Of a stretch of 64,000 nucleotides of DNA, positions 1-64,000 are shown one piece after another. The notes beneath the pieces are model-generated. The model saw nothing but the letters and a program-made list of their open reading frames with translations. It made no database searches and had not been told where the DNA came from. The stretch is from Alphaproteobacteria bacterium LSUCC0396 (GTDB lineage Bacteria > Pseudomonadota > Alphaproteobacteria > Puniceispirillales > Puniceispirillaceae). Made by a program: the position numbers and the translations under genes. Position 1 is the stretch's first letter. Every line of letters begins with the position of its first letter. The stretch covers positions 496,001 to 560,000 of the forward strand of contig CP166131.1 of the NCBI GenBank assembly GCA_041228345.1. Direction: 5' to 3'.

Positions 1-52
1 GGCCTTGGTTATAGGCCTTGGTTATAGGCCTTGGTTGCAGGCCTTGGTTACA
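1..52. repeat. Four tandem copies of a 13-bp unit
   Basis: The window opens with four head-to-tail copies of GGCCTTGGTTATA. The first two are identical; the third and fourth differ only in the last three bases (GCA, ACA). The array starts at the first base, so it may continue to the left. It lies beyond the 3' end of the small membrane-protein gene on the minus strand. No function can be read from it. Confidence 0.85.
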
Positions 53-103
53 GCAAAATATAATCATCACCTAGCCGCGCTTGATGATCGTTTGTAAGAA
101 AAA

Positions 104-481
104 TCATGCGTAAATATAGCCGACCAAAAGCGATATAAAAGCACCGACATGCACCACCATAATCGCCTTGTCTTTCCACATCACCCCAACAGCAAACCAC
201 AGAGAAATCCCAATAAAAAACAGATATACGTTATACGGGGTGAAGTTTAACCCGGTCATTCCATAACCAATGAGCTGGATGATCGTTGCAATCCATTTAA
301 CAATATCGACAGTTTGTATTTTAGTGCCCATTTGTGTCGTTGTTACGTGGTGATGGGTCGGCTGGTTACCGGCAATTTTGATAACCTCATCTTGATCAAA
401 CGCGTATGCGTTATAATTTACGCCAGCCGTCGCAAAACTGATCAGCGGAAGCATGGCTATCAGAAAGACAAAAAAAGCCAA
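104..481 (-). CDS. Small membrane protein of unknown function
   Basis: This encodes 125 residues. A hydrophobic N-terminus (residues 1-20, ending near an ATAG cleavage-like site) looks like a signal peptide or first membrane segment. A polar stretch with a three-histidine run follows at about residues 42-45. Three hydrophobic segments fill the C-terminal half (about 62-78, 82-98 and 106-123). The topology fits a small inner-membrane protein. I do not recognise a characterised family, although small proteins of this shape are common in alphaproteobacteria as domains of unknown function. It is transcribed in the same direction as guaA, which lies upstream, with a 110-bp gap, so readthrough from guaA is possible. 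The reading frame is convincing because of its regular hydrophobic pattern; the function is unknown. Confidence 0.6.
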   Translation of the reverse strand: MAFFVFLIAMLPLISFATAGVNYNAYAFDQDEVIKIAGNQPTHHHVTTTQMGTKIQTVDIVKWIATIIQLIGYGMTGLNFTPYNVYLFFIGISLWFAVGVMWKDKAIMVVHVGAFISLLVGYIYA

Positions 482-591
482 ACGAAATGGTCACGATTTC
501 TCCATCATGATCACTCTAAATGATAAGATTTAATTTAAGGTTAATTAAGCAGCGCGGTTTGGAACCTATGGTCTATCAACCACAACACGCC

Positions 592-2139
592 CTATTCCCA
601 CTCAATCGTGCCGGGCGGCTTTGATGTCACATCATAGACCACCCGATTAACCCCCCGCACTTCATTCACAATCCGGGTTGCGGCGCGGCTCAAAAACTCG
701 TGACTGAACGCATAGCTATCGGCGGTCATGCCGTCGCTGGACGTCACCGCCCGCAGCGCACAGACATACTCATACGAGCGCGCATCACCCATCACACCAA
801 CGGTTTTCACCGGTAACAGGACAGCAAAAGCCTGCCAGATATCATCATAAAGGCCAGCTTTGCGAATCTCGTCAAGATAGACGACATCAGCTGCCCGCAG
901 GATATCCAGCTTTTCGACGGTAATTTCACCCGGAATCCGGATTGCAAGCCCCGGCCCCGGAAAGGGGTGGCGTCCAACAAGGCTTTCCGGAAGGCCAAGT
1001 TCACGGCCCAATTCACGCACCTCGTCTTTGAATAACTCGCGAAGCGGCTCGACAAGATCAAGCGCCATATCGTCAGGTAAACCGCCAACATTGTGATGCG
1101 ATTTAATTGTCACCGCGCTGCCACCGGCGGCTGAAATGCTCTCGATCACATCCGGATACAGCGTGCCTTGTGCTAAAAACCGCACATCCTCGATCTTGCT
1201 GGCCTCACCGTCAAACACTTCAATAAAGCTAGCGCCGATGATTTTGCGTTTCTGCTCGGGGTCGCTGACCCCCGCCAAACGCCCCAAGAACAGGTCGGAT
1301 GCATCTTTATGCACCAGCGGAATATTGTAGTGGCCGCCAAATAACGCCACAACTTCTTCGGCCTCACCAGCACGCAGCAAACCATGATCAACAAAAACAC
1401 ACGTCAATTGCTCGCCAATTGCCTCATGGATCAACACCGCCGCAACCGACGAGTCAACCCCGCCGGACAGCCCGCAAATCACCCGCGCATCGCCAACCTG
1501 CTGGCGGATTGCGGCGACCGCGCGGCTGCGATATGCCGCCATTGACCAACTGCCAGTGCATCCGCAAATACCAAGCGCAAAGCGCGCCAGCAGATCAGCA
1601 CCATTTTGCGTATGCACCACCTCGGGGTGAAATTGCACGCCGTAATAATGGCGCGTCTCATCGGCCACAGCGGCAAATGGCGCCCCAGACGATGTTGCAA
1701 CAACGGCAAATCCATCAGGTAAGGCTGCCACGTGATCGCCATGGCTCATCCAGACCGTATGCTGGCTGTCAACCTGCCAAAACCCCTCAAACAGCGAACA
1801 GGGCGCGGTAATATCCAGCGTCGCACGCCCAAATTCACGGCTGGTTCCAGGCTCGACCCTGCCACCAAGCTGGGCGCACATGGTTTGCTGGCCATAGCAA
1901 ATACCAAGAACCGGAACACCAAGGTCAAATACGATTTGCGGGGCGCGCGGCGTATCGGCAAGTGCCACCGAATTTGGCCCGCCAGATAAAATAATGCCGT
2001 TCGGCGCGGCGGTGCTGATTTTTGCCGGATCAGTCGTACAGGGCAGAATCTCGGTATAGACACCAGCCTCACGAAGCCGGCGCGCGATCAATTGCGTCAC
2101 CTGCGAGCCAAAATCAATAATTAAAATTGAGTCAGACAT
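592..2139 (-). CDS. guaA: GMP synthase (glutamine-hydrolysing)
   Basis: This cytoplasmic enzyme converts XMP to GMP using glutamine and ATP, the last step of guanine nucleotide synthesis. The 515-residue product has the usual length. An N-terminal class I glutamine amidotransferase domain (about residues 1-195) shows the nucleophile motif GICYGQQ and the HPEVVHT histidine/glutamate motif. The ATP-pyrophosphatase domain follows with the P-loop GLSGGVDSS near residue 225. The C-terminal dimerisation domain ends in the typical KPPGTIEWE. It lies directly downstream of rsmB and guaB on the same strand, so the two committed GMP enzymes flank an RNA methyltransferase, an arrangement seen in other alphaproteobacteria. 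The identification is secure. Confidence 0.98.
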
Positions 2140-2201
2140 AGTCTAATCCTTTGCCTTTGGCTGCATCATCCAGCCGCGTTCGGTATCTAATTCTGCTGAC
2201 T

Positions 2202-3542
2202 TTAGCGTAATCTTGCCTGAAGAACAGCGATGAAAAACCCATCAGTACCGTCCCGCCAGGGCAGTAGCTGCAACATTCCATTATCGGTCGGCGGACAATC
2301 CCCACCACCAGCCTTGCCAATTGTATCAGCCCAGATATCGGTGATATCGGCCAGCTCAATTTCCGGCGCATCAGTTAAAAACCGCGTGATCAGGTCAGGC
2401 CCTTCACTGGCCAGAACCGAACAGGTGATATAGATAATGCGCCCCCCCGGCACCACCATCGCCCGCGCCTTTTCCAGCAAAATTGCCTGCGTTTGCTGTA
2501 TATCCAGCAGGCGTTCAGGGGTTAATTGCCAGCGCGCATCGACCTGCCGGCGCCATGTCCCCGAGCCTGAGCAGGGCGCATCAATCACCACCCGATCAAA
2601 TTTGCCGCGCCACGACCGGTTTGACCATTTTTCGGCAACCAGCTTGCGCTCGACATTATGGATGCCCGCACGGCGCAATCGCTCACCACTTTTTTCCAGC
2701 CGTTCCGCACTTGGATCAATCGCCAGAATGCGGCCCTTATTTTCCATTTTGGCCGCCATCACCAGTGATTTACCGCCGGCCCCTGCGCAAATATCGGCAA
2801 CCTGCATCCCCGGCCGCGCATCACACAACAGCGCGGCAACCTGTGAGCCTTCGTCCTGAATATCAAACAGGCCAGCTTTCCATTCCTGCAAATCATCCAG
2901 CCGCGCGCGCTTTTCCAGCCGAACACCAAGCGGCGATAACCGCGTTGGGTGACCTTTGATACCGCGGCCAGCCAGCTGATCCCGAAGCCGCCGACGATCC
3001 GGCTGTTTCAAAATATTTATCCGCACATCGGTCGGCGCCTCGCCCATCAGCGCCGCCAATTCACGCGGCGTCGCATCACCAAGCCCCGCATTGGCATCCG
3101 CCATCAACCATTCCGGCCATTCAAGCGCGATATGCTGAGGCATTGCAGGATCACTAAATTCACGAGCATCCAACAGCGCGATAAGATTACCTTCATCCGC
3201 ATCAAGAGGTGCCGGGGCATGGGCTATTTCAGCCGAGAATATTTGCGGCAATTGAGCTGTCTGGCGCTCCATAAGCACCAAGGCTGCAACGGTCATATTG
3301 CGCGGCGTTATCGGCGCATCAAGCGCCGACAAATGCCACATTAGCCGCGCCTGTCCACGCTGAATTTTCCAGAATAAATCACCGATCGCCGCACGGTCGC
3401 CTGACCCGGCATAACGACGCCGCTGCAATCCGGCGCGAAGCCATTGTCCAGCCTGCTTGCCGCGGTGAGTTTCAGCATCACTTGCCGCCTTTATATCGGC
3501 AAGAATCTCGATCACGGCAGCGATTCTAGCGGCTGGCGTCAT
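2202..3542 (-). CDS. rsmB: RsmB/NOP family RNA (cytosine-5) methyltransferase
   Basis: This is a SAM-dependent m5C methyltransferase of the RsmB/NOL1/NOP2 family, most likely acting on 16S rRNA. The N-terminal part resembles the NusB-like RNA-binding region. The catalytic domain begins near residue 210 with DEGSQVAALL. The SAM-binding motif is DICAGAGGKS, and the two catalytic cysteines are in DAPCSGSGTWRR and YITCSVLASEG. I place the start at the ATG at 3542 (MTPAARIAAVIEIL), because the 14 residues added by the 3584 start look non-coding. It lies between guaB and guaA on the same strand. The exact target base is inferred from the family only. Confidence 0.9.
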   Translation of the reverse strand: MTPAARIAAVIEILADIKAASDAETHRGKQAGQWLRAGLQRRRYAGSGDRAAIGDLFWKIQRGQARLMWHLSALDAPITPRNMTVAALVLMERQTAQLPQIFSAEIAHAPAPLDADEGNLIALLDAREFSDPAMPQHIALEWPEWLMADANAGLGDATPRELAALMGEAPTDVRINILKQPDRRRLRDQLAGRGIKGHPTRLSPLGVRLEKRARLDDLQEWKAGLFDIQDEGSQVAALLCDARPGMQVADICAGAGGKSLVMAAKMENKGRILAIDPSAERLEKSGERLRRAGIHNVERKLVAEKWSNRSWRGKFDRVVIDAPCSGSGTWRRQVDARWQLTPERLLDIQQTQAILLEKARAMVVPGGRIIYITCSVLASEGPDLITRFLTDAPEIELADITDIWADTIGKAGGGDCPPTDNGMLQLLPWRDGTDGFFIAVLQARLR

Positions 3543-3590
3543 GGTGAAATTTTCCACATCTGGCCCATTGCAGGCCGAAAACAAGATAAC

Positions 3591-3627
3591 AAAAAAACCG
3601 GCTCACCGCACAAGGCTAGGCCGGTTT
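3591..3627 (-). terminator. Rho-independent terminator after guaB
   Basis: Read on the minus strand, AACCGGC pairs with GCCGGTT around a 17-nt loop and is followed by a run of seven T. It lies just past the guaB stop and before rsmB, so rsmB and guaA probably have a separate promoter or depend on partial readthrough. Confidence 0.75.
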
Positions 3628-3631
3628 GCAT

Positions 3632-5164
<1,533 letters not shown>

Positions 5165-5167
5165 TCA

Positions 5168-5965
5168 CTAGATGATTAATGTGCCATCCAAATTGCGCCG
5201 ACCGGCGGCAATATCAGCCTCGATATCCTGCGCCCTGCCCTCGCCATGAAAGCCATTTGCAAGCACATAGCTTTCGACCGATTCCGAACGGCTCGCCGCA
5301 GGCTTTACATGGCGAACCGTTTTGAAATTGCGCTGCATCACATCGAGTACTGATTTCTCGGTACCGCCACGAAAACATTTGGCGAGAAAAAAGCCATCGG
5401 CATTCAGCACGTCTAGCGCGAAATCCAGCGCCGCCTCTAACAGCGCAGTGGTCCGCAGGTGATCGGTGGCGCGATGGCCGGTAGTATCGGCAGCCATATC
5501 GCTTAGCACCCCATCCGCAGCGCCGCCCGTCGCCTGACGCACCGTCTCCAGCATTTCAGGGTCAGTCATGTCGCCGGTAAAGATATCGGCGCCAACAACC
5601 CCTTCAGTTTCCAAAAGATCAATGCCAACAAGCCGCGCCGATCCGGTGCCAAGTTTGGTACGGATTGATGCCACCTGCAACCAGCCGCCGGGCGCGCAAC
5701 CAAGATCGACAATCGCCATGCCGGGCTTTAGCAATTGATAGCGATCATCCATCTGTTCAAGTTTTAACGCCGCGCGCGAACGGAACCCCCGCGATTTTGC
5801 TTCGGCAACAAAGGGGTCATTCAGCTGGCGGGTCAACCAACGCTGCGACGATACTTTGCGCCCGCGCATCTTTTTAGGCTGGCGCGTTAGGCCTGTCGCA
5901 TTGCGATAGCTGCGCCCTGAGGGGCCTTTTTTGCCCGCTTTGCCATTTCCTGATTGATCAGCCAT
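5168..5965 (-). CDS. rlmE: 23S rRNA 2'-O-ribose methyltransferase
   Basis: This FtsJ/RrmJ-type enzyme methylates the 2'-hydroxyl of a uridine in the 23S rRNA A-loop. The 265-residue product has a basic N-terminal extension of about 50 residues, rich in K and R and common in alphaproteobacterial members. The SAM motif is IVDLGCAPGGW. The catalytic Lys-Asp-Lys-Glu set is represented by K67 (LKLEQMD region), the aspartate of SDMAADTTGH, FLAKCFRGG and the downstream glutamate. It lies upstream of guaB on the same strand with a gap of about 80 bp. The identification is strong. Confidence 0.93.
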   Translation of the reverse strand: MADQSGNGKAGKKGPSGRSYRNATGLTRQPKKMRGRKVSSQRWLTRQLNDPFVAEAKSRGFRSRAALKLEQMDDRYQLLKPGMAIVDLGCAPGGWLQVASIRTKLGTGSARLVGIDLLETEGVVGADIFTGDMTDPEMLETVRQATGGAADGVLSDMAADTTGHRATDHLRTTALLEAALDFALDVLNADGFFLAKCFRGGTEKSVLDVMQRNFKTVRHVKPAASRSESVESYVLANGFHGEGRAQDIEADIAAGRRNLDGTLII

Positions 5966-6062
5966 GTCTGCTTATCGCCAAACTTGTCCGATTTTACAAC
6001 TGCCAATTCATCACGCGGCCAGATATGCCGGCTGAAATCACTTTAAATGAACGCAAAAAGAC

Positions 6063-9000
6063 ATGATGAATATGGACGATAAAAGGTGGAAATATGGGCT
6101 GGCAATAGATGTATTTAGACTAGCAGCGCCGGTGAATTCAGATAGAATAACCCGAATGGATAAACCACATTATTTCGATCAGATTTGCCCGAACTTGCCG
6201 CGGGCCGAACCCGCCACTAAAGCCGTGCGCGATGATTTTGCCTCTAATTTTGCAAAAAAATGGCCAGATCACAAAATTATGCAAAGCGGCTATAGCCTTT
6301 ATGATTTGGCGACGATGCTGGTGGCCAGCCCCTATCTTCAGCGACTAGCGCTTCGTCATGGCGATGATGTCAATGCCGCGCTTGGGGGTGATGCAGACAA
6401 ACAAATCGCCATCGCAAAAGCCAGCTTTATTGCTGCCATGCAGTCGGCCAATGACGAAGCGGCAGCGATGCAGGCGATCCGCATCTGGCGTGAGCGCAGC
6501 GCTCTAGCCATCGCAATTAGTGATATTGCCGGCCTTGCTGATATGTCGCAACAGATGAAATGGCTAAGCGATGCAGCACAGACAGTTTTGGCACAAACCA
6601 TTCAATACCTGTTCCTGAACGCCAGTAAACGCGGCAAAATACAGCCATTTGAAGCCGGATTGAGCGGGTGCGGCTGGACAGTTCTTGCGCTGGGTAAATT
6701 GGGCGCTGGCGAGCTGAATTTTTCCTCAGATATCGACCTGATCATGCTGCATGATACCAGCCATGCCCCCTTTGAGCGCAGCCATGATGCACAGCCGTTT
6801 TTTGTATCTATGACGCGAGATTTAATCCGGCTTTTGGGTACTGCAACCCGCGATGGTATCGGCTGGCGGGTCGATTTACGGCTACGACCTGATCCGGGCG
6901 CAACCGCCGTTAGCATCGATCTGGCAGCGGCAATTGGCTATTATGAATCAATCGCTCGCACATGGGAGCGTGCCGCCTTTATTCGCGCACGACCAATCGC
7001 CGGTGATCTTGCGCTTGGTGCCATTTTTCTTGATCAAATTCAGCCCTTTATCTGGCGCAAGACGCTTGATTACACGGTCATGGAAGATATGAAAACCATG
7101 CTTCGCCGCCCACCACAGGGCAATGGCTGGCTTGGGTATAATCTGAAAACTGGCAAAAATGGCATTCGTCAGATTGAGTTTTTTACCCATGTGTTGCAGC
7201 TGGTAACCGGCGGGCGTGATAAAAATCTCCGCCACCGCAACAGCCTTGGTGCCCTTGGTGCGCTGGCCGCAGCCGACTGGATCACCGCGGATCAGGCCAC
7301 CAGCCTTGGCACGGCCTATCACCAGCTGCGCCGGATCGAACACCGGTTGCAAATGATTGGCGATAATCAGACCCATAGCCTGCCGCGCGGCAGCGAAGAT
7401 TTGCAGAAATTCGCCCATTTCATGGGGCATGAGGATGCTAACAGCTTTTGCGCCACTCTTGGCGCATTGCTCGATCAGGTTGGAATAAATGCACAGCATG
7501 ACCTGCTTAACCCCGCGCCCGGCGGCCATAGCGGCAGTGATGATGCAAAGGATATCCTGCTCGATGATTATGATGCGCTTGTGGGATGGCTTGGCGGGCA
7601 TGGGTTTGAGCGACCAAACATCATTGCCGACACTTTGTCGGGCTGGATGGCGGGGCGGATTTCCGCAACGCGGGGCGAGCGCGCGCGGGCGTTATTAAAC
7701 CGGCTAATGCCCGATATTCTGGTGTCTCTTACCGCCGCCGATGCCCCTGACGAAAAATTCGCCGCACTGGCACAATTCATCGAGGGGCTGCCCGCCAGCG
7801 TGCAGATTTTCTCGCTGCTTGATTATAACCGGCATCTAACCCGTCTTTTGTGTGATATTCTGGTGCTATCACCACAGCTCGGCAATCATTTGCGGCAATA
7901 TCCGACCTTGTTTGACCTGCTGCTCTATCAGGCTTTTTTCCAACCATTACCCGATGCCGACGCGATGACGGCGCAATTGCGTCAAAATATCGCCGGCCAG
8001 CCGGTAGAAACCGCGCTTGACCAAATCAAGATACGGGCACGCGAATGGAAATTTCAAATTGAGGTTCAGGCTCTTAGCCAGACGATTGACAGTCCAGTAC
8101 TTGCGGATGGTCTTAGCGCCATTGCAACCGCGACCATCAGGCTTATCCTTGACCTCGTCCAGGCGGATATGCAGCGCCGCCATGGCAACATTGACGGTGC
8201 GATAACGATCCTCGGGCTGGGGCGGCTTGGCACCCGCCAAATGACGGTCAGCTCTGATCTTGATCTGCTGATCATCTATGACGCCCCCGATAACGCATTG
8301 TCAAATGGCGAACGCCAGATAAATGCGCAAACCTATTTTACCCGGATGGCGCAAACCATGATTAGCTGGCTTAGCACCGCCACCGCCGAGGGTGTTCTCT
8401 ATCCGGTTGATTTACGCCTACGCCCCGAAGGTGAGGCTGGCGGCATTGCCACGTCGCTGGATCGTTTACAGACCTATTTCAAACGTGATGCCTGGCTGTG
8501 GGAAAAAATGGCGCTTGCCAAGGCGCGGCCAATTGCCGGCGACAGTGTTTTAATCGAAAAAACCAAGCTTGCAATTGCAGAAATCGTCAATCAGCATCAC
8601 GCCCATAACACGACTGCCCACGCGGTTGAACAGATGCTAGGGCGGGTTCGCAAAGTCCGGAAAGCCAAATCAAAATGGCATTTGCGCGCGCGCGATGGCG
8701 GGCTGGTCGATCTTGATTTATTCGTCCAAGCGCTTCGGCTGCAATATGGTGACCTGTTTGAGGGCACTGGCCAATCGCCGGATGAAATTTTGGAACGGCT
8801 TCACGACTTGCAGAAAATCAATGTCAATTTGAGTGAGGATTTGGCGGATGCGCTTGGTCTGTTTAACGAAATCCATCATTGTTTGCGGCTCACATTCGGC
8901 AATGCCGCATCGGTGCCTGACCGGCTGCCCCTGCCATTACGAGAGTTTATGCTTACGCGGATGGATTTTGCGGATGAGCAGCAGCTGAGCCTGATACTAG

Positions 9001-9071
9001 AAGCCGCGCTTGGCAAGGTTCTGGCGCATTTAACGGCCTATGCATCAGACAGCAAAACCATTTCAAGCTAA
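6063..9071 (+). CDS. glnE: Bifunctional glutamine synthetase adenylyltransferase/deadenylase
   Basis: GlnE adds and removes AMP on glutamine synthetase in response to P-II and glutamine. The 1002-residue product carries two nucleotidyltransferase domains. The N-terminal one has LGKLGAGELNFSSDIDLI near residue 215; the C-terminal one has LGRLGTRQMTVSSDLDLL near residue 720. Both are followed by the conserved DLRLRP helices. A central helical region (about 440-560) links them. The conserved protein may begin at the in-frame ATG at 6156 (MDKPHYFDQICP), since the first 31 residues do not look family-like. It is a single gene here, away from the glnK-amtB pair at 22.9-24.7 kb that supplies its usual P-II partner type. 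Confidence 0.95.
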   Translation: MMNMDDKRWKYGLAIDVFRLAAPVNSDRITRMDKPHYFDQICPNLPRAEPATKAVRDDFASNFAKKWPDHKIMQSGYSLYDLATMLVASPYLQRLALRHGDDVNAALGGDADKQIAIAKASFIAAMQSANDEAAAMQAIRIWRERSALAIAISDIAGLADMSQQMKWLSDAAQTVLAQTIQYLFLNASKRGKIQPFEAGLSGCGWTVLALGKLGAGELNFSSDIDLIMLHDTSHAPFERSHDAQPFFVSMTRDLIRLLGTATRDGIGWRVDLRLRPDPGATAVSIDLAAAIGYYESIARTWERAAFIRARPIAGDLALGAIFLDQIQPFIWRKTLDYTVMEDMKTMLRRPPQGNGWLGYNLKTGKNGIRQIEFFTHVLQLVTGGRDKNLRHRNSLGALGALAAADWITADQATSLGTAYHQLRRIEHRLQMIGDNQTHSLPRGSEDLQKFAHFMGHEDANSFCATLGALLDQVGINAQHDLLNPAPGGHSGSDDAKDILLDDYDALVGWLGGHGFERPNIIADTLSGWMAGRISATRGERARALLNRLMPDILVSLTAADAPDEKFAALAQFIEGLPASVQIFSLLDYNRHLTRLLCDILVLSPQLGNHLRQYPTLFDLLLYQAFFQPLPDADAMTAQLRQNIAGQPVETALDQIKIRAREWKFQIEVQALSQTIDSPVLADGLSAIATATIRLILDLVQADMQRRHGNIDGAITILGLGRLGTRQMTVSSDLDLLIIYDAPDNALSNGERQINAQTYFTRMAQTMISWLSTATAEGVLYPVDLRLRPEGEAGGIATSLDRLQTYFKRDAWLWEKMALAKARPIAGDSVLIEKTKLAIAEIVNQHHAHNTTAHAVEQMLGRVRKVRKAKSKWHLRARDGGLVDLDLFVQALRLQYGDLFEGTGQSPDEILERLHDLQKINVNLSEDLADALGLFNEIHHCLRLTFGNAASVPDRLPLPLREFMLTRMDFADEQQLSLILEAALGKVLAHLTAYASDSKTISS

Positions 9072-9163
9072 GGCCTGTCACAATGTTGTCAAAACGACCG
9101 CTATGGAACGTTTTTGGAACAGATTAAATATGCTGATCAGATTACTGAAATCTCCATGCAGTT

Positions 9164-9238
9164 AGCGCGTTGAATGACGCTGTATCCTGCGACTTAATGC
9201 AGGAACTCGCTCAGTGTTCACCAACAGTGAAGCGTCAT
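9164..9238 (+). promoter_or_regulatory. Candidate structured leader of the MFS gene
   Basis: The 5' region of the MFS gene can fold into a multi-branch structure. ATGACGCT (9174-9181) pairs with AGCGTCAT (9231-9238). They enclose a perfect hairpin TCCTGC/GCAGGA (9185-9204) and a small TGTT/AACA hairpin. The ACGCT segment could instead pair with the upstream AGCGCGT (9164-9170). It lies 27 bp before the MFS start codon. I do not match it to a known riboswitch class. Confidence 0.35.
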
Positions 9239-9264
9239 CATGCAGCGTTTGAAAGGCACGCCTC

Positions 9265-10557
9265 ATGCTAAGGGCTATTACATCAACATGGACTTTGTTC
9301 TTTGGTCTGTTGCTCATTTCTGCGGGCAATGGTTTGCAGGTAGTTCTGCTGGGAACGCGCGCGCCTGATGCCGGCTTTAGTACGATTGCCACCGGTATTG
9401 TCATGTCGGGCTATTTTGCCGGTATTTTTGCTGGCTCGATTACTGTGCCGCATATCTTGTCGCGTGTTGGTCACGTCCGCGTTTTCGGCGCAATGTCTGC
9501 CATCGCATCTGCGGCAGTTTTGGTGCATGTGATATTTCTCGACCCCTTTGTCTGGACGGGTATGCGGTTTGCCAGCGGGTTCAGTTTTGCGGGGATGTAT
9601 ATTGTCTGTGAAAGCTGGCTCAATGAAAAAGCCACAAACGAGACCCGTGGCCAGCTTTTATCGCTCTATATGATTACCAACATGGCGGGCATGGCTACTG
9701 GGCAAATGATGATTTCACTTGGCGAGTCTGGCGCGCCGGGCCTATTTTTGCTCGCCTCGGTTATGGTTTCAATTGCCGTTGTTCCGATCTTAATCACTGC
9801 GAGCGCTGCACCTAGCTTTGAAGCGCCCGAACGGATCAGTTTTCGCCGTCTGGTGCAGGTATCACCTCTGGCCGTTGTGGGTATGGTTTTTGTTGGGATC
9901 ATCACCTCAATGATATTTGGGATGGGCGCGGTCTATGGGCGCGCTATCGGGCTAAATGACAGCCAAGTAGGCTATTTTATGACCGCGGTTACGCTTGGCA
10001 CATTGTTACTTCAATATCCGGTCGGGCACCTCTCTGATCGGTTTGACCGCCGTGCCGTTATTCTTGGTGCAACATTGATTGCCGCTGTCGCAGTTGCTGC
10101 TGCCGGACTTTTTGGTGCTGATCAATTCGCCATTATACTTCTCATGATGATGATTTTTGGCGGCCTTCTCTTCTCGCTTTATTCGCTGTTTATCGCCCAT
10201 GCGAATGACTATCTTACGCCCAGCCAGATGGTTGCCATGTCATCCGGCCTGCTGATGGTCAACGGCGCTGGTGCGGTTTTGGGGTCGCCCTTGGCCGCAA
10301 CGGTGATTGAGGTGATCGGCATTAGAGGCTTTATGCCAACGATGGCGTTGTTTTTGCTGATACTTGCCGGGTTTGTTATCTATCGGATGAATGTGCGCAG
10401 CGCCGTTCCAGCCGAGGCTCAGGGCACGTTTGTTGCGATCCCTGATGCATCGTCAGGCGTTGCGGTGAACCTAAGCCCCGAGGTGGAATGGGTCATGGAT
10501 CAAACTGATGAGGCCGAGGAGAACGACCCCTTCAAGAATAACCCTTATGTAAATTAG
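9265..10557 (+). CDS. MFS transporter, YcaD-like group
   Basis: This 430-residue inner-membrane protein has twelve predicted membrane segments in two halves, joined by a loop near residues 185-205. The segment GYFAGIFAGSITVPHILSRV at the first and second helices, and GHLSDRFDRR in the second half, match the A-motif type loops of the major facilitator superfamily. The segment YIVCESWLNEKA is typical of the YcaD-like branch. The C-terminal tail of about 45 residues is acidic and soluble. The substrate is not known. The gene stands alone between glnE and a nuclease gene, with a possible structured leader just upstream. Confidence 0.8.
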   Translation: MLRAITSTWTLFFGLLLISAGNGLQVVLLGTRAPDAGFSTIATGIVMSGYFAGIFAGSITVPHILSRVGHVRVFGAMSAIASAAVLVHVIFLDPFVWTGMRFASGFSFAGMYIVCESWLNEKATNETRGQLLSLYMITNMAGMATGQMMISLGESGAPGLFLLASVMVSIAVVPILITASAAPSFEAPERISFRRLVQVSPLAVVGMVFVGIITSMIFGMGAVYGRAIGLNDSQVGYFMTAVTLGTLLLQYPVGHLSDRFDRRAVILGATLIAAVAVAAAGLFGADQFAIILLMMMIFGGLLFSLYSLFIAHANDYLTPSQMVAMSSGLLMVNGAGAVLGSPLAATVIEVIGIRGFMPTMALFLLILAGFVIYRMNVRSAVPAEAQGTFVAIPDASSGVAVNLSPEVEWVMDQTDEAEENDPFKNNPYVN

Positions 10558-10803
10558 CCACGCCCCGAGCCGCAACTGGACAGGCATTGATGCCACCCAA
10601 ATCCTTTTGATATGAGCCGTTTGGTGAGCCGTTTGATAAGCCTTTTGGGCAATCCATTAAGATATCTAGCCAAGCCAGCGCCAAATATCCCAAGCTGAAT
10701 GATATGGCGAGCGCATAAAGTCAGGCCAATATTGGCACATTATTCAATAGCGATTGGCGTTGGCTGGCCTTTATCTTCAGACTAAAAAATATTACTATCG
10801 CTA

Positions 10804-11355
10804 ATGAAGAAAATTCTAAAATTCTGTCATTTTATTATGGTGTTTACCTGTCTCAACATTGGTTGGGGCATTGGGCTTGGCACCGGCAAGGCGCCTGTTG
10901 CTTATGCCAAAGACGTGATAACAGACAAGAAATACTCAATTTCAGGAACCGTAACGATTACCAAGATTAACGATGGTGACTCGCTTCGCAGCGGCAATCT
11001 GCGGATCCGCCTTTTTGGGATTGATGCGCCTGAAAAAAAACAGCAATGCACTGATGCGGCGGGTATGAGCTGGGATTGCGGCATTGCGGCTCAGAAAAAA
11101 CTAGCAGACCTTGTCGCCTTCGCACCAAACCTCACTTGTCACCTGATTGATGTTGATCGCTATGGCCGTCTTGTGATGCGGTGTTTGGCTGGCGAGACTG
11201 ACGTTGCTGCCGCGCTTGTACGTGCTGGGCTGGCGCTTGCCTATCGTAAATACTCATCCGCCTATATCGTCGATGAAACCATTGCCAAAACCACAAAATC
11301 AGGCATATGGGCAGGCCGTTTTACCGCACCTTGGGACTGGCGACGCGCGCAATAG
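10804..11355 (+). CDS. Secreted thermonuclease-like (SNase) protein
   Basis: This 183-residue protein has an N-terminal signal or anchor segment (about residues 8-30, ending near AYAKD), so it is exported. The staphylococcal nuclease fold covers about residues 45-165. It shows ITKINDGDSLRSGNLRIRL, GIDAPEKKQQC, DRYGRLVMRC and AALVRAGLALAYRKYS, which carry the family's calcium-binding aspartates and catalytic Arg/Glu positions. Paired cysteines (CTDAAG...WDCG and LTCHL...MRCLAG) suggest disulfides outside the cytoplasm. It may help degrade extracellular nucleic acid, which is a family inference. The gene stands alone. Confidence 0.85.
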   Translation: MKKILKFCHFIMVFTCLNIGWGIGLGTGKAPVAYAKDVITDKKYSISGTVTITKINDGDSLRSGNLRIRLFGIDAPEKKQQCTDAAGMSWDCGIAAQKKLADLVAFAPNLTCHLIDVDRYGRLVMRCLAGETDVAAALVRAGLALAYRKYSSAYIVDETIAKTTKSGIWAGRFTAPWDWRRAQ

Positions 11356-11435
11356 CGGGGTCAATAACGGGGTAAGGCGCCGCGCACAATCGATAATCAG
11401 GGTGATTGTTCCGGATGATAAATGATGCCGGCAGG

Positions 11436-11849
11436 CTAGAAAATCCCAAGATCGCGCAATTCTGCGACCAGTTCACTCGGCATATCGGCCTCGCCGCCAG
11501 CCTCTATATCGGGCGGTGCATCAGCCACTTCAAGATAACGCCAGCCCTGAAAAATACGCATTTTGGTTGGCGCAACCGGAATAATCTCAGGTGCCAGCAC
11601 AATGCCGCAGGCCGGTGTGCCATCAAGGCGCTGTGCCTCGGCAAGATCAATAATTTGCTGGCGCGCCACCATCACCCTTTTGATAATCCAATAGATCGAG
11701 CCACCATCCAGTAATTCTTCGGCCCGGCGCGGTTTATTTCGGGTCACATGAACTATCTTGCCTTCATGGGCAAGCCGCAATGCCTGCCATTCGCGCAAGC
11801 TATCAAGCGATGTCGAACCGACCGATAATTTTTTCAGATGAACTGTCAT
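11436..11849 (-). CDS. DUF1489 family protein
   Basis: This soluble protein of 137 residues begins MTVHLKKLSVGSTSLDSLREW and contains VHVTRNKPRRAEELLDGGS and the C-terminal MRIFQGWRYLEVADAPPD. This pattern is that of the alphaproteobacterial DUF1489 family, whose function is unknown. The start at 11849 is preferred over the in-frame start at 11909 because family members begin at this point. It is co-directional with mgtE and starts about 75 bp after the mgtE stop, so it may be co-transcribed. Confidence 0.8.
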   Translation of the reverse strand: MTVHLKKLSVGSTSLDSLREWQALRLAHEGKIVHVTRNKPRRAEELLDGGSIYWIIKRVMVARQQIIDLAEAQRLDGTPACGIVLAPEIIPVAPTKMRIFQGWRYLEVADAPPDIEAGGEADMPSELVAELRDLGIF

Positions 11850-11924
11850 CAAAACACCAGAATTTGGAACCCACACCCGCGAAAAAACTTTTGTCAGCCA
11901 CGAGGTCACGCACCATTGATCAGC

Positions 11925-13325
11925 CTACATCAGATAAAGCGCGGCAAGCCCAAGAAACACAAAAAAACCAACAACATCAGTGATGGTCGTTACAAAAACG
12001 CTGGACGCCACCGCCGGATCGACGCCAATACGCAGCAATCCCAACGGCACCAAAGTACCGCTGAGGCCGGCAATCAACAAATTCGCCAGCATCGCAACCG
12101 CCATCACTGCAGCGATTTCCGGATCACCAAACCAGACAAATGAAACCACCGCCGCCAGCACCGCAAACAACAAGCCGTTCAATAATGCGACCAGCCCTTC
12201 CCGCACAACAAAATTACGGGTCGAAACAGCATCAAGCTGTCGCAGCGCAATCGCGCGCACCGCAACCGTAACGGTCTGTGTTCCGGCATTGCCGCCCATC
12301 GACGCCACAATTGGCATCAGCACCGCCAATGCCACCAATTGTTCAATCGTCGCATCGAACACACCGATCACCACTGACGCCAGTATCGCTGTCAACAAAT
12401 TCACCAAAAGCCAGGTTGTTCGGCCTTGTAATGTTTCAAGAATGCTCGACCGCAGGCTAGCCTCACCAACACCGGCAAGCGCCATCAAATCTTCTTCGGC
12501 CTCCTCATCGATAACGTCAATCACATCATCAATCGTGATCATCCCGACCAGCCGTTCGCCATGATCAACAACACCGGCGCTTACCATGCCATAGCGCCGA
12601 AAAAGAATCGCCACCTCTTCTTGATCCATATCAACCGGAATTGAGCGGAAATCAGCTTCCATAATTTCAGACACACGCCGCGGACGTTGCGCACATAACA
12701 GCTTGCTAAGCGGCACCTCTCCTAGCGGTTTTCGGGCCGGGTCAACCACAAAGATCAGGTAAAATTCATCGGTTGCCGATTTGCCACTTCGAAGATGGTC
12801 AATCGTCTGCCCCACCGTCCAGAATGACGGCACGGTAATGATTTCACGCTGCATAAGGCGGCCGGCCGAATCTTCTGGAAACGATAGCCCCTCTTCAACA
12901 AGAACACGATCTTCAGCAGATAAAGCTGCTAATACATCAGCAAGCGCATCATCTTCTAATTCTTCAATAATATCAATTGCATCATCAGTTGAGAGATCAT
13001 GCAGCTGGCGCGCCAATGCCTTTGCGCCCATCACCTCGACAATGGCCTCACGCGTATTTTCATCAAGATAAGTCAGTGTCTCGGCATCAAGATGATCGCC
13101 AAGAAAGCGCACAAGTGACGCTGCGGTACGCGCTGGCATCCGCTCTAAAAGATCAGCCTGATCAGCGGGATGAAGCGGCGCAACCAGCGTTCGAAGCCGC
13201 CGTACAGCACCAGCCTGAACCGCATTAATAATCGCAGTCTCAACCTTTGGCGTCAGGCCATAAAGCGCTGTCAGCCGGTCACCACCGTCATCTTTGCGAT
13301 CACTCTGTTCATTATCTTGCACCAT
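11925..13325 (-). CDS. mgtE: Magnesium transporter MgtE
   Basis: This is a dimeric inner-membrane Mg2+ channel/transporter. The 466-residue protein has the soluble MgtE N-domain of tandem helices (about residues 30-145), a pair of CBS domains (about 150-270) with the acidic Mg2+-sensing surface DDVIDVIDEEAEEDL, and five membrane helices at the C-terminus. The pore-region motif is ASMGGNAGTQT. The start at 13325 (MVQDNEQ) is preferred. The longer frame to 13451 runs through a 17-bp direct repeat (13317-13333 and 13357-13373) that looks non-coding. The gene may be controlled by the palindromes at 13.51-13.56 kb. Confidence 0.93.
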   Translation of the reverse strand: MVQDNEQSDRKDDGGDRLTALYGLTPKVETAIINAVQAGAVRRLRTLVAPLHPADQADLLERMPARTAASLVRFLGDHLDAETLTYLDENTREAIVEVMGAKALARQLHDLSTDDAIDIIEELEDDALADVLAALSAEDRVLVEEGLSFPEDSAGRLMQREIITVPSFWTVGQTIDHLRSGKSATDEFYLIFVVDPARKPLGEVPLSKLLCAQRPRRVSEIMEADFRSIPVDMDQEEVAILFRRYGMVSAGVVDHGERLVGMITIDDVIDVIDEEAEEDLMALAGVGEASLRSSILETLQGRTTWLLVNLLTAILASVVIGVFDATIEQLVALAVLMPIVASMGGNAGTQTVTVAVRAIALRQLDAVSTRNFVVREGLVALLNGLLFAVLAAVVSFVWFGDPEIAAVMAVAMLANLLIAGLSGTLVPLGLLRIGVDPAVASSVFVTTITDVVGFFVFLGLAALYLM

Positions 13326-13513
13326 TGCCTTGCACCGCCGTCTTGCGCCATCATCTTTGCACCATTGCCTTGCGCCATCATTCTGAGCGTTGGACCGGAT
13401 GCCTATGCCGCCGAACCGCACCGACCCAGCGTCAAACCTATGAGCAGGCACGCTAGCAGATCACGGATATTTTTAAAACAACACATGACAAAAAGCCGTG
13501 ACATATTTCGCTC

Positions 13514-13561
13514 TGTAATATTATTACAAAACTCAAAAATCAGCGTTTTTGTAATAATATT
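13514..13561. promoter_or_regulatory. AT-rich nested palindromes upstream of mgtE
   Basis: A perfect odd palindrome TGTAATATTATTACA lies at 13514-13528. It overlaps a 15-bp perfect inverted repeat (13517-13531 with 13547-13561). The inner form TGTAA-N5-TTACA matches the palindrome upstream of the neighbouring XRE regulator at 15127-15141. The site lies about 190 bp upstream of mgtE and 30 bp beyond the regulator's stop codon. It may be an operator or, as a hairpin, a terminator of the regulator gene. Confidence 0.55.
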
Positions 13562-13591
13562 TCAAACGGCAATTGCACGAAAGCGGCAGCG

Positions 13592-15043
13592 CTATTTGGG
13601 TGCCGCCCCCTTTGCACCGAGATCATAAAGCCCAATCCGGCGCATCGGCCCATCAAAGCGCAATTCATGTCCAATGGGCGGGTGCGCGCGCTGGGTACAC
13701 TCCATCCGCTCACAAACTGAACAGCCAACGCCGATCTGATCAAGGCGCGCAGATTTCGAAATATCAATCTGGTCGGCATAGGTCATATCGCGGGCATGAT
13801 GCAATTCACAGCCGAGTGTCACGGCAAATTCTGGCGATTGCGCCAATGTTGGCGACCATAGCGGCGGCGCCGTTCGTGCAAGCATGAAATATTTCTGCCC
13901 ATTCGGCAATTCAGCCGCCTGCGCCAAAATCTTCTCAGGTGTCCGAAATGCTTTGTGCATCGTCCATTTCGGACAGGTCCCCCCATGCGTGGCAAATTGC
14001 ATACCGGCGGCGGCAAGCCGTTTTGAAATATTGCCGGCATCATCAACCCGGATAAAGAAAAACGGTATCCCCCGGGCATTTGGTGCATTCAAGGTGGTGA
14101 GGCGATGGCAAACCTGCTCAAAGCTACAGCCAAAACGACGCCCCAGCAGGTCAAGGTCATAGCGCAGGCTTTTTGCCGAGTCCAGAAATGCCGCATAAGG
14201 CATCATCACCGCACCGGCAAAATAGCCGGCAAGCGTAATTTTCAACAATGATTGCGACTGCGGATCATTTACCGACTGTTCCTGACAAATCTTGTCGAGT
14301 ACTGCCTGCTGGCCGAGAAGTGCCATTTGTATCAGCAGATGAAACTGACGCTGAGGCCGCCGCAGCGCCTCACTGATCAGAATCTCGCGGCGATGTAGAT
14401 CATAACGGCGAAGCTGGTTCTGCATGACCTCAACCGGCATGATCCGCACCCGAAGCCCAAATGTTTCCTTTACATGGGCAGCAAGATTGGCAAGTGTATT
14501 ACCGCCGGTCAGGTCAAAATCACTGACAGATTCAATCTTTGCCGCACGCCGCAATTCATCCGCCGCATCCTCTAAACCGGGAAAGTAATTATTGGCCTGT
14601 TGCAGCGTTGCCCTTACTTTTTCAACCGGATTGCTCATCTGCACACCGCCACCATCGCCGGCGGTAGCCTCCAGTTCGTCCCGCACTTTGCGATAGGCCT
14701 GAAACAATGTAATCAGACCACGCGCTGCCCCTGGCGCAGCGGTAATCATATCTTGAATTTCGCGGCGCGGCACCTGCTCATCTGCTAAAAGGGGATCGGC
14801 GAATATCTCGGACATTCCAGTCGAAAGGCTGGCCGCATCATCCTCGGCAAAATCTTTCAGATCAATGTCAAAGCTGTTGCCAAGCCGCAGCAACAGACCC
14901 ACCGTTAAGGGGCGCTGATTATGCTCTAAAAGATTCAGATAGGACGGGCTAATCTCTAGCGTTTCCGCCATCGCCGTCTGCGACAAGCCAATGGTTTTGC
15001 GAAACCGCCGCAATTTATGCCCGACAAGGATCTTTTCCTGCAT
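13592..15043 (-). CDS. XRE-family regulator with IrrE-like and DUF2083 domains (ScfR/RamB type)
   Basis: This 483-residue DNA-binding regulator starts with an XRE helix-turn-helix (about residues 8-62, LRRFRKTIGLSQTAMAETL...SYLNLLEHNQRPL). An IrrE/ImmA-like domain is centred at about 190-270, and a C-terminal DUF2083 domain carries a Cys cluster (GVGCSVCERMECTQRAHPP). Known relatives control propionate/acetate and short-chain acyl-CoA metabolism or the oxidative stress response. The ligand here is unknown. The typical IrrE HExxH motif is not evident, so peptidase activity is unlikely. A perfect 15-bp palindrome lies about 85 bp upstream, and a similar one beyond the gene's 3' end, which suggests autoregulation. 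Confidence 0.88.
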   Translation of the reverse strand: MQEKILVGHKLRRFRKTIGLSQTAMAETLEISPSYLNLLEHNQRPLTVGLLLRLGNSFDIDLKDFAEDDAASLSTGMSEIFADPLLADEQVPRREIQDMITAAPGAARGLITLFQAYRKVRDELEATAGDGGGVQMSNPVEKVRATLQQANNYFPGLEDAADELRRAAKIESVSDFDLTGGNTLANLAAHVKETFGLRVRIMPVEVMQNQLRRYDLHRREILISEALRRPQRQFHLLIQMALLGQQAVLDKICQEQSVNDPQSQSLLKITLAGYFAGAVMMPYAAFLDSAKSLRYDLDLLGRRFGCSFEQVCHRLTTLNAPNARGIPFFFIRVDDAGNISKRLAAAGMQFATHGGTCPKWTMHKAFRTPEKILAQAAELPNGQKYFMLARTAPPLWSPTLAQSPEFAVTLGCELHHARDMTYADQIDISKSARLDQIGVGCSVCERMECTQRAHPPIGHELRFDGPMRRIGLYDLGAKGAAPK

Positions 15044-15126
15044 TGGCTGCCCCCCCCTTTTTGACTGCCTCTTATGGCGATTACCTCAAAATAATCATCT
15101 TCCAAGCATAGCCTGTAAATAGAAAA

Positions 15127-15141
15127 TGTAAATAATTTACA
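15127..15141. promoter_or_regulatory. Perfect palindrome, candidate autoregulatory operator
   Basis: TGTAAATAATTTACA is a perfect 15-bp palindrome centred about 90 bp upstream of the XRE regulator's start. Its TGTAA-N5-TTACA form recurs at 13514-13528, on the other side of the same gene. Confidence 0.55.
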
Positions 15142-15410
15142 ATTTTCAAATTTGCATTTTTTTCCTTGCTCAGAATAGCAGCAAAAAGGCACAAAAAAGA
15201 TGCGGATCGCATTGGCGACATGCGGCGGCGCAAATCCTTGTCACGTTGCTTTACAGCTTTGCGATATAGGGTTTTGGCAGACGAAGCCAGCTTGGGGGAG
15301 TTTGTTTGGTTTGCCAGCCCTATTCGCAAACGGGGGTCGGTCAGGCTTTATGCCTTTCCGGCCCTTTTTCTTTTCGGACTCTTTTTGAATGGTTTGTCAG
15401 TATTGGATCT
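15142..15410. other. Intergenic region without a supported gene
   Basis: With the regulator's promoter region, this leaves about 370 bp between the XRE gene and the glycerate kinase stop. It is AT-rich near the palindrome and pyrimidine-rich near 15,355-15,390 (T runs). A short plus-strand frame exists but has no convincing ribosome site or family features. I see no RNA gene. Confidence 0.5.
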
Positions 15411-16697
15411 TTAAGGTTGCGCGTAAATCACCACCAGATCAGCAAGGTTGGTACCGGTTGCACCGACCATCAGTAGCTGATCATGCGCCTTCAGATACTC
15501 ATAGCTGGTATGTGATGCTAGCGCCGCCGCCGCCGCGTTGGGATCAAAGCCCTGCGATGACGCAATAACCCCGCCTGCCGCATCGGTTGGCCCATCGCGG
15601 CCATCAGTACCACCCGCCAAAATAACCCAAGTGCGCGGTGCCTTTGTCCCTGCTGCCTGCATCGCCGCTGCAAACGCCACCGCTAATTCCTGCGAACGGC
15701 CACCCTTGCCCGGCTTTGCCGGATCAAGCGTCACCGTTGTCTCACCGCCAGCCACCAGCACATAAGGCTGAGCGCCACCACGCTGGTAATGATCAATGAT
15801 TTGCCCCGCCAGCTTTACCGCCATCTGACTAGCCTCACCATCAAGAGCTGGCGCCGGAAGACACTCTATATGCGATAAAGCCTGCCGGATATAGGCCGCC
15901 GCCGCATCACGGCATTGCGCATTACTGGCCAGAATATGCGTTTTCACATTTGCCAGCACCGGATCACCCGGGCGAACCGGACCGGCGATTTTACCTGCCT
16001 TAATGGCATCTAGATGCGGCGCAACAAAATCCAGCCGGTCAAGATGATGTTTGTGGATCAGCGCCACCGCCTCTTCAAACGGCACCGGATCAGCAACCGC
16101 AGGCCCGCTCGCAATCGATTGCGGCAAATCGCCGGGGACATCAGATAACAGAAACTGGGTTATTGCCGCAGGTGCCGCCAGTCGCGCCAATTGTCCGCCC
16201 TTCAGGCGTGAAAACAATCGCCGCACCACATTCATCGCGTGGATATCAAGACCGCTGGCCAGTAAGGCGTCATTCAGCGCAATTTTTTGCCGAAGGCTGA
16301 TACCGATCGCTGGCGCCGGCAACAATGCCGAGCCACCACCGCTGATCAGCAGCAACAGATGGTCTTTGGCACCAAGCCCCATAGCCATTTTTTCAACCGC
16401 CGTAGCAGCAGCAAGCCCGCGTTCGTCGGGCACTGGATGGGCGCTGGCGAAACAGTCAAATCCGGCGATCTGGCGATGGTTTTCATCAGTGGTAATAACA
16501 AGCCCCACCCCTCGGTAACCCGCGTCACGAACCGCTGCCGCCATCGCACCCGCAGCCTTGCCAAGCGCAATGATCGCCGTCGGCGTCTGGGGCAACCGGT
16601 TATAGGCCGATGACGTAATGAGGCCGGGCTGTCCGGCCGCAAGTGCCGCGGTAAAGCTATCGCGAACCAGCTGTTCGCCCTTGAGGTCAGCCTGCAT
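15411..16697 (-). CDS. Glycerate 2-kinase / MOFRL family protein
   Basis: This 428-residue protein of the DUF4147-MOFRL family phosphorylates glycerate to 2-phosphoglycerate. Older annotations call the family hydroxypyruvate reductase TtuD. The N-terminal domain has AIIALGKAAGAMAAAVRDAG and LLLLISGGGSALLPAPA. The C-terminal MOFRL domain has LVAGGETTVTLDPAKPGKGG, RSQELAVAFA and ILAGGTDGRDGPTDAAGG. It starts 12 bp downstream of a 2-hydroxyacid dehydrogenase gene on the same strand. The pair fits reduction of hydroxypyruvate or glyoxylate to glycerate followed by phosphorylation into glycolysis. The reaction is assigned by family and context. Confidence 0.9.
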   Translation of the reverse strand: MQADLKGEQLVRDSFTAALAAGQPGLITSSAYNRLPQTPTAIIALGKAAGAMAAAVRDAGYRGVGLVITTDENHRQIAGFDCFASAHPVPDERGLAAATAVEKMAMGLGAKDHLLLLISGGGSALLPAPAIGISLRQKIALNDALLASGLDIHAMNVVRRLFSRLKGGQLARLAAPAAITQFLLSDVPGDLPQSIASGPAVADPVPFEEAVALIHKHHLDRLDFVAPHLDAIKAGKIAGPVRPGDPVLANVKTHILASNAQCRDAAAAYIRQALSHIECLPAPALDGEASQMAVKLAGQIIDHYQRGGAQPYVLVAGGETTVTLDPAKPGKGGRSQELAVAFAAAMQAAGTKAPRTWVILAGGTDGRDGPTDAAGGVIASSQGFDPNAAAAALASHTSYEYLKAHDQLLMVGATGTNLADLVVIYAQP

Positions 16698-16709
16698 TAT
16701 CTTGCCACT

Positions 16710-17684
16710 CTAAACCGGATCAATGAGGGGGTTTCCGGCAAAAAAAGCGCGGGCATTCTCGACAACTTTTAGCCCCATCGCCGTCCGTGTTTCAATTGTT
16801 GCCGATCCAAGATGCGGTAATAAAACGGTGTTTGGCGCGGCCAGCAATGCCGGATCAATAACCGGCTCGCCTTGAAAAACATCAAGACCCGCCCCACCAA
16901 GCCGGTTTGCCGCCAAGGCCGCCGCCAACGCAGCCTCATCAACAACATCGCCGCGCGCCGTATTAATCACATAAGCATCAGGCTTCATCATTGCCAATCG
17001 GTCAGCATTCAGAATATGGAAAGTGTCAGCACTCGCAGCACAATGCAGCGACAGGCAATTGGCGATTTGACACACGCTTTCAACATCATCAAGCTGACGC
17101 GCCGGATAAGCCGAAATATCGTCAACCCGCGACCGGTTATAGAAAACAATTTCCATGCCAAAGCCCAAAGCCGCACGCTGTGCCACCGCCTTGCCAATCC
17201 GGCCCATCCCGATGATTCCCAGCGTTTTCCCCTGAAGTGAGCGCCCCATCAGATGTGTTGGCCGCCATCCATGCCAGTCACCAGCGCGCAATTCGCGCTC
17301 ACCCTCGCCTGCACGGCGCGACAACATCAAGATCAACGTCATCGCAAGATCGGCAGTGGCATCGGTCAGCACCCCCGGCGTATTGCTAACTGCAATGCCC
17401 GCCGCTGCCGCCGCGCCAAGATCAATATGATTTGTGCCAACACCGAAATTCGCGATCAGTCGCCCTTTGCCCGCTGCGCCAGCGGTAATGATATCGGCGC
17501 CAATCCTGTCAGACACTGTTGGCGCAATGGCGTCGTGACTAGCAAAGCCGGCGGCCATTTCAGCGGCGGTGAGCGGCGTATCAGCCATGTTAAAAGTCGG
17601 TGCAAAATAGTGAGACAGCGCAGCTTCGGCATCAGCTGGCCAACGGCGCGTCACAAAAATACTGGGCTTGTCGGACTGTGTCAT
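16710..17684 (-). CDS. D-2-hydroxyacid dehydrogenase (glyoxylate/hydroxypyruvate reductase type)
   Basis: This 324-residue cytoplasmic NAD(P)H-dependent enzyme has the Rossmann fingerprint LGIIGMGRIGKAVAQRA near residue 150. Further features are NTARGDVVDEAALAAAL with the catalytic arginine, a glutamate in the GLDVFQGEP segment and the histidine of LLPHLGSAT. Length and motifs match the GyaR/GhrB-type reductases. The glycerate kinase gene follows after 12 bp, so the likely substrates are glyoxylate or hydroxypyruvate. That is an inference from the neighbour; the motifs alone do not fix the substrate. Confidence 0.9.
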   Translation of the reverse strand: MTQSDKPSIFVTRRWPADAEAALSHYFAPTFNMADTPLTAAEMAAGFASHDAIAPTVSDRIGADIITAGAAGKGRLIANFGVGTNHIDLGAAAAAGIAVSNTPGVLTDATADLAMTLILMLSRRAGEGERELRAGDWHGWRPTHLMGRSLQGKTLGIIGMGRIGKAVAQRAALGFGMEIVFYNRSRVDDISAYPARQLDDVESVCQIANCLSLHCAASADTFHILNADRLAMMKPDAYVINTARGDVVDEAALAAALAANRLGGAGLDVFQGEPVIDPALLAAPNTVLLPHLGSATIETRTAMGLKVVENARAFFAGNPLIDPV

Positions 17685-17843
17685 AACTACATTCTGCGCT
17701 GGGACGGGTGAAAAGATTGCCTTTTTCTAGCCTGCCTAACCCGAATTAAAAAGGTTTTTCTGCTGAAACGAGAGATCAGCACTAGCGCCAATAACAACAA
17801 AAGGCCAGCAAAATAGGATTAGGCAAATTATGATTAGGCAAAC

Positions 17844-17874
17844 TAAAAGGGGCCCCCACAAGCGAGTGCCCCTC
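17844..17874 (-). terminator. Rho-independent terminator of the BMP transporter operon
   Basis: On the minus strand, AGGGGC pairs with GCCCCT around a loop of about 14 nt and is followed by a short T run. It lies about 60 bp past the stop of the substrate-binding protein gene, the last gene of the operon. Confidence 0.7.
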
Positions 17875-17930
17875 TTTCGTGATGTTTAACAGATCAGGCC
17901 TTATAATTGCCTGACCATAACGCCAGATAC

Positions 17931-19061
17931 TTAGCCAGGGATCTTGCCAGCAATTCCGTCGACATAATAATCGAGGGTCGTGAACAGCTCTCCATCATCC
18001 AAGGTTTTGCCAGCAGGCACACGCAGCTTGCCGCTGTTATCCTTGATCGGGCCGGTAAAAATCTTGTTTGCACCTGATTTAATATCAGCCGCAGCCTTGG
18101 CCGCAGCGGCAGCAACATCCGCAGGCATATTTTCAAACGGTGACAGCACTAGATAGTCGTCTGACATCCCTTTCCAAATATTTCCCGCCCAATAACCTGG
18201 CGCATCACCAGTATTCCATGTTCCATCTAGTGCTTGCTGAATCTTGGTTTTGTAGTAAGGAGCCCAATTATTGACTGAGCTAAATAGCTGAGCCTTCGGC
18301 GCAAAGTTTTTCATGTCACTTGCCTGACCAAATCCATAAACACCCGCCTTTTCAGCTGTTTGGAGCATCGCAGGGCTATCTGTATGTTGCGCTAGAATAT
18401 CAGCGCCCTCAGCAATAAGAACTTTTGCAGCGTCAGCTTCCTTGACCGGGTCATACCAAGAGTTTACCCAAATTACTGAAACTTCTGCTTCTGGATTCAC
18501 GGAACGTAAACCGATACCAAAAGCATTAATACCCTGGATCACTTCTGGGATAGGAAAAGATGCAATGTAACCAATTTTTTTACTTTTGGTCATCATGCCC
18601 GCAACTAAACCCTGCACGTACCTTCCTTCATAATATCTCACATTCCCTGTAGCCATGTTGGGAGCACGCTTGTATCCAGAAATATGCTCAAATTTCACAT
18701 TTGGAAATTCTTTAGCTACCTTCAATGTGTAATCCATATACCCAAAAGAAGTTGTAAAGATTATATCATTCCCTTTTCTAGCTAACTCTCTGATTACACG
18801 TACGGAGTCAGGTCCCTCAACCACATTTTCTACATAATTGGTTTCAACCCTATCACCAAAGTGCTTTTGAACTTCCTGGCGCGCCATTTCATGCGCATAG
18901 GTCCACCCATGATCTCCCGGATTTGTAAAATAAACAAAAGCTGCCTTCAGTGGCTCTGCAGCGTTTGCGGAAATCGAACTTATTATTCCCAATAACCCAA
19001 GGTTAAATATTGTCAGAACGGACAATATTGCCCGTCTCAAGATGCCTTTTCTCAGTCTCAT
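17931..19061 (-). CDS. BMP-family ABC transporter substrate-binding protein
   Basis: This periplasmic solute-binding protein of the basic membrane protein (BMP/PnrA/Med) family binds nucleosides or related purines. It has 376 residues with an N-terminal signal peptide (about 1-34, cleavage near SANAAEP). The family features FVYFTNPGDHGWTYAHE, IIFTTSFGYMDYT and NVKFEHISGYKRAPN are present. The start at 19061 follows GGAGGAAGAA. It is the last gene of an operon with two permeases and an ATPase, a normal BMP set. The middle of the gene (about 18.3-18.9 kb) is clearly more AT-rich than its neighbours, which may mean a different origin or lower codon bias. No truncation is seen. Confidence 0.92.
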   Translation of the reverse strand: MRLRKGILRRAILSVLTIFNLGLLGIISSISANAAEPLKAAFVYFTNPGDHGWTYAHEMARQEVQKHFGDRVETNYVENVVEGPDSVRVIRELARKGNDIIFTTSFGYMDYTLKVAKEFPNVKFEHISGYKRAPNMATGNVRYYEGRYVQGLVAGMMTKSKKIGYIASFPIPEVIQGINAFGIGLRSVNPEAEVSVIWVNSWYDPVKEADAAKVLIAEGADILAQHTDSPAMLQTAEKAGVYGFGQASDMKNFAPKAQLFSSVNNWAPYYKTKIQQALDGTWNTGDAPGYWAGNIWKGMSDDYLVLSPFENMPADVAAAAAKAAADIKSGANKIFTGPIKDNSGKLRVPAGKTLDDGELFTTLDYYVDGIAGKIPG

Positions 19062-19116
19062 TTCTTCCTCCACTTTCTCAATTTGCGTGTTCTGACTGGA
19101 TGCAAAAATTTAGCTT

Positions 19117-20028
19117 CTATTTACTGTTAACAAAAATTCGACCTAAACACGCAGGCGAGTGCCTTAGCGCAAATTCACGATTGCGCGATATCACAACCAA
19201 TACAACAATCGTTGCGATATAGGGCAACATCGACAGCATCTGCGATGGCACCACCCAACCGCGTGCCTGACCGGCTAGCTGCATGATGGTAATCCCGCCG
19301 AACAATAAAGCGCCCACAAGAATACGCGAAGGAATCCATGATGCAAAGACCACAAGTGCAAGTGCAATCCAGCCGCGTCCGGCGGTCATGCCTTCAGACC
19401 AATGTGGCGTTAGTACAAGTGGCAGATAGGCCCCGCCAAGTCCCGCCATCATACCGCCAAAAGACACTGAACAAAATCGCACAAGCAGCACAGGATAGCC
19501 AAGCGCATGAGCCGAATCGTGACTGTTACCAACCGCCCGCAGCACCAAGCCAGCGCGGGTACGACTCAAAAACCAGCCGACAAGCCCTAAAAACCCGATC
19601 GATAGATACGCCATCAAATCATGATTAAACAGCAGATTCCCGACAATTGGCAGATCAGCCAGCAGCGGAATTGCGAGGTTCGGCAGCCCCTCAATCGTGC
19701 CGCCAACAAACGGCGCACCAACAAGCCCTGATAATCCCGTTCCAAAAATGGTCAGTGCAAGCCCGGTGGCAACTTGATTGGTCGCCAGTCCCAGCGCAAA
19801 TAGCGAAAATACCACCGCTGTCATCGCCCCGGCAACCGCACCCGCCAACACCCCCAGATAGGGATTGCCCAAAATGGCCGTCGCTGCAAATGCCGAAACC
19901 GCGCCCATCAGCATCATGCCCTCAACCCCCAAATTCAACACCCCACTTCGCTCGGCAACCAATTCGCCAGTCGCCGCGAAGATCAACGGCACCGACGTTA
20001 ATAATACTGTCAGGATCAACGCTTCCAT
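19117..20028 (-). CDS. BMP-type ABC transporter permease (second)
   Basis: This inner-membrane permease of about 303 residues belongs to the branched-chain amino acid/nucleoside permease family. It has eight or more membrane segments and the signature GELVAERSGVLNLGVEGMM near the N-terminus. The coupling segment SHDSAHALGYPVLLVRF lies near residue 170. The start at 20028 (MEALILTVLL) is preferred over 20100 because family members begin with this segment. It lies 1 bp from the stop of the first permease, indicating tight translational coupling. It forms a heterodimer with that protein. Confidence 0.9.
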   Translation of the reverse strand: MEALILTVLLTSVPLIFAATGELVAERSGVLNLGVEGMMLMGAVSAFAATAILGNPYLGVLAGAVAGAMTAVVFSLFALGLATNQVATGLALTIFGTGLSGLVGAPFVGGTIEGLPNLAIPLLADLPIVGNLLFNHDLMAYLSIGFLGLVGWFLSRTRAGLVLRAVGNSHDSAHALGYPVLLVRFCSVSFGGMMAGLGGAYLPLVLTPHWSEGMTAGRGWIALALVVFASWIPSRILVGALLFGGITIMQLAGQARGWVVPSQMLSMLPYIATIVVLVVISRNREFALRHSPACLGRIFVNSK

Positions 20029-20029
20029 T

Positions 20030-21130
20030 CTATTGCTCCTGTGTCCCAGATACCGGTGCCGCGCGCCGCAGCGTGATGTGATAGCGGTTAAAGGTTTCAC
20101 CAGCCAACAGCATGAACAACAAAATCCCCTTGAAAACGCCTGTTACGACTTTGGGCATACCAAGCGCAATTTGCGCATGATCACCACCCAGTTCGGCCAA
20201 GGCCACAATCAGACCAGCGAATATCACACCCACCGGATTTAACCGCGCCAGAAACGCGACGATGATTGCGGTGAACCCATATCCAAATGACACGTTAGGC
20301 TGCAGCTGACCCATGCTGGCCGAGACTTCTACCATACCGGCAAGTCCAGCGGCCGCACCAGCAATCGCCATAACGCCAACGGTGACCAGATGTGGGCTAA
20401 AGCCAGCAAACCGGCCAGCACGGGGCGCATCGCCCATAACCTTGATCTGAAATCCCAGAATTGTGCGTGATAACACAAAGCCGCCAAAAATCGCCAAAAT
20501 CAATGCCCCAACAACGCCCCAATGCAATTGCCCCAGCATGCCGACAAACGGTACGTCAATCCGGTGGATTAACGCTGCGTCGCTGTACATTTTTGTCAGC
20601 GGAAACCCGAATGACATCGGATCACGCCACGGCCCGCGAACCAGCCAATCAATGAATAACGCGGCAACATAAGTCAGCATCAAAGAAACCAGAATTTCAT
20701 TAGTATTGAACCGCACCTTCAGCAGGGCTGGTATCATCGCCCAGAAAATGCCGCCAATAATGCTTGCCATTATCATCGCCGGCATCAGCGTCATCGCCGG
20801 CCAATCGGGAAAGCTCAACGCCACCCACCCGGAAAAAATCGCGCCAAAGACCAGCTGACCCTCGGCGCCAATATTCCAGACATTCGCCCGGAAACAGAAC
20901 ACCAACCCCGTCGCCGTGATGATCAAAGGACACGCCTTAACAAGCAAATCACCAATCTGGTCAGGGCGTGAAATCGGCGCAATGAAAAATGTATAGAGCG
21001 AGCCAAGCGGGCTAAACCCGAGCAGGCCAAAGATACCCGCCCCAGCCAACAGCGTTAGGACAACCGCAATCGTTGGCGTCAACAGCGTTAGTGACAGCGG
21101 AATATGTTTGCGCGGCGTCATGCTGATCAT
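20030..21130 (-). CDS. BMP-type ABC transporter permease (first)
   Basis: This 366-residue integral membrane protein of the same permease family has about nine hydrophobic segments and the family signature FRANVWNIGAEGQLVFGAIF near residue 85. The EAA-like coupling segment GDAPRAGRFAGFSPHLVTVG lies near residue 240. Its ATG overlaps the TGA of the upstream ATPase gene (ATGA), so the two are translationally coupled. With the neighbouring permease, ATPase and BMP protein it makes a complete importer, probably for nucleosides or purine bases (family inference). Confidence 0.9.
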   Translation of the reverse strand: MISMTPRKHIPLSLTLLTPTIAVVLTLLAGAGIFGLLGFSPLGSLYTFFIAPISRPDQIGDLLVKACPLIITATGLVFCFRANVWNIGAEGQLVFGAIFSGWVALSFPDWPAMTLMPAMIMASIIGGIFWAMIPALLKVRFNTNEILVSLMLTYVAALFIDWLVRGPWRDPMSFGFPLTKMYSDAALIHRIDVPFVGMLGQLHWGVVGALILAIFGGFVLSRTILGFQIKVMGDAPRAGRFAGFSPHLVTVGVMAIAGAAAGLAGMVEVSASMGQLQPNVSFGYGFTAIIVAFLARLNPVGVIFAGLIVALAELGGDHAQIALGMPKVVTGVFKGILLFMLLAGETFNRYHITLRRAAPVSGTQEQ

Positions 21131-22695
21131 GCGCTTGCTCCCGATGCCATATTCGTGGCATCTGCTAAATCACCACCCATCAACAGGCCAACCCGTTCTG
21201 CGGTTAATTTTGTGGCTGAAACGGCTGGCGACAAAACCCCGTCATGCAGCACCGCAATCCGGTGCGCAATTGCAAAAATTTCTTCTAGATCCTGCGAAAT
21301 CATCACGACCGCCGATCCCTTTGCGGCGAGTTCCTGCATTGCCGTGCGGATAAACACCGCCGCACCGACATCAACGCCCCATGTCGGCTGCGATACGATC
21401 AGCACGCGCGGCACCTTGATAATTTCCCGGCCGACAACAAATTTCTGCAGGTTGCCACCCGACAATGATGATGCCAGCGGGTTGGGTTCGGGCAAACGAA
21501 CATCAAAATCAGCGGCAATTGCGGCGGCCTTGGCGCGCATTCCCGCAAGGTCAAGCACCCCACCACGCACCACACCTGCCAGCGAATGATTTGTCAGCAG
21601 CGCATTATCAGCAAGGCTCATCGACGGCACTGCTGCATGACCGTTGCGCTCTTCTGGAATAAATCCCATACCTGCCACACGGCGCTCAGCTGGGCCGCTG
21701 ATACTGATGTCGATACCATCAAGCGCAATGACACCGCGTTGTTGCGCCCGCCATTCACCGGTTAGCGCGGCCATCAGTTCATCCTGCCCATTACCGGCGA
21801 TACCGGCGATGCCAAAAATCTCGCCAGCGTGCGCCGCAATCGAAATATTCCGCAGCGCCACCGAAAACGCGTTCGCCTTCGCCCGGTTTAGCCCTTTGAC
21901 CTCAAATAGTATTTTAGCATTTGCCGGCGCTCGCTGACGCGCCACATCCTTGACCTTTGTGCCGATCATCATCTCGGCAAGCTCGCGGTTTGAACGGCCC
22001 TTGGTCGTCACTGACCCAACATTTTGCCCCCGCCGCAACACCGTAGCGCGGCTGGTCAATGCCCGAATTTCATCCAGCTTGTGCGAAATAAACAGAACCG
22101 CCAAACCGTTTTCGGCAAACCGCCGCAGCACCGAAAACAGCTGCTCAGTTTCCTGCGGTGTCAGCACTGATGTTGGCTCGTCCATGATCAGCAATTTCGG
22201 ATCTTGCAGCAAACAGCGGATAATTTCCACACGCTGTTGCTGACCGACGGAAAGATTATGGATGCGAGCCGCCGGATCGACTTCGATCCCGTAATCCTTG
22301 GAAATGCCTGAAATACGGGCAGATAATGACGCGATACTCTCGCCGGCGGGCATGGCAAGCTGGATATTTTCTGCAACAGTCAGGGCGTCAAACAAAGAAA
22401 AATGCTGAAATACCATGCCGATACCCAGCTGGCGCGCCTGTTGCGGCCCGCGAATTGACACAATCTCACCATTCCAGAACAATCTACCCTTGTCTGGCTG
22501 CAAAAGACCGTAAGCGATTTTCACAAAAGTGGATTTACCGGCGCCATTTTCACCCAAAAGCGCATGGATTTCACCCGGATGGATGCGAAAGGACACATCA
22601 GCATTGGCGGTGAAATCGCCAAATTTCTTGGTGATGCCAACCGCTTCAAACAGGGGCTGTGGGTGCGAACCGCTTGCGTTTGATTTTTGCGACAT
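21127..22695 (-). CDS. Nucleoside-type ABC transporter ATPase, tandem domains
   Basis: This 522-residue ATPase contains two fused nucleotide-binding domains. The first (about 10-240) has Walker A GENGAGKS, signature LSVGQQQRVEI and Walker B LLIMDEPTSVL. The second (about 265-510) has a degenerate Walker A GIAGNGQDEL and the signature LSGGNLQKFV. The degenerate second site is normal in this sugar/nucleoside family. It is the first gene of the four-gene BMP importer operon. The 270-bp upstream gap holds the amtB terminator and presumably the operon promoter, with no riboswitch I can recognise. Confidence 0.93.
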   Translation of the reverse strand: MSQKSNASGSHPQPLFEAVGITKKFGDFTANADVSFRIHPGEIHALLGENGAGKSTFVKIAYGLLQPDKGRLFWNGEIVSIRGPQQARQLGIGMVFQHFSLFDALTVAENIQLAMPAGESIASLSARISGISKDYGIEVDPAARIHNLSVGQQQRVEIIRCLLQDPKLLIMDEPTSVLTPQETEQLFSVLRRFAENGLAVLFISHKLDEIRALTSRATVLRRGQNVGSVTTKGRSNRELAEMMIGTKVKDVARQRAPANAKILFEVKGLNRAKANAFSVALRNISIAAHAGEIFGIAGIAGNGQDELMAALTGEWRAQQRGVIALDGIDISISGPAERRVAGMGFIPEERNGHAAVPSMSLADNALLTNHSLAGVVRGGVLDLAGMRAKAAAIAADFDVRLPEPNPLASSLSGGNLQKFVVGREIIKVPRVLIVSQPTWGVDVGAAVFIRTAMQELAAKGSAVVMISQDLEEIFAIAHRIAVLHDGVLSPAVSATKLTAERVGLLMGGDLADATNMASGASA

Positions 22696-22900
22696 ACGTC
22701 TCTCAGCTCAGTTAGGCACCCATGTTAAATCCGGTATGGGCGCCGCTAACATCAGGCACATTCCGCCCGCGGAACTTGAGCCGTTAGAATAGGAGAAAAG
22801 AACAACTTCTGTAAAGGTTCAATGAGGGCTGAAATATTATGTTTTTCCACACCTTAAACTTGGGTTTCCTCTAACCTAAGTAGGGGGTTTCAACCTAAAC

Positions 22901-22929
22901 AGCCAGCCCCGATCAAACCGGCGCTGGCT
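22901..22929 (-). terminator. Stem-loop after amtB
   Basis: AGCCAGC and GCTGGCT form a stem around a loop of about 15 nt, some 40 bp beyond the amtB stop. The T tract that follows is short and interrupted. Confidence 0.5.
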
Positions 22930-22966
22930 TCTATTTTAGGTCAGTGCGGCAGTGCCGCTTTAGTGC

Positions 22967-24286
22967 TTAGCGTGAAAACTCGGGATAGGCATCCATGCCG
23001 AGTTCGGCGCTGTCGAGACCCGCCAATTCATCTTCTTCGCTAACCCGGATGCCCATGATCTTATCAATCGCAAACCAGACAATCGCTGAGGCGATAAAGG
23101 TGAACGCACCGACGATGACAATTGAGGTGATCTGGGTGCCAAAGCTGGCATCGCCGTTTGTCAACGGCACCGCAAGTGTTCCCCAGATACCGGCAAAAAG
23201 GTGAACCGGGATCGCACCAACGACGTCGTCAATCTTGATCTTGTCAAGGAACGGTACGGCAAACACGACCAGCACACCGCCAACACCGCCGATTAGAGTT
23301 GCCGCGCCAAGGGTTGGGGTGAGCGGCTCGGCAGTGATTGACACCAGACCAGCAAGCGCGCCGTTCAGCACCATGGTCAGATCAACCTTGCCATAGAAAA
23401 TTTGAGTAAGGGCAAGGGCCACAAGCGCGCCGCCAGCAGCAGCCGCATTCGTGTTCGCAAAGATCCGCGAGATATCGGCAACATCACCAACACTTCCCAT
23501 TGCCAATTGTGAGCCACCGTTAAACCCGAACCATCCCATCCACAAGATGAATGTTCCAAGCGTTGCCAGCGGAAGGTTTGCGCCCGGCATCGGCACAACA
23601 CGCCCGTCCTTGTATTTACCAATACGCGGGCCAAGGATTAACACACCGGCAAGCGCTGCCCAGCCGCCAACCGAGTGTACGACCGTCGATCCAGCGAAAT
23701 CAAGAAAGCCCATGGCGTCAAGGAAACCGCCGCCCCATTTCCAGCTGGCCTGCAATGGGTAAATAACCGCTGTCAGGATGAAGGTGAACAACAGGAACGG
23801 CCATAGCTTAATACGCTCGGCTACCACACCCGACACGATCGACGCCGTTGCCGCACAGAACATCAACTGGAAAAAGAAATCCGACCCGGTTGCAGCATAG
23901 CTAAGGTCGTCAACCTTATCAGGTGCAACACCAACGGCCTCAAGCACAGCCACCGCCGGTAAGACACCGGACAAAACACCCTCAATCGACCATGTCCCAA
24001 GCGGGTACATCAAATTATAGCCGATAAGGTAATAACCGATAGCCGCAAGTGAGAATAGCGCCACGTTTTTCGTCAATTGCATCGAGGTATTCTTGGCTCT
24101 GACAAGGCCCGCCTCAAGCATACAGAAGCCGCAGGCCATGAACATGACCAAAAAGCCAGACATCAGGAACAGCAGCGAGTTCAAGATGAACACGCTGTGC
24201 GCTGGTGCCTCTTGCGCCAAAGCCGGGCTAGCGATCAGTCCAACCACACCCGCAAGAGGTAAAGATTTCAACATTAATTTAACCAT
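22967..24286 (-). CDS. amtB: Ammonium transporter
   Basis: This 439-residue inner-membrane trimeric ammonium channel has an N-terminal signal-like helix and eleven core membrane helices. The twin-His pore region is represented by STVVHSVGGWAAL, with LFAGIWGTLAVPL in the second half. ILWMGWFGFNGGS and the FMACGFCMLEAGLVRAKN segment near the N-terminus are family hallmarks. It lies 22 bp downstream of glnK, the standard glnK-amtB operon in which GlnK blocks the channel when nitrogen is sufficient. Confidence 0.96.
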   Translation of the reverse strand: MVKLMLKSLPLAGVVGLIASPALAQEAPAHSVFILNSLLFLMSGFLVMFMACGFCMLEAGLVRAKNTSMQLTKNVALFSLAAIGYYLIGYNLMYPLGTWSIEGVLSGVLPAVAVLEAVGVAPDKVDDLSYAATGSDFFFQLMFCAATASIVSGVVAERIKLWPFLLFTFILTAVIYPLQASWKWGGGFLDAMGFLDFAGSTVVHSVGGWAALAGVLILGPRIGKYKDGRVVPMPGANLPLATLGTFILWMGWFGFNGGSQLAMGSVGDVADISRIFANTNAAAAGGALVALALTQIFYGKVDLTMVLNGALAGLVSITAEPLTPTLGAATLIGGVGGVLVVFAVPFLDKIKIDDVVGAIPVHLFAGIWGTLAVPLTNGDASFGTQITSIVIVGAFTFIASAIVWFAIDKIMGIRVSEEDELAGLDSAELGMDAYPEFSR

Positions 24287-24308
24287 TGGTAACTCCTAAA
24301 TTTGGCTT

Positions 24309-24647
24309 TTAAAGCGCGCTTTGCCCTGTTTCGCTGGTGCGGATCCGAACCGCATCCTGAAGATCAAAAGTGAAGATTTTGCCGTCACCGATTTTGCCGC
24401 TGTTGCTAGCGGCCTTGATCGCCTCGACGGTCTTGCCCGCCATTTTTTCTGGAACGGCCAGTTCGATTTTGACCTTTGGCAAGAAATGAACGGTGTATTC
24501 TGCGCCGCGATAAATCTCGCTTTTGCCCTTTTGCCGGCCGTAGCCTTGAACCTCGGTCACGGTCATGCCGGTAATGCCGATTTCAAGCAGCGCATCATGC
24601 ACAGCTGTCAACTTTCCCGGCTGGATGATTGCAATGATATATTTCAT
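24309..24647 (-). CDS. glnK: P-II nitrogen regulatory protein
   Basis: This 112-residue trimeric signalling protein has the T-loop KGKSEIYRGAEYTVHFLPK with the uridylylatable tyrosine, the ATP-binding segment GKIGDGKIFTFDL, and the C-terminal DAVRIRTSETGQSAL. It senses 2-oxoglutarate and ATP/ADP and controls AmtB and GlnE/GlnD targets. It is the first gene of the glnK-amtB operon. The upstream region is shared with a divergent LysR-type gene; I found no convincing sigma-54 site pointing towards glnK. Confidence 0.96.
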   Translation of the reverse strand: MKYIIAIIQPGKLTAVHDALLEIGITGMTVTEVQGYGRQKGKSEIYRGAEYTVHFLPKVKIELAVPEKMAGKTVEAIKAASNSGKIGDGKIFTFDLQDAVRIRTSETGQSAL

Positions 24648-24931
24648 GTCTCGTCCTTCCTCGACGTTTGTCTGGCACTTTTAATGCCGTCCTTAAAAAG
24701 CTTGGTGATCCGCCCTCGACTTGGGGCTTTCATCAAACAAGCGGTAATTCGTGACGGTCTTTTGGGGGGAACCTGGCGCCGTCGATCCTGCGGTTATGAG
24801 CCGTTGGCAAGGGTGTAACAGCTGCTTTGCGAAAAAAATTCTGCTAGTTTTGCATAATTATGATGCGTTTTTTGCACCACCATACTAATGTTGCGCGGTA
24901 ATCTTAGTGTTTTCTTATTTAAATCGAGTCT

Positions 24932-25870
24932 ATGCCGATGCGTTTTATGACTTCTTTACGGTTTATTGATGCGGTTGCGCGGGAAAAATCAATCCGCAAA
25001 GCCGCTGAAAAACTGGCCATCACCTCGACTGCATTGAACCGACGAATCCTGCAAATTGAAGATGAAATTGGTCAACCGCTATTTGAACGATTGGCATCGG
25101 GGGTAAGGCTAAACACGGCTGGTGAGTTGTTCGTTCAACATATTCGCACACAGACGGCCGAACTGGCCCGGGTACAATCACAAATTGCCGATTTATCAGG
25201 GATACGGCGCGGTCATGTGCGGATTGCTAGTGGGGCGGATACGATGCGTTATTTCCTGCCCGAGGCGGTCGCCCGCTACCGCAGCGAGCACCCCGCCGTT
25301 ACATTTGATCTGATTCGCCAGCAAGGCGACGCCGCCGAGGCAGCTTTACGCACGCTTGAGGCTGATCTCGCGCTGATTTTTGAGCCGATCAAAAGCGCCG
25401 ATTTCCAAACCATGGCGACCGCCCGCCAACAGCTGCATTGCATGATGGCCGCTGATCACCCGCTCGCCAAAAAATCGGTGATAAGGCTTCGCGACTGTAT
25501 CGGCCAGCCAGCGATATTGCCCCGATCCGATGCTGGGCTTCGGCAGCTGCTCAATGTCGGTCTGATTCGTCGCAATGTCGCGCTTGGCACAGTGATTGAG
25601 TCCAACAGTCAAGAATTTCTGCAGAACTACCTCACGCTGGAGCCAGTTATTTCGTTCCAGATTCCCATTGCCATGCCAAGTGATCTTATCACCACCCCCC
25701 CACCATCAGATAAAATTGTCGCAAGGCCTGTCGATCTTGGCGATGTGCCAGCCGGTGTCTTGCATATTGGCCAGCTTAAAGGCCGCGTTCTACCTGTCGC
25801 AGCGGCAAAGTTTTTGGATAGCATCATTACCGAATTGGGCGCGCGGTACGGTGATGATATTGACCAATAG
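24932..25870 (+). CDS. LysR-family transcriptional regulator
   Basis: This 312-residue regulator has a winged helix-turn-helix at residues 6-65 (FIDAVAREKSIRKAAEKL and LNRRILQIEDEIGQPLFER). The periplasmic-binding-like effector domain follows from about residue 95 (GHVRIASGADTMRYFLPEAV). The effector and targets are unknown. It is divergent from glnK-amtB across 284 bp and lies about 140 bp upstream of a carbonic anhydrase gene on the same strand. It could control either. Confidence 0.88.
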   Translation: MPMRFMTSLRFIDAVAREKSIRKAAEKLAITSTALNRRILQIEDEIGQPLFERLASGVRLNTAGELFVQHIRTQTAELARVQSQIADLSGIRRGHVRIASGADTMRYFLPEAVARYRSEHPAVTFDLIRQQGDAAEAALRTLEADLALIFEPIKSADFQTMATARQQLHCMMAADHPLAKKSVIRLRDCIGQPAILPRSDAGLRQLLNVGLIRRNVALGTVIESNSQEFLQNYLTLEPVISFQIPIAMPSDLITTPPPSDKIVARPVDLGDVPAGVLHIGQLKGRVLPVAAAKFLDSIITELGARYGDDIDQ

Positions 25871-26013
25871 ATCGGCCAATAGATCAGCTGGCAAAACCGC
25901 ATTAAACTGGATTTTGCAAATCAAACCAGCTATTCTGCCCAGGCAATTTTGGGGCGTGCATCTTTACCGGTAAGACGCCTGCAATGTGACAAAACTGACA
26001 AGGGTGAGCGATT

Positions 26014-26664
26014 ATGGCGGCAACGCAACTTCCAACCTATCTGACCCAACGGTATCTTGGCTGGAAAGCAACAAAATATCAGGAAAACAAGGCTTGGTTC
26101 CGCCATCTTGCCGATATGGGTCAGCACCCCCGCGCGATGGTCATTTCCTGCTGTGATAGCCGTGTTCATGTGACTGCAATTTTTGGCTCGGATACCGGCG
26201 AGTTCTTCATTCACCGCAATATTGCCAATCTGGTACCGCCATATCTGCCCGATGGTGATCATCACGGCACCTCGGCTGCTGTCGAATATGCGGTAACGAC
26301 GCTGAAGGTTGCGCATATCATTGTGCTTGGACATTCAAGCTGTGGCGGCGTGCACGGGTGTTATGAAATGTGTTCGGGCGCTGCTCCGGAACTTGAGCAA
26401 AGCTCGAGTTTCGTTGGCCGCTGGATGGATATTCTGCGCCCTGGCTATGAACGCATTAAAGATAACGGCACCCGCGAAGAACAGATCGTCGCGCTGGAAC
26501 GTGAAGGCGTGGTGGTATCCCTAGACAATCTGATGAGCTTTCCGTTTGTGCGTGAGGCTGTGGAGGGCGAGACCCTGTCAATCCACGGTTTGTGGAACAA
26601 TATTGGCGAGGGCAGCCTGTTTTACTATGACCCCGAGACCAAGAACTGGGGCCCGGTCGAATAA
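26014..26664 (+). CDS. Beta-class carbonic anhydrase
   Basis: This 216-residue zinc enzyme interconverts CO2 and bicarbonate. The zinc ligands and catalytic dyad are visible in MVISCCDSRV (Cys and Asp-Arg) and in ILGHSSCGGVHGC (His and Cys). The helix HRNIANLVPP between them is typical. There is no signal peptide, so it is cytoplasmic. It is near a LysR-type gene on the same strand. The identification is secure. Confidence 0.94.
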   Translation: MAATQLPTYLTQRYLGWKATKYQENKAWFRHLADMGQHPRAMVISCCDSRVHVTAIFGSDTGEFFIHRNIANLVPPYLPDGDHHGTSAAVEYAVTTLKVAHIIVLGHSSCGGVHGCYEMCSGAAPELEQSSSFVGRWMDILRPGYERIKDNGTREEQIVALEREGVVVSLDNLMSFPFVREAVEGETLSIHGLWNNIGEGSLFYYDPETKNWGPVE

Positions 26665-26692
26665 CCCAAACCACCGATCAGTATCCCAATAA

Positions 26693-27889
26693 TCAGGCAT
26701 TCCGGCCGGCAACATAGCCAGACGACCACGCCCATTGGAAATTATACCCACCAAGATGGCCGGTTACATCGACCACCTCGCCAATGAAATAAAGGCCATC
26801 AACCGATTTCACCTGCATTGTCTTGGATGATAATTCGTCCGTGTCCACACCGCCAAGCGTGACTTCGGCGGTGCGATACCCCTCGGTTCCGCTTGGCACT
26901 AATTGCCAGTCATTGACCATCTGGCCAAGCTGGCGCAAATGCTTATCACTGCGATCGGCCAACCGGCCAGCCACCCCAGCAAGATCGCATAATTCCGCCG
27001 CCAGCCGTTTTGGCACCAACTCAGCAAGGCAACTCGTAACATCGGCCTTCGGCTGGCTGGCTTTACCGCCCAGCAAATGTGCTGTTGCATCATGCTGCGG
27101 GGCAAGATCTACCGCGACAGGATTTGCCTCTTGCCAATAGGATGAAATCTGCAAAATCGACGGGCCGGATAGGCCGCGATGCGTAAATAACAGTCCCTCG
27201 GCAAATGCGGTGTTGCGGTAATTAACCTCGGCCTCGACCGACAGACCCGACAGGGTTTTGCAACGGCTTAGTACATCTTGATCAAACACAAGCGGCACAA
27301 GCCCCGGGCGCTGTGCGCGCAGCTTTAACCCGAATTGACGGGCAATATCATAGCCGAAACCGGTCGCGCCAATCTTTGGAATCGACAGGCCGCCGGTCGC
27401 CACAACTAATGATTGCGCCCTAAAAATCCCATGATCACCCCTCACATGAAACCCGTCTTCCAGCTTGTCAACGGCGTGAATTTTGAGCCCCATCTGCAAA
27501 TCAACACCGGCCTGATCACATTCACGCACCAGCATATCAATGATATTCTGCGCCGAGTCATCGCAAAATAGCTGACCCAGCTTTTTCTCGTGATAGGCGA
27601 TCTTGTGGCGTTCAACAAGGGCGATGAAATCATGCTGACTATATTGACGGAGTGCCGATTTACAGAAATGCGGGTTGGCCGATAAAAACGCCTCTGGCGC
27701 GGTATAAAGATTGGTAAAATTACAGCGACCACCGCCCGAAATACGAATTTTCTCAGCCAGCTTTGTCGCATGATCAATCAGCAGAACGCGCCGCCCCCGA
27801 AACCCTGCCGTGCTGGCACACATCAGACCCGCCGCCCCGGCCCCAATGATAATCACATCAACATCGCTCACAACAGCATTGGCCGTCAT
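26693..27889 (-). CDS. HI0933-family FAD-dependent oxidoreductase
   Basis: This flavoprotein of about 398 residues belongs to the HI0933/aminoacetone-oxidase-like family (YhiN type). The FAD-binding fingerprint VIIIGAGAAGLMCASTAG is near the N-terminus. The family motif GGGRCNFTN follows near residue 55. AEVTLGGVDTDEL and the C-terminal GHLGGYNFQWAWSSGYVAGRNA complete the second FAD-contact region. The start at 27889 is preferred to 28039 because the extra N-terminal residues do not fit. The physiological reaction of the family is not established. It is convergent with the carbonic anhydrase gene. Confidence 0.88.
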   Translation of the reverse strand: MTANAVVSDVDVIIIGAGAAGLMCASTAGFRGRRVLLIDHATKLAEKIRISGGGRCNFTNLYTAPEAFLSANPHFCKSALRQYSQHDFIALVERHKIAYHEKKLGQLFCDDSAQNIIDMLVRECDQAGVDLQMGLKIHAVDKLEDGFHVRGDHGIFRAQSLVVATGGLSIPKIGATGFGYDIARQFGLKLRAQRPGLVPLVFDQDVLSRCKTLSGLSVEAEVNYRNTAFAEGLLFTHRGLSGPSILQISSYWQEANPVAVDLAPQHDATAHLLGGKASQPKADVTSCLAELVPKRLAAELCDLAGVAGRLADRSDKHLRQLGQMVNDWQLVPSGTEGYRTAEVTLGGVDTDELSSKTMQVKSVDGLYFIGEVVDVTGHLGGYNFQWAWSSGYVAGRNA

Positions 27890-28065
27890 CGCAAACTCGC
27901 TCGAACCATACGCAAATCCAAAACCCTCAAAATCTGTCCGACACGACCTTATCGCGCAGGTTATGTTAGCAGGTGATGCGCCAGAAAGCTTAACCAAAGC
28001 AGGCTGGTAAAATCGTCTTTGTCCAGTATGATATCGCAAAACCCTTGCGATAAGTGATGCTTTTT

Positions 28066-28311
28066 ATGGATTGGCAGATTTACATTTTGAAATGCCGCGA
28101 TGGCAGCCTTTACACCGGCATCACCAACGATCTGTCAAAACGAATTGCCGCCCATAATGATGGCACTGGCGCCAAATATACTGCGGCGCGGCGCCCTGTC
28201 AGGCTGGTCTATAGCGAGGCATCGGCTGATCGCTCGAGCGCAAGCAAACGTGAAATTGCCATCAAACGGCTGACCCGAAAGGCCAAGCTGGCATTATGCC
28301 AATCCCCATGA
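28066..28311 (+). CDS. GIY-YIG endonuclease domain protein
   Basis: This small protein of about 81 residues is almost entirely one GIY-YIG nuclease domain of the UPF0213/YhbQ type. It starts MDWQIYILKCRDGSLYTGIT, with the GIY part represented by YIL and the YIG part by YTG. The conserved arginine (SKRIAAHN) and the glutamate in SKREIAIKRL are present. It probably acts on structured DNA (family inference). A 17-bp direct repeat (28304-28320 and 28334-28350) spans its stop codon. Confidence 0.85.
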   Translation: MDWQIYILKCRDGSLYTGITNDLSKRIAAHNDGTGAKYTAARRPVRLVYSEASADRSSASKREIAIKRLTRKAKLALCQSP

Positions 28312-28363
28312 TGACACGCCCCAAAATGGCAAGCCCCATGATGACACGCCGGGTAAATTTCGG

Positions 28364-29506
28364 TTACGCAACCACCTGATCCAGCGCGGCCTCAAAATTG
28401 CGCACTGTGCGGTCGATGTTATGCAGTTTATCAAGGCCAAAAAGTCCGATGCGAAAGCTCTTGTAATCTGGGCCTTCACCGCACTCAAGCGGCACGCCAG
28501 CGGCAATTTGCACGCCGGCAGCGGCAAATTTGCTGCCATTCTTGATCATATCATCATCGGTAAAGCTAACCACAACGCTGGGGGCTTGAAACCCTTTCGC
28601 CGCAACCGAACGAAAGCCACGACTTTCCAGCAACTGGCGAATTTCGGCACCAAGCGCGATCTGCTCATCACGCACCTTTGCAAAGCCATATTCCTGTGTT
28701 TCAAGCAAGGTATCACGGAACACCGCCAACGCGTCGGTTGGCATGGTCGCGTGATAGGCATGACCGCCATTTTCATAAGCCTGCATGATCGCGTGCCATT
28801 TTTTGACGTCACAAACATAGCTGCTGGATTCGGTCTCACCCATCCGGGCTATTGCCGCCTCGGACAGCATGACAAGACCGCTACATGGTGATGCGCTCCA
28901 GCCTTTTTGCGGCGCGCTTAACAGCACATCAACCCCAAGCGCCTTCATATCCACCCACAGCGTCCCCGACGCCACGCAATCCAGCACAAACAAACCGCCA
29001 ACCGCATGAACCGCCGCGGTAACCTGCTTTATATAATCATCCGGCAGCATCATTCCTGCCGATGTTTCAACATGCGGCGCAAACACGACCGCAGGCTTAT
29101 CCTCGGCGATACGGGCGACCACCTCGTCAATTGGTACCGGTGCAAAAGGCTCTTGCTGATTGCTGCCGGAAACCCCGCCCTCACGGCGTGCTGCAAGCAC
29201 TTTGGTACTGGCCGCAATTTTGCCCTTTTGAAGAATTTCCGACCAGCGAAAGCTAAACCAGCCATTACGGATTACCATCACATGCTGGTCACCGGCGAAT
29301 TGACGCGCGATCGATTCCATACCATAGGTGCCGCCACCCGGGATCACGACCACCGCATCGGCGTTATAGGCGGTCTTCAGCGACACAGAAATGTCGTTCA
29401 TAACGCGCTGAAATGACTTGGACATTGAATTTAGCGAGCGGTCGGTAAACACCACCGAATATTCAAGCAATCCGTCAGGATCAATATGTGGCAATAAAGA
29501 TGACAT
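28364..29506 (-). CDS. Class V aminotransferase (alanine-glyoxylate/serine-pyruvate type)
   Basis: This 380-residue PLP enzyme starts MSSLLPHIDPDGLLEYSVVFTDRSLNSMSK. The cofactor lysine lies in LLSAPQKGWSASPCSGLVML. FVLDCVASGTLWVDMKALGVD upstream supplies the aspartate that contacts the pyridine nitrogen. A strong GGAGGG ribosome site precedes the start. Family members transaminate glyoxylate, serine, alanine or 2-aminoethylphosphonate, and the sequence does not decide among these. The gene is alone on its strand with no phosphonate genes beside it. Confidence 0.87.
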   Translation of the reverse strand: MSSLLPHIDPDGLLEYSVVFTDRSLNSMSKSFQRVMNDISVSLKTAYNADAVVVIPGGGTYGMESIARQFAGDQHVMVIRNGWFSFRWSEILQKGKIAASTKVLAARREGGVSGSNQQEPFAPVPIDEVVARIAEDKPAVVFAPHVETSAGMMLPDDYIKQVTAAVHAVGGLFVLDCVASGTLWVDMKALGVDVLLSAPQKGWSASPCSGLVMLSEAAIARMGETESSSYVCDVKKWHAIMQAYENGGHAYHATMPTDALAVFRDTLLETQEYGFAKVRDEQIALGAEIRQLLESRGFRSVAAKGFQAPSVVVSFTDDDMIKNGSKFAAAGVQIAAGVPLECGEGPDYKSFRIGLFGLDKLHNIDRTVRNFEAALDQVVA

Positions 29507-29648
29507 GAAACCCTCCTTGCATAAGGCGCGGCACCAGACCGTCCTCTGACCTGTCCATATATAGGCCTGGCATTACCCGAATGCAAATAGACAAAATAAC
29601 GCGTTTGCCAGAACCGCCATTGCGGTACCAGACTGGTCAAAAGCTTGG

Positions 29649-30620
29649 CTAAAAGCTTGGCTTCATCGCTTGGTCAATGGCCTGATAAGGAACGCCAAAA
29701 ATCCAGCCTTCATAGCGCGCCGCCATTGCCAATGACTGCGGCAACTCAAAGCCCGAATTTTTAGCAAAAAACCGTAATGCCGCCGCCGCAATGATGGCAT
29801 CCGCCTCGTCAGCGTCATTGCCGTTGGCGATAAAATCAGCCGGCACCGCTTTGCTGTCATATTGGGCCAGCGCGCGACCTAAAAACGCTGGATCTGCTGC
29901 GGCTTTTTTCGCTGGCACCATACCAAGCCGGTAAAAGTAAAAACTGGGAAAGATTTCCACCAGAACCATATCGGTCACACCAGCAATAATATCGTCAAAC
30001 GGCCAGACTGACAAACGGCGGCCCATCCTTTGCCGCAACCGGTGCAGCAAGCGCATTCCAGCCAGTGATCCGGTTGCGACATTATCCGCCCCAATGGCCT
30101 TAAAGGTCGGCGATGGGCTGCGCCCGGCGTTACGGGCGGCTATTTCGGTGATGCGGCGGCGGCTCGCATAATGATCTGCCTGATAATCTGGCGGCGACAG
30201 GTAATAAGCGCCCCATATATCATGCGCAAACATCGAGCCACCGTATAAATCGGGCTGTCCTTCATTCACCTCGTCAACCAGCGCCCACAACGTGTTTGCG
30301 CTGGCCGGTCTGCTGGCCGGTATGCTGTTTAGTGCATTTTCGGCACCGGGAAAATATTCGCCTTGATCGACAAAAGGGTGCGCAAACGCAAAATCGATTC
30401 CCACCAGAACCGGCGCATCGCCTGTGGCGGCATCGGCCATTGCGGACAAATGATCAAAAACCTGCTGGCGCGACCAATATTTTGTTAATGGCGGCGCAAC
30501 CCGCATTGGCACCGATACTCCCGGCATTGCCGCGGCAATTTGCAGACCTTGATGGTGCTTTGCCTTTGCCCCCGACCAATCAATACCAAGATAGGATGAA
30601 AAACGAATTTGGCTTTTCAT
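29649..30620 (-). CDS. DUF429-like RNase H-fold protein of unknown function
   Basis: This 323-residue protein has the N-terminal LGIDWSGAK, the segment VLVGIDFAFAHPF near residue 75, and an acidic C-terminal helix NDADEADAIIAAAALRFFA. The spacing of these three acidic elements resembles the RNase H/actin-like fold of DUF429 proteins. I recognise the pattern only at that level. The product is soluble with no signal peptide. It is divergent from a renalase-like flavoprotein gene at 30,833. No substrate can be inferred. Confidence 0.65.
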   Translation of the reverse strand: MKSQIRFSSYLGIDWSGAKAKHHQGLQIAAAMPGVSVPMRVAPPLTKYWSRQQVFDHLSAMADAATGDAPVLVGIDFAFAHPFVDQGEYFPGAENALNSIPASRPASANTLWALVDEVNEGQPDLYGGSMFAHDIWGAYYLSPPDYQADHYASRRRITEIAARNAGRSPSPTFKAIGADNVATGSLAGMRLLHRLRQRMGRRLSVWPFDDIIAGVTDMVLVEIFPSFYFYRLGMVPAKKAAADPAFLGRALAQYDSKAVPADFIANGNDADEADAIIAAAALRFFAKNSGFELPQSLAMAARYEGWIFGVPYQAIDQAMKPSF

Positions 30621-30832
30621 GTAAGATCAGAGAAATCTGTGATAATACCGTTCACGAAACGCCCCTTTGGTCATCGCCATTGCCCCTTTGCCCAGCCCGG
30701 GCCCTATCGCCGGTGCGAAGGCTAGACCAGATGGGGGATCGTGTTAAGCTATTTGATTTCGAGAAAAGGCCGTCCGTGTCCAGATTAACGCCAAAATTCA
30801 CCCCAGCCGGATCAAACTTGCCTGATCCCATT

Positions 30833-31810
30833 ATGTTTGATCTGATGATTCTAGGCAGCGGCATGGCCGGGCTTGCCGCAGCACAATGCGCGCAAAATGA
30901 TGGAAAACAGGTTATGCTCGTTGATAAGGGGCGACGCCTTGGTGGACGCGTCGCCACGCGCCGGAAAGATGGCTTTGTTTTCAACCATGGGGCCCAGTTC
31001 GTCACCGCGAAAGGCACTGTATTTGCCAGCTTGCTTGGCCGTGCCCAGCAATTAGGCTGCCTTACCGACTGGCAAATTAGCCCGGATAAAACTGTTCAAA
31101 TCGGCGCACCGACGATGCGCGACTTGGCGCAATTCATCGCCAAAGATCTCGATATTTACCAGCAAACCGAAATCACCAGCATTGCCCATCACGGCGATGG
31201 GATCGGCTTTTTTGACATGGATGGTCTTGTTGCCTGCGGCCGCCAAGCAATTGTCACCGCGCCGGCCCCGCAAAGCGCCAGATTATTAGCGGCACTTTAT
31301 CCCGGGCTTGCGGCAACCGCCAGTCTGGCCGCTTACGACCCATGCTGGACAATTATGCTTGGCCTCGAAAATGACGACGGCATAGCGCCAATGCCGCTGC
31401 GTGATGAAGCGGCCGGTATCCAGTTCGCTGCGCTCGAGACGTCTCGGCAAAAGCCTCAAAGCATCGCCGCTAATCAGATCCGGCCGGCAATGACCATTCA
31501 GGCCAGCGGCGCATGGAGCCAGCAGCATCTAGAGGACGATCCGCAAGAGGTGATCGAAAAGCTAACCGCCCTCTGGCAAGACATTACCGGACATAGGCTT
31601 GGCAATATCCTTAACGCCGCCGCGCATCGCTGGCGCTATGCAAAAGTCAGCCGGGCGACGCCAGAAACTGCCGCCCGGCTGAGTGACGATCAAAAACTCG
31701 CAATTGCGGGTGACTGGCTTGGTGGGCCGCGGATAGAACAAGCATTTGATAGTGGGCAACAGGCCTATTATGCCCTAAAAGCAAGCCTTGAGGCCAGACA
31801 CGCCCGATAA
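30833..31810 (+). CDS. Renalase-like FAD-dependent amine oxidase/NAD(P)-binding protein
   Basis: This 325-residue flavoprotein starts MFDLMILGSGMAGLAAAQ with the dinucleotide-binding GxGxxG. VDKGRRLGGRVATRRKDG, typical of renalase-like and amine oxidase flavoproteins, follows. The C-terminal LAIAGDWLGGPRIEQAFDSG contacts FAD. The open frame extends upstream to 30,296, but that part overlaps the divergent gene and looks non-coding, so I start at 30,833. The substrate is unknown; family members oxidise aberrant dihydronicotinamides or amines. Confidence 0.82.
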   Translation: MFDLMILGSGMAGLAAAQCAQNDGKQVMLVDKGRRLGGRVATRRKDGFVFNHGAQFVTAKGTVFASLLGRAQQLGCLTDWQISPDKTVQIGAPTMRDLAQFIAKDLDIYQQTEITSIAHHGDGIGFFDMDGLVACGRQAIVTAPAPQSARLLAALYPGLAATASLAAYDPCWTIMLGLENDDGIAPMPLRDEAAGIQFAALETSRQKPQSIAANQIRPAMTIQASGAWSQQHLEDDPQEVIEKLTALWQDITGHRLGNILNAAAHRWRYAKVSRATPETAARLSDDQKLAIAGDWLGGPRIEQAFDSGQQAYYALKASLEARHAR

Positions 31811-31893
31811 ACCGGCGCAAACCCCCGTTACCTAATGGTCAGGCTGGCCGCGAGCGTGCTAGAAAATATAAATTGAAATAGCGAATTTTTTAG

Positions 31894-32829
31894 ATGATTG
31901 ACGTTCTAAATATCTCGATCCCATTTTTTGCACTGATCTTTTTGGGGTTTGGTGCCCACGCGATCGGCTTTATTGATATCGCTGGCGCAAAAACCATGTC
32001 GCGGTTTGCCTTTTATGTGACGCTACCGCCCTATATGTTCTTAAAGGTATCGGCAAGCGAGCCGTCAAGCATCCTGAATTGGGGATTTGTCTGGCGTTAC
32101 GAAAGCGCCACAATCATCATGTATCTGGCTGCGGCTGCCATCGGTTATTGGCTATTTCGCCTAAAGCGTCTGGAAAGCGGCATTTTTGGGCTGAATGTTG
32201 CCTATCCAAATTATGGCTATATGGGAATTCCTTTGGCGATCCTTGCCTTTGGCGATGCAGCGGCACTGCCCATGGCGTTGATCCTGTTTGCCGACACAAT
32301 TGTTCTGCTGGCCCTGACATCCTGTTTTGTTGCGGGCAAAGATGGCGGTGTTTTTCCGGTTATTAAGCGTATTTTTATCACCATGCTCAGCAACCCGCTG
32401 GTTCTAGCGGTGATGGCGGGATTGCTATTTTCGGCATCTGGCCTGCCATTGCCCAAGATACCCCAACAATTCGGCAATCTTCTGGCCGGGGCTGCTGCAC
32501 CGGTGGCATTATTTGCGCTAGGCGCCACGCTATATGGTCAGCCGGTACGCGCCGCCGCAGCAGAGGTGACTGCCATTTCCCTGCTAAAATTGATTATCCA
32601 TCCGCTGTTGGTTGCGTTTTTCTTTTTGGGCATGGCTGGACAAGACCCGCTATGGATCAAGGTTGCCATTCTGTCGAGTTGTTTGCCGGTTGCTGCCAAT
32701 GTATTTATGCTGGCTAATCATTACGGTGCCTACACCGGACGCACCGCATCGGCCATTCTGGTCAGCACGCTATTTGCCAGCATCACCGTTCCGGTATTTC
32801 TTTATTGGCTATTTTATGGGCATTTCTAA
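31894..32829 (+). CDS. AEC-family (auxin efflux carrier) transporter
   Basis: This 311-residue integral membrane protein has ten hydrophobic segments in two five-helix repeats. AYPNYGYMGIPLAILAFGD, with its conserved Asn-Tyr and Gly-Pro positions, matches the first-half signature. SCLPVAANVFMLANHYG matches the second-half crossover. Family members export malate, malonate or other organic anions, and the substrate here is unknown. It is the last gene before the ccm operon, with a GC-rich hairpin in between. Confidence 0.88.
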   Translation: MIDVLNISIPFFALIFLGFGAHAIGFIDIAGAKTMSRFAFYVTLPPYMFLKVSASEPSSILNWGFVWRYESATIIMYLAAAAIGYWLFRLKRLESGIFGLNVAYPNYGYMGIPLAILAFGDAAALPMALILFADTIVLLALTSCFVAGKDGGVFPVIKRIFITMLSNPLVLAVMAGLLFSASGLPLPKIPQQFGNLLAGAAAPVALFALGATLYGQPVRAAAAEVTAISLLKLIIHPLLVAFFFLGMAGQDPLWIKVAILSSCLPVAANVFMLANHYGAYTGRTASAILVSTLFASITVPVFLYWLFYGHF

Positions 32830-32850
32830 ACGATTTGCAGGTGACTGCCA

Positions 32851-32881
32851 GCACCCCCCGCTGATACGAAGGGGGGCGTGC
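32851..32881 (+). terminator. GC-rich hairpin after the AEC transporter
   Basis: Six C at 32854-32859 pair with six G at 32871-32876 around an 11-nt loop, with partial extension of the stem outside. It lies 25 bp past the transporter stop. There is no T tract, so termination is only a likely role. Confidence 0.4.
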
Positions 32882-33017
32882 GACATATCGTCTTGGCGGT
32901 GGCAGGTTGGACGCGCTGGCATTTTTCCGGAGGCAATCTTATGCTAGGCTCTTGCCAATTCCGTGAGGCTGTTGGTCTGGATGCGCGCCCCCTGTTAACA
33001 GAAAGCTGCTTGATGCC

Positions 33018-35012
33018 ATGATTACCGAACTTGGACATTTTGCGTTAATTACCGCGTTTGTACTCAGCCTTGCTCAGGGGGTTTTGCCGTTAATCGGTGC
33101 GGCACGCGGCAATGCCGCCACAATGCTAATTGCGCCGGCGGCAGCGATCAGTGTCATGCTGGCCGTTGCGTTTTCTTTTGGCGCACTTGTCTGGGCTTTT
33201 ATCACCTCTGATTTTTCGCTTGCGCTTGTTGCTAATCATTCGCATTCAACCAAGCCAATGATCTATAAAATATCCGGCACATGGGGCAATCACGAAGGCT
33301 CGTTGCTGCTGTGGATTTTGATCCTCGCGATTTACGGCGGGGTTTTGGCGCTTGGCGGCCGCGCCATGCCGATGGCTCTCAAAGCCCGCATTCTTGCCGT
33401 TCAAGGTTTGGTCAGCACCGGCTTTCTGGCTTTTAGCCTCTTTACCTCAAATCCGTTTTTACGACTGGACACGGCCCCGCTGGATGGCAAAGGCCTGAAT
33501 CCGATTTTGCAGGATCCGGGTTTGGCAATTCACCCACCGATGCTTTATCTTGGCTATGTTGGCCTGTCGATGGCGTTCGCGTTTGCTGTTGCGGCACTGA
33601 TCAGTGGCGAGGTTGATCGGCTGTGGTCGAAATGGATGCGCCCATGGATTATGGCGGCATGGTGCGCGCTGACCTGCGGCATCGCACTTGGCAGTTGGTG
33701 GGCTTATTATGAGCTTGGTTGGGGTGGCTGGTGGTTCTGGGATCCGGTCGAAAACGCATCACTCATGCCGTGGCTGGCGGCGACCGCCCTGTTGCATTCG
33801 GCGATTGTTGTTGAAAAACGCGGCCAGTTAAAAAGCTGGACAGTGCTGTTGGCGATCATGGCTTTCTCCCTATCGCTGGTTGGCACTTTCATCGTTCGTT
33901 CGGGCCTGTTGACCTCGGTGCATAGCTTTGCCTCTGATCCGGCACGTGGTGTTTTCGTGCTGGTAATTTTGCTGTTTGCCGTCGGTATCCCGCTAGCACT
34001 CTACGCATGGCGCGGGCCACAGCTCGTCACCACCGCAGATTTCAGCCTGACCAGTCGCGAGGGCGGGCTGATAGCCAATAATATGCTGCTTGTTGTGGCA
34101 ACTGCGATTGTTCTTCTTGGAACATTTTATCCGCTTGGTCTGGAAATGGTTACCGGTGCCCGCATTACGGTTGGACCGCCCTATTTCGACGCAACGTTTA
34201 ACCCGGTTATGGCGCTATTGATGATGATTATGGCGATCGGACCGGTGATGGCGTGGCGGCGCGGAAAAACAGCGCGATTACGCGCAGTTCTGATCACGGC
34301 TGCCGCTGGGGCAGGCATTACCGCTATCCTTGTATCGGCCTTTGCCGCCGGATTTAGCATCGGCGCCCTGGTCGCACTTGGCCTGATCGGCTGGTTGGGC
34401 GCGGGCATTGGCGCTGATATCTGGCAGCAGCTTAAACCGCATGAAGGCGCTGGTATCGTTGGCCGCGCGCGGCGTGTTCCAAATGACGTTATCGGGATGT
34501 GGGTGGCACATTTTGGCATTGTTATTTTTATGCTTGGTGCGGTTGGCGATATTCTGTTTAACAGCGAACAGGTAGTCAGGGCAAAACCGGGTGATGTAAT
34601 CCAGATTGCCGACCGCAACGTAACCTTTACCGGCGTTAAACAGGTTCAAGGACCAAATTATCAAGCCTTGGCGGCGCAGCTAGAATATCGCGATCAATCA
34701 GGCAAGCTATTCGCCGTTTTAACGCCTGAAAAGCGCGTCTATAACGCTGAACGCCAAACTACAACTGAGGCCGCAATTCGGCCAACTTTGCGCGGTGATG
34801 ATTATGCTGTGCTCGGCGATGGTGATAACAAAATCGGCTATACGTTACGGCTCTATTACAAACCGCTTGTCAGCTGGATTTGGGGCGGTGCCGTAATAAT
34901 GGCGTTTGGCGGGCTGATCGCGGCGTTCGGGCGGCACCGTACCACAGCCACGCAAACCAGCCACGGCCATGGATCAACACGCGCGATACCAGCATCAGGC
35001 GGGGGTGCATAA
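33018..35012 (+). CDS. ccmF: Cytochrome c heme lyase subunit CcmF
   Basis: This 664-residue inner-membrane protein of System I cytochrome c maturation transfers heme to apocytochrome c at the periplasmic face. About 14 membrane helices are visible. The WWD heme-handling region is present as WGGWWFWDPVENASLMPWL near residue 235, and WGNHEGSLLLW lies earlier. Periplasmic histidines flank the WWD domain. Its stop codon overlaps the ccmG start by one base (TAATG). The usual upstream ccmE gene is not adjacent; an AEC transporter sits there instead. Confidence 0.96.
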   Translation: MITELGHFALITAFVLSLAQGVLPLIGAARGNAATMLIAPAAAISVMLAVAFSFGALVWAFITSDFSLALVANHSHSTKPMIYKISGTWGNHEGSLLLWILILAIYGGVLALGGRAMPMALKARILAVQGLVSTGFLAFSLFTSNPFLRLDTAPLDGKGLNPILQDPGLAIHPPMLYLGYVGLSMAFAFAVAALISGEVDRLWSKWMRPWIMAAWCALTCGIALGSWWAYYELGWGGWWFWDPVENASLMPWLAATALLHSAIVVEKRGQLKSWTVLLAIMAFSLSLVGTFIVRSGLLTSVHSFASDPARGVFVLVILLFAVGIPLALYAWRGPQLVTTADFSLTSREGGLIANNMLLVVATAIVLLGTFYPLGLEMVTGARITVGPPYFDATFNPVMALLMMIMAIGPVMAWRRGKTARLRAVLITAAAGAGITAILVSAFAAGFSIGALVALGLIGWLGAGIGADIWQQLKPHEGAGIVGRARRVPNDVIGMWVAHFGIVIFMLGAVGDILFNSEQVVRAKPGDVIQIADRNVTFTGVKQVQGPNYQALAAQLEYRDQSGKLFAVLTPEKRVYNAERQTTTEAAIRPTLRGDDYAVLGDGDNKIGYTLRLYYKPLVSWIWGGAVIMAFGGLIAAFGRHRTTATQTSHGHGSTRAIPASGGGA

Positions 35013-35569
35013 TGAGCAAGGTTCGCCTGTCATTTCTATTACCGCTTTTGGCCTTTGGCATCTTGGCGTTGGTTGGCGCTGTGGCACTTTATGCCACCCT
35101 TTCGGGAAGCCGTGATCCAGCGCAACTGCCATCGGTTCTTGTGAACAAATCAGCGCCGCGCACAAACCTTGCCAGCCTAATGCCAAATGATGCTGGTGAT
35201 AACATGGTCCAGCTTGCCGCATTCAGGGGGCAGCCCTTGCTGGTAAATTTCTTTGCCTCATGGTGCGCGCCTTGCCGCGCCGAAGCAGCAGCCCTCGAAA
35301 TGTTGTCGAAACGCGTCGCAATTATGGGCATAGCCTACAAGGATCGCGGCGAGGACACGAACAGCTTTCTTGCACAATATGGAAACCCATTTCGGGCGAT
35401 CGGCATGGATACGGATGGGCGAATGGGCATTGAATGGGGCGTTTATGGCGTGCCAGAAACCTATTTGCTGGATGCGAATGGCGTGGTGAAACTGCGTCAT
35501 GCTGGCCCGCTGACCAGGGGCGTCATTGATACTACCATCATTCCGGCGCTAGAGGCACTTGGATCATGA
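35012..35569 (+). CDS. ccmG: Thiol:disulfide interchange protein CcmG/DsbE
   Basis: This 185-residue membrane-anchored periplasmic thioredoxin-like protein keeps apocytochrome c cysteines reduced for heme attachment. A single N-terminal helix (about residues 8-28) anchors it. The active site is FFASWCAPCRAEA (CxxC) near residue 85. The cis-proline segment GVYGVPETYLLDANG is typical of DsbE. Its start overlaps the ccmF stop and its stop overlaps the ccmH start (ATGA), so the operon is translationally coupled. Confidence 0.95.
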   Translation: MSKVRLSFLLPLLAFGILALVGAVALYATLSGSRDPAQLPSVLVNKSAPRTNLASLMPNDAGDNMVQLAAFRGQPLLVNFFASWCAPCRAEAAALEMLSKRVAIMGIAYKDRGEDTNSFLAQYGNPFRAIGMDTDGRMGIEWGVYGVPETYLLDANGVVKLRHAGPLTRGVIDTTIIPALEALGS

Positions 35570-36099
35570 TTATGAGTCTAAACCGAACGCGCCATCTTAT
35601 GCTTGTCAGCATTTTGCCGTTGGGATTGCTGCTTGCCAGCTTTTTGCCAAATACCATCGTCACGACAGCGGCAAACGCAATCACCGCCGAGGAAATGCTC
35701 GCCAACCCCCAGCTTGAAGAGCGGGCGCGCAATCTTTCCAAGCAATTGCGCTGTCTGGTTTGCCAGAATCAATCAATTGACGATAGCGATGCCGATCTTG
35801 CCCGTGATTTGCGACGTGAAGTCCGCAGTCAGATTGCTGCAGGCGATAGTGATGATGCGATTATTGATCAACTGCGCCAGAAATATGGTGATTATGTTTT
35901 GCTAAACCCGCCCCTTGATCCAGCCACGATGTTTCTATGGCTTGCGCCATTTGCGTTTATAATGCTTGGCGGGGTGATTGTGCTGGTGGCACGCCGCCAG
36001 CGCGGCATTGAAGACGTAAATGAGCTCGACGCAAGCGAGCGGGCAAAAATTGAAAAACTGCTAGCAAGCCGCAATGACCGGGACGAGCCAAAAACATGA
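35566..36099 (+). CDS. ccmH: Cytochrome c maturation protein CcmH (CcmL/CycL type)
   Basis: This 177-residue protein has a signal peptide (about residues 1-32), a periplasmic helical domain and one membrane helix near residues 120-140. The redox motif LRCLVCQNQSIDDSDADLA carries the CxxC that reduces apocytochrome c. Here CcmH and CcmI are separate proteins, as in rhizobia (CycL/CycH). ATGA overlaps link it to ccmG upstream and ccmI downstream. Confidence 0.95.
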   Translation: MIMSLNRTRHLMLVSILPLGLLLASFLPNTIVTTAANAITAEEMLANPQLEERARNLSKQLRCLVCQNQSIDDSDADLARDLRREVRSQIAAGDSDDAIIDQLRQKYGDYVLLNPPLDPATMFLWLAPFAFIMLGGVIVLVARRQRGIEDVNELDASERAKIEKLLASRNDRDEPKT

Positions 36100-37538
36100 C
36101 CGCGCAAATCCTGAATAATTTGTCACTTGCCAACCTGCCGGTTATTGCCGGCACCATCGTGATCGCATTGGGTCTAACAGGGCTGGTTCTATGGATCATT
36201 CAGCGCGGCCGCCCGCAGGTGGCGCCGGGCGAGCAAGCCCAGATTATATATCGGAAAATTGATCTTTTGCAGGCCGAACGTCAGCGCGCCGACCAAGAGC
36301 GTGCCGATAGCAATATCAGCACCGATGATTATGCCAGCGCTTGCCGCGATATTGACCGGCGGTTACTTGGCCTTAGCGCCGAGATGGACCGGCTCACGAC
36401 CATTGGTAACTCAATTTTGACATGGCCATCGGTGCTTGCCAGCTTGCTGGTGCCGGTGCTGTCGCTGGGGATTTATCTTGGCATTGGTAATCCTGACAGC
36501 CCGGACAGGCCTTTTGCCAGCCGGACCGCCGAAATTGCCGCGGCCAAGGCTGGCGCAAATGAAAATCAGAACGCCGCGGCCAATGCGCTTCGCGATGCCA
36601 TCGCTGCAACCGAAAAAGCCCCCCAAGATATCGAGGCTTGGTTAATGTTGGCACAGGCGGCGGCAAATGTTGGTGATAGCGAAACCGAGATTCGCGCCTT
36701 GCGCACCGGCATCGACATCACCAACGGCGACATTGCCATCACCTCAATGCTTGCCGAGGCGTTAAGCCGTGCCGCCGATGGTCAAGTGACAATTCCGGCG
36801 CGCGCATTGATAAAAACCGTGCTTGCGGCTGATCCGGCGGAACCACGAGCCCTATTTCTTGCCGGTCTGGCAGCGTTTCAAGATGGCGAATACGCCGCCT
36901 CTATCCAACAATGGCAATCATTGTTGGTCGTATCAAACCCGGATGCGCCGTGGGTTGCACTCGTGCGCGAGAATATACAGCGCGCCGCCGAGGCTGGTGA
37001 TATCGCTTTGCCCGCAAGCCAAACCGGAAATCAAGCCACTGGTGGCATGCCGTCAGGGCCAGATGCCGAGGATATCGCCAATGCGGCGAATATGACCGAG
37101 GCCGAACGCGATGAGATGATCGCCAGCATGGTAAAGCGACTAGAGGACCGGCTTGCCGAAACACCTGACGACACTGATGGCTGGGTTCGCCTTGCCCGCG
37201 CCTATGATGTATTGGGCAAAAGCGAGGCCGCGCTCGAAGCCCTAGCCAAGGCGGCAAAATCGGCACCGGATGACCTTGATATTCAGCTAAGCCTGCTGGA
37301 GCTTATTCTTGCCACTGGTAACACAAGCGCCGATATAACACGCGCAAGCGCCGCGCTTGCCGCTGCCAAGGCGATCGCACCAAACAACCCGCAAACATTA
37401 TTTTTCGAAGGGCATCTTGCCCGCCTGTCTGGAGATAATGATGCCGCGCGTACCGCATGGCAGGCATTGCTGAAAATGATGGAACCGGGCAGTGGCGCGG
37501 CGAAAGCACTGGCAGCCGAGATCAAGAAACTCGACTAG
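36096..37538 (+). CDS. ccmI: Cytochrome c maturation chaperone CcmI (CycH type)
   Basis: This 480-residue protein has two membrane helices (about residues 11-31 and 105-124) separated by a cytoplasmic loop with a coiled-coil-like segment rich in Glu, Arg and Gln. A long periplasmic domain with TPR-type repeats follows; segments such as DTDGWVRLARAYDVLGKSEAALEAL (about 360-385) show the TPR pattern. It holds the C-terminus of apocytochrome c for the CcmF/H lyase. It is the last gene of ccmFGHI and overlaps ccmH by four bases. Confidence 0.92.
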   Translation: MTAQILNNLSLANLPVIAGTIVIALGLTGLVLWIIQRGRPQVAPGEQAQIIYRKIDLLQAERQRADQERADSNISTDDYASACRDIDRRLLGLSAEMDRLTTIGNSILTWPSVLASLLVPVLSLGIYLGIGNPDSPDRPFASRTAEIAAAKAGANENQNAAANALRDAIAATEKAPQDIEAWLMLAQAAANVGDSETEIRALRTGIDITNGDIAITSMLAEALSRAADGQVTIPARALIKTVLAADPAEPRALFLAGLAAFQDGEYAASIQQWQSLLVVSNPDAPWVALVRENIQRAAEAGDIALPASQTGNQATGGMPSGPDAEDIANAANMTEAERDEMIASMVKRLEDRLAETPDDTDGWVRLARAYDVLGKSEAALEALAKAAKSAPDDLDIQLSLLELILATGNTSADITRASAALAAAKAIAPNNPQTLFFEGHLARLSGDNDAARTAWQALLKMMEPGSGAAKALAAEIKKLD

Positions 37539-37570
37539 TCATATCGCGCAACATCACATAAAAACCCGCG

Positions 37571-38473
37571 CTAAAGCGCCTTTTTTAATTTAGCAGCGTC
37601 CTTTTTCACCGCATCAAATTCGGCACGCAAACGGGCAATTTCTGCATCCGACAATAGCGCAATATTGGAATAATCTTTTTTCCAGTCGGCCGCCCCCGCC
37701 CATTTTAGCGGCGATGGCCTAATGGTGCGTGCCTCGCTGGCCTCCAGCAAAAGGTCTAGCGCCATCTTTGCGGCAAGATCCTGTGATGGCTGGTCGTGGG
37801 GCAGACCCGCACCATTGCCAAGCGGCAGATCATTAAACAGCAACCGCGGCGCCCCGACATAGACAATAATATCGCGGGCACAGCCCATAATCACCGTTGC
37901 AATTCCAGCCGCCTCCAGATGCGCCGCTGCCAGCGCCATTGATTGATGACAGACCGGACAATTTGGCACCATCACCACGGCATCAACTGCATCAGCCTTA
38001 CATAATGACAATAATTCCGGGCAATCTGTTTGCGTGGTTACGCGTTGGGAACGGTTGGTTGGCAACCCATAGAAATTTGGTGATACCCCGCCAATATACC
38101 CAGCCTCGGCAAGCCGCTGTAACGCAGCAAGCGGGAAATAGCTTGCCATATCACTAGCGGTTGTATGCGCTCGGTCAATGGCAATATGCGCGACCCTGAC
38201 ATCAGGAAAAGGTGTAATCGGTTCAGCATAACAGCGAAAGAATTTCGCCTTGCCATTATAGGGCGCACCCGGCCCCTGCTCACCATTCGCCGGATCAAAG
38301 ATTGACGCGGTCGTAACAATGCCAATCCGCGCCCCAGAAAGCGGCTTATTTAGGCGGGTGAACGGCACATCATCAAGCCTCGCCCATTCATAGGGCTTGC
38401 CATAGCCGAGGCCGATATAATAGCTCTTGATCCGCGGCAAATAATCCAGCGGCGCGTCGTAATCAGGTTCCAT
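37571..38473 (-). CDS. Glycine/sarcosine/betaine/D-proline reductase B-like protein, cysteine form
   Basis: This 300-residue protein resembles the B component family of glycine/betaine/proline reductases (GrdB/PrdB). It has YIGLGYGKPYEWARL near the N-terminus and GARIGIVTTASIF with a fold-typical strand. VMVPNCPVCHQSM has Cys at about residues 172 and 175, where the clostridial enzymes use selenocysteine-type catalysis. PLGNGAGLPHDQPSQ follows. The frame has no internal stop, so no selenocysteine is implied. The start at 38473 follows AAGGGGGATT. The other reductase subunits are not nearby, so the true reaction is uncertain. The gene is convergent with ccmI and co-directional with the sulfur operon upstream. 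Confidence 0.7.
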   Translation of the reverse strand: MEPDYDAPLDYLPRIKSYYIGLGYGKPYEWARLDDVPFTRLNKPLSGARIGIVTTASIFDPANGEQGPGAPYNGKAKFFRCYAEPITPFPDVRVAHIAIDRAHTTASDMASYFPLAALQRLAEAGYIGGVSPNFYGLPTNRSQRVTTQTDCPELLSLCKADAVDAVVMVPNCPVCHQSMALAAAHLEAAGIATVIMGCARDIIVYVGAPRLLFNDLPLGNGAGLPHDQPSQDLAAKMALDLLLEASEARTIRPSPLKWAGAADWKKDYSNIALLSDAEIARLRAEFDAVKKDAAKLKKAL

Positions 38474-38568
38474 TTCACAATCCCCCTTAAAAGACTGCAC
38501 CATAAGGTTTTCGGGCATATATTATGCCTTGGAAAAAGATAGCACCAGCGCCTGATCTAGGCCAGATG

Positions 38569-38997
38569 TCACGCCCCAACCCGCCGCATTATAATGCGGC
38601 CAGCCAGCAATCCGGCAATCAGCATACCGAAAAATGGTAACATCGCCGTGCCGTTCAGCAATAAACTGGCAACCACCGGCCCCGGGCAAAGCCCGGCAAG
38701 CCCCCAGCCAATTCCGAAAATCACGCTGCCCAGAACTAGCGGCTTGTCAATTCTAGACGCGGTTGGCAGCAAAAATTTTGCCGATTGGATTGGCGTTTTC
38801 CGCTTTAGCACAAAACGCAGACCTATGGCATTTACCAATACACCGCCGCCCATAACCAACACCAGAGACGGATCCCAATCGCCAAAAATATCAAGAAAAC
38901 CAATGACTTTAGACGGATTTAGCATGCCAGCAATCGCAAGGCCGATGCCAAAGATAGCGCCAATAACCACGGCTGTTATCAAACGTGTCATAATCAC
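38569..38997 (-). CDS. YeeE/YedE half protein (DUF6691/PmpB type)
   Basis: This 142-residue membrane protein with four hydrophobic segments has GFLDIFGDWDPSLVLVMGGGV and GIGWGLAGLCPGPVVASLL. The latter carries the conserved cysteine seen in the C-terminal half of YeeE thiosulfate channels. It pairs with the protein encoded 12 bp upstream, and together they correspond to a complete YeeE/YedE-type transporter (PmpA/PmpB). Known relatives move sulfur species across the membrane next to persulfide-oxidising hydrolases, which matches this operon. Confidence 0.88.
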   Translation of the reverse strand: MIMTRLITAVVIGAIFGIGLAIAGMLNPSKVIGFLDIFGDWDPSLVLVMGGGVLVNAIGLRFVLKRKTPIQSAKFLLPTASRIDKPLVLGSVIFGIGWGLAGLCPGPVVASLLLNGTAMLPFFGMLIAGLLAGRIIMRRVGA

Positions 38998-39009
38998 CCC
39001 CGCTGCCGA

Positions 39010-39441
39010 CTATATATGATTGACGATCGCGACGGTTGCCACCGCGCTTGTCATAAAGGCCATAACGGCAACGAATGAACGCGGCGAAAAGCGGGCAAGC
39101 CCACAAATGCCATGCCCTGATGTACAGCCCGATCCAATCGCCGTCCCCAGCCCAACCAGAAACGCCGCAATATAAAATTGCGGGCCAGCGGCAAAGGCCT
39201 GCCAGACAATCGGCGCTTTGATGACTGCCTGCCACGCAATCGGGCCGCCGACAACGCCTAATAAAAATGCTAACCGCCAGGTGCGGTCACCTGATGACGT
39301 GGCACCAAACAGCCCACCAAGAATGCCACTTATGCCCATTACCCGCCCTTGAAATGCCATCAGCAAGAGTGCCGCAAGACCGATAAGACAGCCGCCTAGA
39401 AACGCGCTAAGCGGGGTAAAACTTGCCCATGCAATAGTCAT
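39010..39441 (-). CDS. YeeE/YedE half protein (PmpA type)
   Basis: This 143-residue membrane protein with about four hydrophobic segments has the signature GLGTAIGSGCTSGHGICGLARFS near residue 95, whose cysteines and glycines form the sulfur-handling constriction in YeeE proteins. It is the middle gene of a three-gene operon: MBL hydrolase, this protein, then the DUF6691 half. The uptake or export direction cannot be told from sequence. Confidence 0.9.
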   Translation of the reverse strand: MTIAWASFTPLSAFLGGCLIGLAALLLMAFQGRVMGISGILGGLFGATSSGDRTWRLAFLLGVVGGPIAWQAVIKAPIVWQAFAAGPQFYIAAFLVGLGTAIGSGCTSGHGICGLARFSPRSFVAVMAFMTSAVATVAIVNHI

Positions 39442-39523
39442 TTATTTTCCTTTGGTAACAATATTTTGTCGAAAAAACCCAGCGGAAAACAGTCATCTGG
39501 CACCGCTGAAAACAAGATCAGGA

Positions 39524-40423
39524 TTATTTTCTAGGCTTTAGCCCTGAAATGGGAACTTTCAGATAAACGCCGCCATCAGGCTCGCTTGCTGGCATATGAC
39601 CGGCTCGCATATTCACCTGAATTGACGGCATGATCAGCGTCGGCATGGCAAGAGTCGCGTCGCGTTTTGTGCGCATTGCAACAAAATCTGCCTCGCTGGC
39701 ACCTTTACCAATATGGATGTTTTTTGCACGTTCTTCGGCAACGCTCGTCTGCCATGCCACCGCACGCCCACCGGGGCCATAATCATGGCAAACAAAAATA
39801 CGCGTATCATCGGGAAGCGACAGAATTTTCTGGATCGACCGATAAAGCTGGCCCGCGTCCCCGCCCGGGAAATCGGCGCGTGCGGTGCCGCCATCTGGCA
39901 TGAATAATGTATCCCCGACAAAAGCTGCATCACCAATAACATGGGTCATACACGCCGGCGTGTGGCCGGGCGTATGGATGACATAGGCCGGCATTTCACC
40001 AATCATGTACTGGCTGCCGTCCGTAAACAGCACATCAAACTGGCTTCCATCGCGTTGAAATTCGGTGCCAGCATTGAACATTTTGCCAAACGCTTCCTGC
40101 ACCTCGACAATCTGCTGGGCGATCCCAATTTGCCCGCCGCGTTCCTGCTGGATATAGGGTGCTGCCGATAAATGATCCGCATGGACATGCGTTTCAATCA
40201 GCCATTCAACCGCCAATTGATGTTTTTGAACATAATCGAGAATTGCATCTGCGTGAGCATAGCCAATCGTGCCCGAGGCATAATCAAGATCAAGCACGCT
40301 ATCAATAATCGCACAGGCATTACTATTCGGGTCTTTGGCCACATAGCTGATCGTGTTGCTTGCCGTATGGAAAAACCCTTCTACATGCGGGATGATTTGA
40401 TCTGAATGATTACCAGATGGCAT
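39524..40423 (-). CDS. MBL-fold persulfide-dioxygenase-like hydrolase (Blh type)
   Basis: This 299-residue metallo-beta-lactamase-fold protein has the metal-binding ETHVHADHLSA, the second histidine in IHTPGHTPACM, and DTLFMPDGGTARADFPGGD. FHTASNTISYVAKDPNSN at the N-terminus and the length match the Blh (BigR-linked hydrolase) group related to ETHE1, which oxidises glutathione persulfide to sulfite. It heads the operon with the two YeeE/YedE halves, a set used for sulfide and persulfide detoxification. A BigR-type regulator gene is not present next to it, though an AT-rich palindrome lies just upstream. Confidence 0.9.
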   Translation of the reverse strand: MPSGNHSDQIIPHVEGFFHTASNTISYVAKDPNSNACAIIDSVLDLDYASGTIGYAHADAILDYVQKHQLAVEWLIETHVHADHLSAAPYIQQERGGQIGIAQQIVEVQEAFGKMFNAGTEFQRDGSQFDVLFTDGSQYMIGEMPAYVIHTPGHTPACMTHVIGDAAFVGDTLFMPDGGTARADFPGGDAGQLYRSIQKILSLPDDTRIFVCHDYGPGGRAVAWQTSVAEERAKNIHIGKGASEADFVAMRTKRDATLAMPTLIMPSIQVNMRAGHMPASEPDGGVYLKVPISGLKPRK

Positions 40424-40447
40424 TTTTTAAAGTCTAGCCTCGCCTAA

Positions 40448-40461
40448 ATTATATTTATAAT
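40448..40461. promoter_or_regulatory. AT-rich palindrome upstream of the sulfur operon
   Basis: ATTATA and TATAAT form an inverted repeat with a two-base spacer, 25 bp upstream of the MBL hydrolase start. ArsR-type sulfide sensors (BigR/SqrR) bind AT-rich palindromes in front of such operons. The assignment is only by position and composition, and TATAAT could also be part of a promoter. Confidence 0.35.
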
Positions 40462-40708
40462 CAGTTTATCAGAGATCAAAAAAATTGATATGACCTGCAC
40501 TAATTTCTGCAAAATATATTACAGCAAAATCGGTTAGGCACGCAAAATATTTTCCAGTTGTAATTCATTTGATCGCCTGCCAAACTTTTACACATCCATA
40601 GGGTGTGTGCCGCGACATGGCATGTTCTTTCGTGATCCAGACATGGTTTTGATCCCGCAAAACCGAAGGTTTGGCTTTATTATGAATGCGGGCAAAACGG
40701 ATTTTGAA

Positions 40709-41002
40709 ATGCGCAAAGCTTATTGGATCAGCACCTACCAGAAAGTCATTGATGAAACTAAATTGGCCGCCTACGCAGCGCTGGCGGGGCCCGCAATTAG
40801 CGCTGGCGGTGGACGGTTTCTTGCCCGCGGCACGCCGACAAAGGCCTATGAGGCTGGCCTGCTTGAGCGCACGGTTCTGATCGAGTTTGACTCGCTTGAG
40901 ACAGCCATTGCAACGCATGATGGCGCGGCTTACGGCGCCGCACTTGACGCGCTGGATGGGGGTGCGGTGCGTGAAATCCGTATCATCGAGGCGGCCGAGT
41001 AA
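40709..41002 (+). CDS. DUF1330 family protein, first copy
   Basis: This small protein of about 97 residues in the ferredoxin-like DUF1330 family contains KAYWISTYQKVIDETKLAAY, FLARGTPTKAYEAG, RTVLIEFDSLETAIATHDG and AVREIRIIEA. It aligns along its whole length with the second copy at 41,991, which supports the ATG at 40,709; ATGs at 40,682 and 40,607 are possible. DUF1330 proteins are dimeric alpha-beta barrel-like proteins of unknown activity. It is followed after about 70 bp by a TauD-type dioxygenase. Confidence 0.82.
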   Translation: MRKAYWISTYQKVIDETKLAAYAALAGPAISAGGGRFLARGTPTKAYEAGLLERTVLIEFDSLETAIATHDGAAYGAALDALDGGAVREIRIIEAAE

Positions 41003-41073
41003 CCAGATAATCAAACAATAGTTCCCCTAAAGAATGGGGGCTTGGTCATTTATGAGGTTAATGGAGGCTTGCA

Positions 41074-41946
41074 ATGGATTATGAAATTAAGCCACTGACC
41101 CAAGGATTTGGCGCAGAAATCTTTGGACTCGATCTTGCCACTGGATGCAGTGACAATCTTGCCCAAGATTTAGTCGGCGCGTGGAACGATGCCGGCGGCC
41201 TGATGGTGATCCATGGCCAGACCCTGTCGAGCGAGCAGCATATTGCGCTGTCAAAAAAATTTGGTCCGCTTTTTGGTGACCCGAGCGAAAGCCCTCTGCA
41301 AGACACGGTAAGCCGCTATATTCACCCCGACCATCCGGAAATCTATCGGGTGTCCAATCAGGTTGGCAAAGATGGTGCACCGAAAGGACGCAAAGGGGCT
41401 GGCACCTATTGGCATTCGGATGTGTCATTTCGTGACCGGCCAGCACAGGCGTCGCTGCTGCACGCCAAAACCATTCCACCGGTTGGCGGTGACACAATCT
41501 TTGCCGATCAGGCCGCAGCCTATGAGGCTCTGAGTGATGGCATGAAGGCCATTTTGGCACCGCTTTATGCATGGCATGATTTTGAAATGGCCGCGCGCAC
41601 TCAATATGCCAAGCCGGTGATTGTTGAAAATGATATGGATGGAGGCAATCGGGCGCGTCATCCGCTGGTGCGCACAAAGCCCGAAACTGGCAGCAAGAGC
41701 CTGTTTGTAAATCCGGGGTTCACCTCGCATATCGACGGGCTTGATCCGGCCGAAAGCAACGCCATTCTTAACTTTTTGTATCAGCATTCGATCCAGCCAC
41801 AATTTCTCTATCGGCATCGCTGGACCGAGGGGGACTTGCTCATCTGGGACAACCGGTCGCTGATGCATTATGCCGTGATGGATTATCCTGATGATGAGCC
41901 ACGCTATATGGAACGCTGCACGGTAATCGGCGAGCGGCCGGCCTAG
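41074..41946 (+). CDS. TauD/TfdA-family 2-oxoglutarate-dependent dioxygenase
   Basis: This 290-residue non-heme Fe(II)/2-oxoglutarate dioxygenase shows the iron-binding facial triad as WHSDVSF (HxD) near residue 113 and the distal histidine near SLMHYAVMDY. The 2-oxoglutarate-binding arginine is in the ERCTVIGERP end segment. A GGAGG site sits seven bases before the start. Substrates in the family include taurine, aryloxyalkanoates and other sulfonates or ethers, and the sequence does not decide. It lies between two DUF1330 paralogues on the same strand, forming an apparent three-gene unit. Confidence 0.9.
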   Translation: MDYEIKPLTQGFGAEIFGLDLATGCSDNLAQDLVGAWNDAGGLMVIHGQTLSSEQHIALSKKFGPLFGDPSESPLQDTVSRYIHPDHPEIYRVSNQVGKDGAPKGRKGAGTYWHSDVSFRDRPAQASLLHAKTIPPVGGDTIFADQAAAYEALSDGMKAILAPLYAWHDFEMAARTQYAKPVIVENDMDGGNRARHPLVRTKPETGSKSLFVNPGFTSHIDGLDPAESNAILNFLYQHSIQPQFLYRHRWTEGDLLIWDNRSLMHYAVMDYPDDEPRYMERCTVIGERPA

Positions 41947-41990
41947 CTAGGCCACTAAAATCCATCGCTGTTCCGGTATTTTAAGAGGAA

Positions 41991-42290
41991 ATGTCAATGC
42001 CCAAAGCCTATTGGATCACCACCTATCATAGCATCTCTGACATCAGCAAGGTCGAAGCCTACGCCAAGCTGGCAGGCCCCGCTGTCGAGGCGTGCGGCGG
42101 GCAGTATCTGGCGCGCGGCGTTGCCCAAGCGGTTTATGAAGCCGGCATTGCCGAGCGCACTGTTCTCAGTGTCTTTCCCAGCCTTGAGGCCGCTATCACG
42201 GCACATGACAGCCCCGGCTATGGCGCAGCCCTAGAGGCATTGGGCGATGGCGCGGTGCGTGAAATTCGCATCATCGAGGGGCTTGACTAG
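41991..42290 (+). CDS. DUF1330 family protein, second copy
   Basis: This 99-residue paralogue of the protein at 40,709 shares KAYWI(S/T)TY, FLARG/YLARG, YEAG, ERTVL and GDGAVREIRIIEG. AGAGGAA precedes the start, and a second ATG two codons in is equally possible. It lies 44 bp behind the dioxygenase gene. The two copies have clearly diverged, so this is not a recent duplication. Their dimers or heterodimer may act on the product of the dioxygenase, but that is only suggested by the layout. Confidence 0.82.
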   Translation: MSMPKAYWITTYHSISDISKVEAYAKLAGPAVEACGGQYLARGVAQAVYEAGIAERTVLSVFPSLEAAITAHDSPGYGAALEALGDGAVREIRIIEGLD

Positions 42291-42339
42291 CGCGATAGAT
42301 TTCGCTTTCCCGGGAGGCGCGCCCAAGCCCCGAAAACAA

Positions 42340-42810
42340 TCAGCATGACTGGCCAGCGCCAACCACCAGGGCCGCACATTTCTCGCGGGTTACTGCATCA
42401 ATCGGACAGGGGCGCTGATCATCGCTGGCAACGTTGACATGAACAAAAAACCCCGTTGCCGCCGTTGTATCAGCACCGGCCAGAAACAGCCCGACATCAT
42501 ATGTGATCGAGCTGCTGCCAATGCGGCGGATTGCAATCCCAACATCGACATCATCCGGATAGGCGACTTCAGTGAAGTAATCACAGCCCGATGATGCCAC
42601 CAGAAACAGTGTTTCATCACCGGCAAGTGTTAGAATTCCCGAATCAATCAGGAATTTATTCACCGCGGAGTCAAACAGCTCGTAATAGACCGCATTATTC
42701 ATATGCCCATATTGGTCATTATCACGCCAGCGTGTGGCAAAGCTGGTAAAGTGGCGATAGGCATCACGCCCTTTTGGATGCGGCCGCATGGTCTCTTTGG
42801 TCATCATCAC
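42340..42810 (-). CDS. Acyl-CoA thioesterase, 4HBT hotdog fold
   Basis: This 156-residue cytoplasmic hotdog-fold protein has the 4-hydroxybenzoyl-CoA-thioesterase signature RWRDNDQYGHMNNAVYYELF near residue 27, including the catalytic aspartate, and the central strand SSSITYDVGLFLAG. Family members hydrolyse acyl-CoA esters. It is convergent with the DUF1330 gene, with the dienelactone hydrolase gene upstream on the same strand, so both could belong to acid or aromatic catabolism. The precise substrate is unknown. Confidence 0.88.
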   Translation of the reverse strand: MMMTKETMRPHPKGRDAYRHFTSFATRWRDNDQYGHMNNAVYYELFDSAVNKFLIDSGILTLAGDETLFLVASSGCDYFTEVAYPDDVDVGIAIRRIGSSSITYDVGLFLAGADTTAATGFFVHVNVASDDQRPCPIDAVTREKCAALVVGAGQSC

Positions 42811-42921
42811 CCCTTGGTTAAACTGCTTTTTTACCGGTCGCTATTCAGTTTTATGTTGGCATAACCGCGTCATTATCGCCTGACAAAAATCGCCGGATTA
42901 CGACGGATAAGGACAAGCACA

Positions 42922-43590
42922 TCACGCAAGGTGATTTTCCAGAAACGCCATGCTCCGGTTCCACGCCGTTGCCGCCGCCGCGGCATCATACTGGCCGCGA
43001 TGATCGCAATTAAAGCCATGTCCGGCGTCATAGAAATAGGTTTCACTATTCGGCTGGGCAGCGGCAAAGGCACGCGCGCCCGCTTCGGGAATAGACGCAT
43101 CAAGCAGGCCGAAATGCGCCATTACCGGACAGCTCGCCTCAAGCCCCGCCAATGCCGGCAACTCGCCGCCGTAATAGCTGATCGCCGCAGCAAGGCCGCT
43201 GGCACGATCACAAGCCATTCGCCACGCCAGCGATCCACCCCAGCAAAACCCAACGGCCCCCACCATGCCTGCAGACGCCACAAAATCAATCGCGGCCTTC
43301 ACATCATCTTGGCTATTTGCATCGGCCTGTTCTTTCAGGCGCCGCCCCTCAGCAACGCCATCAGCATTATAAGCCAGCGCGATTGCTGGTCCAATCCGGT
43401 CGAAGAGCGCTGGCGCAATCGCAAGATAGCCCGCCGCGGCAAACCGGTCAGTGACCTCGCGGATATGCGGGTTCACCCCGAAAATTTCCTGAATTACCAC
43501 CACCGCGCCTTTTGGCGTTGCGGCAGGGGTGGCAAGATACGCATCCAGTTGATGCCCGTCTGTTGCGGTTAAAATCACATTATTACCCAT
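42922..43590 (-). CDS. Dienelactone hydrolase family protein
   Basis: This 222-residue alpha/beta hydrolase starts MGNNVILTATDGHQLDAYLA after an AAGAGG site. The nucleophile cysteine lies in VGAVGFCWGGSLAW. The aspartate is in the LLDASIPEAG segment and the histidine in FYDAGHGFNCDHRG, giving the Cys-Asp-His triad of carboxymethylenebutenolidases. VVVIQEIFGVNPHIRE is also typical. It may hydrolyse lactones or similar esters. No other aromatic-ring pathway genes lie beside it. Confidence 0.9.
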   Translation of the reverse strand: MGNNVILTATDGHQLDAYLATPAATPKGAVVVIQEIFGVNPHIREVTDRFAAAGYLAIAPALFDRIGPAIALAYNADGVAEGRRLKEQADANSQDDVKAAIDFVASAGMVGAVGFCWGGSLAWRMACDRASGLAAAISYYGGELPALAGLEASCPVMAHFGLLDASIPEAGARAFAAAQPNSETYFYDAGHGFNCDHRGQYDAAAAATAWNRSMAFLENHLA

Positions 43591-43959
43591 ACTAACCTCT
43601 TTCCTGAACCAGACGCCCACTTACAGACCGCCAAGACACCGCATGATCGCGATGAAAACTGGTCATAGTTTGACCCAGCACCGCGGCAAAGACAATAATA
43701 TTGGACGATAATATTGGGCATCAAAACCCGCCATCGACAGATTTGTCACCGCTTAGGGCTTGAAGCCGGTTTCCTCGCATGAAATAGTGATAAGGCAAGA
43801 AAGCAAAGCAAGAGCATGATCGCAGCAAGGCCATTCTGTAAGGCTATTTTGTGAGGCCATTCTGGCGGCACAGCGATAACAGCCCCTCCTAAACCCTTGT
43901 CAGCCCAAAATGCCCAGCCCATCATATTCAGCCCATTGTATCCAGCCGAGGAGAGTTTT
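43591..43959. other. Intergenic region between divergent genes
   Basis: About 370 bp separate the dienelactone hydrolase start and the aldo/keto reductase start. A minus-strand frame (43746-44021) with one hydrophobic helix exists but overlaps the reductase start and lacks a convincing start context, so I do not call it. A GAGGAGAG ribosome site for the reductase ends the region. No RNA gene is evident. Confidence 0.5.
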
Positions 43960-44964
43960 ATGCAAAAAAGACAATTAGGCAAAACCGGCCCGCATCTATC
44001 CGCCATTGGCATTGGTGCCATGTCTTTTACCGATTTTTACGGCAAAACCTCAGCGGCAGAATCGCATCAGGTGATGACGGCGGCACTGGATTTGGGGGTT
44101 AATCACATTGACACCGCCAATGTCTATGGTGGCGGCCTCAGCGAGACGGTCATCGGCAGTTTTCTGGCAAAGCAGGGGGCGCAAAAGACCAGCCTTTTCC
44201 ATATTGCCACCAAAGCCGGCATCGCCGTCGACAAGGAAAGCGGGCGCCGTTATATCGACAATAGTCCGGCCTATCTTCAGGCCGAGCTTGACGCATCACT
44301 GGCGCGGTTGGGGCTGGATTATGTCGATCTTTATTATATCCACCGGCGCGACGCCGACACCCCGATTGAAGAGGTAACCGAAACGCTGGCGGCGATGGTA
44401 AAGGCCGGCAAGATTGGCGGTTTTGGCTTTTCCGAGATTGCCCCCACATCGCTTTATCGGGCCGCGGCCATTCATGATGTTGCGGCTGTGCAATCGGAAT
44501 ATTCGCTGTCGGTTCGCAGTCCGGAAATGGGGCTGGTGCAGGCGACAGCCGGATTGGGTGTATCGCTGGTCGCCTTTTCGCCGGTTGGCCGGTCTTTGCT
44601 GACCGACAAGCCGCATTCCGCCGACAGCGCCGCGGCCAGCGCATGGCTGAGGACCAATCCGCGTTTTATCGAACCGAACCTTTCCGCCAATATCGAGGCT
44701 ACCGCCGGTTTCCGCAAATTGGCCGCCGAATTTGGCATGAGCGCCGCCGCGCTGGCGATAGCGTGGCTGTTGCATAAGGGCCCGCATATCATCCCGATCC
44801 CGGGCACAAGGTCGGCCGATCACCTTCGCCAGCATTGCGAGGGCGCGGCGAAATCATTGTCTGCCGATGATATGGCGCGGATCGAAACCGTGCTGCCAAT
44901 CGGCTGGGCGCATGGCGACCGCTATTCAGACGGTCAATGGGTTGGCCCCGAAAAATATTGTTAA
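43960..44964 (+). CDS. Aldo/keto reductase
   Basis: This 334-residue cytoplasmic NADPH-dependent (beta/alpha)8 barrel reductase starts MQKRQLGKTGPHLSAIGIGAM after GAGGAGAG. The catalytic aspartate and tyrosine are in HIDTANVYGGG. The lysine is in FHIATKAGI and the histidine in DLYYIHRRD. The NADPH-binding C-terminal end is IIPIPGTRSADHLRQH. It resembles the YhdN/IolS-like group. The substrate is unknown, and it stands alone. Confidence 0.92.
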   Translation: MQKRQLGKTGPHLSAIGIGAMSFTDFYGKTSAAESHQVMTAALDLGVNHIDTANVYGGGLSETVIGSFLAKQGAQKTSLFHIATKAGIAVDKESGRRYIDNSPAYLQAELDASLARLGLDYVDLYYIHRRDADTPIEEVTETLAAMVKAGKIGGFGFSEIAPTSLYRAAAIHDVAAVQSEYSLSVRSPEMGLVQATAGLGVSLVAFSPVGRSLLTDKPHSADSAAASAWLRTNPRFIEPNLSANIEATAGFRKLAAEFGMSAAALAIAWLLHKGPHIIPIPGTRSADHLRQHCEGAAKSLSADDMARIETVLPIGWAHGDRYSDGQWVGPEKYC

Positions 44965-45100
44965 ACAAAATATCATCGCCGCGACCATTTTAACGCATGG
45001 AAAGGGTCACTTCATTGCCCCTTTTTTCTGCTTTTGCTATCATCACCACATGATCACCGGATGATCTGTTCACGCGATCACCTTTCGAAAGGGTTGCCCT

Positions 45101-45586
45101 ATGCCTAGTTTTGACATTGTGAGTAAGATTGACACGACCGCGGTCGATAATGCGCTGGCTGGCGTGACCAAGGAAATGGACGTTCGCTACGATTTCAAAG
45201 GCAGTAAATGTGAAGTTTCGCGCAACGACGAGACCATCCTGATCAAGGCCGATGATGAATTGAAACGCCGTCAGGTTGAGGAATTGATCGTCACCCACCT
45301 CACCCGCAAGGGCGTTGATACCAAGGCGCTGGAATTTGAAAAGCCGGAACAGGCTGGCGGCAATAGCGTTCGCCAGACGGTGCTGGTGCGACAAGGCGTG
45401 CATCGCGAGGTTGCGCAAAAGATCGTCAAGGCGATCAAGGGCGCCAAGCTGAAGACGCAGGCCGCAATTCAGGGCGATGAAATTCGCGTGTCAGGCAAAA
45501 AGCGTGATGATTTGCAGGCCACTATGGCGATGATCAAGGCACTGGATATCGACCTGCCGCTGCAATATGAAAATTTCCGCGATTAG
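45101..45586 (+). CDS. yajQ: YajQ-family nucleotide-binding protein
   Basis: This 161-residue protein of two ferredoxin-like domains starts MPSFDIVSKIDTTAVDNAL and has MDVRYDFKGSKCEV, VHREVAQKIVKAIKGAKLKTQAAIQG and the C-terminal ALDIDLPLQYENFRD. Members bind RNA, nucleotides or cyclic di-GMP. It is the last core-chromosome gene before the first attachment-core repeat at 45,737. A strong GCCGGTT/AACCGGC hairpin follows at 45692-45708. Confidence 0.93.
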   Translation: MPSFDIVSKIDTTAVDNALAGVTKEMDVRYDFKGSKCEVSRNDETILIKADDELKRRQVEELIVTHLTRKGVDTKALEFEKPEQAGGNSVRQTVLVRQGVHREVAQKIVKAIKGAKLKTQAAIQGDEIRVSGKKRDDLQATMAMIKALDIDLPLQYENFRD

Positions 45587-45691
45587 GCAATTTTGACGAT
45601 TAGGCTGAGCGTTAGCGAAATCAGGCCTTTGCCGGTTAACCCCTGCGATCAAATTACACGCAGCAAAAGAAACAAATACCCCACGCCCACC

Positions 45692-45708
45692 GCCGGTTAG
45701 CAACCGGC
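45692..45708. other. Perfect hairpin between yajQ and the island edge
   Basis: GCCGGTT and AACCGGC pair perfectly around an AGC loop, about 105 bp past the yajQ stop and 29 bp before the first attachment core. There is no T run, so it is a weak terminator candidate. Confidence 0.45.
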
Positions 45709-45736
45709 TGGCATTGATCAGCAAATATAGGGGAGA

Positions 45737-45750
45737 TGGTGCGGCCGAGA
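45737..45750 (-). repeat. Attachment core, copy 1 (tRNA 3'-end-like)
   Basis: On the minus strand this reads TCTCGGCCGCACCA, like the acceptor end of a tRNA (probably leucine) including CCA. No tRNA body lies on its 5' side. It is the leftmost of four direct copies and marks the junction with the yajQ side of the chromosome. Confidence 0.7.
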
Positions 45751-45757
45751 AGGGTTA

Positions 45758-45833
45758 GCACCATTTTCCTTCTGAAACCCAAAGAAAATATAGCGATATG
45801 TCCATTTTATGCCCCTAGGTCGTACAAATGGTC
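45758..45833 (+). repeat. Island 1 inverted repeat, left arm
   Basis: This arm is the reverse complement of 48074-48150, with three substitutions and one gap. It begins with GCACC, a partial inverted copy of the core, and ends at the 3' end of the transporter gene. It contains a repeated GTCGTAC/GACCATT element that may be an integrase arm site. Confidence 0.8.
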
Positions 45834-46785
45834 ACGTCCTTAAACTTGTTTTGACCGCAATGGGCTTATTTTTAACTCCCTCACGGAAAAATATATAAAT
45901 CCCACTCAGCGTGATCAAAGTCATACCAACAAACGAAAAGTAGTCTGGGATTTCACCGAACAACCAATAACCATTAACTATCGCAAACACCAATAACACG
46001 TACTCAAACGGTGCAATTACAGGTGGATTTGAAATCCTGTAAGCGCTTGTAAGAAGCAGCATACCGCAGCTTCCGATGCATGCTATGGTCAAGATAGCTA
46101 AAATTGCATTCCAATCAGATATCACCCAAGGCCGCAGCAGATAGGCATAGCTTTTTGAAGTGCCAATATCTGGGCCTATCAGAGAGATTATGATTGAAGC
46201 GACAAGCCCTAGGATGCAACTACCCCAATACAAATGCATCATTTGCTGCCAAACGCTGTCTCTATCACGTGTATATTTAGCTATCATCATTGAGACCGAA
46301 TATGTGAACGCCGAGACAAGCGGCAGCAAAGCGATCATTTCAAATTTGTTTGGGCTAGGTTTCACTATCAGAATAACACCTGCAAAACCGGTCAAAACCG
46401 CCCCTAAACGATGAAAACCAATGTGATTTTTGAACAAAAACTTTGATATTATCGTCACGAATATTGGGCTAAAGAAGAATAGACTAGTAACCTCCGCTAG
46501 CCCCATTTCGCTGAGCGCAAAATAAAAGCAAAGAAACCCAGAGAAAAATAGTATGACCCGGCATAAAGCTAGCTTTGGATAGGATGAAGTAAATAAAATA
46601 GGACGACCCGTTAGCTTCAAAAACGCTATAAGAATTGACCCGCCGATCAGTCCTCTGATTGTCATGATTTGGGGTAGTGAGGCTACATCAGCCAAATGCC
46701 TAACTAGTATGTCCTGAACACTGAATAGTGACATTCCAACCAAAATAAAGAGAATGCCACGCACATCATCGTTCATCGAGATCAT
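45832..46785 (-). CDS. EamA/DMT-family transporter (island 1)
   Basis: This 317-residue inner-membrane protein has ten hydrophobic helices arranged as two EamA repeats (about residues 8-140 and 155-295). Family features include a long first helix GILFILVGMSLFSVQDILV and LGAVLTGFAGVILIVKP closing the first half. The second half ends SFVGMTLITLSGIYIFF. The substrate is unknown; relatives export amino acids, metabolites or drugs. Codon use is AT-rich compared with genes left of 45 kb. It is the only cargo of island 1, and its stop lies inside the left inverted arm. An alternative start is at 46776. Confidence 0.85.
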   Translation of the reverse strand: MISMNDDVRGILFILVGMSLFSVQDILVRHLADVASLPQIMTIRGLIGGSILIAFLKLTGRPILFTSSYPKLALCRVILFFSGFLCFYFALSEMGLAEVTSLFFFSPIFVTIISKFLFKNHIGFHRLGAVLTGFAGVILIVKPSPNKFEMIALLPLVSAFTYSVSMMIAKYTRDRDSVWQQMMHLYWGSCILGLVASIIISLIGPDIGTSKSYAYLLRPWVISDWNAILAILTIACIGSCGMLLLTSAYRISNPPVIAPFEYVLLVFAIVNGYWLFGEIPDYFSFVGMTLITLSGIYIFFREGVKNKPIAVKTSLRT

Positions 46786-46896
46786 CTCATCAGTTAATGA
46801 ACCTCAAGATTGATTTAAAAAGCACGCTTAATCAATAATTTTATCAATAAAAACAGTCGTATAATGAACATTTAGTATCCTTTTTACGTCAAAGAC

Positions 46897-48066
46897 TTAT
46901 TCAAATCTACTCAGTGGTGCTGCCGCAGATGCTGGAAGGACGATAGCTTGCATCCATCGACTAGTGATCTCGATTTCGTAACCTTCCCCATAACTTTGAC
47001 CCACGCCCGATGTCTTCCATCCATCCAGTTGATCAATGATGTCCGGCGGAAATTCGACAGCCCTGAGCCGATCGCGAAAACTGTGACGGAATGAATGGAC
47101 AACACAGCCATCAGGAACTAACGGCCGCAGCCATTTATTTAACCCATTACTAGCGTAGTCCGACTTATTGCCTTCCGGTGAGAAATAACGAGGAAACAAA
47201 AAGTCACTTTCGGAAGACGCTTGAGCGCGTTTTATGCCCCACAGAGTGGCTCCAACGGCTGGAACGCGCCTTTGACTATTCTCAGTCTTTAGAGGCCTCC
47301 AAGGCCGCTCTGTGAGCGTTATAAGCGGTACTTTGCAATCCAAAGATATATCTTGCTTAGTGAGACCGATCGCTTCAGCTAACCGCATACGGCTGTCAGA
47401 CAAAACAGCTATTAACCAACGCATCTCGTCATCTTTGCGTCGGCACTCTTCCTGAATAACTCGCAATTGCTCATACGGTATGGGCAAACGCCGAACAGGC
47501 TTGGCGCCGTTGCCATAATTCATGTTTGAGAAGGGGTTCACTGCATCAATAGCATTTTCAGTTGCGATGAAGTTCCATATGGCGCGAATACACTCAAAAT
47601 TCCGTTTTACTGTGGCTTGCGCGACCCCTCTGGCAACAAGTGTATCGCTAAACCGAAATGCATCAGCACGAGTATAGGCCTTGATAGACTTGTTTCCAGA
47701 AACAGCCACTACCTCTGCTACCACTCGGCTTACATAACCACAGAACCGTTTATCGTCAGACTTACCCCTCATTTTACAACAAGTATCGGCAGCCTCTGTC
47801 AGTAACAGCACCTGTAGAATCCCTGATTTCAGGAAATCTGATGCGGCCACACCTTTTGGCAAAGTAAAACGTAAATCCTGCCATTCTTTTTCAAGCGACA
47901 GGACTATATCACTGGATATGCGAACGGCTTGCGCTCGGTCTCGCGTTCTCAACGATTTTTGGATAGAATGTTTCCCATAATGCGGCACAAGATCCGTTGG
48001 AATGCGGTTTTGAAGGTAGTAAATACCGCATTTGCGTTACAAATAAGGAGCTGAAACTTTCGTCAT
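46897..48066 (-). pseudogene. Tyrosine integrase with in-frame stop at codon 10 (island 1)
   Basis: From the ATG at 48066 the frame reads MTKVSAPYL, then TAA at 48037-48039, then continues RKCGIYYLQNRIPTDL into the long frame that resumes with GTG at 47988 (363 residues). The downstream part keeps the phage-integrase core: DSRMRLAEAIGL (catalytic Arg), HSFRHSFRDRL (His-x-x-Arg) and VGQSYGEGYE (nucleophile Tyr). The N-terminal piece matches the start expected for this family, so the TAA most simply replaces a Gln codon. Starting at GTG 47988 would give a protein lacking about 26 N-terminal residues of the DNA-arm domain, which might be active or not. Its 5' end faces the core at 48145. Confidence 0.75.
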
Positions 48067-48073
48067 AAAGTAC

Positions 48074-48150
48074 GACCATTTGTACGACCCTAGGGGCACA
48101 AAATGGACATATCGCTATATTTTCTGCGGGTTTCAGAAGGAAAATGGTGC
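48074..48150 (-). repeat. Island 1 inverted repeat, right arm
   Basis: This arm is the reverse complement of 45758-45833. It lies between the integrase start and the core at 48145, overlapping the first bases of the core, and so probably contains the integrase promoter and binding sites. Confidence 0.8.
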
Positions 48151-48158
48151 GGCCAAGA
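48145..48158 (-). repeat. Attachment core, copy 2 (one mismatch)
   Basis: TGGTGCGGCCAAGA differs from the other copies at one base. It separates island 1 from island 2. The following GAAGAGGTTCGATGCC resembles a tRNA T-arm at first sight but does not fold into a tRNA. Confidence 0.65.
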
Positions 48159-48190
48159 AGAGGTTCGATGCCTTTCCCCTGCGCTAGCAA

Positions 48191-48523
48191 GTAACTGAAT
48201 CTAGCTATAACAATAGCTTAACAGATCATCACATATGGTCAACTATCAAAACTTTGCCTGCAACCTTGCCTGAACCCAGTTTCGAGGGCCAAGAGCCAAG
48301 CCTCTCCAACATAGCGACTGGAACCTCCGCTCTCGGATCTCGAACCGGGGGGTTACTGAGGATGTTTCTGAGTTAGGTTTGGATTTGATTAGAGGGGGTG
48401 GGGCCGCAGGGCGCAGGGGCTTGCGTCTCAAGGGGGCGGTTTACTTGATTGGTTGGCAGGCTATTTGTTGTATTAATGTCAGTGATTTCTTTCAATACGA
48501 CAATTTCACCAATTCTAAAGGTC
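48191..48523. other. Gene-free left flank of island 2
   Basis: It holds a trace of the inverted arm (48190-48203), then a G-rich stretch (48,345-48,440) without a gene I can support. Several short overlapping frames exist but none has family features or a clear start site. Confidence 0.5.
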
Positions 48524-49012
48524 TTACAATTTGTGATTTGCAATCGCAGAGTCATAACTTGACTGAAGGCTTTTTGTTATTTCTTTCAATTTTTCCTGAA
48601 ACGCCTTTTCAGAGTCAAATAACTCACAATCAACAGAGACAACCGCTATTTCATCTCTCATGACCGACCTTCGACCAGTTTTGCGGTCGACTAAAATATT
48701 GGTTTCTTGACCGTTGTTGCTCAATGTCCAACTTATCGACGACGTGTTAGTTTCATATGGGACACCGTGGCGTGTTGCCTTCATCTCAATGCTGTCATTT
48801 TTTCGTTGCCAAGTATGCGTTGAGACCCGTTTTTCATCAAACCAATGCGCAACCAAAGATGATAACGGCTCATCACTCACCGCCCATTTAGATAAAAGAT
48901 CCTCTGTTCTGCTGCAGATAAGGCCTTTTTCGGCGACTGCAGCATACGTCTGAATTGGTGCCATTGCGCTTACCATTAACAGGCACAGGGTAATAGAGAA
49001 CAGGACTTTCAT
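48524..49012 (-). CDS. Small secreted protein of unknown function
   Basis: This 162-residue product starts MKVLFSITLCLLMVSAMAP, a clear signal peptide with likely cleavage near TYAAVA. The mature part has two cysteines (about residues 33 and 129) that could form a disulfide, and a basic, Glu-rich C-terminal helix (EKAFQEKLKEITKSL). I do not recognise a family. It lies downstream of the histidine kinase on the same strand, 118 bp away, and may be part of that transcription unit. The start at 49012 is chosen so that the signal peptide is N-terminal; 49030 is the longer alternative. Confidence 0.65.
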   Translation of the reverse strand: MKVLFSITLCLLMVSAMAPIQTYAAVAEKGLICSRTEDLLSKWAVSDEPLSSLVAHWFDEKRVSTHTWQRKNDSIEMKATRHGVPYETNTSSISWTLSNNGQETNILVDRKTGRRSVMRDEIAVVSVDCELFDSEKAFQEKLKEITKSLQSSYDSAIANHKL

Positions 49013-49147
49013 AGTTACGTTTAACGGCACAGCTTTACAAAATTATAGTCACAGGATTTCAACCTCAAAGACCTGCAACCAAACGTAAAAGAAAACCGCG
49101 CCTTTTTCTCCTTTCTGAATGATTGACTAACAGCGAATGACCAGTTT

Positions 49148-50899
49148 TTAGGGCAAATGAATGGTCATAATTGCCCCACCAGAAATCGGCGTAAGGTCAA
49201 TTTTTGCGTTTATTTTTCTGGCGCGCATCATCATGTTATTGATACCAAACCCACCTTCGCGGTTGCCTTCAAAGCTTTTGCCGCCAGTATTTTCAATGGT
49301 AATGTTGAACTGGTTTTCGGCGGTTTTGCTGGCTGAAACAACCAAGGTTTTACAATCTGCTCGCACAATCGCGTTATGAAGTGCCTCTTGGAAGATGCGC
49401 GTAATTTCAAGAATAATGACCGAACTGCTTTTTGGATAACCCATCAAGGCAAGAATTGACCAATCAACCTGGATCTTCTCTTGTGGAATATGATCGACGA
49501 TTTGCTGTCGCAATGTGCCAAGTGCAGAAAATAAATCTTCGTCAGATGCCTCGCGCTGACCAAGAATGACTCGAATTTCATTAATGGCAAAGCGGCTAAG
49601 CTTTTGAATGTCTGCAAGCGCAGTTTTCTGCTTTTCCTGCGATAAAATATTTACGATCGATAGGTAATTCAAAACACCATCATGCAGTTCTGAATGGACT
49701 TTTAGCATGGCTTGCGATTGCGACCGTTCTTTTTCCAAAATCAAATTATTGGCGGCAAGTTGGCTTCGTGAGTGCGCAACCCCGCTGATATATAACGTGC
49801 CAACGCAAAGAATGACGGCAACCGTACCCGCATGCACCAAGATAATGCCGTCAGATATCAGCCCAAACCGATATGCAGCGTCATGTCCCAATGTCACCAG
49901 GATGGCCATCATCGCGGCAAAATAAATACCTGAATTATTATTCCCAAGCCAAAAAAAGCGATGAAAACTTTTTGCCAAAACATAAAGAACAACCAGCAGC
50001 AGGATAGGAAGCGTCAAATATAAATTGGCAAGTTTCATCAGGGTTACTGATTGCGATCCGAACAACAGTAATGCAACAAATACGACGATTGCCGCGCCAA
50101 GATGCGATTTATTGATTGGTGGTTTGGACGGGTCAAATATGTTGTTGCCAAATTGAATCAGCCCAAAAGCAGCTAATGACATGAATGTGACTAAATAGGG
50201 AAAAGCATCAATGAGGGATGGAAACGCATTTCCGAAAATCCCAATCCCACCAATGATAAGTGCCGTCATAATAAAGATCGGTGCAACAGCGTCAGCATAT
50301 ACCAAGCCAAACGCAACAAGGGTGATCAGAACGATAACGATGAAGATTTCAGTGCCCCACAATGCAGCACGCATATTTTCGTAATAAACCGTGTTACGCT
50401 GTGCAGAGACGGCGAGTGAGGTTTCCTGTCCAAAATATATTTTGGACATAGTGACCGAACCAATTCCCTTGTTTTCGATTGAAAAGCTTATGTCAGGCCG
50501 GTGCTTTCCGTCTGTTTTGGGTAATTGAATAAGAGCATCAGGAATGCGAAGACCGCTATGCCAATATTTCTGAGTGTCACTGTCAAAGAATTGAGTGCCA
50601 TTGGCGAAAAATTTCAGACGCCCTTCGTAAAAAGGAATGTAAATGGTATCCGTGGTGATGGGATCGTATCGATCAATGCTCAGATTTCCCTGAAGGCGAA
50701 CCGGGGTATCAGTGCCATGCACGACCTCAGAAACAGGCAGGCCAATGCTGTGCGCCAAAGTGGGCGCGGCGTTAAATTCTTCAATAACGAAGTCATATTC
50801 AGACACGTTCAAAAACGCCTTTGGCGCCCAAAAACACATCAGGGGGCCCAAAATTGTGAGCATAACAACTAGAATTTGGCTTTTGGATTTTCCCCACAC
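49148..50899 (-). CDS. Membrane sensor histidine kinase (HisKA_3 type)
   Basis: This 583-residue sensor has an N-terminal membrane helix and a periplasmic beta-rich domain of about 140 residues (about 35-175), resembling the extracellular domain of 7TMR-DISM kinases. A block of about seven to eight membrane helices spans about 180-370, and the cytoplasmic kinase follows. The phospho-acceptor motif is HSELHDGVLNYL near residue 405, as in NarX/DesK kinases. The ATPase domain has EALHNAIVRA and GGFGINNMMMRA. It starts at GTG, sharing one base with the TAG of the response regulator gene, so the pair is translationally coupled. The ligand is unknown. Confidence 0.88.
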   Translation of the reverse strand: MWGKSKSQILVVMLTILGPLMCFWAPKAFLNVSEYDFVIEEFNAAPTLAHSIGLPVSEVVHGTDTPVRLQGNLSIDRYDPITTDTIYIPFYEGRLKFFANGTQFFDSDTQKYWHSGLRIPDALIQLPKTDGKHRPDISFSIENKGIGSVTMSKIYFGQETSLAVSAQRNTVYYENMRAALWGTEIFIVIVLITLVAFGLVYADAVAPIFIMTALIIGGIGIFGNAFPSLIDAFPYLVTFMSLAAFGLIQFGNNIFDPSKPPINKSHLGAAIVVFVALLLFGSQSVTLMKLANLYLTLPILLLVVLYVLAKSFHRFFWLGNNNSGIYFAAMMAILVTLGHDAAYRFGLISDGIILVHAGTVAVILCVGTLYISGVAHSRSQLAANNLILEKERSQSQAMLKVHSELHDGVLNYLSIVNILSQEKQKTALADIQKLSRFAINEIRVILGQREASDEDLFSALGTLRQQIVDHIPQEKIQVDWSILALMGYPKSSSVIILEITRIFQEALHNAIVRADCKTLVVSASKTAENQFNITIENTGGKSFEGNREGGFGINNMMMRARKINAKIDLTPISGGAIMTIHLP

Positions 50900-51597
50900 T
50901 AGTTCAGTAATCCCAAGTTCCGTGCTTCAAAAACAGCCTCTGAGCGATTATTCGATTGCAGCTTTCGATAAATATTACGGATATGAACTGGCACTGTCGT
51001 TGGTGCAAGAGATAATGTTGTGGCCACTTCAGAATAGGAAAGCCCACGTGAAATGAGATTCAGAACCTCTAATTCGCGCGATGATAAAATTTTGGCTTTT
51101 TGTTTTGGCTCGGCTTGACCTTCGGGCGTGCGGCCCGCCTTATTCCGGAAAAGGCTAGCAAGCTGCGCGTCGTTACCATTATTCTGAAGGGTGGCGACAA
51201 TCTTATTTGCAATCGATGGCGAGATAGGTGAATCTCCAGCCATTGCTGTTTTGATAACTGTAATGATTTCAGACGATTCATCGCCCTTGTGAATATAGCC
51301 AACAGCGCCATCAGTAATCGCTTGCAGAATAACCGCACTATCCATTGATGATGAAATAACAATTGAGATCGCTGTATCGACTGCGGTTGAAAACCCCTTG
51401 ATGCTTTGGTTTCCTCGCCCATCTGGCAAATCAAGATCAGCAAGAAGAATATCAATATGATGGTTTTCCAAACAGGCTAAAAACTCGGCATTGTCTGAAC
51501 ATGTAAAAACCTGCTGAACGTGATCCCAATCTTTTAGGACACGCGCAAATCGCCGCTGTAAATATAAATCATCTTCTAAAACGGCAATATTGATCAT
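50899..51597 (-). CDS. LuxR/NarL-type response regulator
   Basis: This 232-residue regulator has a receiver domain (about residues 1-120) with the phospho-acceptor Asp54 in LLADLDLPDG and acidic residues LEDD at 7-10. The LuxR helix-turn-helix (about 165-230) is LSSRELEVLNLISRGLSYSE followed by TVPVHIRNIYRKLQSNNR. The start at 51597 follows a GAGAG/AAGA region. It is the first gene of the regulator-kinase pair and is divergent from the inverse-autotransporter lipoprotein gene across 174 bp, which makes that gene its most likely target. Confidence 0.9.
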   Translation of the reverse strand: MINIAVLEDDLYLQRRFARVLKDWDHVQQVFTCSDNAEFLACLENHHIDILLADLDLPDGRGNQSIKGFSTAVDTAISIVISSSMDSAVILQAITDGAVGYIHKGDESSEIITVIKTAMAGDSPISPSIANKIVATLQNNGNDAQLASLFRNKAGRTPEGQAEPKQKAKILSSRELEVLNLISRGLSYSEVATTLSLAPTTVPVHIRNIYRKLQSNNRSEAVFEARNLGLLN

Positions 51598-51771
51598 TCT
51601 TCGCTCTCTTGCATTCGTGCGCATTTATCTAGACGTGTTTTTTCAAGCTGTGCAAACAATCTAACTAGTTTTTGGTGCGAGCTACCATATCCGTAGTATT
51701 GAACGACTGGCTAATTTGCTGATGGTTAGTTTGGCAAAAAAATAGCTATTTACATGCTGGAGTCGTAAATT
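51598..51771. promoter_or_regulatory. Divergent regulatory region, response regulator versus surface lipoprotein
   Basis: This 174-bp AT-rich region must hold both promoters. It contains CTAC-N7-GTAG (near 51,682-51,696), a possible half-site pair. GGAG lies ten bases before the lipoprotein start. Confidence 0.4.
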
Positions 51772-52782
51772 ATGAAAAAGTCCCAACTTGCTGGCAGTGT
51801 TCTTTTGCTGTCACTGACTGGCTGTTCTTCAATCGGCAGCGGTTGGAACAACACGGTCGACTTTATTTTCGGGCCGGAGGATGGCGCGGGTCAACGTCAA
51901 GAAGCCGCTGCCAAGATGGCATCTGATGCGGCCACTAGTGCCAACCCAGAACAGGCTTTGGTCGATAATATCGTCAAGAAAAGCGTTGATAAAGCCGCTA
52001 TGTCAACTGCGGCTGCCATCGACAATTCTATGGCCTATTCCAAAACTGACATCAGCATAACCGGCATTAAAAGTAAAAAGACACGTTATGCGATTACCAA
52101 TGTCAAGGGCTTTGAACCAAGCGATAATAGCCATGCGCAAACATTCATGCAGTCATCGTTAACTAACGCTAATTCAAGAGCTGTTTTGAATTTGGGTTTG
52201 GGGCGCCGTTATCTTAGTGATGATGAGAGCGTCATTACTGGCGTCAATGCCTTTTTGGACTATGACCCAAAATATGGACATCAGCGGGTCAGCATTGGGG
52301 CAGAGTTAAAATCCTCGGCGTTTGAATTAACCGCAAATAACTATAAAGCCCTAACCAAATGGAAAAAAGGCAAAAGCGGCAATCAAGAACGAGCGCTGGA
52401 CGGACATGATATCGAGCTTGGCGCACAAATCCCCTACATGCCGGCTGCAAAGCTTTATGTGAAAAATTGGAAATGGAAGGGCGAAGACGGCGCTGGTGAC
52501 ACCAAGGGTAATACCTACAGTTTAGCTTTCTCCCAGTTGATAAATGGTGTTCAAGTTGAGCTTGGCCGCAGAGATTATGATGGACTTCAAAAAGATGAAA
52601 ATTTTGGCCAATTAACCTACACCATTCCAATGGGGAGTGCGCCTGCGCAGTCTAGCCAGCCATTATTCTCAAGTGAGATGTTTGAAAGCGCGTCGATGAA
52701 AGACAAAATGCTCGATAAGGTTCGGCGTAATAACGCAATTGTAATCCAAACTAAGTTCGTTGCTGCGGTTGGTGGAGTTTAA
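51772..52782 (+). CDS. Lipoprotein with inverse-autotransporter-type beta-barrel domain
   Basis: This 336-residue protein has a lipoprotein signal, with lipobox LTGC at residues 15-18, so it is lipid-anchored. An Ala-rich linker follows (about 40-105). Residues about 125-300 match the inverse autotransporter (intimin/invasin) N-terminal barrel pattern: LNLGLGRRYLSDDESVITG, VNAFLDYDPKYGHQRVSIG, LTANNYKALTKWK and the repeated amphipathic strands after it. Unlike intimins there is no Ig-like passenger after the barrel. The next gene encodes a separate secreted protein that could be its partner. Expression is probably controlled by the divergent two-component system. Confidence 0.78.
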   Translation: MKKSQLAGSVLLLSLTGCSSIGSGWNNTVDFIFGPEDGAGQRQEAAAKMASDAATSANPEQALVDNIVKKSVDKAAMSTAAAIDNSMAYSKTDISITGIKSKKTRYAITNVKGFEPSDNSHAQTFMQSSLTNANSRAVLNLGLGRRYLSDDESVITGVNAFLDYDPKYGHQRVSIGAELKSSAFELTANNYKALTKWKKGKSGNQERALDGHDIELGAQIPYMPAAKLYVKNWKWKGEDGAGDTKGNTYSLAFSQLINGVQVELGRRDYDGLQKDENFGQLTYTIPMGSAPAQSSQPLFSSEMFESASMKDKMLDKVRRNNAIVIQTKFVAAVGGV

Positions 52783-52786
52783 TACT

Positions 52787-53644
52787 ATGTCACATTATTT
52801 GAAAATTTTGTTTTCAGCATTGTTTGTTTTTTCAACGTTATCATTATCAGCCAATGCTCAGACAATAGTAAACGAGAACGCCATGGCTTTCTCCGCCTGT
52901 CCCGCAACCGGTGACATGGTGGCAGAAGATGGAGAGTGCCGCGTCACGCCATCAACGTTTTCGACAAAGATATATGAAATTGGGTTATGCACCGCACACC
53001 CATATGGTGCGGCAAAAACAAGCGCAACATTTGACGCTTCAACTTGTGTTGTGATTTATACCGATGCAGCCCCTGCTGCCGTCGACCTTGCGGCTGCAAT
53101 CGGAACCAATACGTCTCTTCCCGGAACTGCATCAGCGCCACCTGAGGGAACTTATGGGTTTCCGTATATTAAGTTAGGAACAGATTTTACAGTAGCTGGT
53201 TCATTTACAAACACACCGACTGGTGGAGTAGCAACCACCTACTACAGCCGTAGCAATGGGACCGTTGGCACTACTGCGCCAGCAGTTGCGAAAACAGACT
53301 CACTGAAAAACTTTGGTGATGACGATTGCTCATCGGGTTATGTGGGCGCTGCAGTTGTTGGTGGAACTATGGACGGCTTCATCACCAATACTGCTTTTAC
53401 AAGAAGTACTGATACTGACAAGAGCGGCGACCCGGTCATCTGCAACAAAAGTGATAGATTAGTCGCGGTTATGAATCTAGCGGCGCCCTTCACCGTTACG
53501 AGTCAAACATATGCGGTAAACTTTAACTTTATTCTTACTAACTATGGAGCTCAGTTTGTTGATGGAAACAACACTGCCGGCGCCCCTGAAGAATTTGCAA
53601 GCGCACCCTTTGCTGGTTACTTTACTGTGCTAAATGCTGACTAA
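52787..53644 (+). CDS. Secreted cysteine-containing protein, possible partner of the barrel lipoprotein
   Basis: This 285-residue protein has a signal peptide (MSHYLKILFSALFVFSTLSL, cleavage near ANAQT). The mature part is rich in Thr, Ala, Gly and Asn with low charge. It has several cysteines (ACPATG, GECRV, LCTAH, STCVV, DDCSSG, VICNK), likely disulfide-bonded, and reads like an all-beta extracellular protein. I do not recognise a family. It begins 4 bp after the lipoprotein stop and is followed by a hairpin, so the two form a bicistronic unit. The start at 52787 follows GGTGGAG. Confidence 0.7.
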   Translation: MSHYLKILFSALFVFSTLSLSANAQTIVNENAMAFSACPATGDMVAEDGECRVTPSTFSTKIYEIGLCTAHPYGAAKTSATFDASTCVVIYTDAAPAAVDLAAAIGTNTSLPGTASAPPEGTYGFPYIKLGTDFTVAGSFTNTPTGGVATTYYSRSNGTVGTTAPAVAKTDSLKNFGDDDCSSGYVGAAVVGGTMDGFITNTAFTRSTDTDKSGDPVICNKSDRLVAVMNLAAPFTVTSQTYAVNFNFILTNYGAQFVDGNNTAGAPEEFASAPFAGYFTVLNAD

Positions 53645-53673
53645 ACAAAGACTCTAAAATTTAACCTAACAAA

Positions 53674-53714
53674 CTCTGATACTGCCGCCAAACAAAATGG
53701 CAGTGGTATCAGAG
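53674..53714 (+). terminator. Hairpin after the surface-protein operon
   Basis: CTCTGATACTGCC pairs with GGCA...GTATCAGAG with a three-base bulge and a 12-nt loop. It lies 30 bp after the stop. The T-rich tail is weak on the plus strand. Confidence 0.5.
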
Positions 53715-53752
53715 AAAATTTGGCTGATGGCAGCCGAGAAATTATGGACATT

Positions 53753-54196
53753 TTATGCATCACCAGTCTCAATCATTGTGAGGCTCTTATTTTCGAGACA
53801 ATCCTTCAAGTACCCAATGTTCCGGGAAGAGCTTTGGAAAAACAAGCTAGCCTTCCCTGTTCCCTTTAGGCTTTGATAGCAGCGAAGCGCATCATCCAAA
53901 CTTAGTGAAGTTTTCTTATCATTCGGTCGCAAATCAGCATTTATTAGAGATAACCCGAGTTCACGCGAATGAATCTGCTCAAGCCTCAAGCTATCCCAAT
54001 AACGTTCTAGCCTATCAGACAGTGTCATCGATAAGCTGCGAGCCTTATCTGCTGATTTTGTCTTGAGTGATACTTCAACACGGCGCTTATTGAAGCGTGC
54101 CTGCAGGTCCGTAGGAACTGCGCGAGAGAAGTAATAAATGTCATTTCTTTGATAAAAGTATACCGGAGACCTTGTCCACACCATAACGTGTACCAC
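53753..54196 (-). pseudogene. N-terminal remnant of a tyrosine integrase (island 2)
   Basis: The 147-residue frame matches only the N-terminal arm-binding part of the integrases nearby: VYFYQRNDIYYFSRAVPTDL, VEVSLKTKSADKARSLS and DDALRCYQSLKGTGK correspond to the same segments at 58165-59304. The frame stops before the core-binding and catalytic domains, so no Arg, His-x-x-Arg or Tyr residues remain. Its 5' end faces attachment core 3, as in the intact copies. It is probably a deletion remnant; its truncated end abuts the surface-protein operon. Confidence 0.8.
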
Positions 54197-54267
54197 CCTG
54201 CTCTAAAACATTAACTGTTTAGATACAGTTACTAGGCCACCGATCCGCGGTTCTTGAAACTAGGAAA

Positions 54268-54281
54268 TGGTGCGGCCGAGA
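54268..54281 (-). repeat. Attachment core, copy 3
   Basis: TGGTGCGGCCGAGA is identical to copies 1 and 4. It is the outer end of the 388-bp inverted repeat and the boundary between islands 2 and 3. Confidence 0.7.
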
Positions 54282-54655
54282 AAATCTATTATGCCTTACG
54301 TATGCACCATCACTGACCTGAACATCAGCAATACTCACATATTATGTGTCACTGACTCACTGTCAACAGGCACGTAATCTTTCACAGTTTCTTTCACAGT
54401 GAATAGAAATCTTCGGGTAATGGAATAAGCCTACATATCCTTATCGTTATCAGTACAGGGTAAGTGAGATATGTAGGTGATAGATACATATCCTTGTTAA
54501 GGACACCTGACTGTTAGCTTACAGTGCCTTAACAATCCCAATGTCAATAACACCTAACCACCTATGGGGCGGCGGGCGCCACCCCCCAGCCGCACGTATA
54601 TATAAATGGACAATTACACAGATCAGTCTTTAAAAGTGTTAACCACTATCAGTTG
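54268..54655 (+). repeat. 388-bp inverted repeat, left arm
   Basis: This is the reverse complement of 57436-57823, with only about three differences, all near 54,590. It starts with the attachment core and contains the perfect palindrome CACATATTATGTG (54336-54348) plus several shorter inverted elements. No gene lies in it. With the next 140 bp it forms a gene-free stretch of nearly 600 bp. Confidence 0.92.
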
Positions 54656-54680
54656 TCATTCTTGTCATTTGTGTCATTTT
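54654..54680 (+). repeat. Iteron-like 9-bp repeats, cluster 1
   Basis: TGTCATT occurs three times at an exact 9-bp spacing (54654, 54663, 54672), at the inner edge of the 388-bp repeat. The same triplets recur inverted at 57228-57252 and direct at 57306-57330. They could be arm-type binding sites or replication iterons. Confidence 0.75.
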
Positions 54681-54793
54681 TAATGAAGGCGTGCTTTGGA
54701 TTGTGGCTAGATTAATCAGTCTAGGTTTGTCAGGTAATATCTGAGTAGTTAATTGGAAGCAAAATGATTATTGTATTTTTTAGGGCCTGACGA

Positions 54794-55246
54794 TTGGTAC
54801 GTGCTGGTCTTCTTATTCACCTGATCATGACTACTATTGCCGGAATTTATCCTGCCAGTGCGGCAGACTCTGCAAGGCGTGATATTTCCTGTGGCAATTA
54901 CCGCTACATCATAGAGAAATCTTTATTTGGTGTTAATGTCAACATCATGAATATTAATGATAATATTATTGCCTCAACCGAACGTCCTTATTGTCAATCA
55001 AACCCCGATGCTCAGATGGTGGCTGAACTTTCAGTAGATGGTGATGATATATGGTGTGTTGAAAAGTTCTTTATCGTGATGGATCGAAAGCCCATTGCAA
55101 AAACTTCGCGTTTGCTAAGCCTCACTCTGGACCGCGTCTTTGAATATGACTATTTGTGGCAAGCTGGTGACTGGGTAAAAGCTGACACACGGACCATTAC
55201 TTGTGCCAGTCACAAAGAGCCTAAAATGAAAAAAATCCCCGATTAG
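54794..55246 (+). CDS. Small secreted protein of unknown function (island 3)
   Basis: This 150-residue product starts at TTG (54794), or at ATG 54827. The N-terminus (LLIHLIMTTIAGIYPASAADS) is a signal peptide with an AxA-type cleavage site. The mature part contains four cysteines (DISCGNYRY, PYCQSN, IWCVEK, ITCASH), likely two disulfides. I do not recognise a family. The TTG start keeps an arginine before the hydrophobic stretch, which suits a signal peptide. It precedes two transporter genes on the same strand and lies inside the potentially invertible module. Confidence 0.6.
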   Translation: MVRAGLLIHLIMTTIAGIYPASAADSARRDISCGNYRYIIEKSLFGVNVNIMNINDNIIASTERPYCQSNPDAQMVAELSVDGDDIWCVEKFFIVMDRKPIAKTSRLLSLTLDRVFEYDYLWQAGDWVKADTRTITCASHKEPKMKKIPD

Positions 55247-55365
55247 GACTGGTAATTTCTCGCCTCGCTCCTTTGTTGTCCTATCCTATTGGTTCTAACC
55301 GCGCAGGTAAGTGAACTCAACCATTAGCCTCGCAAAAGGCGCTTTGATTAGTTTGTGAGGAAATT

Positions 55366-56229
55366 ATGAGTGCAAATCTGAAAAGTATAATCCTAATGGT
55401 TATTGGGATGGGTTGTTTAACCTTAGGTGATTTGCTGATCAAAATCGCCAGCCAAACATTACCGCTCGGACAGGTAATGATTATATTTGGTGCCGGCTCA
55501 ATAACAGTATTTTTGGGGGTTATGCGTATTGAGGGTGAGTCTGTTCGGCTATCGCCATTCACTAATCTTGCAGTAGTGTTGAGAAATATTGGTGACCTTA
55601 TTGCCATAAATGGTATGTGCTTGGCATTAGTATTTGTTCCCATATCCACTATTGGGGCAGTGATTCAAACTGTACCATTGATGGTTACCGCAGCCGCAGC
55701 TTTGTTTCTTGGCGAGCGAGTTGGCCCACGGAGATGGTTGGCCATTCTTATTGGTTTTTTAGGAACTCTGCTTATCATCCAGCCGGGTGCTGCTACCTTT
55801 GATATCGCGACAACCCTTGTATTGATTGCTGCAGCAGGTATGACGTTACGAGATATAACGACCAAGCTGGTTCATGAAAATTTTTCAACTCTGCTTCTGT
55901 CCTCGTATACGTCTGTACTATTTATAATAAGTGGCGGCGTTTTACTCATAATCTCAGGTGGAGCCAGCATACCTGATATAAAGATGATAGCCATACTTGT
56001 AGCAATGATCGCCTGCGGTTCTTTGGGTTTTTTCTTTACAACTAAGGCTGTCAGGTTGGGAGATGTGTCTGTTGTAATCCCTTTTCGTTACACTCGACTT
56101 CTGTTTTCTGTGGCGGCTGGCATTTTAATTCTTGGCGAGCAGGTAAATTTGATCATGCTAATTGGTAGCGCTTTAACGATTTCATCTGGCCTTTACATTT
56201 GGCGCAGAGAAATTGTTATTCAAAATTAA
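55366..56229 (+). CDS. EamA/DMT-family transporter (island 3, first)
   Basis: This 287-residue membrane protein has ten helices in two EamA repeats. The first (about 5-140) includes VVLRNIGDLIAINGMCLALV and LGERVGPRRWLAILIGFLG. The second (about 150-283) ends LGEQVNLIMLIGSALTISSG. GAGGAAATT precedes the start. It is followed after about 100 bp by a second EamA gene that is clearly different in sequence, so this is not a tandem duplication. The substrate is unknown. Confidence 0.87.
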   Translation: MSANLKSIILMVIGMGCLTLGDLLIKIASQTLPLGQVMIIFGAGSITVFLGVMRIEGESVRLSPFTNLAVVLRNIGDLIAINGMCLALVFVPISTIGAVIQTVPLMVTAAAALFLGERVGPRRWLAILIGFLGTLLIIQPGAATFDIATTLVLIAAAGMTLRDITTKLVHENFSTLLLSSYTSVLFIISGGVLLIISGGASIPDIKMIAILVAMIACGSLGFFFTTKAVRLGDVSVVIPFRYTRLLFSVAAGILILGEQVNLIMLIGSALTISSGLYIWRREIVIQN

Positions 56230-56331
56230 AATAGGCGTGGCAAGAAATTGCCTCGCTTTCTCATACAGCTTTCGATTAGTGTTTTTTTCAAAATGAAATA
56301 ATCCTATTTTCCTCATAAATTCAGAGCAAAA

Positions 56332-57210
56332 ATGACAAAGCCTATTGCTACAATATTAGTCCTTTTTGGGGCTTCAATGATGAGTTTTGTTGGGGTCCTG
56401 ATGAGGCTGCTCGATGAGGCTACGGGGTTCCAAATTCTTTTCTATCGGTCAATTAGCCTCACATTAATGGTTTTGCTGGTCGTCTGTATTCGGCGCAGAA
56501 CCACTCCTTCATTTTTCATCAAATCAATTGATAAGCATGACCTGCTGATGGGAGGCTGGCTTTCAGTAGCCTTCACCACGTACATTTTCTCTATGCTCTG
56601 GAGTTCAGTTGCATCAACCCTATTAATCATCACTATTGCACCGTTTCTTGCTGCAGTAATTGCTTGGAAGTGGATTGGTGAAACTCCCCACCCTGTTACA
56701 TGGCCAACCATGATCGTTGCAACTTTTGGCGTGGGCTTAATGGTTTATGATGGGGCTAATCTTGGTTATTCACTGGGAAATATCAGTGCATTTGTCTCTG
56801 CATTATGCTTTGCCATAATGCTAGTTGTAGCAAGGCGCAGTCAAAAAACGGATGTTTTAGGCGGAACGTTCATGGCTGGCGTATTTAGCGTTTTACTTGG
56901 AGCCATAACCGCAGTTGTTTTTGATGGCAGCCTTAAAGTCAGCCAATCAGATATTTCAATTATTTTATTTATGGGTGCCTTCACTATTGGTCTTGGAATC
57001 GCTTTGGTAACAACTGGAACAGGATATATCCCTGCTGCAGAGGTAAGTCTACTTGTGTTGATTGAAAGTGTTTTGGGTCCAATTTGGCCGTGGGTGTTTT
57101 TAGGTGAACCAATCACTATTTATGAAATTATCGGCGGAGTAATTACACTTTTAGCCGTAGCTGCCTTCACTATTTATAGTCGTAAATCACGAGTGCCTTT
57201 ATCTGATTGA
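56332..57210 (+). CDS. EamA/DMT-family transporter (island 3, second)
   Basis: This 292-residue membrane protein has two EamA repeats. FQILFYRSISLTLMVLLVV lies in the first half and LLVLIESVLGPIWPWVFLGE, the classic EamA signature around helices eight and nine, in the second. The C-terminus is a short basic tail. It is co-directional with the other transporter gene, from which it has diverged. The pair may form a heterodimer or act independently. It lies just inside the right arm of the inverted repeats. Confidence 0.88.
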   Translation: MTKPIATILVLFGASMMSFVGVLMRLLDEATGFQILFYRSISLTLMVLLVVCIRRRTTPSFFIKSIDKHDLLMGGWLSVAFTTYIFSMLWSSVASTLLIITIAPFLAAVIAWKWIGETPHPVTWPTMIVATFGVGLMVYDGANLGYSLGNISAFVSALCFAIMLVVARRSQKTDVLGGTFMAGVFSVLLGAITAVVFDGSLKVSQSDISIILFMGAFTIGLGIALVTTGTGYIPAAEVSLLVLIESVLGPIWPWVFLGEPITIYEIIGGVITLLAVAAFTIYSRKSRVPLSD

Positions 57211-57227
57211 GTTAACCCCCGCCTCCC

Positions 57228-57252
57228 AATGACACAAATGACAAGAATGACA
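57228..57252 (-). repeat. Iteron-like 9-bp repeats, cluster 2 (inverted)
   Basis: AATGACA occurs three times at 9-bp spacing. This cluster is the inverted counterpart of 54654-54680. It is separated from the right 388-bp arm by about 180 bp of extra sequence that begins and ends with CAACTGAT. Confidence 0.7.
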
Positions 57253-57305
57253 ACTGATCTATAAACCTCTGCCAATTCTTCTCATGGACGACTTTCCATT
57301 TCCTT

Positions 57306-57330
57306 TGTCATTTCTGTCATTCCTGTCACA
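57306..57330 (+). repeat. Iteron-like 9-bp repeats, cluster 3
   Basis: TGTCATT, TGTCATT and TGTCACA occur at 9-bp spacing inside the extra segment, facing cluster 2 and able to pair with it as a long hairpin. Confidence 0.65.
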
Positions 57331-57435
57331 TACCCATTTAAAAAGATCACCAATAATGCATCACGTATTAGGCACCGGCTTTGCCTAAACACGTTTATGG
57401 GCATTTTAGTGACTCATTGAATTGCACTTAAATGG

Positions 57436-57823
57436 CAACTGATAGTGGTTAACACTTTTAAAGACTGATCTGTGTAATTGTCCATTTATATATATGTGTG
57501 GCAGGGGGGTGGCGCCCGCCGCCCCATAGGTGGTTAGGTGTTATTGACATTGGGATTGTTAAGGCACTGTAAGCTAACAGTCAGGTGTCCTTAACAAGGA
57601 TATGTATCTATCACCTACATATCTCACTTACCCTGTACTGATAACGATAAGGATATGTAGGCTTATTCCATTACCCGAAGATTTCTATTCACTGTGAAAG
57701 AAACTGTGAAAGATTACGTGCCTGTTGACAGTGAGTCAGTGACACATAATATGTGAGTATTGCTGATGTTCAGGTCAGTGATGGTGCATACGTAAGGCAT
57801 AATAGATTTTCTCGGCCGCACCA
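57436..57823 (-). repeat. 388-bp inverted repeat, right arm
   Basis: This is the reverse complement of 54268-54655 at the same length. It ends with the inverted attachment core at 57810-57823, which it shares with the 78-bp repeat of the neighbouring integrase module. Confidence 0.92.
57810..57823 (+). repeat. Attachment core, inverted copy
   Basis: TCTCGGCCGCACCA on the plus strand is the only copy of the core in this orientation. It is the joint between the two modules of island 3. Confidence 0.75.
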
Positions 57824-57887
57824 TCTTCTCATCTAAACACCTGATATGTCGGCACATTATGTGCAACAGATTAGGCGTGTGAAATAG
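57810..57887 (+). repeat. 78-bp inverted repeat, left arm
   Basis: This is the reverse complement of 59306-59383 except at one base. It contains the perfect palindrome GCACATTATGTGC (57852-57864) in this arm, a likely protein-binding site. Confidence 0.92.
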
Positions 57888-57939
57888 ACACTCACGAAAT
57901 CTGATGCTCCATCGTACTTACAGTAAATTGAGTATCAAC

Positions 57940-58158
57940 ATGGAATTTTTACTTCTTTGGGTTCTTGGTGGAAATGTATTGGACAGCGGTCTTCGCTATG
58001 AAGATGCTGGCAGCTGCTACGCTGCTGCTCAGAACAGCGGTAAAGACCTCCAAGAAATAGGCCTGTCTCCACCCAAGTTCACTTGTGTTCCAGTTGCCGA
58101 AGGCAAAGAATTGAAACTGCTGGTTCCTGAACAGCAAGGTTCACGCTTTCCATTCTGA
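57940..58158 (+). CDS. Small protein of unknown function (island 3)
   Basis: This short product of 72 residues starts MEFLLLWVLGGNVLDSGLRY with a hydrophobic N-terminus. It then has GSCYAAAQN and FTCVPVAEG, two cysteines about 35 residues apart. A longer start at 57904 adds 12 residues. It converges on the integrase gene with a 6-bp gap. It resembles small exported or membrane-tethered proteins often seen in marine bacterial accessory DNA, but I cannot name a family. The position inside the integrase module suggests it travels with it. Confidence 0.5.
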   Translation: MEFLLLWVLGGNVLDSGLRYEDAGSCYAAAQNSGKDLQEIGLSPPKFTCVPVAEGKELKLLVPEQQGSRFPF

Positions 58159-58164
58159 TACAGA

Positions 58165-59304
58165 TTAGAGTCTCCTCATCCACTTCTCTAAGACCTCTAA
58201 TGGATACCCATTCCCATATCCATGACCTACGCCAGAGGTCTTCCAGCCTCCTATTGCATCAACAATATCCGATGGACATTCCACGGCTCTTAAACGGTCA
58301 CGAAGACTATGTCTAAAGCTATGAATGACACAGTTGTCTGGCACGTATTGATGCAGCCATTTATTAAGACCACCACTAGCTGAGTTGGCTTTACAGCTTG
58401 CTGCATCGCAGTATCTAGGAAAAGCAAAGATACTATCATTGTTGGCCTCTAGAAGCCTCTTAGACGCCCACAGAGTAGCCCCAACAAGCGGAATACATCT
58501 GTGACTGCCTTTGGTCTTTAAACTCCTCCACGGATGAGGTTTAAGGTCTATGTGAGGTATACAGTCATCTAGTTTTATGTCTTCTTTCAGTAACCCAGCT
58601 GCTTCTCCTAATCTCATGCCAGTGTCACTGATAAGAGCAATGAGCCACCGCATCTCATCGTCTATGTCTTTGCACAGAGATTGCACCCTCTTGATGTCTT
58701 GAATGGATATTGGCTGTCTTGATTGAGCATCATCATCATCAGGAAAGTAAGTCTTGGCAAAGGCATTGGAACAATCCAGCCCCTCCTCTGCTATCGCTAG
58801 GTTCACTATGGCTCTTATTGATGAAAAGACACGCTTGACTGTCTTAATACCCATACCTTTATCAATACACCAATCACGAAACTGAGCAGCTTCATTGGAG
58901 GAGTAAGAGGATATGGGTCTATCGCCCAAGAGTTTGGTCACATAGCTAGTGTTACGATTGGCGGTTCTTATGAACACCTTGTCTTTACCCACGCCTTTCA
59001 GCCGCAGGTATAACTCACAGGCTTCAGACAGAAGTAAACCATCATTAACAGCAGAATCACTTGATTTGACCACTTGAATAGCAGGTATATCCATATTTTG
59101 CAGTCGCAAACCAAGCCAATAATCCTCAAGGCGTTGGTTTATTGATTTGCTTGCACGAACAGCTACAGAGGCTGATTTGGTTTTAAGGCTGAAGCAGAGC
59201 CTACTCACATTATAGTAGGCAATTAGGTCATAAGGTATGTGACGAACATAATAGTAAACACCATCACGATTCATCACGTGTTCGGGAGCAAATTTCTTTC
59301 TCAT
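58165..59304 (-). CDS. Tyrosine-family site-specific integrase (island 3)
   Basis: This 379-residue recombinase appears intact. The N-terminal arm-binding region (MRKKFAPEHVMNRDGVYYYVRHIPYDL) matches the family start. A core-binding SAM-like domain lies at about 105-185. The catalytic domain has DTGMRLGEAAGL (Arg), HSFRHSLRDRL (His-x-x-Arg) and VGHGYGNGY (Tyr). Its start is just inside the 78-bp arm that ends in core 4, so its promoter lies in the repeat. It is the best candidate for the enzyme that moves or inverts the modules here. Confidence 0.93.
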   Translation of the reverse strand: MRKKFAPEHVMNRDGVYYYVRHIPYDLIAYYNVSRLCFSLKTKSASVAVRASKSINQRLEDYWLGLRLQNMDIPAIQVVKSSDSAVNDGLLLSEACELYLRLKGVGKDKVFIRTANRNTSYVTKLLGDRPISSYSSNEAAQFRDWCIDKGMGIKTVKRVFSSIRAIVNLAIAEEGLDCSNAFAKTYFPDDDDAQSRQPISIQDIKRVQSLCKDIDDEMRWLIALISDTGMRLGEAAGLLKEDIKLDDCIPHIDLKPHPWRSLKTKGSHRCIPLVGATLWASKRLLEANNDSIFAFPRYCDAASCKANSASGGLNKWLHQYVPDNCVIHSFRHSLRDRLRAVECPSDIVDAIGGWKTSGVGHGYGNGYPLEVLEKWMRRL

Positions 59305-59305
59305 T

Positions 59306-59383
59306 CTATTTCACACGCCTAATCTGTTGCACATAATGTGCAGACATATCAGGTGTTTAGATGAGAAGATGGTGCGGCCGAGA
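59306..59383 (-). repeat. 78-bp inverted repeat, right arm
   Basis: This is the partner of 57810-57887. It lies between the integrase start and the right end of core 4 and must contain the integrase promoter. Confidence 0.92.
59370..59383 (-). repeat. Attachment core, copy 4
   Basis: TGGTGCGGCCGAGA, identical to copies 1 and 3. A partial second copy, TGGTGCGG, follows at 59390-59397. No tRNA body is found to the right within the window. Confidence 0.7.
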
Positions 59384-59521
59384 CGCAATGTGGTGCGGAA
59401 TCATTAGTGTCTAACTAATTGAATCATATAGACAGTTGTAAATCTTGGCAAGAGGCTTGTGATACCGATTGTGACACCTTTTTAAGGCTAGGGATTTTAG
59501 GAATCCTACTTCTAAAACCAA

Positions 59522-59592
59522 CCCCCATACCCATCGAAATCTCACGGCTTCAAAAAAGGGGGCTAAAAGTCAGAGGTGTTGTTCTTGTTGTT
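59522..59592 (+). repeat. Diverged direct repeat, left copy
   Basis: This copy begins CCCCCATACCCATCGAAATC and contains TTCAAAAAAGGGGGCTAAAA and TTGTTCTTGTTGTT. It matches 62697-62760 with about a dozen differences. It lies in the 360-bp gap between the integrase and the PhoX-like gene, which otherwise holds core 4 and the terminator. Confidence 0.75.
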
Positions 59593-59620
59593 AAAATCAC
59601 ACAGCAGTTGATGCAAGGGC

Positions 59621-59650
59621 AAAAAAGAGAGGCGCATTATCACGCCTCTC
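59621..59650 (-). terminator. Strong Rho-independent terminator of the secreted-protein gene
   Basis: On the minus strand GAGAGGCG pairs perfectly with CGCCTCTC around an 8-nt loop and is followed by six T. It lies 19 bp past the stop codon. Confidence 0.9.
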
Positions 59651-59668
59651 CGAGTTGTTATTGTAATG

Positions 59669-61726
59669 TCATTTTTTAGGATTCATGGTGAACATAAATA
59701 TTTGCCCACCTGCATCACCGCCGTGCGCTTCCACAGCTCCACTCGATTCTGGACGAGCCTGAACCACTCCAATGTAGGTTTGCTCTGCGGTGCTGATTTT
59801 GCTGCGAATGTCCTGACGAGCCGTTCCTTTCAATTCTTCCATGGAGTAGAAAGAGCCATCAGTTTTCTTTGCAATTAGTGCAGTTACAGGCCATGAACCT
59901 GAAAATTCGGTTGTTCCTGGCTTAGTGAAAGCGCCACCCAGTGCAGATACACCCGCTTCATAACGTGAGCTGTATTTACCGCCGGAAATTGCTAGAAGAT
60001 GGGCATCAGTGACGTTCATGTCATCGTCGATTGTCAGCACATATTTGCGTTCGCCGAAGTCATTTCCTGAGTCTTCGTCTACAATCAAATAGTCACCGTC
60101 TGCTGTTTTAGCCCAATAAAGTCCATCAGGATCAACCATCTTAGCGACACCTTTTTCCATATGGATAGACGCATCACCACCTTTCACCTTACCTTCGCCA
60201 CCAACCTTTAGAGTTAAAGCGCCATCCACAGCTGCAACAGCCCGTTTGACTGAAACATCGAGAAATGCAGGAAGCTCACCCTTAGCTAGATTAAGAGCCT
60301 CAGCAAGGTTGCCAAGGTCAAAAGCAAGCAAGCCGCCTTCGTCAGTCATGTTTTGGAAATAACGCGCAGCCCCTGAAGGGTCAGCAGCAGGGTGTTCTGT
60401 TTTTGTGTCTCCATTAAAGAAGGCATAACCTTTTGGCTGTTCCTCTTTTTGTTCCCATAACATCATCTCTGTGTCTTGCACGGCGAGTGGTTTATCAAAG
60501 CCCTGCCATTGATAAGATGTTGGATAAAAACGACCATTGAAACTATTCGGAGCATCCTTGTTTTTCATATAGTCATCAACCATTTTTGCATCGAGTTTTG
60601 CCTCAATACCCAGTTTGGCGAATGTCTCACGAGCAAGTGCTAATCCATAGATTTTGCCATATAACAGGCCATTTCTCGCAAGGAATGCGTCACGTTCATT
60701 TGCTGTTGCATAGTTAATTTTGCTGCCATCTGCTCGGCGGTCTTTAATGCCAACATAAATACGATTCGGCGCTGGTTCTTGGCCATGATTGTAGCCAGCT
60801 GCCACGATAACCACGTAATCCTTATGGCCTGAGTTGATTGGCATTAGCTTTTCATAACCAGTTTGACCGAGAGCGGGAACCGTATATGCGGTCCGATTGG
60901 CAATATCCACGACAACACTCGCCAGACCCAGCGTTGATGCCGAGTCATGTTTCCCAGCAGGGAACATCTGCCCAATTTCCCACTCCTCAGCGGTCAGCCA
61001 GACATCGTCTCGAAAACCAATACCTTGACCATATTTATTCGCTTGCTCGTACCACGCTCCGCAGAAACTCTGGAAAAAATAATCAGCTTCGCTCAGGCGG
61101 AAATTCGGCTTAAACTGAACAAGTGTTCCGTCGGGTCGGGTTTGGTTGCCCCATTTGCCAGACAGGTAGGATGGGTCGAAAGATGGTGCAGAGACAATCT
61201 CGCCGAAACCGTTATATACTGTGTCAAATAGTTTCCCTGAGCCTTTTACCATCCCCTTTGCGGAGTTTGCATTCTTCATAAAGTCTGCAAATTTTGCTCT
61301 ATCATAATCGATGGTATGGATGTGGGAGCCTGTGAAGGTTACACCATTCTTCATTCTCCAGGGATATGTTTCTGGCCGTGGGGCGCGGCCCATCGTTGCA
61401 TATGACTCACTTTGATAGATCACCCTTACAGTTTCATCATCTGTGAGCATGGCTGCATGACCATCTGGATAGCCTGTCAAAGTTTCACCAGAAACAACGT
61501 CAACTTCGCCAACAGTTGCAATAGCTTTGAAGCTGGCAAAAGGAAAATTTGTATTAGCGCTTTCACCATCTTTCAAAGGCTTTGTTGCAAGACCAGCCTC
61601 AGGAATAAGAGCAGTGGTCTCGCCGATTACTTTTTGCGAGCCGTGGCTGCCAGCAACCGCTGAAAAAACAACTGAAGTAGATAGCAAAGTGGTGCTTAAA
61701 AGCGCAGTGAGAATTAGGTGTTTCAT
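59669..61726 (-). CDS. Large secreted protein, possibly PhoX/DUF839-like
   Basis: This 685-residue protein has a signal peptide (MKHLILTALLSTTLLSTSVV, cleavage near SAVAGS). It contains PSYLSGKWGNQTRPDGTLV, a middle region with YVVIVAAGYNHGQEPAPNRIY, and LIVDEDSGNDFGERKYVLTI near residue 560, which resembles the metal-binding repeats of PhoX-type (DUF839) enzymes. The C-terminus has RQDIRSKISTAEQTYIGVVQ and a Gly-Gly-His-rich segment GAVEAHGGDAGGQIF. I am unsure of the family. A calcium-dependent extracellular phosphatase or a related beta-propeller enzyme is the best guess. It is a single gene with its own strong terminator. Confidence 0.6.
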   Translation of the reverse strand: MKHLILTALLSTTLLSTSVVFSAVAGSHGSQKVIGETTALIPEAGLATKPLKDGESANTNFPFASFKAIATVGEVDVVSGETLTGYPDGHAAMLTDDETVRVIYQSESYATMGRAPRPETYPWRMKNGVTFTGSHIHTIDYDRAKFADFMKNANSAKGMVKGSGKLFDTVYNGFGEIVSAPSFDPSYLSGKWGNQTRPDGTLVQFKPNFRLSEADYFFQSFCGAWYEQANKYGQGIGFRDDVWLTAEEWEIGQMFPAGKHDSASTLGLASVVVDIANRTAYTVPALGQTGYEKLMPINSGHKDYVVIVAAGYNHGQEPAPNRIYVGIKDRRADGSKINYATANERDAFLARNGLLYGKIYGLALARETFAKLGIEAKLDAKMVDDYMKNKDAPNSFNGRFYPTSYQWQGFDKPLAVQDTEMMLWEQKEEQPKGYAFFNGDTKTEHPAADPSGAARYFQNMTDEGGLLAFDLGNLAEALNLAKGELPAFLDVSVKRAVAAVDGALTLKVGGEGKVKGGDASIHMEKGVAKMVDPDGLYWAKTADGDYLIVDEDSGNDFGERKYVLTIDDDMNVTDAHLLAISGGKYSSRYEAGVSALGGAFTKPGTTEFSGSWPVTALIAKKTDGSFYSMEELKGTARQDIRSKISTAEQTYIGVVQARPESSGAVEAHGGDAGGQIFMFTMNPKK

Positions 61727-62322
61727 TTAGGAAGCCTCTCAAAATGAAGCGATTGGGAGGCTCTTCTTTCCAATTTTTTTATTTCACCTATGTTACCGAA
61801 ATATTAAATTTTTGCTATTGAGGCATCCCCTCTGCGTCGCAGGACAAGGAAGACAAAACATATAAGCTAATCAGGCTTTAAGTTCTATTATAAACAGTAT
61901 GATATTGCGCTGATATTAGAGGCAGAAATACTGATTAAGAAAATTTTTTATGGAACACCCACTATGTCTTGCAGCTGAATTTAAAGTTATTTTCCAAAGG
62001 TTGCCGTATCTGAACCACCCACTGCCAAGTCATTCAAGTCCAAAGGCTGATTGATGCAGAGTTTAATGTCAGCCAAATTGAAAAAAATTAACCGAGAATT
62101 AAAATTATTATAAGACGCGCTTCAGCCAATTATGACACGATTCGTGCAACTTTGGAGGGGTTGCTGAATATTTGAGACAAGCCTCACCGTTCTAGTAAAC
62201 TTTTAGAATCAGTTGCTTAATGAAGTGGCTCGCTCTTGTAATAAATCTGCAAAGTTCGGTTAATCTACTCCAATGCGCAGAAACCGTTAACAAATAGTTT
62301 TGTTACAAAAATGGAGCTGAAG
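61727..62322. other. Gene-free AT-rich region
   Basis: Nearly 600 bp lie between the start of the secreted-protein gene and the next small ORF. It should hold the promoter of the former. I looked for a Pho-box-like direct repeat and found none I could defend. At 62286-62306, GTTAACAAA and TTTTGTTAC form an inverted repeat just upstream of the small ORF, a possible operator. Confidence 0.5.
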
Positions 62323-62541
62323 ATGAAAAACGCTGTTCCCCTTAACACCATAGCAAGCACATATAACGTGTCCATTCACGAGTTGTTACTTTTGGTTAGC
62401 TCGATGAAGTTAGATTTGACTTATGTAGAGGGTATTGCATTTGTAAACGCCAGCGATTTTGAAGTTTTAAACACTGTAGAAGACATTTTCATCTACACGT
62501 TCGCTGACAGGCATAACTTATCGTCTAATGCCGAACTTTGA
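62323..62541 (+). CDS. Small protein of unknown function (island 4)
   Basis: This 72-residue product starts MKNAVPLNTIASTYNVSIHE. The ATG at 62323 is preferred to 62311 because GGAG lies seven bases before it. The N-terminal half (IASTYNVSIHELLLLVSSM) resembles a short helix-turn-helix or IF2-N-like helical fold, followed by a beta strand YVEGIAFVN. It could be a small DNA-binding or adaptor protein. An inverted repeat lies directly upstream, which would suit autoregulation. No family is recognised. Confidence 0.5.
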   Translation: MKNAVPLNTIASTYNVSIHELLLLVSSMKLDLTYVEGIAFVNASDFEVLNTVEDIFIYTFADRHNLSSNAEL

Positions 62542-62696
62542 TTTCGTGAGGGTTTGAGACTGCAAAAGTTTGGTTTGTTTGGTGCCTCAGTGACCCTCGG
62601 CCGTTGGTGTAGCCATCAAATATTAAGAAGATGTTATGTTAATATTACAATCAAGTGAAGAGTTGCACTGATTTTTTGACCACAGACCACAGCACA

Positions 62697-62760
62697 CCCC
62701 CGTACCCTTCGTAATCTCACAACTTCAAAAAAGGGGCTAAAGGCTCTGGTTCTTGTTGTT
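62697..62760 (+). repeat. Diverged direct repeat, right copy
   Basis: This is the partner of 59522-59592 in the same orientation. It shares CCCCC-TACCC, AATCTCAC, CTTCAAAAAAGGGG and TTCTTGTTGTT. Confidence 0.75.
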
Positions 62761-62899
62761 CTTTTTGTTTCTGAGAAAATAAACACTAAAAGATAAGACA
62801 GCAAACAAAGCTATACTTCTCAGCTTCAGTCTGCCTTGGCCTAAGGTTCACTTAGGTTCCAGTGGCCTTTGGTTACTCTGGTCTGGTCTGTTTAATGGT

Positions 62900-62985
62900 G
62901 GTGTAGGAGGTGTAGGGTCAAGACCTTCATTCCAAAGAACCATTGTTCTTTAGAACCTATAGTTCACCCCTACACCCACTACACC
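62900..62985. repeat. Nested inverted repeat (large stem with inner hairpin)
   Basis: The outer stem 62900-62917/62967-62985 has two or three mismatches. The inner perfect 7-bp hairpin lies at 62934-62951. A short T run follows at 62986-62990, so on RNA it could also act as a terminator. Confidence 0.65.
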
Positions 62986-63163
62986 TTTTTGTTTGGACTG
63001 GGGAACTAAGGTTACTTTGGGCCAAGGTTACTCTGGCCTATAGAACCTATGACCTTAGTTTCAGTCTTGATTGTTAATAATTAACTACGACACCTTCTAC
63101 CTACTGCCTATAGTCAGGCAGGGGCGGACCGGAGTATACTAGTACGCATAAGGATGTGTACTC

Positions 63164-64000
63164 ATGGAAGATGATTACGAAGACATCAGCAATGCGGCCT
63201 TTATGGCATTTAGCACCAAAGCAACCTCAGACAAGGCCAAGCAGCTTGTTGTTGAGGTGTTGCATCTCCTTCAGCAATCCGAACAGAGAAAACGCAAGCG
63301 TAAGGCAACAGACCAAGCCTCATTTGAACTTGGTGTTGAATTGGTTGTGTCTGACTTGCTCTCCACGTTAGCCAACAAACGTTCATCTTGGGTTTATCGG
63401 TCTATGTTTAGAAACACCTTCTCTGGTGAACCTATCGGAGCAGACACATTCAACAAAATCATAAACCTGATGCAAGACAATGACCTCCTAGAGACACACA
63501 AAGGCGGAAACGTAACAAACCCCTTCTATGACCCAAGCACAAGTTCACCAAAGTATATTCCAGGCAAAGCCAAGAGGTTCAGGCCATCAGAAGCATTGCT
63601 GTCTCTAGCTGCTTCCTATGAAATTAACGGTGATAACTTCTACGACCACTTCACAGTCTCTCTCCCTAAGAAGCCTATCAGGCTCAGAGCCGCTAAAGGC
63701 AGCTTTAAGTCACGCATGGACCGAGGGCCAGCTATGCGGTTCGAAGAGACAGAGCAAACAAAAGCCTTAACCGGGCAAGTACACAGCCTGAATGAATATT
63801 TGATAGACCACAGTCTCGAAGGTGGAAACTTTAATGGCTACATCAGAGGCTTTAATGAAGGTAATCACCCTGCCTTCAATTGGGATAGAGGTGGACGTCT
63901 ATACGCTGTTGGCGCAGACAGCTACCAGCTGCTAAAGAAAGCCGAAAGGCTAAAGATGAAGATTGATGGCAAGCCAGTAGCAGAAATCGACATCAACGCT
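63164..64000 (+). CDS. Possible replication protein, incomplete at the window edge
   Basis: An open frame of 279 codons starts MEDDYEDISNAAFMAFSTKA at the ATG at 63164, after AAGGA, and runs uninterrupted off the window. The N-terminal part is helical and highly charged (QRKRKRK near residue 40). Towards the end come FNWDRGGRLYAVGADSYQLL and MKIDGKPVAEIDINA. The pattern GGR(L/F)Y ... INGEP-VE(L/I)D occurs, as far as I recall, in phage and plasmid proteins of uncharacterised replication or polymerase type, where the aspartate lies in a palm-like strand. The call is tentative. The repeat-rich region directly upstream supports it. Confidence 0.5.
   Translation, partial: MEDDYEDISNAAFMAFSTKATSDKAKQLVVEVLHLLQQSEQRKRKRKATDQASFELGVELVVSDLLSTLANKRSSWVYRSMFRNTFSGEPIGADTFNKIINLMQDNDLLETHKGGNVTNPFYDPSTSSPKYIPGKAKRFRPSEALLSLAASYEINGDNFYDHFTVSLPKKPIRLRAAKGSFKSRMDRGPAMRFEETEQTKALTGQVHSLNEYLIDHSLEGGNFNGYIRGFNEGNHPAFNWDRGGRLYAVGADSYQLLKKAERLKMKIDGKPVAEIDINA

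Follow-up and report, generated by a model that had tools for sequence, protein, structure and literature searches.

Four stacked tRNA-Leu(GAG)-targeted elements beside yajQ and a tyrosine-integrase element family with an inverted internal attP

A second, inverted copy of the complete attP lies between the integrase and the cargo of element C, one member of a stack of small tRNA-Leu(GAG)-targeted integrative elements beside yajQ in a marine bacterium. The layout recurs with related integrases, together with element-specific arm-site repeats and a promoter motif in one att arm. Judged by sequence, a widespread family of tyrosine-integrase elements includes element C and, in degenerate form, element A; the family with its inverted internal attP is apparently so far undescribed. 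As a whole model for these tRNA-targeted elements we tentatively propose that the inverted inner attP acts as an invertible switch for int, a proposal which we consider slightly more apt to fail than to hold.

The stack and its tRNA target

The window (the whole stretch of 64,000 nt analyzed) contains the core TGGTGCGGCCGAGA on the plus strand as exact copies at 45737..45750, 54268..54281 and 59370..59383 and with one mismatch at 48145..48158, the four direct copies that the original prediction had reported. With up to two mismatches allowed there were five matches against a shuffle mean of 0.41, and none of 100 shuffles reached five, which rules out a chance origin of the repeats. The prediction had further taken the core for the end of a tRNA, probably Leu, with its body past position 64,000. 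ARAGORN placed a tRNA-Leu(GAG) at C1:562167-562253 (minus strand), equivalent to window positions 66167-66253 and 2.2 kb past the window, whose final 14 nt are the core at its exact 3' end. A fourth integrase of the same family (455 aa) lies 79 nt from this 3' end, and extension to the right, the check that had been suggested, thus produced both the tRNA and the integrase. Genome-wide at up to one mismatch, the only other core copies were C1:562167 (the tRNA) and two one-mismatch sites, within 14-16 kb of which ARAGORN found no tRNA. A dispersed repeat, which would have refuted the prediction, is therefore ruled out.

On the minus strand the order core-integrase-cargo is repeated and terminates, as foreseen, at yajQ (45101..45586, plus strand, Pfam DUF520 4.6e-58), the chromosomal neighbor that borders the stack on the left; an integrase or integrase remnant with its 5' end toward the core lies to the left of each of copies two, three and four. 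The core at 45737 closes element A, that at 48145 lies between A and B, that at 54268 serves both as core of B and closing core of C, and that at 59370 as core of C and closing core of D. With a tyrosine integrase by the tRNA and the tRNA 3' end directly repeated at the far end, the criterion for a tRNA-targeted island was met, and the reading of four stacked tRNA-Leu(GAG)-targeted elements is supported. Elements D, C, B and A (from the tRNA outward) would have been inserted successively at or beside the tRNA 3' end. In the close relatives G021 and G026, yajQ is followed by a core and then by different element content, which marks this locus as a variable island. The yajQ surroundings of ten relatives contained no empty site, two near relatives carrying other elements and the rest having no nearby tRNA.

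The inverted internal attP of element C

Element C has the order core-X-int-X'-core'-Y'-cargo-Y-core. Its inner core', an exact minus-strand copy at 57810..57823 and the fifth of the matches above, is the center of a complete attP (X-core-Y) in inverted orientation between integrase and cargo, reading Y-core-X on the minus strand. Inverted repeats of 394-399 nt (98-99%) for the Y arms and 79 nt (99%) for the X arms both include the inverted core, and the element consists of two halves, each bounded by inverted att arms. The stack and the tRNA end had been read correctly beforehand. The more unusual feature, made up of the inverted core and of long inverted repeats in C and A, had been overlooked.

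In the integrase half, the outer X arm (59305..59369, minus strand) reaches from the core to the start codon of an intact 379-aa integrase (58165..59304, minus strand; Pfam DUF6538 3e-14 and Phage_integrase 1.6e-9, PHROG integrase 2.3e-31), the fold of which is nearest to Tn1549 Int and lambda Int, with an N-terminal domain of arm-binding type. Gene 2 of this half, an 84-aa ORF (57904..58158, plus strand), runs opposite to int with its start codon 15 nt from the inner X' arm (57824..57888, plus strand) and had no family match in Pfam or PHROG. The cargo half, between the outer Y arm (54282..54660, minus strand) and the inner Y' arm (57431..57809, plus strand), encodes two EamA/DMT transporters (55366..56229 and 56332..57210, both plus strand; Pfam EamA 1.7e-17 and 1.4e-21). 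The outer Y arm contains the arm-site repeat ACTGTGAAAG twice, and arm-site repeats are carried by the inner arm as well. A promoter scan placed P_Y at 54366-54339 (minus strand) in the outer Y arm and P_Y' at 57725-57752 (plus strand), the latter reading across core' and X' in antisense direction to int.

Elements A, B and D

Element A appears to be a degenerate form of the same layout. Its inner X' arm (45758..45833, plus strand) forms a 77-nt inverted repeat (95%) with 48074-48150, a truncated inverted core (GCACCA) adjoins the closing core, and the cargo module Y is missing. The cargo is an EamA/DMT family transporter (45832..46785, minus strand, Pfam EamA 2.9e-22). The integrase (46897..47988, minus strand, DUF6538 and Phage_integrase) is a probable pseudogene with an in-frame TAA at codon 10 of a longer frame, which reaches about 48073 if this codon is read through. 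The cargo of element B (48524..53644; Pfam Response_reg, GerE and IAT_beta) comprises a membrane protein without Pfam match that is possibly a histidine kinase, a LuxR-type response regulator, an inverse autotransporter beta-domain protein and unknowns. Its truncated integrase remnant (53753..54196, minus strand, Pfam DUF6538 1.4e-18) retains the N-terminal DUF6538 part only, no catalytic domain being found with Pfam. Element D (59384..64000 and onward to the tRNA) encodes a 685-aa ORF, a 445-aa ORF of PHROG 4756 and the 455-aa integrase. It has an ordinary attP without inner copy, and a promoter-like site at 59451-59423 (minus strand) is directed toward the element C integrase.

Recurrence and gene content of the family

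The comparison set comprised 141 related integrases, 76 of them with at least 3 kb downstream. The X inverted repeat was present in 94 of the 141 (52 of the 76), with a median length of 84.5 nt and a median identity of 100%, a value shown by 55 of the 94. An exact inverted 12-nt tRNA end was found in 68 of 74 testable elements. Outer and inner X arms differed at 78 of 5265 positions (98.5% identical), even though X varies strongly among elements. Element-specific 10-nt arm repeats occurred within Y in 66 of 81 elements and recurred in X by the int start in 53 of these 66, as compared with 59 of 327 in the X of other elements. About one third of testable integrases were missing the X repeat, some of these retaining the Y repeat, and of the 104 rows in the integrase tree 89 were positive, the negatives being mostly scattered tips. 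The complete layout was observed at tRNA-Thr, -Leu, -Arg, -Phe and -Gly of other genomes, with carriers including G015, G001, G056, G438, BAL199 (L196) and HIMB30 (L255). Hosts span SAR116, Roseobacter-group and gammaproteobacterial genomes, and HIMB30, Ruegeria conchae TW15 and Tritonibacter multivorans are cultured carriers. In the open literature, subscription papers being outside the scope, we found no paper that describes an integrative element with an inverted internal attP, and none that names DUF6538.

The integrase was the only gene common to the elements whose cargo was scanned, and no relaxase, replication initiator or Xis recurred among them; the smallest elements (3.1 kb) consist of the integrase and one short ORF. 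Among the 25 of 39 Pfam families listed, from 44 cargo ORFs of 11 elements, there were no relaxase or conjugation genes, the criterion for an ICE or IME, and no autonomous replication gene common to the elements. No Xis was identified, and 38 of 94 integrase halves contain int only. A phage or virion origin was rejected, and the elements did not qualify as prophages or phage satellites: viral contigs gave no relatives of the C integrase, and an alignment-based scan with a threshold of >40% identity gave one, at 45%.

Promoter motif, orientation and a proposed switch

The Y arm carries a sigma70-type motif (TTGACA-N16-TAnnnT) directed through core and X. TTGAC was present in 46 of 54 elements, in most of them 77-87 nt from the core, and after 16 poorly conserved nt the T, A and T of the second hexamer were found in 49, 51 and 47 of 55. 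That the Y arm holds a conserved promoter is suggested by this motif only, with no mapped start. An IHF site in Y was rejected, as its consensus suits a minority only and the conserved pair suits a promoter better; the X arm has an IHF-like motif and no conserved promoter pair. The P_Y motif was also found in elements without inner copy (L170, L171), so the promoter alone does not explain the inner attP.

The 5' end of int was directed toward the tRNA, 48-109 nt away, in 105 cases and reversed in two clear cases, one of them a close relative of the HIMB30 element at the same tRNA-Phe; int orientation is at least 96% one way. Between HIMB30 and a gamma MAG, with integrases 96.2% identical and a shared tRNA-Phe flank, the integrase half lies in opposite orientations, and cargo homologues were found in both orientations. 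Draft metagenome assemblies are the source of the reversed cases, and a mis-join at an inverted repeat of 90-108 nt is possible there. For the cargo flips the evidence is limited to single genes or modest identity. That the integrase half inverts has comparative support, in the absence of excision or read data.

In the switch that we propose, the two inverted attPs would split the circular form in two, one half with the integrase and one with the cargo. Recombination by Int of attR with the inner attP would flip the former, and of attL with the inner attP the latter. Because the Y arm carries the promoter, orientation would turn int on or off. In the circle P_Y would always drive int. In an element integrated such that int faces the tRNA, int would be separated from P_Y, and the inner P_Y' would be antisense to int or drive the gene at the opposite end of the integrase half; were this half flipped, P_Y' would drive int again and the element could excise. 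This role of the inner attP is inferred, with no transcription, excision or read data, and the 105-to-2 bias is compatible with a rarely used switch but also with other models. The broader claim of a large bacterial element family whose Int inverts its own gene segment via an inverted internal attP with a Y-arm promoter, orientation alone setting the silent or excising state without repressor or excisionase, is doubtful to a greater degree than the switch itself.

Alternative explanations

Integration of a folded single strand could also account for the layout. Here pairing of Y-core-X with X'-core'-Y' would turn part of a single strand into a double-stranded attP, Int would exchange one strand between it and the tRNA site, and the product would be resolved by replication, as happens with integron cassettes. 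Such a route would lead to precisely the layout seen after integration and could fix the orientation of int; it agrees with repeats that span the entire attP, with the near identity of the X arms, with the strong integrase bias and with an integrase that is the sole common gene where no relaxase, replication initiator or Xis recurs (in the elements scanned). However, a strand-specific wobble, looked for as a sign of folding, was absent, arm mismatches showing no strand bias (G-T wobble 21 versus 26 on the two strands), both int orientations occur at one locus, and a fixed orientation would additionally require strand-specific entry. We regard this route as unlikely.

It is similarly improbable that the inner attP is unused in the life cycle, being an old inverted duplication maintained by gene conversion or merely a promoter for the far-end gene. 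Where there is a gap behind int, the longest ORF runs opposite to int in 36 of 56 elements, 22 of these 36 beginning within 40 nt of X', and in G000 the Gly element still has an inner site, diverged and with a core like that of tRNA-Arg, both of which would fit a disused site. On the other hand, int and X' are separated by less than 60 nt in 38 of 94 elements, which leaves no gene 2, and the inner site is still kept; it also persists throughout the integrase tree, its arm sites complete and its core in agreement with the tRNA of the present insertion. This tree-wide retention suggests that the inner site is under selection as a functional site.

Amplification before transfer, in which Int would flip half of a replicating circle and so start double rolling-circle replication to a higher copy number, matches the geometry of the yeast 2-micron plasmid, whose inverted repeats contain recombination sites and separate two unique halves (PMC3147054), but is very unlikely given the lack of a common replication gene in the families listed, sizes down to 3.1 kb and 2-micron isomers that are equimolar where int is not.

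Comparison with known systems

Compared with the 2-micron plasmid (FLP/FRT), the present elements share a tyrosine recombinase gene and meet the layout criterion that a pair of inverted repeats, both containing a recombination site, separates two unique halves. They do not meet that of replication and equimolar isomers: the plasmid replicates autonomously, whereas these elements are chromosomal and tRNA-integrated with a strong orientation bias. Ordinary tRNA islands (E. coli CPS-53/argW-intS; Islander-type) likewise have an integrase by the tRNA, a direct repeat of the tRNA 3' end, tandem stacking and a lambda/Tn1549-like integrase with arm sites. Unlike the present family, the E. coli examples tested (intS, intB, intD) had no inverted repeat around int, and we know of no inner inverted attP in such islands. 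Integron cassettes share the idea of folded single-stranded DNA supplying a double-stranded site. Their attC is a short hairpin recognized by IntI, whereas the arms described here are 0.2-0.5 kb, far apart and accompanied by arm sites and an integrase which by its fold does not meet the integron criterion.

Strand-biased circularizing integrative elements (SE), GInts and Tn554 are tyrosine-recombinase elements of marine bacteria without transfer genes and with terminal inverted repeats, as here. In SE there are four conserved genes, two of which encode integrases, along with terminal repeats of 13-19 bp and footprints of 6 bp (PMC10214605). The criterion for SE or GInts (intA and intB with CDS2 and CDS4) was not met, the present elements having one integrase each, no other common gene, a tRNA target and an inverted copy of the whole attP in the interior. 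Tycheposons of Prochlorococcus and other marine microbes are described as tRNA-targeted and cargo-carrying with a tyrosine recombinase (PMC10872708), a likeness that extends to the marine hosts; inverted repeats are not mentioned in that source.

The inverted internal attP permits automatic detection of such elements and would explain why draft assemblies frequently break at them. Marine bacteria gain genes by tRNA-targeted islands as one of the main routes, and how minimal islands control excision without a recognizable repressor or Xis is mostly unknown. An inverted internal attP, conserved across diverged integrases and several bacterial orders, offers a testable candidate mechanism.

Elements stacked on tRNA-Leu(GAG)

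The window corresponds to C1:496001-560000 of a single-contig genome (C1) of 2,592,803 bases. The 14-nt core TGGTGCGGCCGAGA was present on its plus strand four times, as in the original prediction, exactly at 45737, 54268 and 59370 and with one mismatch at 48145, and a fifth copy, missing from that prediction, was found on the minus strand at 57810 (mean count in shuffles, 0.41). Genome-wide, the only further exact copy was at C1:562167 and is the 3' end of tRNA-Leu(GAG) (C1:562167-562253, minus strand), the last nucleotides of which form the core. It had therefore been rightly inferred that the core is a tRNA end, probably Leu, from a gene beyond 64,000. A fourth integrase, which was to be sought to the right, was found between the window and the tRNA as a 455-aa protein. 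A DUF6538 N-terminus was common to all four integrases; the catalytic domain was present in three, the integrase of element B being truncated, and that of element A contained an in-frame TAA. In the close relatives G021 and G026, yajQ was followed by a core with different elements behind it, and no empty site was seen in the ten relatives compared at yajQ. That elements are stacked on tRNA-Leu is virtually certain.

Element D, nearest the tRNA (66180 to 59370 in window numbering continued past 64,000), is an ordinary element consisting of an integrase beside the tRNA, then cargo and a closing core, with no inverted repeat. Its 445-aa protein (locus L009:3164-4501, window-equivalent 63164-64501) matched PHROG 4756, function unknown, with no Pfam match; DIDINASFLRIF and IHDS stretches similar by eye to polymerase motifs A and C were observed. 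Its 685-aa protein (59669-61726) had no Pfam match, and a likeness to PhoX-type alkaline phosphatase was noted by eye only. In element B, third from the tRNA (54281 to 48145), only a remnant of the integrase was present; its cargo included a response regulator and an inverse autotransporter domain (IAT_beta, 51772-52779), the latter also found in one other family element. Since one cargo ORF of family elements was matched by Pycsar cyclase models, and others weakly by defence models, some elements of the family may carry anti-phage genes.

An inverted attP inside element C

Inverted repeats were present in elements C and A. In element C, second from the tRNA (59383 to 54268), two of them are joined at the inverted core: a Y-side repeat (54262-54660 with 57431-57829; 399 nt, 98%) and an X-side repeat (57810-57888 with 59305-59383; 79 nt, 99%), X being the att arm between core and integrase gene (int) and Y the arm on the cargo side. 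Read on the minus strand, from high to low coordinate, 57431-57888 is X-core-Y with both arms complete, which is the attP expected from end-to-end joining of C in a circle. Integrated C thus has attR (core-X) at int, attL (Y-core) at its far end, and a whole attP inverted between integrase and cargo. Element A, outermost (48158 to 45737), contained X and its inner copy X', but its inner core was cut short and the Y module was lacking; it therefore looks like a derivative after loss of the cargo half (Y'-cargo-Y). At L193:6135-7600 an X-int-X' half abuts, within about 10 nt, a core belonging to another type of tRNA, with a second integrase, a junction of the same form as that of element A.

Recurrence in relatives

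Relatives of the integrase were detected in 79 of the order's 136 genomes; of 385 genomes sampled from the class, 10 were positive, 5 of these 10 outside the order. Named carriers from a scan of a genome collection were BAL199, Ruegeria conchae TW15, Maritalea mobilis, Nitratireductor aquimarinus, Tranquillimonas rosea and Tritonibacter multivorans, together with two gammaproteobacteria, HIMB30 and Glaciecola sp. HTCC2999. The family is SAR116-type, named relatives being for the most part SAR116 or Puniceispirillum records.

In a census of 141 integrases, 105 had a tRNA 48-109 nt ahead (targets: Leu, Arg, Thr, Phe, Gly, Asn and one SeC), and in 94 the sequence ahead of int was repeated in inverted form in the sequence beyond it (median 84.5 nt; 55 at 100% identity); among integrases with at least 3 kb downstream the proportion was 52/76. 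The exact 12-nt tRNA end was found inverted in 68 of 74 with a recognised tRNA. Such a repeat occurred at 4 of 300 random positions within the same loci, and none flanked E. coli intS, intB or intD. At 10 or more other loci the element was complete, having both repeats as well as a closing core. Draft contigs ended within 600 nt past the inner core in 34 of 94, as expected because an assembler there reaches the second Y copy. We are highly confident that the inner inverted attP is a real, recurrent feature, and consider it likely that it works as an att site.

Anatomy of the att arms

In 66 of 81 elements, Y contained a 10-nt word, different for each element and directly repeated with a 12-nt period, at about 115 nt from the core. 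This word recurred in X beside the int start in 53/66, versus 59/327 in other elements' X regions, and from sequence these words look like Int arm sites. DUF6538 is probably the arm-binding domain, an inference from the predicted N-terminal domain of the integrase (strand-strand-helix-strand-helix) and the nearest solved folds, Tn1549 Int and lambda Int, which fit such a domain. X also contained a conserved IHF-like motif, YAANNNNTTGATW.

In Y, the distance of TTGAC from the core was mostly 77-87 nt, and 16 poorly conserved bases separated it from TAnnnT (T 49/55, A 51/55, T 47/55). As a motif, this pair is a putative sigma70-type promoter directed across the core towards X and int. In element C the inner copy (57725-57752, plus strand) is antisense to int and the outer one (54366-54339, minus strand) is directed into the B integrase remnant; a similar site at the end of D (59451-59423, minus strand) is directed into int of C. 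Matches in this stretch were not above chance in number, and support for the motif comes from conservation across elements.

History of the arms

Outer and inner X arms differed at only 78 of 5265 positions, while the X consensus between elements was mostly unconserved, a pattern of concerted evolution. The inner core matched the currently occupied tRNA, though close relatives within one clade use different tRNAs. The exception was the Gly element of G000 (C1:422681-438525), with a tRNA-Arg-like inner core, possibly the record of a target-tRNA switch; a direct repeat of 22 bp, made up by its outer cores, extends 8 nt beyond the tRNA. In the same genome a decayed integrase at tRNA-Leu(TAA) (C1:2526380-2527431), 85-91% identical to that of element C, still had intact X repeats (100 nt, 97%). 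In the G015 tRNA-Phe element (L066), the outer X was identical to the X behind the closing core and unlike its own X', a sign that stacked elements may have recombined with each other. A 931-bp perfect inverted repeat near this island (reverse-strand coordinates 14171-15101 and 17203-18133) probably represents two insertion sequence copies. In a tree of 104 integrases the repeat was present in 89, the others being mostly scattered tips and one clade of four; an ancient layout, lost repeatedly, is the simplest reading.

Orientation and proposed role of the inner site

The int 5' end was toward the tRNA in 105 cases; reversal was clear in L253 and L258 and doubtful in L058 and L203. Between L258, from a gammaproteobacterial MAG, and L255 (HIMB30), the integrases are 96.2% identical and the tRNA-Phe flank is shared, with the integrase half (X-int-X') in opposite orientations, and cargo homologues were found in either orientation relative to int. 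On this comparative evidence the halves appear to invert, MAG assembly error not being excluded; that Int itself inverts the integrase half is somewhat favoured. A second gene was often present behind int; it was opposite to int in 36 of 56, 22 of these 36 starting within 40 nt of X', and the inner promoter would therefore serve this gene or int, according to orientation.

We favour a model in which the integrase is switched on and off by inversion. In the circle, int would be driven by the outer Y promoter; integration with int toward the tRNA would cut it off, leaving the inner promoter directed against int or into the second gene. Flipping of the integrase half would place int behind the inner promoter and allow excision. 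The model, which is not proven, explains why the inner attP is complete, why the arms are so alike, why Y has a promoter and why orientation is biased, the last because reversed integrants would be unstable. Integration as a folded single strand also explains int orientation, but the mismatches were without strand bias. Amplification like that of the 2-micron plasmid has the same geometry, but no replication gene was seen among the cargo families listed and isomers were not equimolar. A non-functional or merely promoter-providing inner copy is weakened by its retention in elements without a second gene. That the switch is the main role of the inner site is held only tentatively.

No description of an inverted internal attP was found in the open literature, many subscription papers not being covered. 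The integrases and their tRNA targeting are ordinary; the new part is the internal inverted attP.

What the first reader, a model, noticed from the sequence alone, without database searches (positions are those of the whole stretch)
54268..57823. Transporter cassette between 388-bp inverted repeats carrying the attachment core: possibly invertible
Seen: the arms 54268-54655 and 57436-57823 have equal length and differ at about three bases. Each ends in a core, and the two cores are inverted to each other. Inside are a secreted protein and two EamA transporters. Inference: the adjacent integrase could recombine inverted cores and flip the 3.6-kb segment, giving phase-variable expression, or the near identity could be kept by gene conversion.
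Basis: partly seen in the sequence, partly recalled or inferred. Interest (0 to 1): 0.8.

Follow-up and report, generated by a model that had tools for sequence, protein, structure and literature searches.

The report
Marine bacterial islands with inverted attachment sites
The repeats flank one half of a small mobile DNA element that carries two attachment sites in opposite directions; the same two-way design recurs in integrase elements of many alphaproteobacteria, and in one genome sister copies carry the same cargo in opposite orientations, so the cargo really does flip over evolutionary time.

Summary
Observation confirmed: 54268-54655 and 57436-57823 are inverted, with 3 mismatches in 388 bases. 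The segment is the cargo half of a 5.1-kb tRNA-Leu-type integrative element (54268-59383) in a SAR116 genome. A second, overlooked inverted repeat (57810-57888/59305-59383) flanks the integrase. Hence 57436-57888 is an almost complete extra attP (P arm, core, first P' site), inverted inside the element. The excised circle would carry two head-to-head attP copies separating an int half from a cargo half.

This is the rule for a clade of DUF6538 tyrosine integrases: 57 of 74 testable ints, in SAR116, Ruegeria TM1040 and other alphaproteobacterial families; 0 of 30 other integrases. In one closed genome, three paralogous elements carry the same cargo, inverted in one, with int unchanged. Arms are identical within an element near the core but differ between elements, so they are homogenised. 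Int always starts at the tRNA (41:0); the internal copy lacks the second P' site, a likely reason.

Flipping is supported on an evolutionary time scale. Who catalyses it (Int or RecA), how often, and why are open. Cargo phase variation is not predicted, because both cargo ends meet the same arm. Amplification as in the yeast 2-micron plasmid is the boldest open reading.

The parts
54268..59383 (.). Whole integrative element (A3): outer core - arm - cargo - inverted arm - inverted core - int - core on the side towards tRNA-Leu
54268..54281 (+). Outer att core (D2), direct to the tRNA-Leu core
54282..54678 (+). Outer arm (P arm); direct repeats CTTTCACAGT at about 54379-54388 and 54391-54400 are the likely arm-type integrase sites; 31-nt TGTCATT repeats at the inner end
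54794..55246 (+). Cargo: 150-aa protein with a signal-peptide-like N-terminus, no Pfam match (weak TTG start)
55366..56229 (+). Cargo: EamA transporter (PF00892)
   Evidence: homologues in relatives
56332..57210 (+). Cargo: EamA transporter (PF00892)
57228..57809 (-). Inner inverted arm, with a 172-bp stretch (57259-57430) that the outer arm lacks
57810..57823 (-). Internal inverted att core (I)
57436..57888 (-). Internal second attP (J2): P arm + core + flank with first P' site (about 57878-57888); ends where the int start codon would begin, so lacks the second P' site
57904..58158 (+). 84-aa ORF in the int half; no Pfam match
58165..59304 (-). Int3: DUF6538 + Phage_integrase tyrosine recombinase; R231, K263, H328, R331, W354 and Y363 lie in invariant columns
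59305..59369 (-). Int upstream flank (P' arm) with first P' site (about 59306-59316); the second (about 59292-59304) overlaps the int start; site calls weak in this element
59370..59383 (+). Core on the tRNA side (D1)
45737..48158 (.). Neighbour element A1: EamA + int1 (46897-47988), int flanked by 77-nt inverted flank copies (94.8%); cargo half lost
53753..54196 (-). Int fragment (DUF6538 domain only) of neighbour element A2

Best explanation
The segment is the cargo half of a small tRNA-targeting integrative element with two inverted copies of its attP. Copy J1, split between the two ends when the element is integrated, has both P' sites; J2, internal and inverted, lacks the second P' site. 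SHOWN by sequence: the three-core layout (direct, inverted, direct) with inverted arms; its recurrence over a clade of DUF6538 integrases; within-element homogenisation of the copies, strongest next to the core; cargo inverted relative to int between paralogous elements of one genome; int start always facing the tRNA. INFERRED: recombination between the inverted att copies, by Int at the cores and/or RecA on the arms, flips the cargo half relative to the int half, in the excised circle or in place; integration uses J1 because only J1 has the full P' arm, which fixes int beside the tRNA; repeated exchange and conversion keep the copies alike. The benefit is most likely to the element (its circle, or switching int between tRNA read-through and the arm context) rather than phase variation of the cargo. 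About 0.8 that the cargo half inverts in evolution; 0.5 that Int is the main catalyst.
For: Architecture in the window and at tRNA-Thr of the same chromosome. Full triple-core elements with inverted arms: TM1040 (arms 1148 nt 100%, flanks 85 nt 100%), G019 (383 nt 100%), G764 x3 (686-767 nt, 95-98%), G015, G030; G914 has 3183-nt arms at 100% but no tRNA was called. 57 of 74 testable ints have the inverted flank copy, within one supported clade (99/98); five longer 451-473-aa relatives lack it; 0 of 30 other PF00589 integrases from 8 of the same genomes, of which 3 lie by a tRNA. Inverted cargo in G764; the cargo-side arm ends travel with the cargo (gga_inner/tga_outer 72% against gga_inner/tga_inner 62% at 700-800 nt). 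In the two Ser elements all three cores match that element's own tRNA. Orientation 41:0. Paired 12-bp-spaced repeats in ARM and at the int start, element-specific; the J2 copy stops before or within the second repeat in the 18 elements printed.
Against: Only one genome gave homologous cargo in both orientations. No reads or isolates were available, so a present-day flip was not seen. 12 of 69 clade members lack a detected J2 (some are misses, e.g. L073 has the inverted core). The 41:0 int orientation shows that at least the int half does not flip freely in the integrated state. Arm-type sites are inferred from repeats and are weak in the window element.
Confidence: 0.62

Rival explanations
1. 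Self-serving flip circle as in the yeast 2-micron plasmid: the excised circle replicates and Int-mediated inversion between the two attP copies during replication turns converging forks into chasing ones, amplifying the element before transfer or reintegration.
For: Same anatomy: small circle, two inverted repeats each holding the recombinase target, a tyrosine recombinase in one half, homogenised repeats. In the 2-micron plasmid such inversion is thought to trigger amplification (PMC6594588).
Against: No replication gene seen in the elements examined, no origin identified, no circular or high-copy form seen; element integrates in the chromosome, unlike 2-micron.
Confidence: 0.2
2. Integrase switch: recombination between the tRNA-side core and J2 inverts int, moving its start from tRNA read-through to the arm context. 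Int is silent beside the tRNA and active in the circle or the flipped form.
For: The inverted copy carries the int 5' region and stops at or near the int start; arm-type repeats overlap the int start, suggesting autoregulation; all 41 integrated ints are in one orientation.
Against: No flipped int was found; no promoter above background in the window arm, and the two weak matches in the TM1040 arm both point away from int.
Confidence: 0.2
3. One reading: a phase-variable cassette whose cargo expression changes with orientation.
For: Cargo is invertible in G764 paralogues.
Against: Arms are symmetric, so both cargo ends see the same sequence; cargo is unrelated from element to element (transporters, restriction-modification, sulfotransferase); the layout follows the integrase, not the cargo.
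Confidence: 0.1
4. Passive inversion and conversion by RecA between long inverted repeats; J2 is a relic of an ancient inverted duplication.
For: Arms of 0.2-3.2 kb at 95-100% suit homologous recombination; identity falls with distance from the core.
Against: J2 persists over a deep clade with its end at the same functional point (between P'1 and P'2) and a core matching the local tRNA, which a relic would not keep.
Confidence: 0.2
5. Single-strand route: when the element is single-stranded (natural uptake, gene transfer agent, conjugation) the inverted copies anneal into a duplex attP, as in CTX phage.
For: CTX phage has two opposed attP sites that pair in the ssDNA genome to form the integration site (PMC3089051). 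The geometry here would also pair J2 with both ends.
Against: Copies lie 1-9 kb apart, not 90 bp; no single-strand replication or transfer gene found; the integrase looks like an ordinary arm-binding type.
Confidence: 0.08

Closest known systems
tRNA-targeting genomic islands / integrative elements with a tyrosine integrase
   Same: Integrase beside the 3' end of a tRNA gene, direct core repeats at both ends, arm-type repeats, cargo, tandem accretion at one tRNA
   Different: A second, inverted attP between int and cargo, and cargo bounded by inverted arms
Yeast 2-micron-type plasmids (Flp/FRT)
   Same: Would-be circle with two inverted repeats each holding a tyrosine-recombinase target; recombinase encoded in one half; isomers by inversion
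   Different: Chromosomally integrated at tRNA genes, bacterial, phage-integrase family; no partition or replication genes seen; replication not shown
CTX phage attP1/attP2
   Same: Two attP-like sites in opposite orientation in one element
   Different: There about 90 bp apart and acting as an ssDNA hairpin for host XerCD; here kilobases apart with an own integrase
Invertible phase-variation loci (shufflon Rci, PsrA-type)
   Same: Tyrosine recombinase next to inverted sites; segment inverts
   Different: There inversion changes a coding or promoter junction; here both ends are the same, cargo varies, and the sites are tRNA-derived attP copies
Tycheposons of marine picocyanobacteria
   Same: Small marine tRNA-associated elements with tyrosine recombinases and variable cargo (from memory; papers that mention them)
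   Different: Inverted second attP not described there as far as I know; not tested

Membership tests
tRNA-targeting integrative element with tyrosine integrase | Integrase with catalytic R, K, HxxR, H/W, Y | tested here: met
tRNA-targeting integrative element with tyrosine integrase | Direct core repeats, one restoring a tRNA 3' end | tested here: met
tRNA-targeting integrative element with tyrosine integrase | Variable occupancy of the tRNA site in relatives | tested here: met
   different content next to tRNA-Leu(gag) in G002, G005, G008, G014; a clean empty site was not found
tRNA-targeting integrative element with tyrosine integrase | Excision as a circle | not testable with these tools
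   needs reads or PCR
2-micron-like flip plasmid | Two inverted repeats each containing the recombinase site, dividing a circle in two | tested here: met
   for the circle implied by joining the end cores
2-micron-like flip plasmid | Both isomers exist | tested here: met
   between paralogous elements in one genome, not within one population
2-micron-like flip plasmid | Extrachromosomal replication and amplification | not testable with these tools
   no replication gene seen in elements examined
Phase-variable inversion switch | Inversion changes the sequence upstream of, or within, the regulated gene | tested here: not met
   arms at both cargo ends are 95-100% identical
Phase-variable inversion switch | Mixed orientations within one population | not testable with these tools
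   no reads available
CTX-type ssDNA attP | Closely spaced inverted attP sites forming a hairpin in ssDNA | tested here: not met
   copies are about 1.2 kb or more apart in the elements measured; single-strand form not testable
Tycheposon | Defining gene set of picocyanobacterial tycheposons | not tested
   defining paper not read

The most novel reading that the evidence does not exclude
A widespread alphaproteobacterial class of integrative elements that exist in the cell as 2-micron-like circles: an integrase-driven flip between two head-to-head attP copies amplifies the circle during replication, and asymmetry of the P' sites (J1 full, J2 lacking one) separates the integration site from the inversion site.
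Probability: 0.2. Interest if true: 0.92.

Novelty: new variant of a known kind. Interest (0 to 1): 0.75.

Why it matters
Tyrosine-integrase islands are normally understood with one attP. A clade of them, in SAR116, roseobacters and other alphaproteobacteria, keeps a second inverted attP copy homogenised with the first and, where it could be compared, matched to the local tRNA. That implies a conserved recombination step beyond integration and excision, makes the order and orientation of marine genomic islands readable, and explains draft contigs that end within or near these arms. Cultured, finished Ruegeria TM1040 and the IMCC1322-like genome make it directly testable.

Tried and rejected
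Assembly artefact: rejected (closed sequences and more than 50 loci). Window segment as a stand-alone transposon with terminal inverted repeats: rejected, because the repeats are att arms and a third core closes the element. Promoter scan of arms: not above shuffles in the window arm; two weak matches in TM1040 against 0.6 expected, both directed away from int. Circular or packaged forms: close search of viral contigs gave nothing; the profile search gave one contig, a prophage with the element in tandem; phage records only 25-29% identical integrases. Cargo of the window in relatives: homologues found, but only degenerate neighbours without a comparable int. Literature: no paper with DUF6538, none found on inverted att islands; subscription journals are not covered. 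Empty-site search in the genus gave occupied or broken sites.

Full report
CHECK. The window is G000:C1:496001-560000 of a closed 2.59-Mb SAR116 genome. The core TGGTGCGGCCGAGA is the 3' end of tRNA-Leu(gag) at 562167-562253. Cores at 45737, 48145, 54268, 59370 and the tRNA delimit a tandem array of four integrase elements; one core, 57810, is inverted.

WHAT IT IS. A second inverted repeat, 57810-57888/59305-59383, joins the inverted core to a copy of the integrase upstream flank. Read on the minus strand, 57436-57888 is therefore flank-core-arm, the junction that the element would have as a circle. The element 54268-59383 reads, from the tRNA side: core D1, flank, int, inverted flank, inverted core I, arm, cargo, inverted arm, core D2.

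A CONSERVED DESIGN. At tRNA-Thr of the same chromosome the layout recurs with a 55%-identical integrase and different cores. The inverted flank copy around int is also found at tRNA-Phe, Arg, Gly and Leu(taa) of this genome, in other SAR116 genomes, and in other alphaproteobacterial families. Ruegeria sp. TM1040 has a textbook copy on its finished megaplasmid: tRNA-Phe core, int, 85-nt inverted flank (100%), 1148-nt inverted arms (100%, each with a Bro-N gene), a type I restriction system as cargo, outer core. G914 has arms of 3183 nt at 100%. Of 74 testable integrases 57 have the inverted flank copy; all lie in one clade with 99/98 support, while five longer relatives lack it. None of 30 other Phage_integrase genes from eight of the same genomes has it, though only 3 of those lie near a tRNA.

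ATTACHMENT-SITE ANATOMY. In most of the elements compared, the arm holds two direct repeats about 12 bp apart, some 115-145 nt from the core, followed by GCCTGTTGAC or a close form. In most of them the same element-specific motif is repeated twice at the int start codon; G015 and the window element fit less well. These look like P and P' arm-type integrase sites (inference). The inverted copy runs to, or within a few bases of, the int start and breaks off before or within the second P' repeat in the 18 elements printed; in a few the first repeat is itself cut, and in G764_Thr the copy runs on into the int gene, the one exception to that boundary. So in general J1 has the full P' arm and J2 does not.

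DOES IT FLIP? In closed genome G764, elements at tRNA-Thr(tgt), tRNA-Ser(gga) and tRNA-Ser(tga) carry the same two cargo genes. In the third the cargo block is inverted relative to int, while int and the core-side arm stay collinear. The cargo-side ends of the arms moved with the cargo, so the break lies on the core side. Within each element the arms are 99-100% identical for the first 300 nt from the core and then diverge, whereas elements differ by 4-50% there: homogenisation centred on the core. In the two Ser elements all three cores match that element's own tRNA, although the elements are about 90% identical and hence related.

WHAT DOES NOT FLIP. In all 41 inverted-repeat integrases beside a tRNA the int start faces the tRNA; none is reversed. 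If J1 and J2 were equal as integration sites both orientations should occur. The missing second P' site in J2 is a ready explanation (inference; G764_Thr, whose copy includes the int start, would need another one).

FUNCTION. Arms at both cargo ends are alike, so a flip does not change the local context of the cargo; phase variation is not predicted. The layout follows the integrase and not the cargo, which points to a role for the element: an integrase switch, or a flip circle as in the yeast 2-micron plasmid, where inversion between head-to-head sites is thought to start amplification (PMC6594588). CTX phage is a precedent for two opposed attP sites with another purpose (PMC3089051). Which of these holds cannot be settled from sequence. 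Int or RecA as catalyst is equally open.

NOVELTY. I found no paper on this design in the open library, which misses subscription journals. I file it as a new variant of tRNA-targeting integrative elements, with a categorically new reading (2-micron-like amplification) not excluded.

Noticed in passing
window 45737-64000 and on to tRNA-Leu(gag) at genome 562167: About 20-kb tandem array of four integrase elements; the int nearest the tRNA (455 aa, genome 560721-562088) belongs to a longer subfamily without the inverted site.
   Followed up: partly
window 57259-57430 and arms: TGTCATT-type short repeats near the inner arm ends and a stretch conserved among SAR116 arms (CTGATAACGATAAGG...CATTACCCGAAGATTT); function unknown, perhaps an origin or regulatory site.
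   Followed up: no
L111 13511-14086 and 23855-24430 (Ruegeria TM1040 megaplasmid): Identical Bro-N genes annotated twice because each lies in one inverted arm.
   Followed up: yes
L174, L176, L178 (G764): Cargo TPR-sulfotransferase genes contain 102-bp tandem repeats whose number differs among the three paralogous elements.
   Followed up: no
L100 (IMGVR_UViG_2836641625_000003): Prophage tail genes followed directly by an element of this class with a type I restriction system, in tandem.
   Followed up: partly
window 51772-52782: 336-aa lipoprotein that to my eye resembles inverse-autotransporter beta-domains, next to a secreted protein (52760-53644) and a two-component system (49148-51624), as cargo of element A2.
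   Followed up: no
window 59521-59592 and 62696-62769: Direct repeat of about 75 bp, 80% identical, 3.2 kb apart within the next element; unexplained.
   Followed up: no
G000 1639926-1645712 (element B2): An element whose int has a stop codon keeps the inverted flank (95%) but no longer detectable arm identity, as if homogenisation stopped when int broke.
   Followed up: partly

Follow-up and report, generated by a model that had tools for sequence, protein, structure and literature searches.

The integrase module and its inverted arms

The window, i.e. the whole stretch of 64,000 nt that was analysed, belongs to a 2.59-Mb genome assembled as a single contig. At 57810-59383 it contains a module that holds, as a preliminary description of this DNA had stated, only an integrase and one small ORF. 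The integrase (379 aa; 58165-59304, reverse strand) carries the DUF6538 and Phage_integrase domains of Pfam, and the ORF (84 aa; 57904-58158, forward strand) is convergent with it, starts 16 nt inside the distal arm and gave no match in Pfam. The Pfam domains, the invariant residues and the fold match indicate an intact tyrosine integrase. Residues R231, K263, H328, R331, W354 and Y363, which we take to be the catalytic ones, are invariant across 11 relatives, and the best fold matches of the predicted structure were the Tn1549 and lambda integrases, to which both the N-terminal domain and the catalytic fold of the model appear alike. The N-terminal domain is strand-rich in this prediction, whose quality is modest (mean pLDDT 80, pTM 0.49).

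Both genes are enclosed by inverted arms at 57810-57888 and 59305-59383, with a spacing of 1416 nt. The arms had been described as 78 bp long with 77 matches; they are real and measured 79 nt, with 78 of 79 positions identical (98.7% complementary; BLAST E 3e-36). The attachment core noticed at the tips of both is TCTCGGCCGCACCATC, the 3′ end of tRNA-Leu(GAG) including the CCA. The arm on the tRNA side (59305-59383, reverse strand; inverted copy at 57810-57888) consists of the core (59368-59383) and a P′ arm, and abuts the start codon of the integrase upstream. Chance or an assembly artefact was ruled out, the same layout being present in this single-contig genome, in a Ruegeria megaplasmid labelled complete (TM1040) and in many independent genomes; it is neither accidental nor a lone case.

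Structure of the whole element

The key to the structure was a larger inverted repeat, absent from the preliminary description, at 54262-54660 and 57431-57829 (399 nt, 98%). It encloses two genes for EamA-family transporters (55366-56229 and 56332-57210; cargo 55366-57210, forward strand), upstream of which there is an ORF of 150 aa (54794-55246), and shares the core at 57810 with the smaller repeat. A complete attachment site, here called attP2, is thereby found in inverted orientation between integrase and cargo (57431-57888, forward strand), with a P arm (57431-57809), the core from 57810 and a P′ arm (to 57888). The far end of the element (54262-54660, reverse strand) is the inverted copy of 57431-57829 and comprises a P arm and a direct core (54266-54281). 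The whole twin-site element (54282-59383, reverse strand) thus spans 5.1 kb, with an integrase half at 57810-59383 and a cargo half at 54282-57809. When integrated, its order is: tRNA ending in the core, P′, integrase, inverted P′, inverted core, inverted P, cargo, P, direct core and flank. The smaller repeat pairs the P′ half of attL with that of attP2, and the 399-nt repeat pairs the P half of attP2 with that of attR. When the two outer ends were joined on paper into attP1, this was identical to attP2 at 453 of 458 nt.

The boundary formed by inverted cores that had been proposed as unusual did not stand, because complete elements end in the usual direct cores (attL and attR) and the inverted core is internal. 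Judged from the sequence, the integrative element consists of two halves, of which the module is the one nearer the tRNA, and we consider it almost certain that this anatomy comprises direct ends plus a second complete, inverted attachment site between integrase and cargo. By analogy with other tRNA-targeting tyrosine integrases, it is also highly probable that attP1 is the site which the integrase recombines with the tRNA 3′ end.

The tandem array at tRNA-Leu(GAG)

The tRNA-Leu(GAG) gene (G000:C1:562167-562253; L036:4167-4253) lies 2.2 kb past the end of the window and is followed on its 3′ side by a tandem array of islands. Copies of the core were located at genome positions 541735(-), 544143(-), 550266(-), 553810(+), 555368(-) and 562165(-), the single inverted one (553810) being that of the preliminary description. 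The distal direct core (45735-45750, reverse strand; genome position 541735) was taken as the chromosomal boundary of the whole array because the flank in genome G021 is homologous up to this core and the homology stops just after it. No clean empty site was found among the genus genomes, where a query of the joined Leu(GAG) flanks matched only as separate pieces.

Another island of the array (island 1; 45735-48158, reverse strand) had been considered of the same design. It does have inverted P′ arms (45758-45833 and 48074-48150; 95%) around an integrase (46945-48051) and an EamA transporter (45832-46785), but its outer cores are direct (45735-45750 and 48143-48158) and the two designs are not identical. 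Island 1 is probably a derived form that has no cargo half.

Occurrence in related genomes

This genome contains paralogues of the integrase on the 3′ side of tRNA-Arg, Thr, Phe, Gly and Leu(TAA). The Arg, Thr, Phe and Leu(TAA) loci have inverted arms tipped with the inverted tRNA end; the Gly locus does not, nor does the first integrase of the Leu(GAG) array, which is damaged. Within the family, 48 of 61 genomes contain a related integrase. A scan of named genome contigs gave 300 confirmed relatives, of which the best 80 were taken; these include records labelled Ruegeria, Thioclava, Maritalea, Nitratireductor, Thalassovita, Tranquillimonas, Roseivivax, Donghicola, Tropicimonas and BAL199. 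The de-duplicated set comprised 125 integrases with an intact N-terminus, 105 of them nearly full length and, among these 105, 61 with at least 1500 bp downstream.

The repeat was present in 44 of these 61 integrases. Of the 41 having both a tRNA directly upstream and at least 1500 bp downstream, 33 carried it, the other eight having none by the criteria used. Altogether, the 125 integrases yielded 83 modules with a median arm of 82 bp and a mean identity of 97.9%, the repeat being perfect in 42 of the 83, although some of these modules are close relatives and not independent, near-identical loci from two collections having been merged only if 400 nt of integrase were identical. Fifty-five of the 83 are anchored at tRNA genes of the Phe, Leu, Arg, Thr, Gly, Asn and SeC types, and in 52 of these 55 the exact 14-nt tRNA end is present, inverted, in the distal arm. 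The module had been suggested to be a distinct unit, in which case the arms should be conserved near homologous integrases, and this is what the 83 de-duplicated modules indicate. The survey covered integrases retaining the N-terminus and repeats shorter than 200 nt, so that two loci, L128 (reversed) and L198, fall outside it. Chimeras formed during multiple displacement amplification (MDA) can produce false inversions in single-cell genomes; L198, a palindrome of 2.3 kb, is suspected to be such a chimera, and the main claim is independent of such cases.

As a control, distant relatives of the integrase were considered, many of which lie beside tRNAs. Such repeats were present in none of 14, and among the 10 with a testable tRNA a direct copy of the core was found in five and an inverted one in none. 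In a tree built by a quick method and with long outgroup branches, the outgroup is on one side of a branch with a support of 99; integrases bearing the repeat (73) occur in all the large ingroup branches and those without it (15) are scattered, 12 further members being too short. These data bear on the idea that the second inverted site has no role and was left behind by earlier integration or inversion. That some loci have lost it agrees with this idea, which is nevertheless improbable given that the second site recurs throughout the integrase tree, spans the full apparent attP and is present in copies that seem to evolve in concert.

The recurrence of this layout in tRNA-inserted elements of many marine Alphaproteobacteria suggests that such elements are built, and perhaps inserted, in a manner not described before. 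No description of it was found in the open-access literature, subscription papers lying outside the search. An integrase bounded by inverted tRNA ends also offers a simple sequence mark for finding and delimiting islands. In 32 of the 83 modules the available sequence ends at most 600 bp from the distal tip, and the twin-site layout may explain why short-read contigs stop there.

Complete elements and modules with an inverted core only

Where the downstream sequence sufficed, complete elements were recognized by a partner of the P arm ending at a direct core. There are 12 of them: those at the Leu(GAG) and Thr loci of this genome, two each in G015, G001 and G056, and those of L073, L111, BAL199 and TM1040. 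They measure 4.3-15.5 kb, and attP1 and attP2 are 93.7-100% identical over 189-1216 aligned nt (n = 12). The tRNA-Phe element of Ruegeria sp. TM1040 has perfect P arms of 1148 bp which flank a set of type I restriction-modification genes; both arms contain, in inverted orientation, a BRO-family gene with a single protein accession (L266:26363-26938 and 36707-37282).

At the Phe, Arg and Leu(TAA) loci of this genome and in G040 and G007, only the inverted core was found, with no direct core within about 30 kb. The P-type sequence continues past the inverted core at the Phe locus. We tentatively read these modules as remnants. In addition, a sequence located after the tRNA-Phe module (L039:11471-11764) recurs in many genomes of the family, with at most 92% identity over most of its length and more in shorter pieces, and is a dispersed repeat. 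The tRNA-Phe locus of G015 (L089) consists of a forward module whose two P′ arms are unlike, beyond which come a core and the first P′ arm once more; it is a mosaic of two elements.

The preliminary description had also supposed that the module may move like a transposon, that is, as a small unit mobilized by its terminal inverted repeats. Inverted arms do tightly enclose the integrase, and at some loci the inverted core is the only one present. However, the 79-bp arm occurs just twice in the whole genome, the 12 complete elements terminate in direct cores and not in these inverted repeats, solitary modules keep P-type sequence past the inverted core, and 55 modules are anchored by their tips in tRNA genes. 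Such movement is consequently most improbable.

Orientation and evolution of the attachment sites

In all 55 tRNA-anchored modules with the repeat, the integrase reads away from the tRNA. A separate check of 154 integrase hits revealed two loci with the integrase facing the tRNA, giving 55 against 2. One (L083, on the same contig as L202) has two unlike arms, and the other (L128) a repeat of 113 bp at 95% and a broken integrase. The reversed state therefore exists but is rare, and shows that the module can invert or that the other site can be used. The inversion that had been suggested for the module is borne out to this extent; the almost fixed orientation does not agree with a freely flipping switch.

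Integrase-specific words are shared by the P and P′ arms of the same locus: with 63 of 67 loci used, their common 8-mers number 103, while mismatched arm pairs gave 29 on average and 57 at the most (500 shuffles). The shared words are often in direct orientation, near P -103 to -117 and P′ +54 to +66. They look as would be expected of arm-type integrase sites, and attP2 looks like a whole, functional attP. The integrase of the window and that of L072 are 81.9% identical in DNA, and their arms 51.9%, against 98.7% and 97.5% for the arm pairs within each locus; the paired arms of one locus thus appear to evolve in concert. Such drift was not seen in other pairs, and the arms of L187 and L188 are identical between the two loci.

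Related pairs with integrases 84-98% identical in DNA were also compared past the inverted core. The homology stops at 110-222 bp in 8 of the 11 pairs, and in the remaining three it extends for about 290 bp (73%, with gaps), 746 bp (to the contig end) and 1.5 kb. A stop at 110-222 bp places the replacement of the cargo at the outer end of P, whereas the integrase would cut at the core. The cargo accordingly turns over, and attP2 remains in its entirety with the integrase. This result weakens the idea of a cassette exchange through crossing over at the core, since P travels with the integrase.

These observations are pertinent to a double-strand alternative, according to which the element integrates in the ordinary manner and attP2 serves for inverting the integrase or cargo half, or for reassorting halves between elements of a tandem array, much like a natural recombinase-mediated cassette exchange. 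Tandem arrays at one tRNA, the module with unlike arms at the G015 Phe locus, the two reversed modules and the wholly different cargo carried by related integrase halves are all in its favor. Nevertheless, if two identical sites were used equally, about half of the modules should be reversed, against the 2 of 57 seen, and in 8 of 11 pairs the position at which the cargo changes is the outer end of P rather than the core. We regard this alternative as fairly unlikely.

Proposed integration route

Our leading guess, tentative but placed ahead of the double-strand alternative, is that attP2 serves for integration of a folded single strand. The element would arrive single-stranded, always with the same polarity; by pairing within the strand, attP1 and attP2 would make up a single duplex attP, from which one loop with the integrase and another with the cargo protrude; and a one-strand exchange at the tRNA would yield exactly the observed order, replication supplying the other strand. 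The main reason for favoring folding is that both orientations should often arise from two equivalent sites on a double-stranded circle, but not from a folded single strand used in a strand-specific way. The model would also explain why the whole site and not only the core is duplicated and inverted, why the copies stay alike and why the direction of the integrase is nearly constant. Against it, the orientation would stay fixed only if all the strands had the same polarity, and ordinary uptake of DNA would not ensure this; ordinary double-strand integration through attP1 alone would also produce the same anatomy.

A precedent for a one-strand route using a folded single-stranded attP is the CTX phage (PMC5357621), and it is counted in favor of the model; it is also the nearest precedent. 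CTX-type IMEX phages likewise have two inverted copies of the attachment site (attP1/attP2) able to pair within one strand (PMC5357621). They differ in depending on the host Xer/XerCD recombinases and the dif site, in contrast to an own integrase and a tRNA here, and in the distance between sites, 90 nt against 1.3-4.5 kb here. Moreover, the arms here are full, with apparent integrase-specific arm sites, and the single-strand route is hypothetical.

Other known systems share parts of the layout. Islands of the lambda/Tn916 type also target the tRNA 3′ end through a tyrosine integrase beside the tRNA and have direct attL and attR cores; the elements described here likewise combine an intact tyrosine integrase, insertion at a tRNA 3′ end and direct outer cores (12 complete elements), and are distinguished by the second complete, inverted attP inside the integrated element, between integrase and cargo. 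Being tRNA-anchored tyrosine recombinase elements with cargo, they also resemble the tycheposons, which carry nutrient and defence genes in marine bacteria and for which the part of the source available does not mention a twin inverted site (PMC10872708). In Thermococcus pTN3, a tyrosine integrase acting on inverted tRNA-derived sites causes inversion; its inverted sites were engineered or chromosomal (PMC5495485), in contrast to those described here, which belong permanently to the element. Natural inverted attP pairs are, finally, similar in layout to the engineered cassette-exchange sites used in Drosophila.

Overall, the explanation to which we incline, by a little more than an even chance, is that of a two-part element in which attP1 would be used at the tRNA, the folded single strand being, as a guess less likely than not, the purpose of attP2. 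It draws on the 12 complete elements, the inverted tRNA ends in 52 of 55 modules, the words shared by P and P′, the concerted arms, the 55:2 orientation and the 0 of 14 distant relatives; it is opposed by the two reversed modules, by the 8 of 41 without the repeat, by the Phe, Arg and Leu(TAA) loci of this genome without a direct core and by the fact that neither a single-stranded intermediate nor, in the part of the cargo ORFs scanned, a relaxase or rolling-circle gene was seen. That these elements might constitute a new class, widespread in marine Alphaproteobacteria and inserting with their own integrase as a folded single strand, with the orientation fixed by one strand exchange, is rather unlikely on the present data. 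The conserved second attachment site gives a strong indication of how such small elements, with no transfer gene in the cargo scanned, enter and settle.

Cargo genes

In addition to the EamA transporters of the element in the window, a fatty acid hydroxylase was identified as cargo, and DUF1330, MASE1-like and TrmB-like ORFs are found inside integrase halves. One cargo scan gave GH32, an ABC transporter, a ROK regulator and a primase-like protein, and a macro domain was also detected. Further cargo includes PrsW protease, an inverse autotransporter, Prim-Pol and AAA proteins, TRAP and TctA transporters, a sulfatase and ComA. In G015 (L090:4783-15229), cytosine methylase, HATPase, Z1, DUF4420 and AIPR make up a phage-defence-like set in a twin-site element. 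The elements bring transporters and genes for sugar and sulfonate use, restriction and other defence, often several in tandem at one tRNA. No relaxase, rolling-circle or capsid gene was present in the part of the cargo ORFs that was scanned.

In the yeast 2-micron plasmid, two inverted recombination sites divide the circle into halves, one of which holds the recombinase gene. An analogous amplification could be envisaged here, in which recombination between inverted sites on a circle during replication flips the fork and multiplies the element. The topology, with the recombinase gene in one half, and the primase- or helicase-like genes of two cargo sets fit this proposal. It is clearly improbable, however, as a replication gene is missing from most of the cargo scanned and no circle was seen: viral contigs contained no relative and no excised circle or phage form, and phages only distant integrases (25-29% identity). 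Unlike the plasmid, these elements integrate into tRNA genes and have bacterial cargo, and no copy-number system was found.

Finally, some additional features of the islands were recorded. Genes with an inverse autotransporter beta-domain are cargo both in the window (51772-52782) and in a G056 element (L100:9164-11314). A protein of 685 aa without Pfam match (window 59669-61726) has homologues near the tRNA-Phe locus of G015 (89%) and in G040 (56%), and is a recurrent island gene. The beginning of the window (1-52) consists of tandem 13-bp units (GGCCTTGGTTATA).
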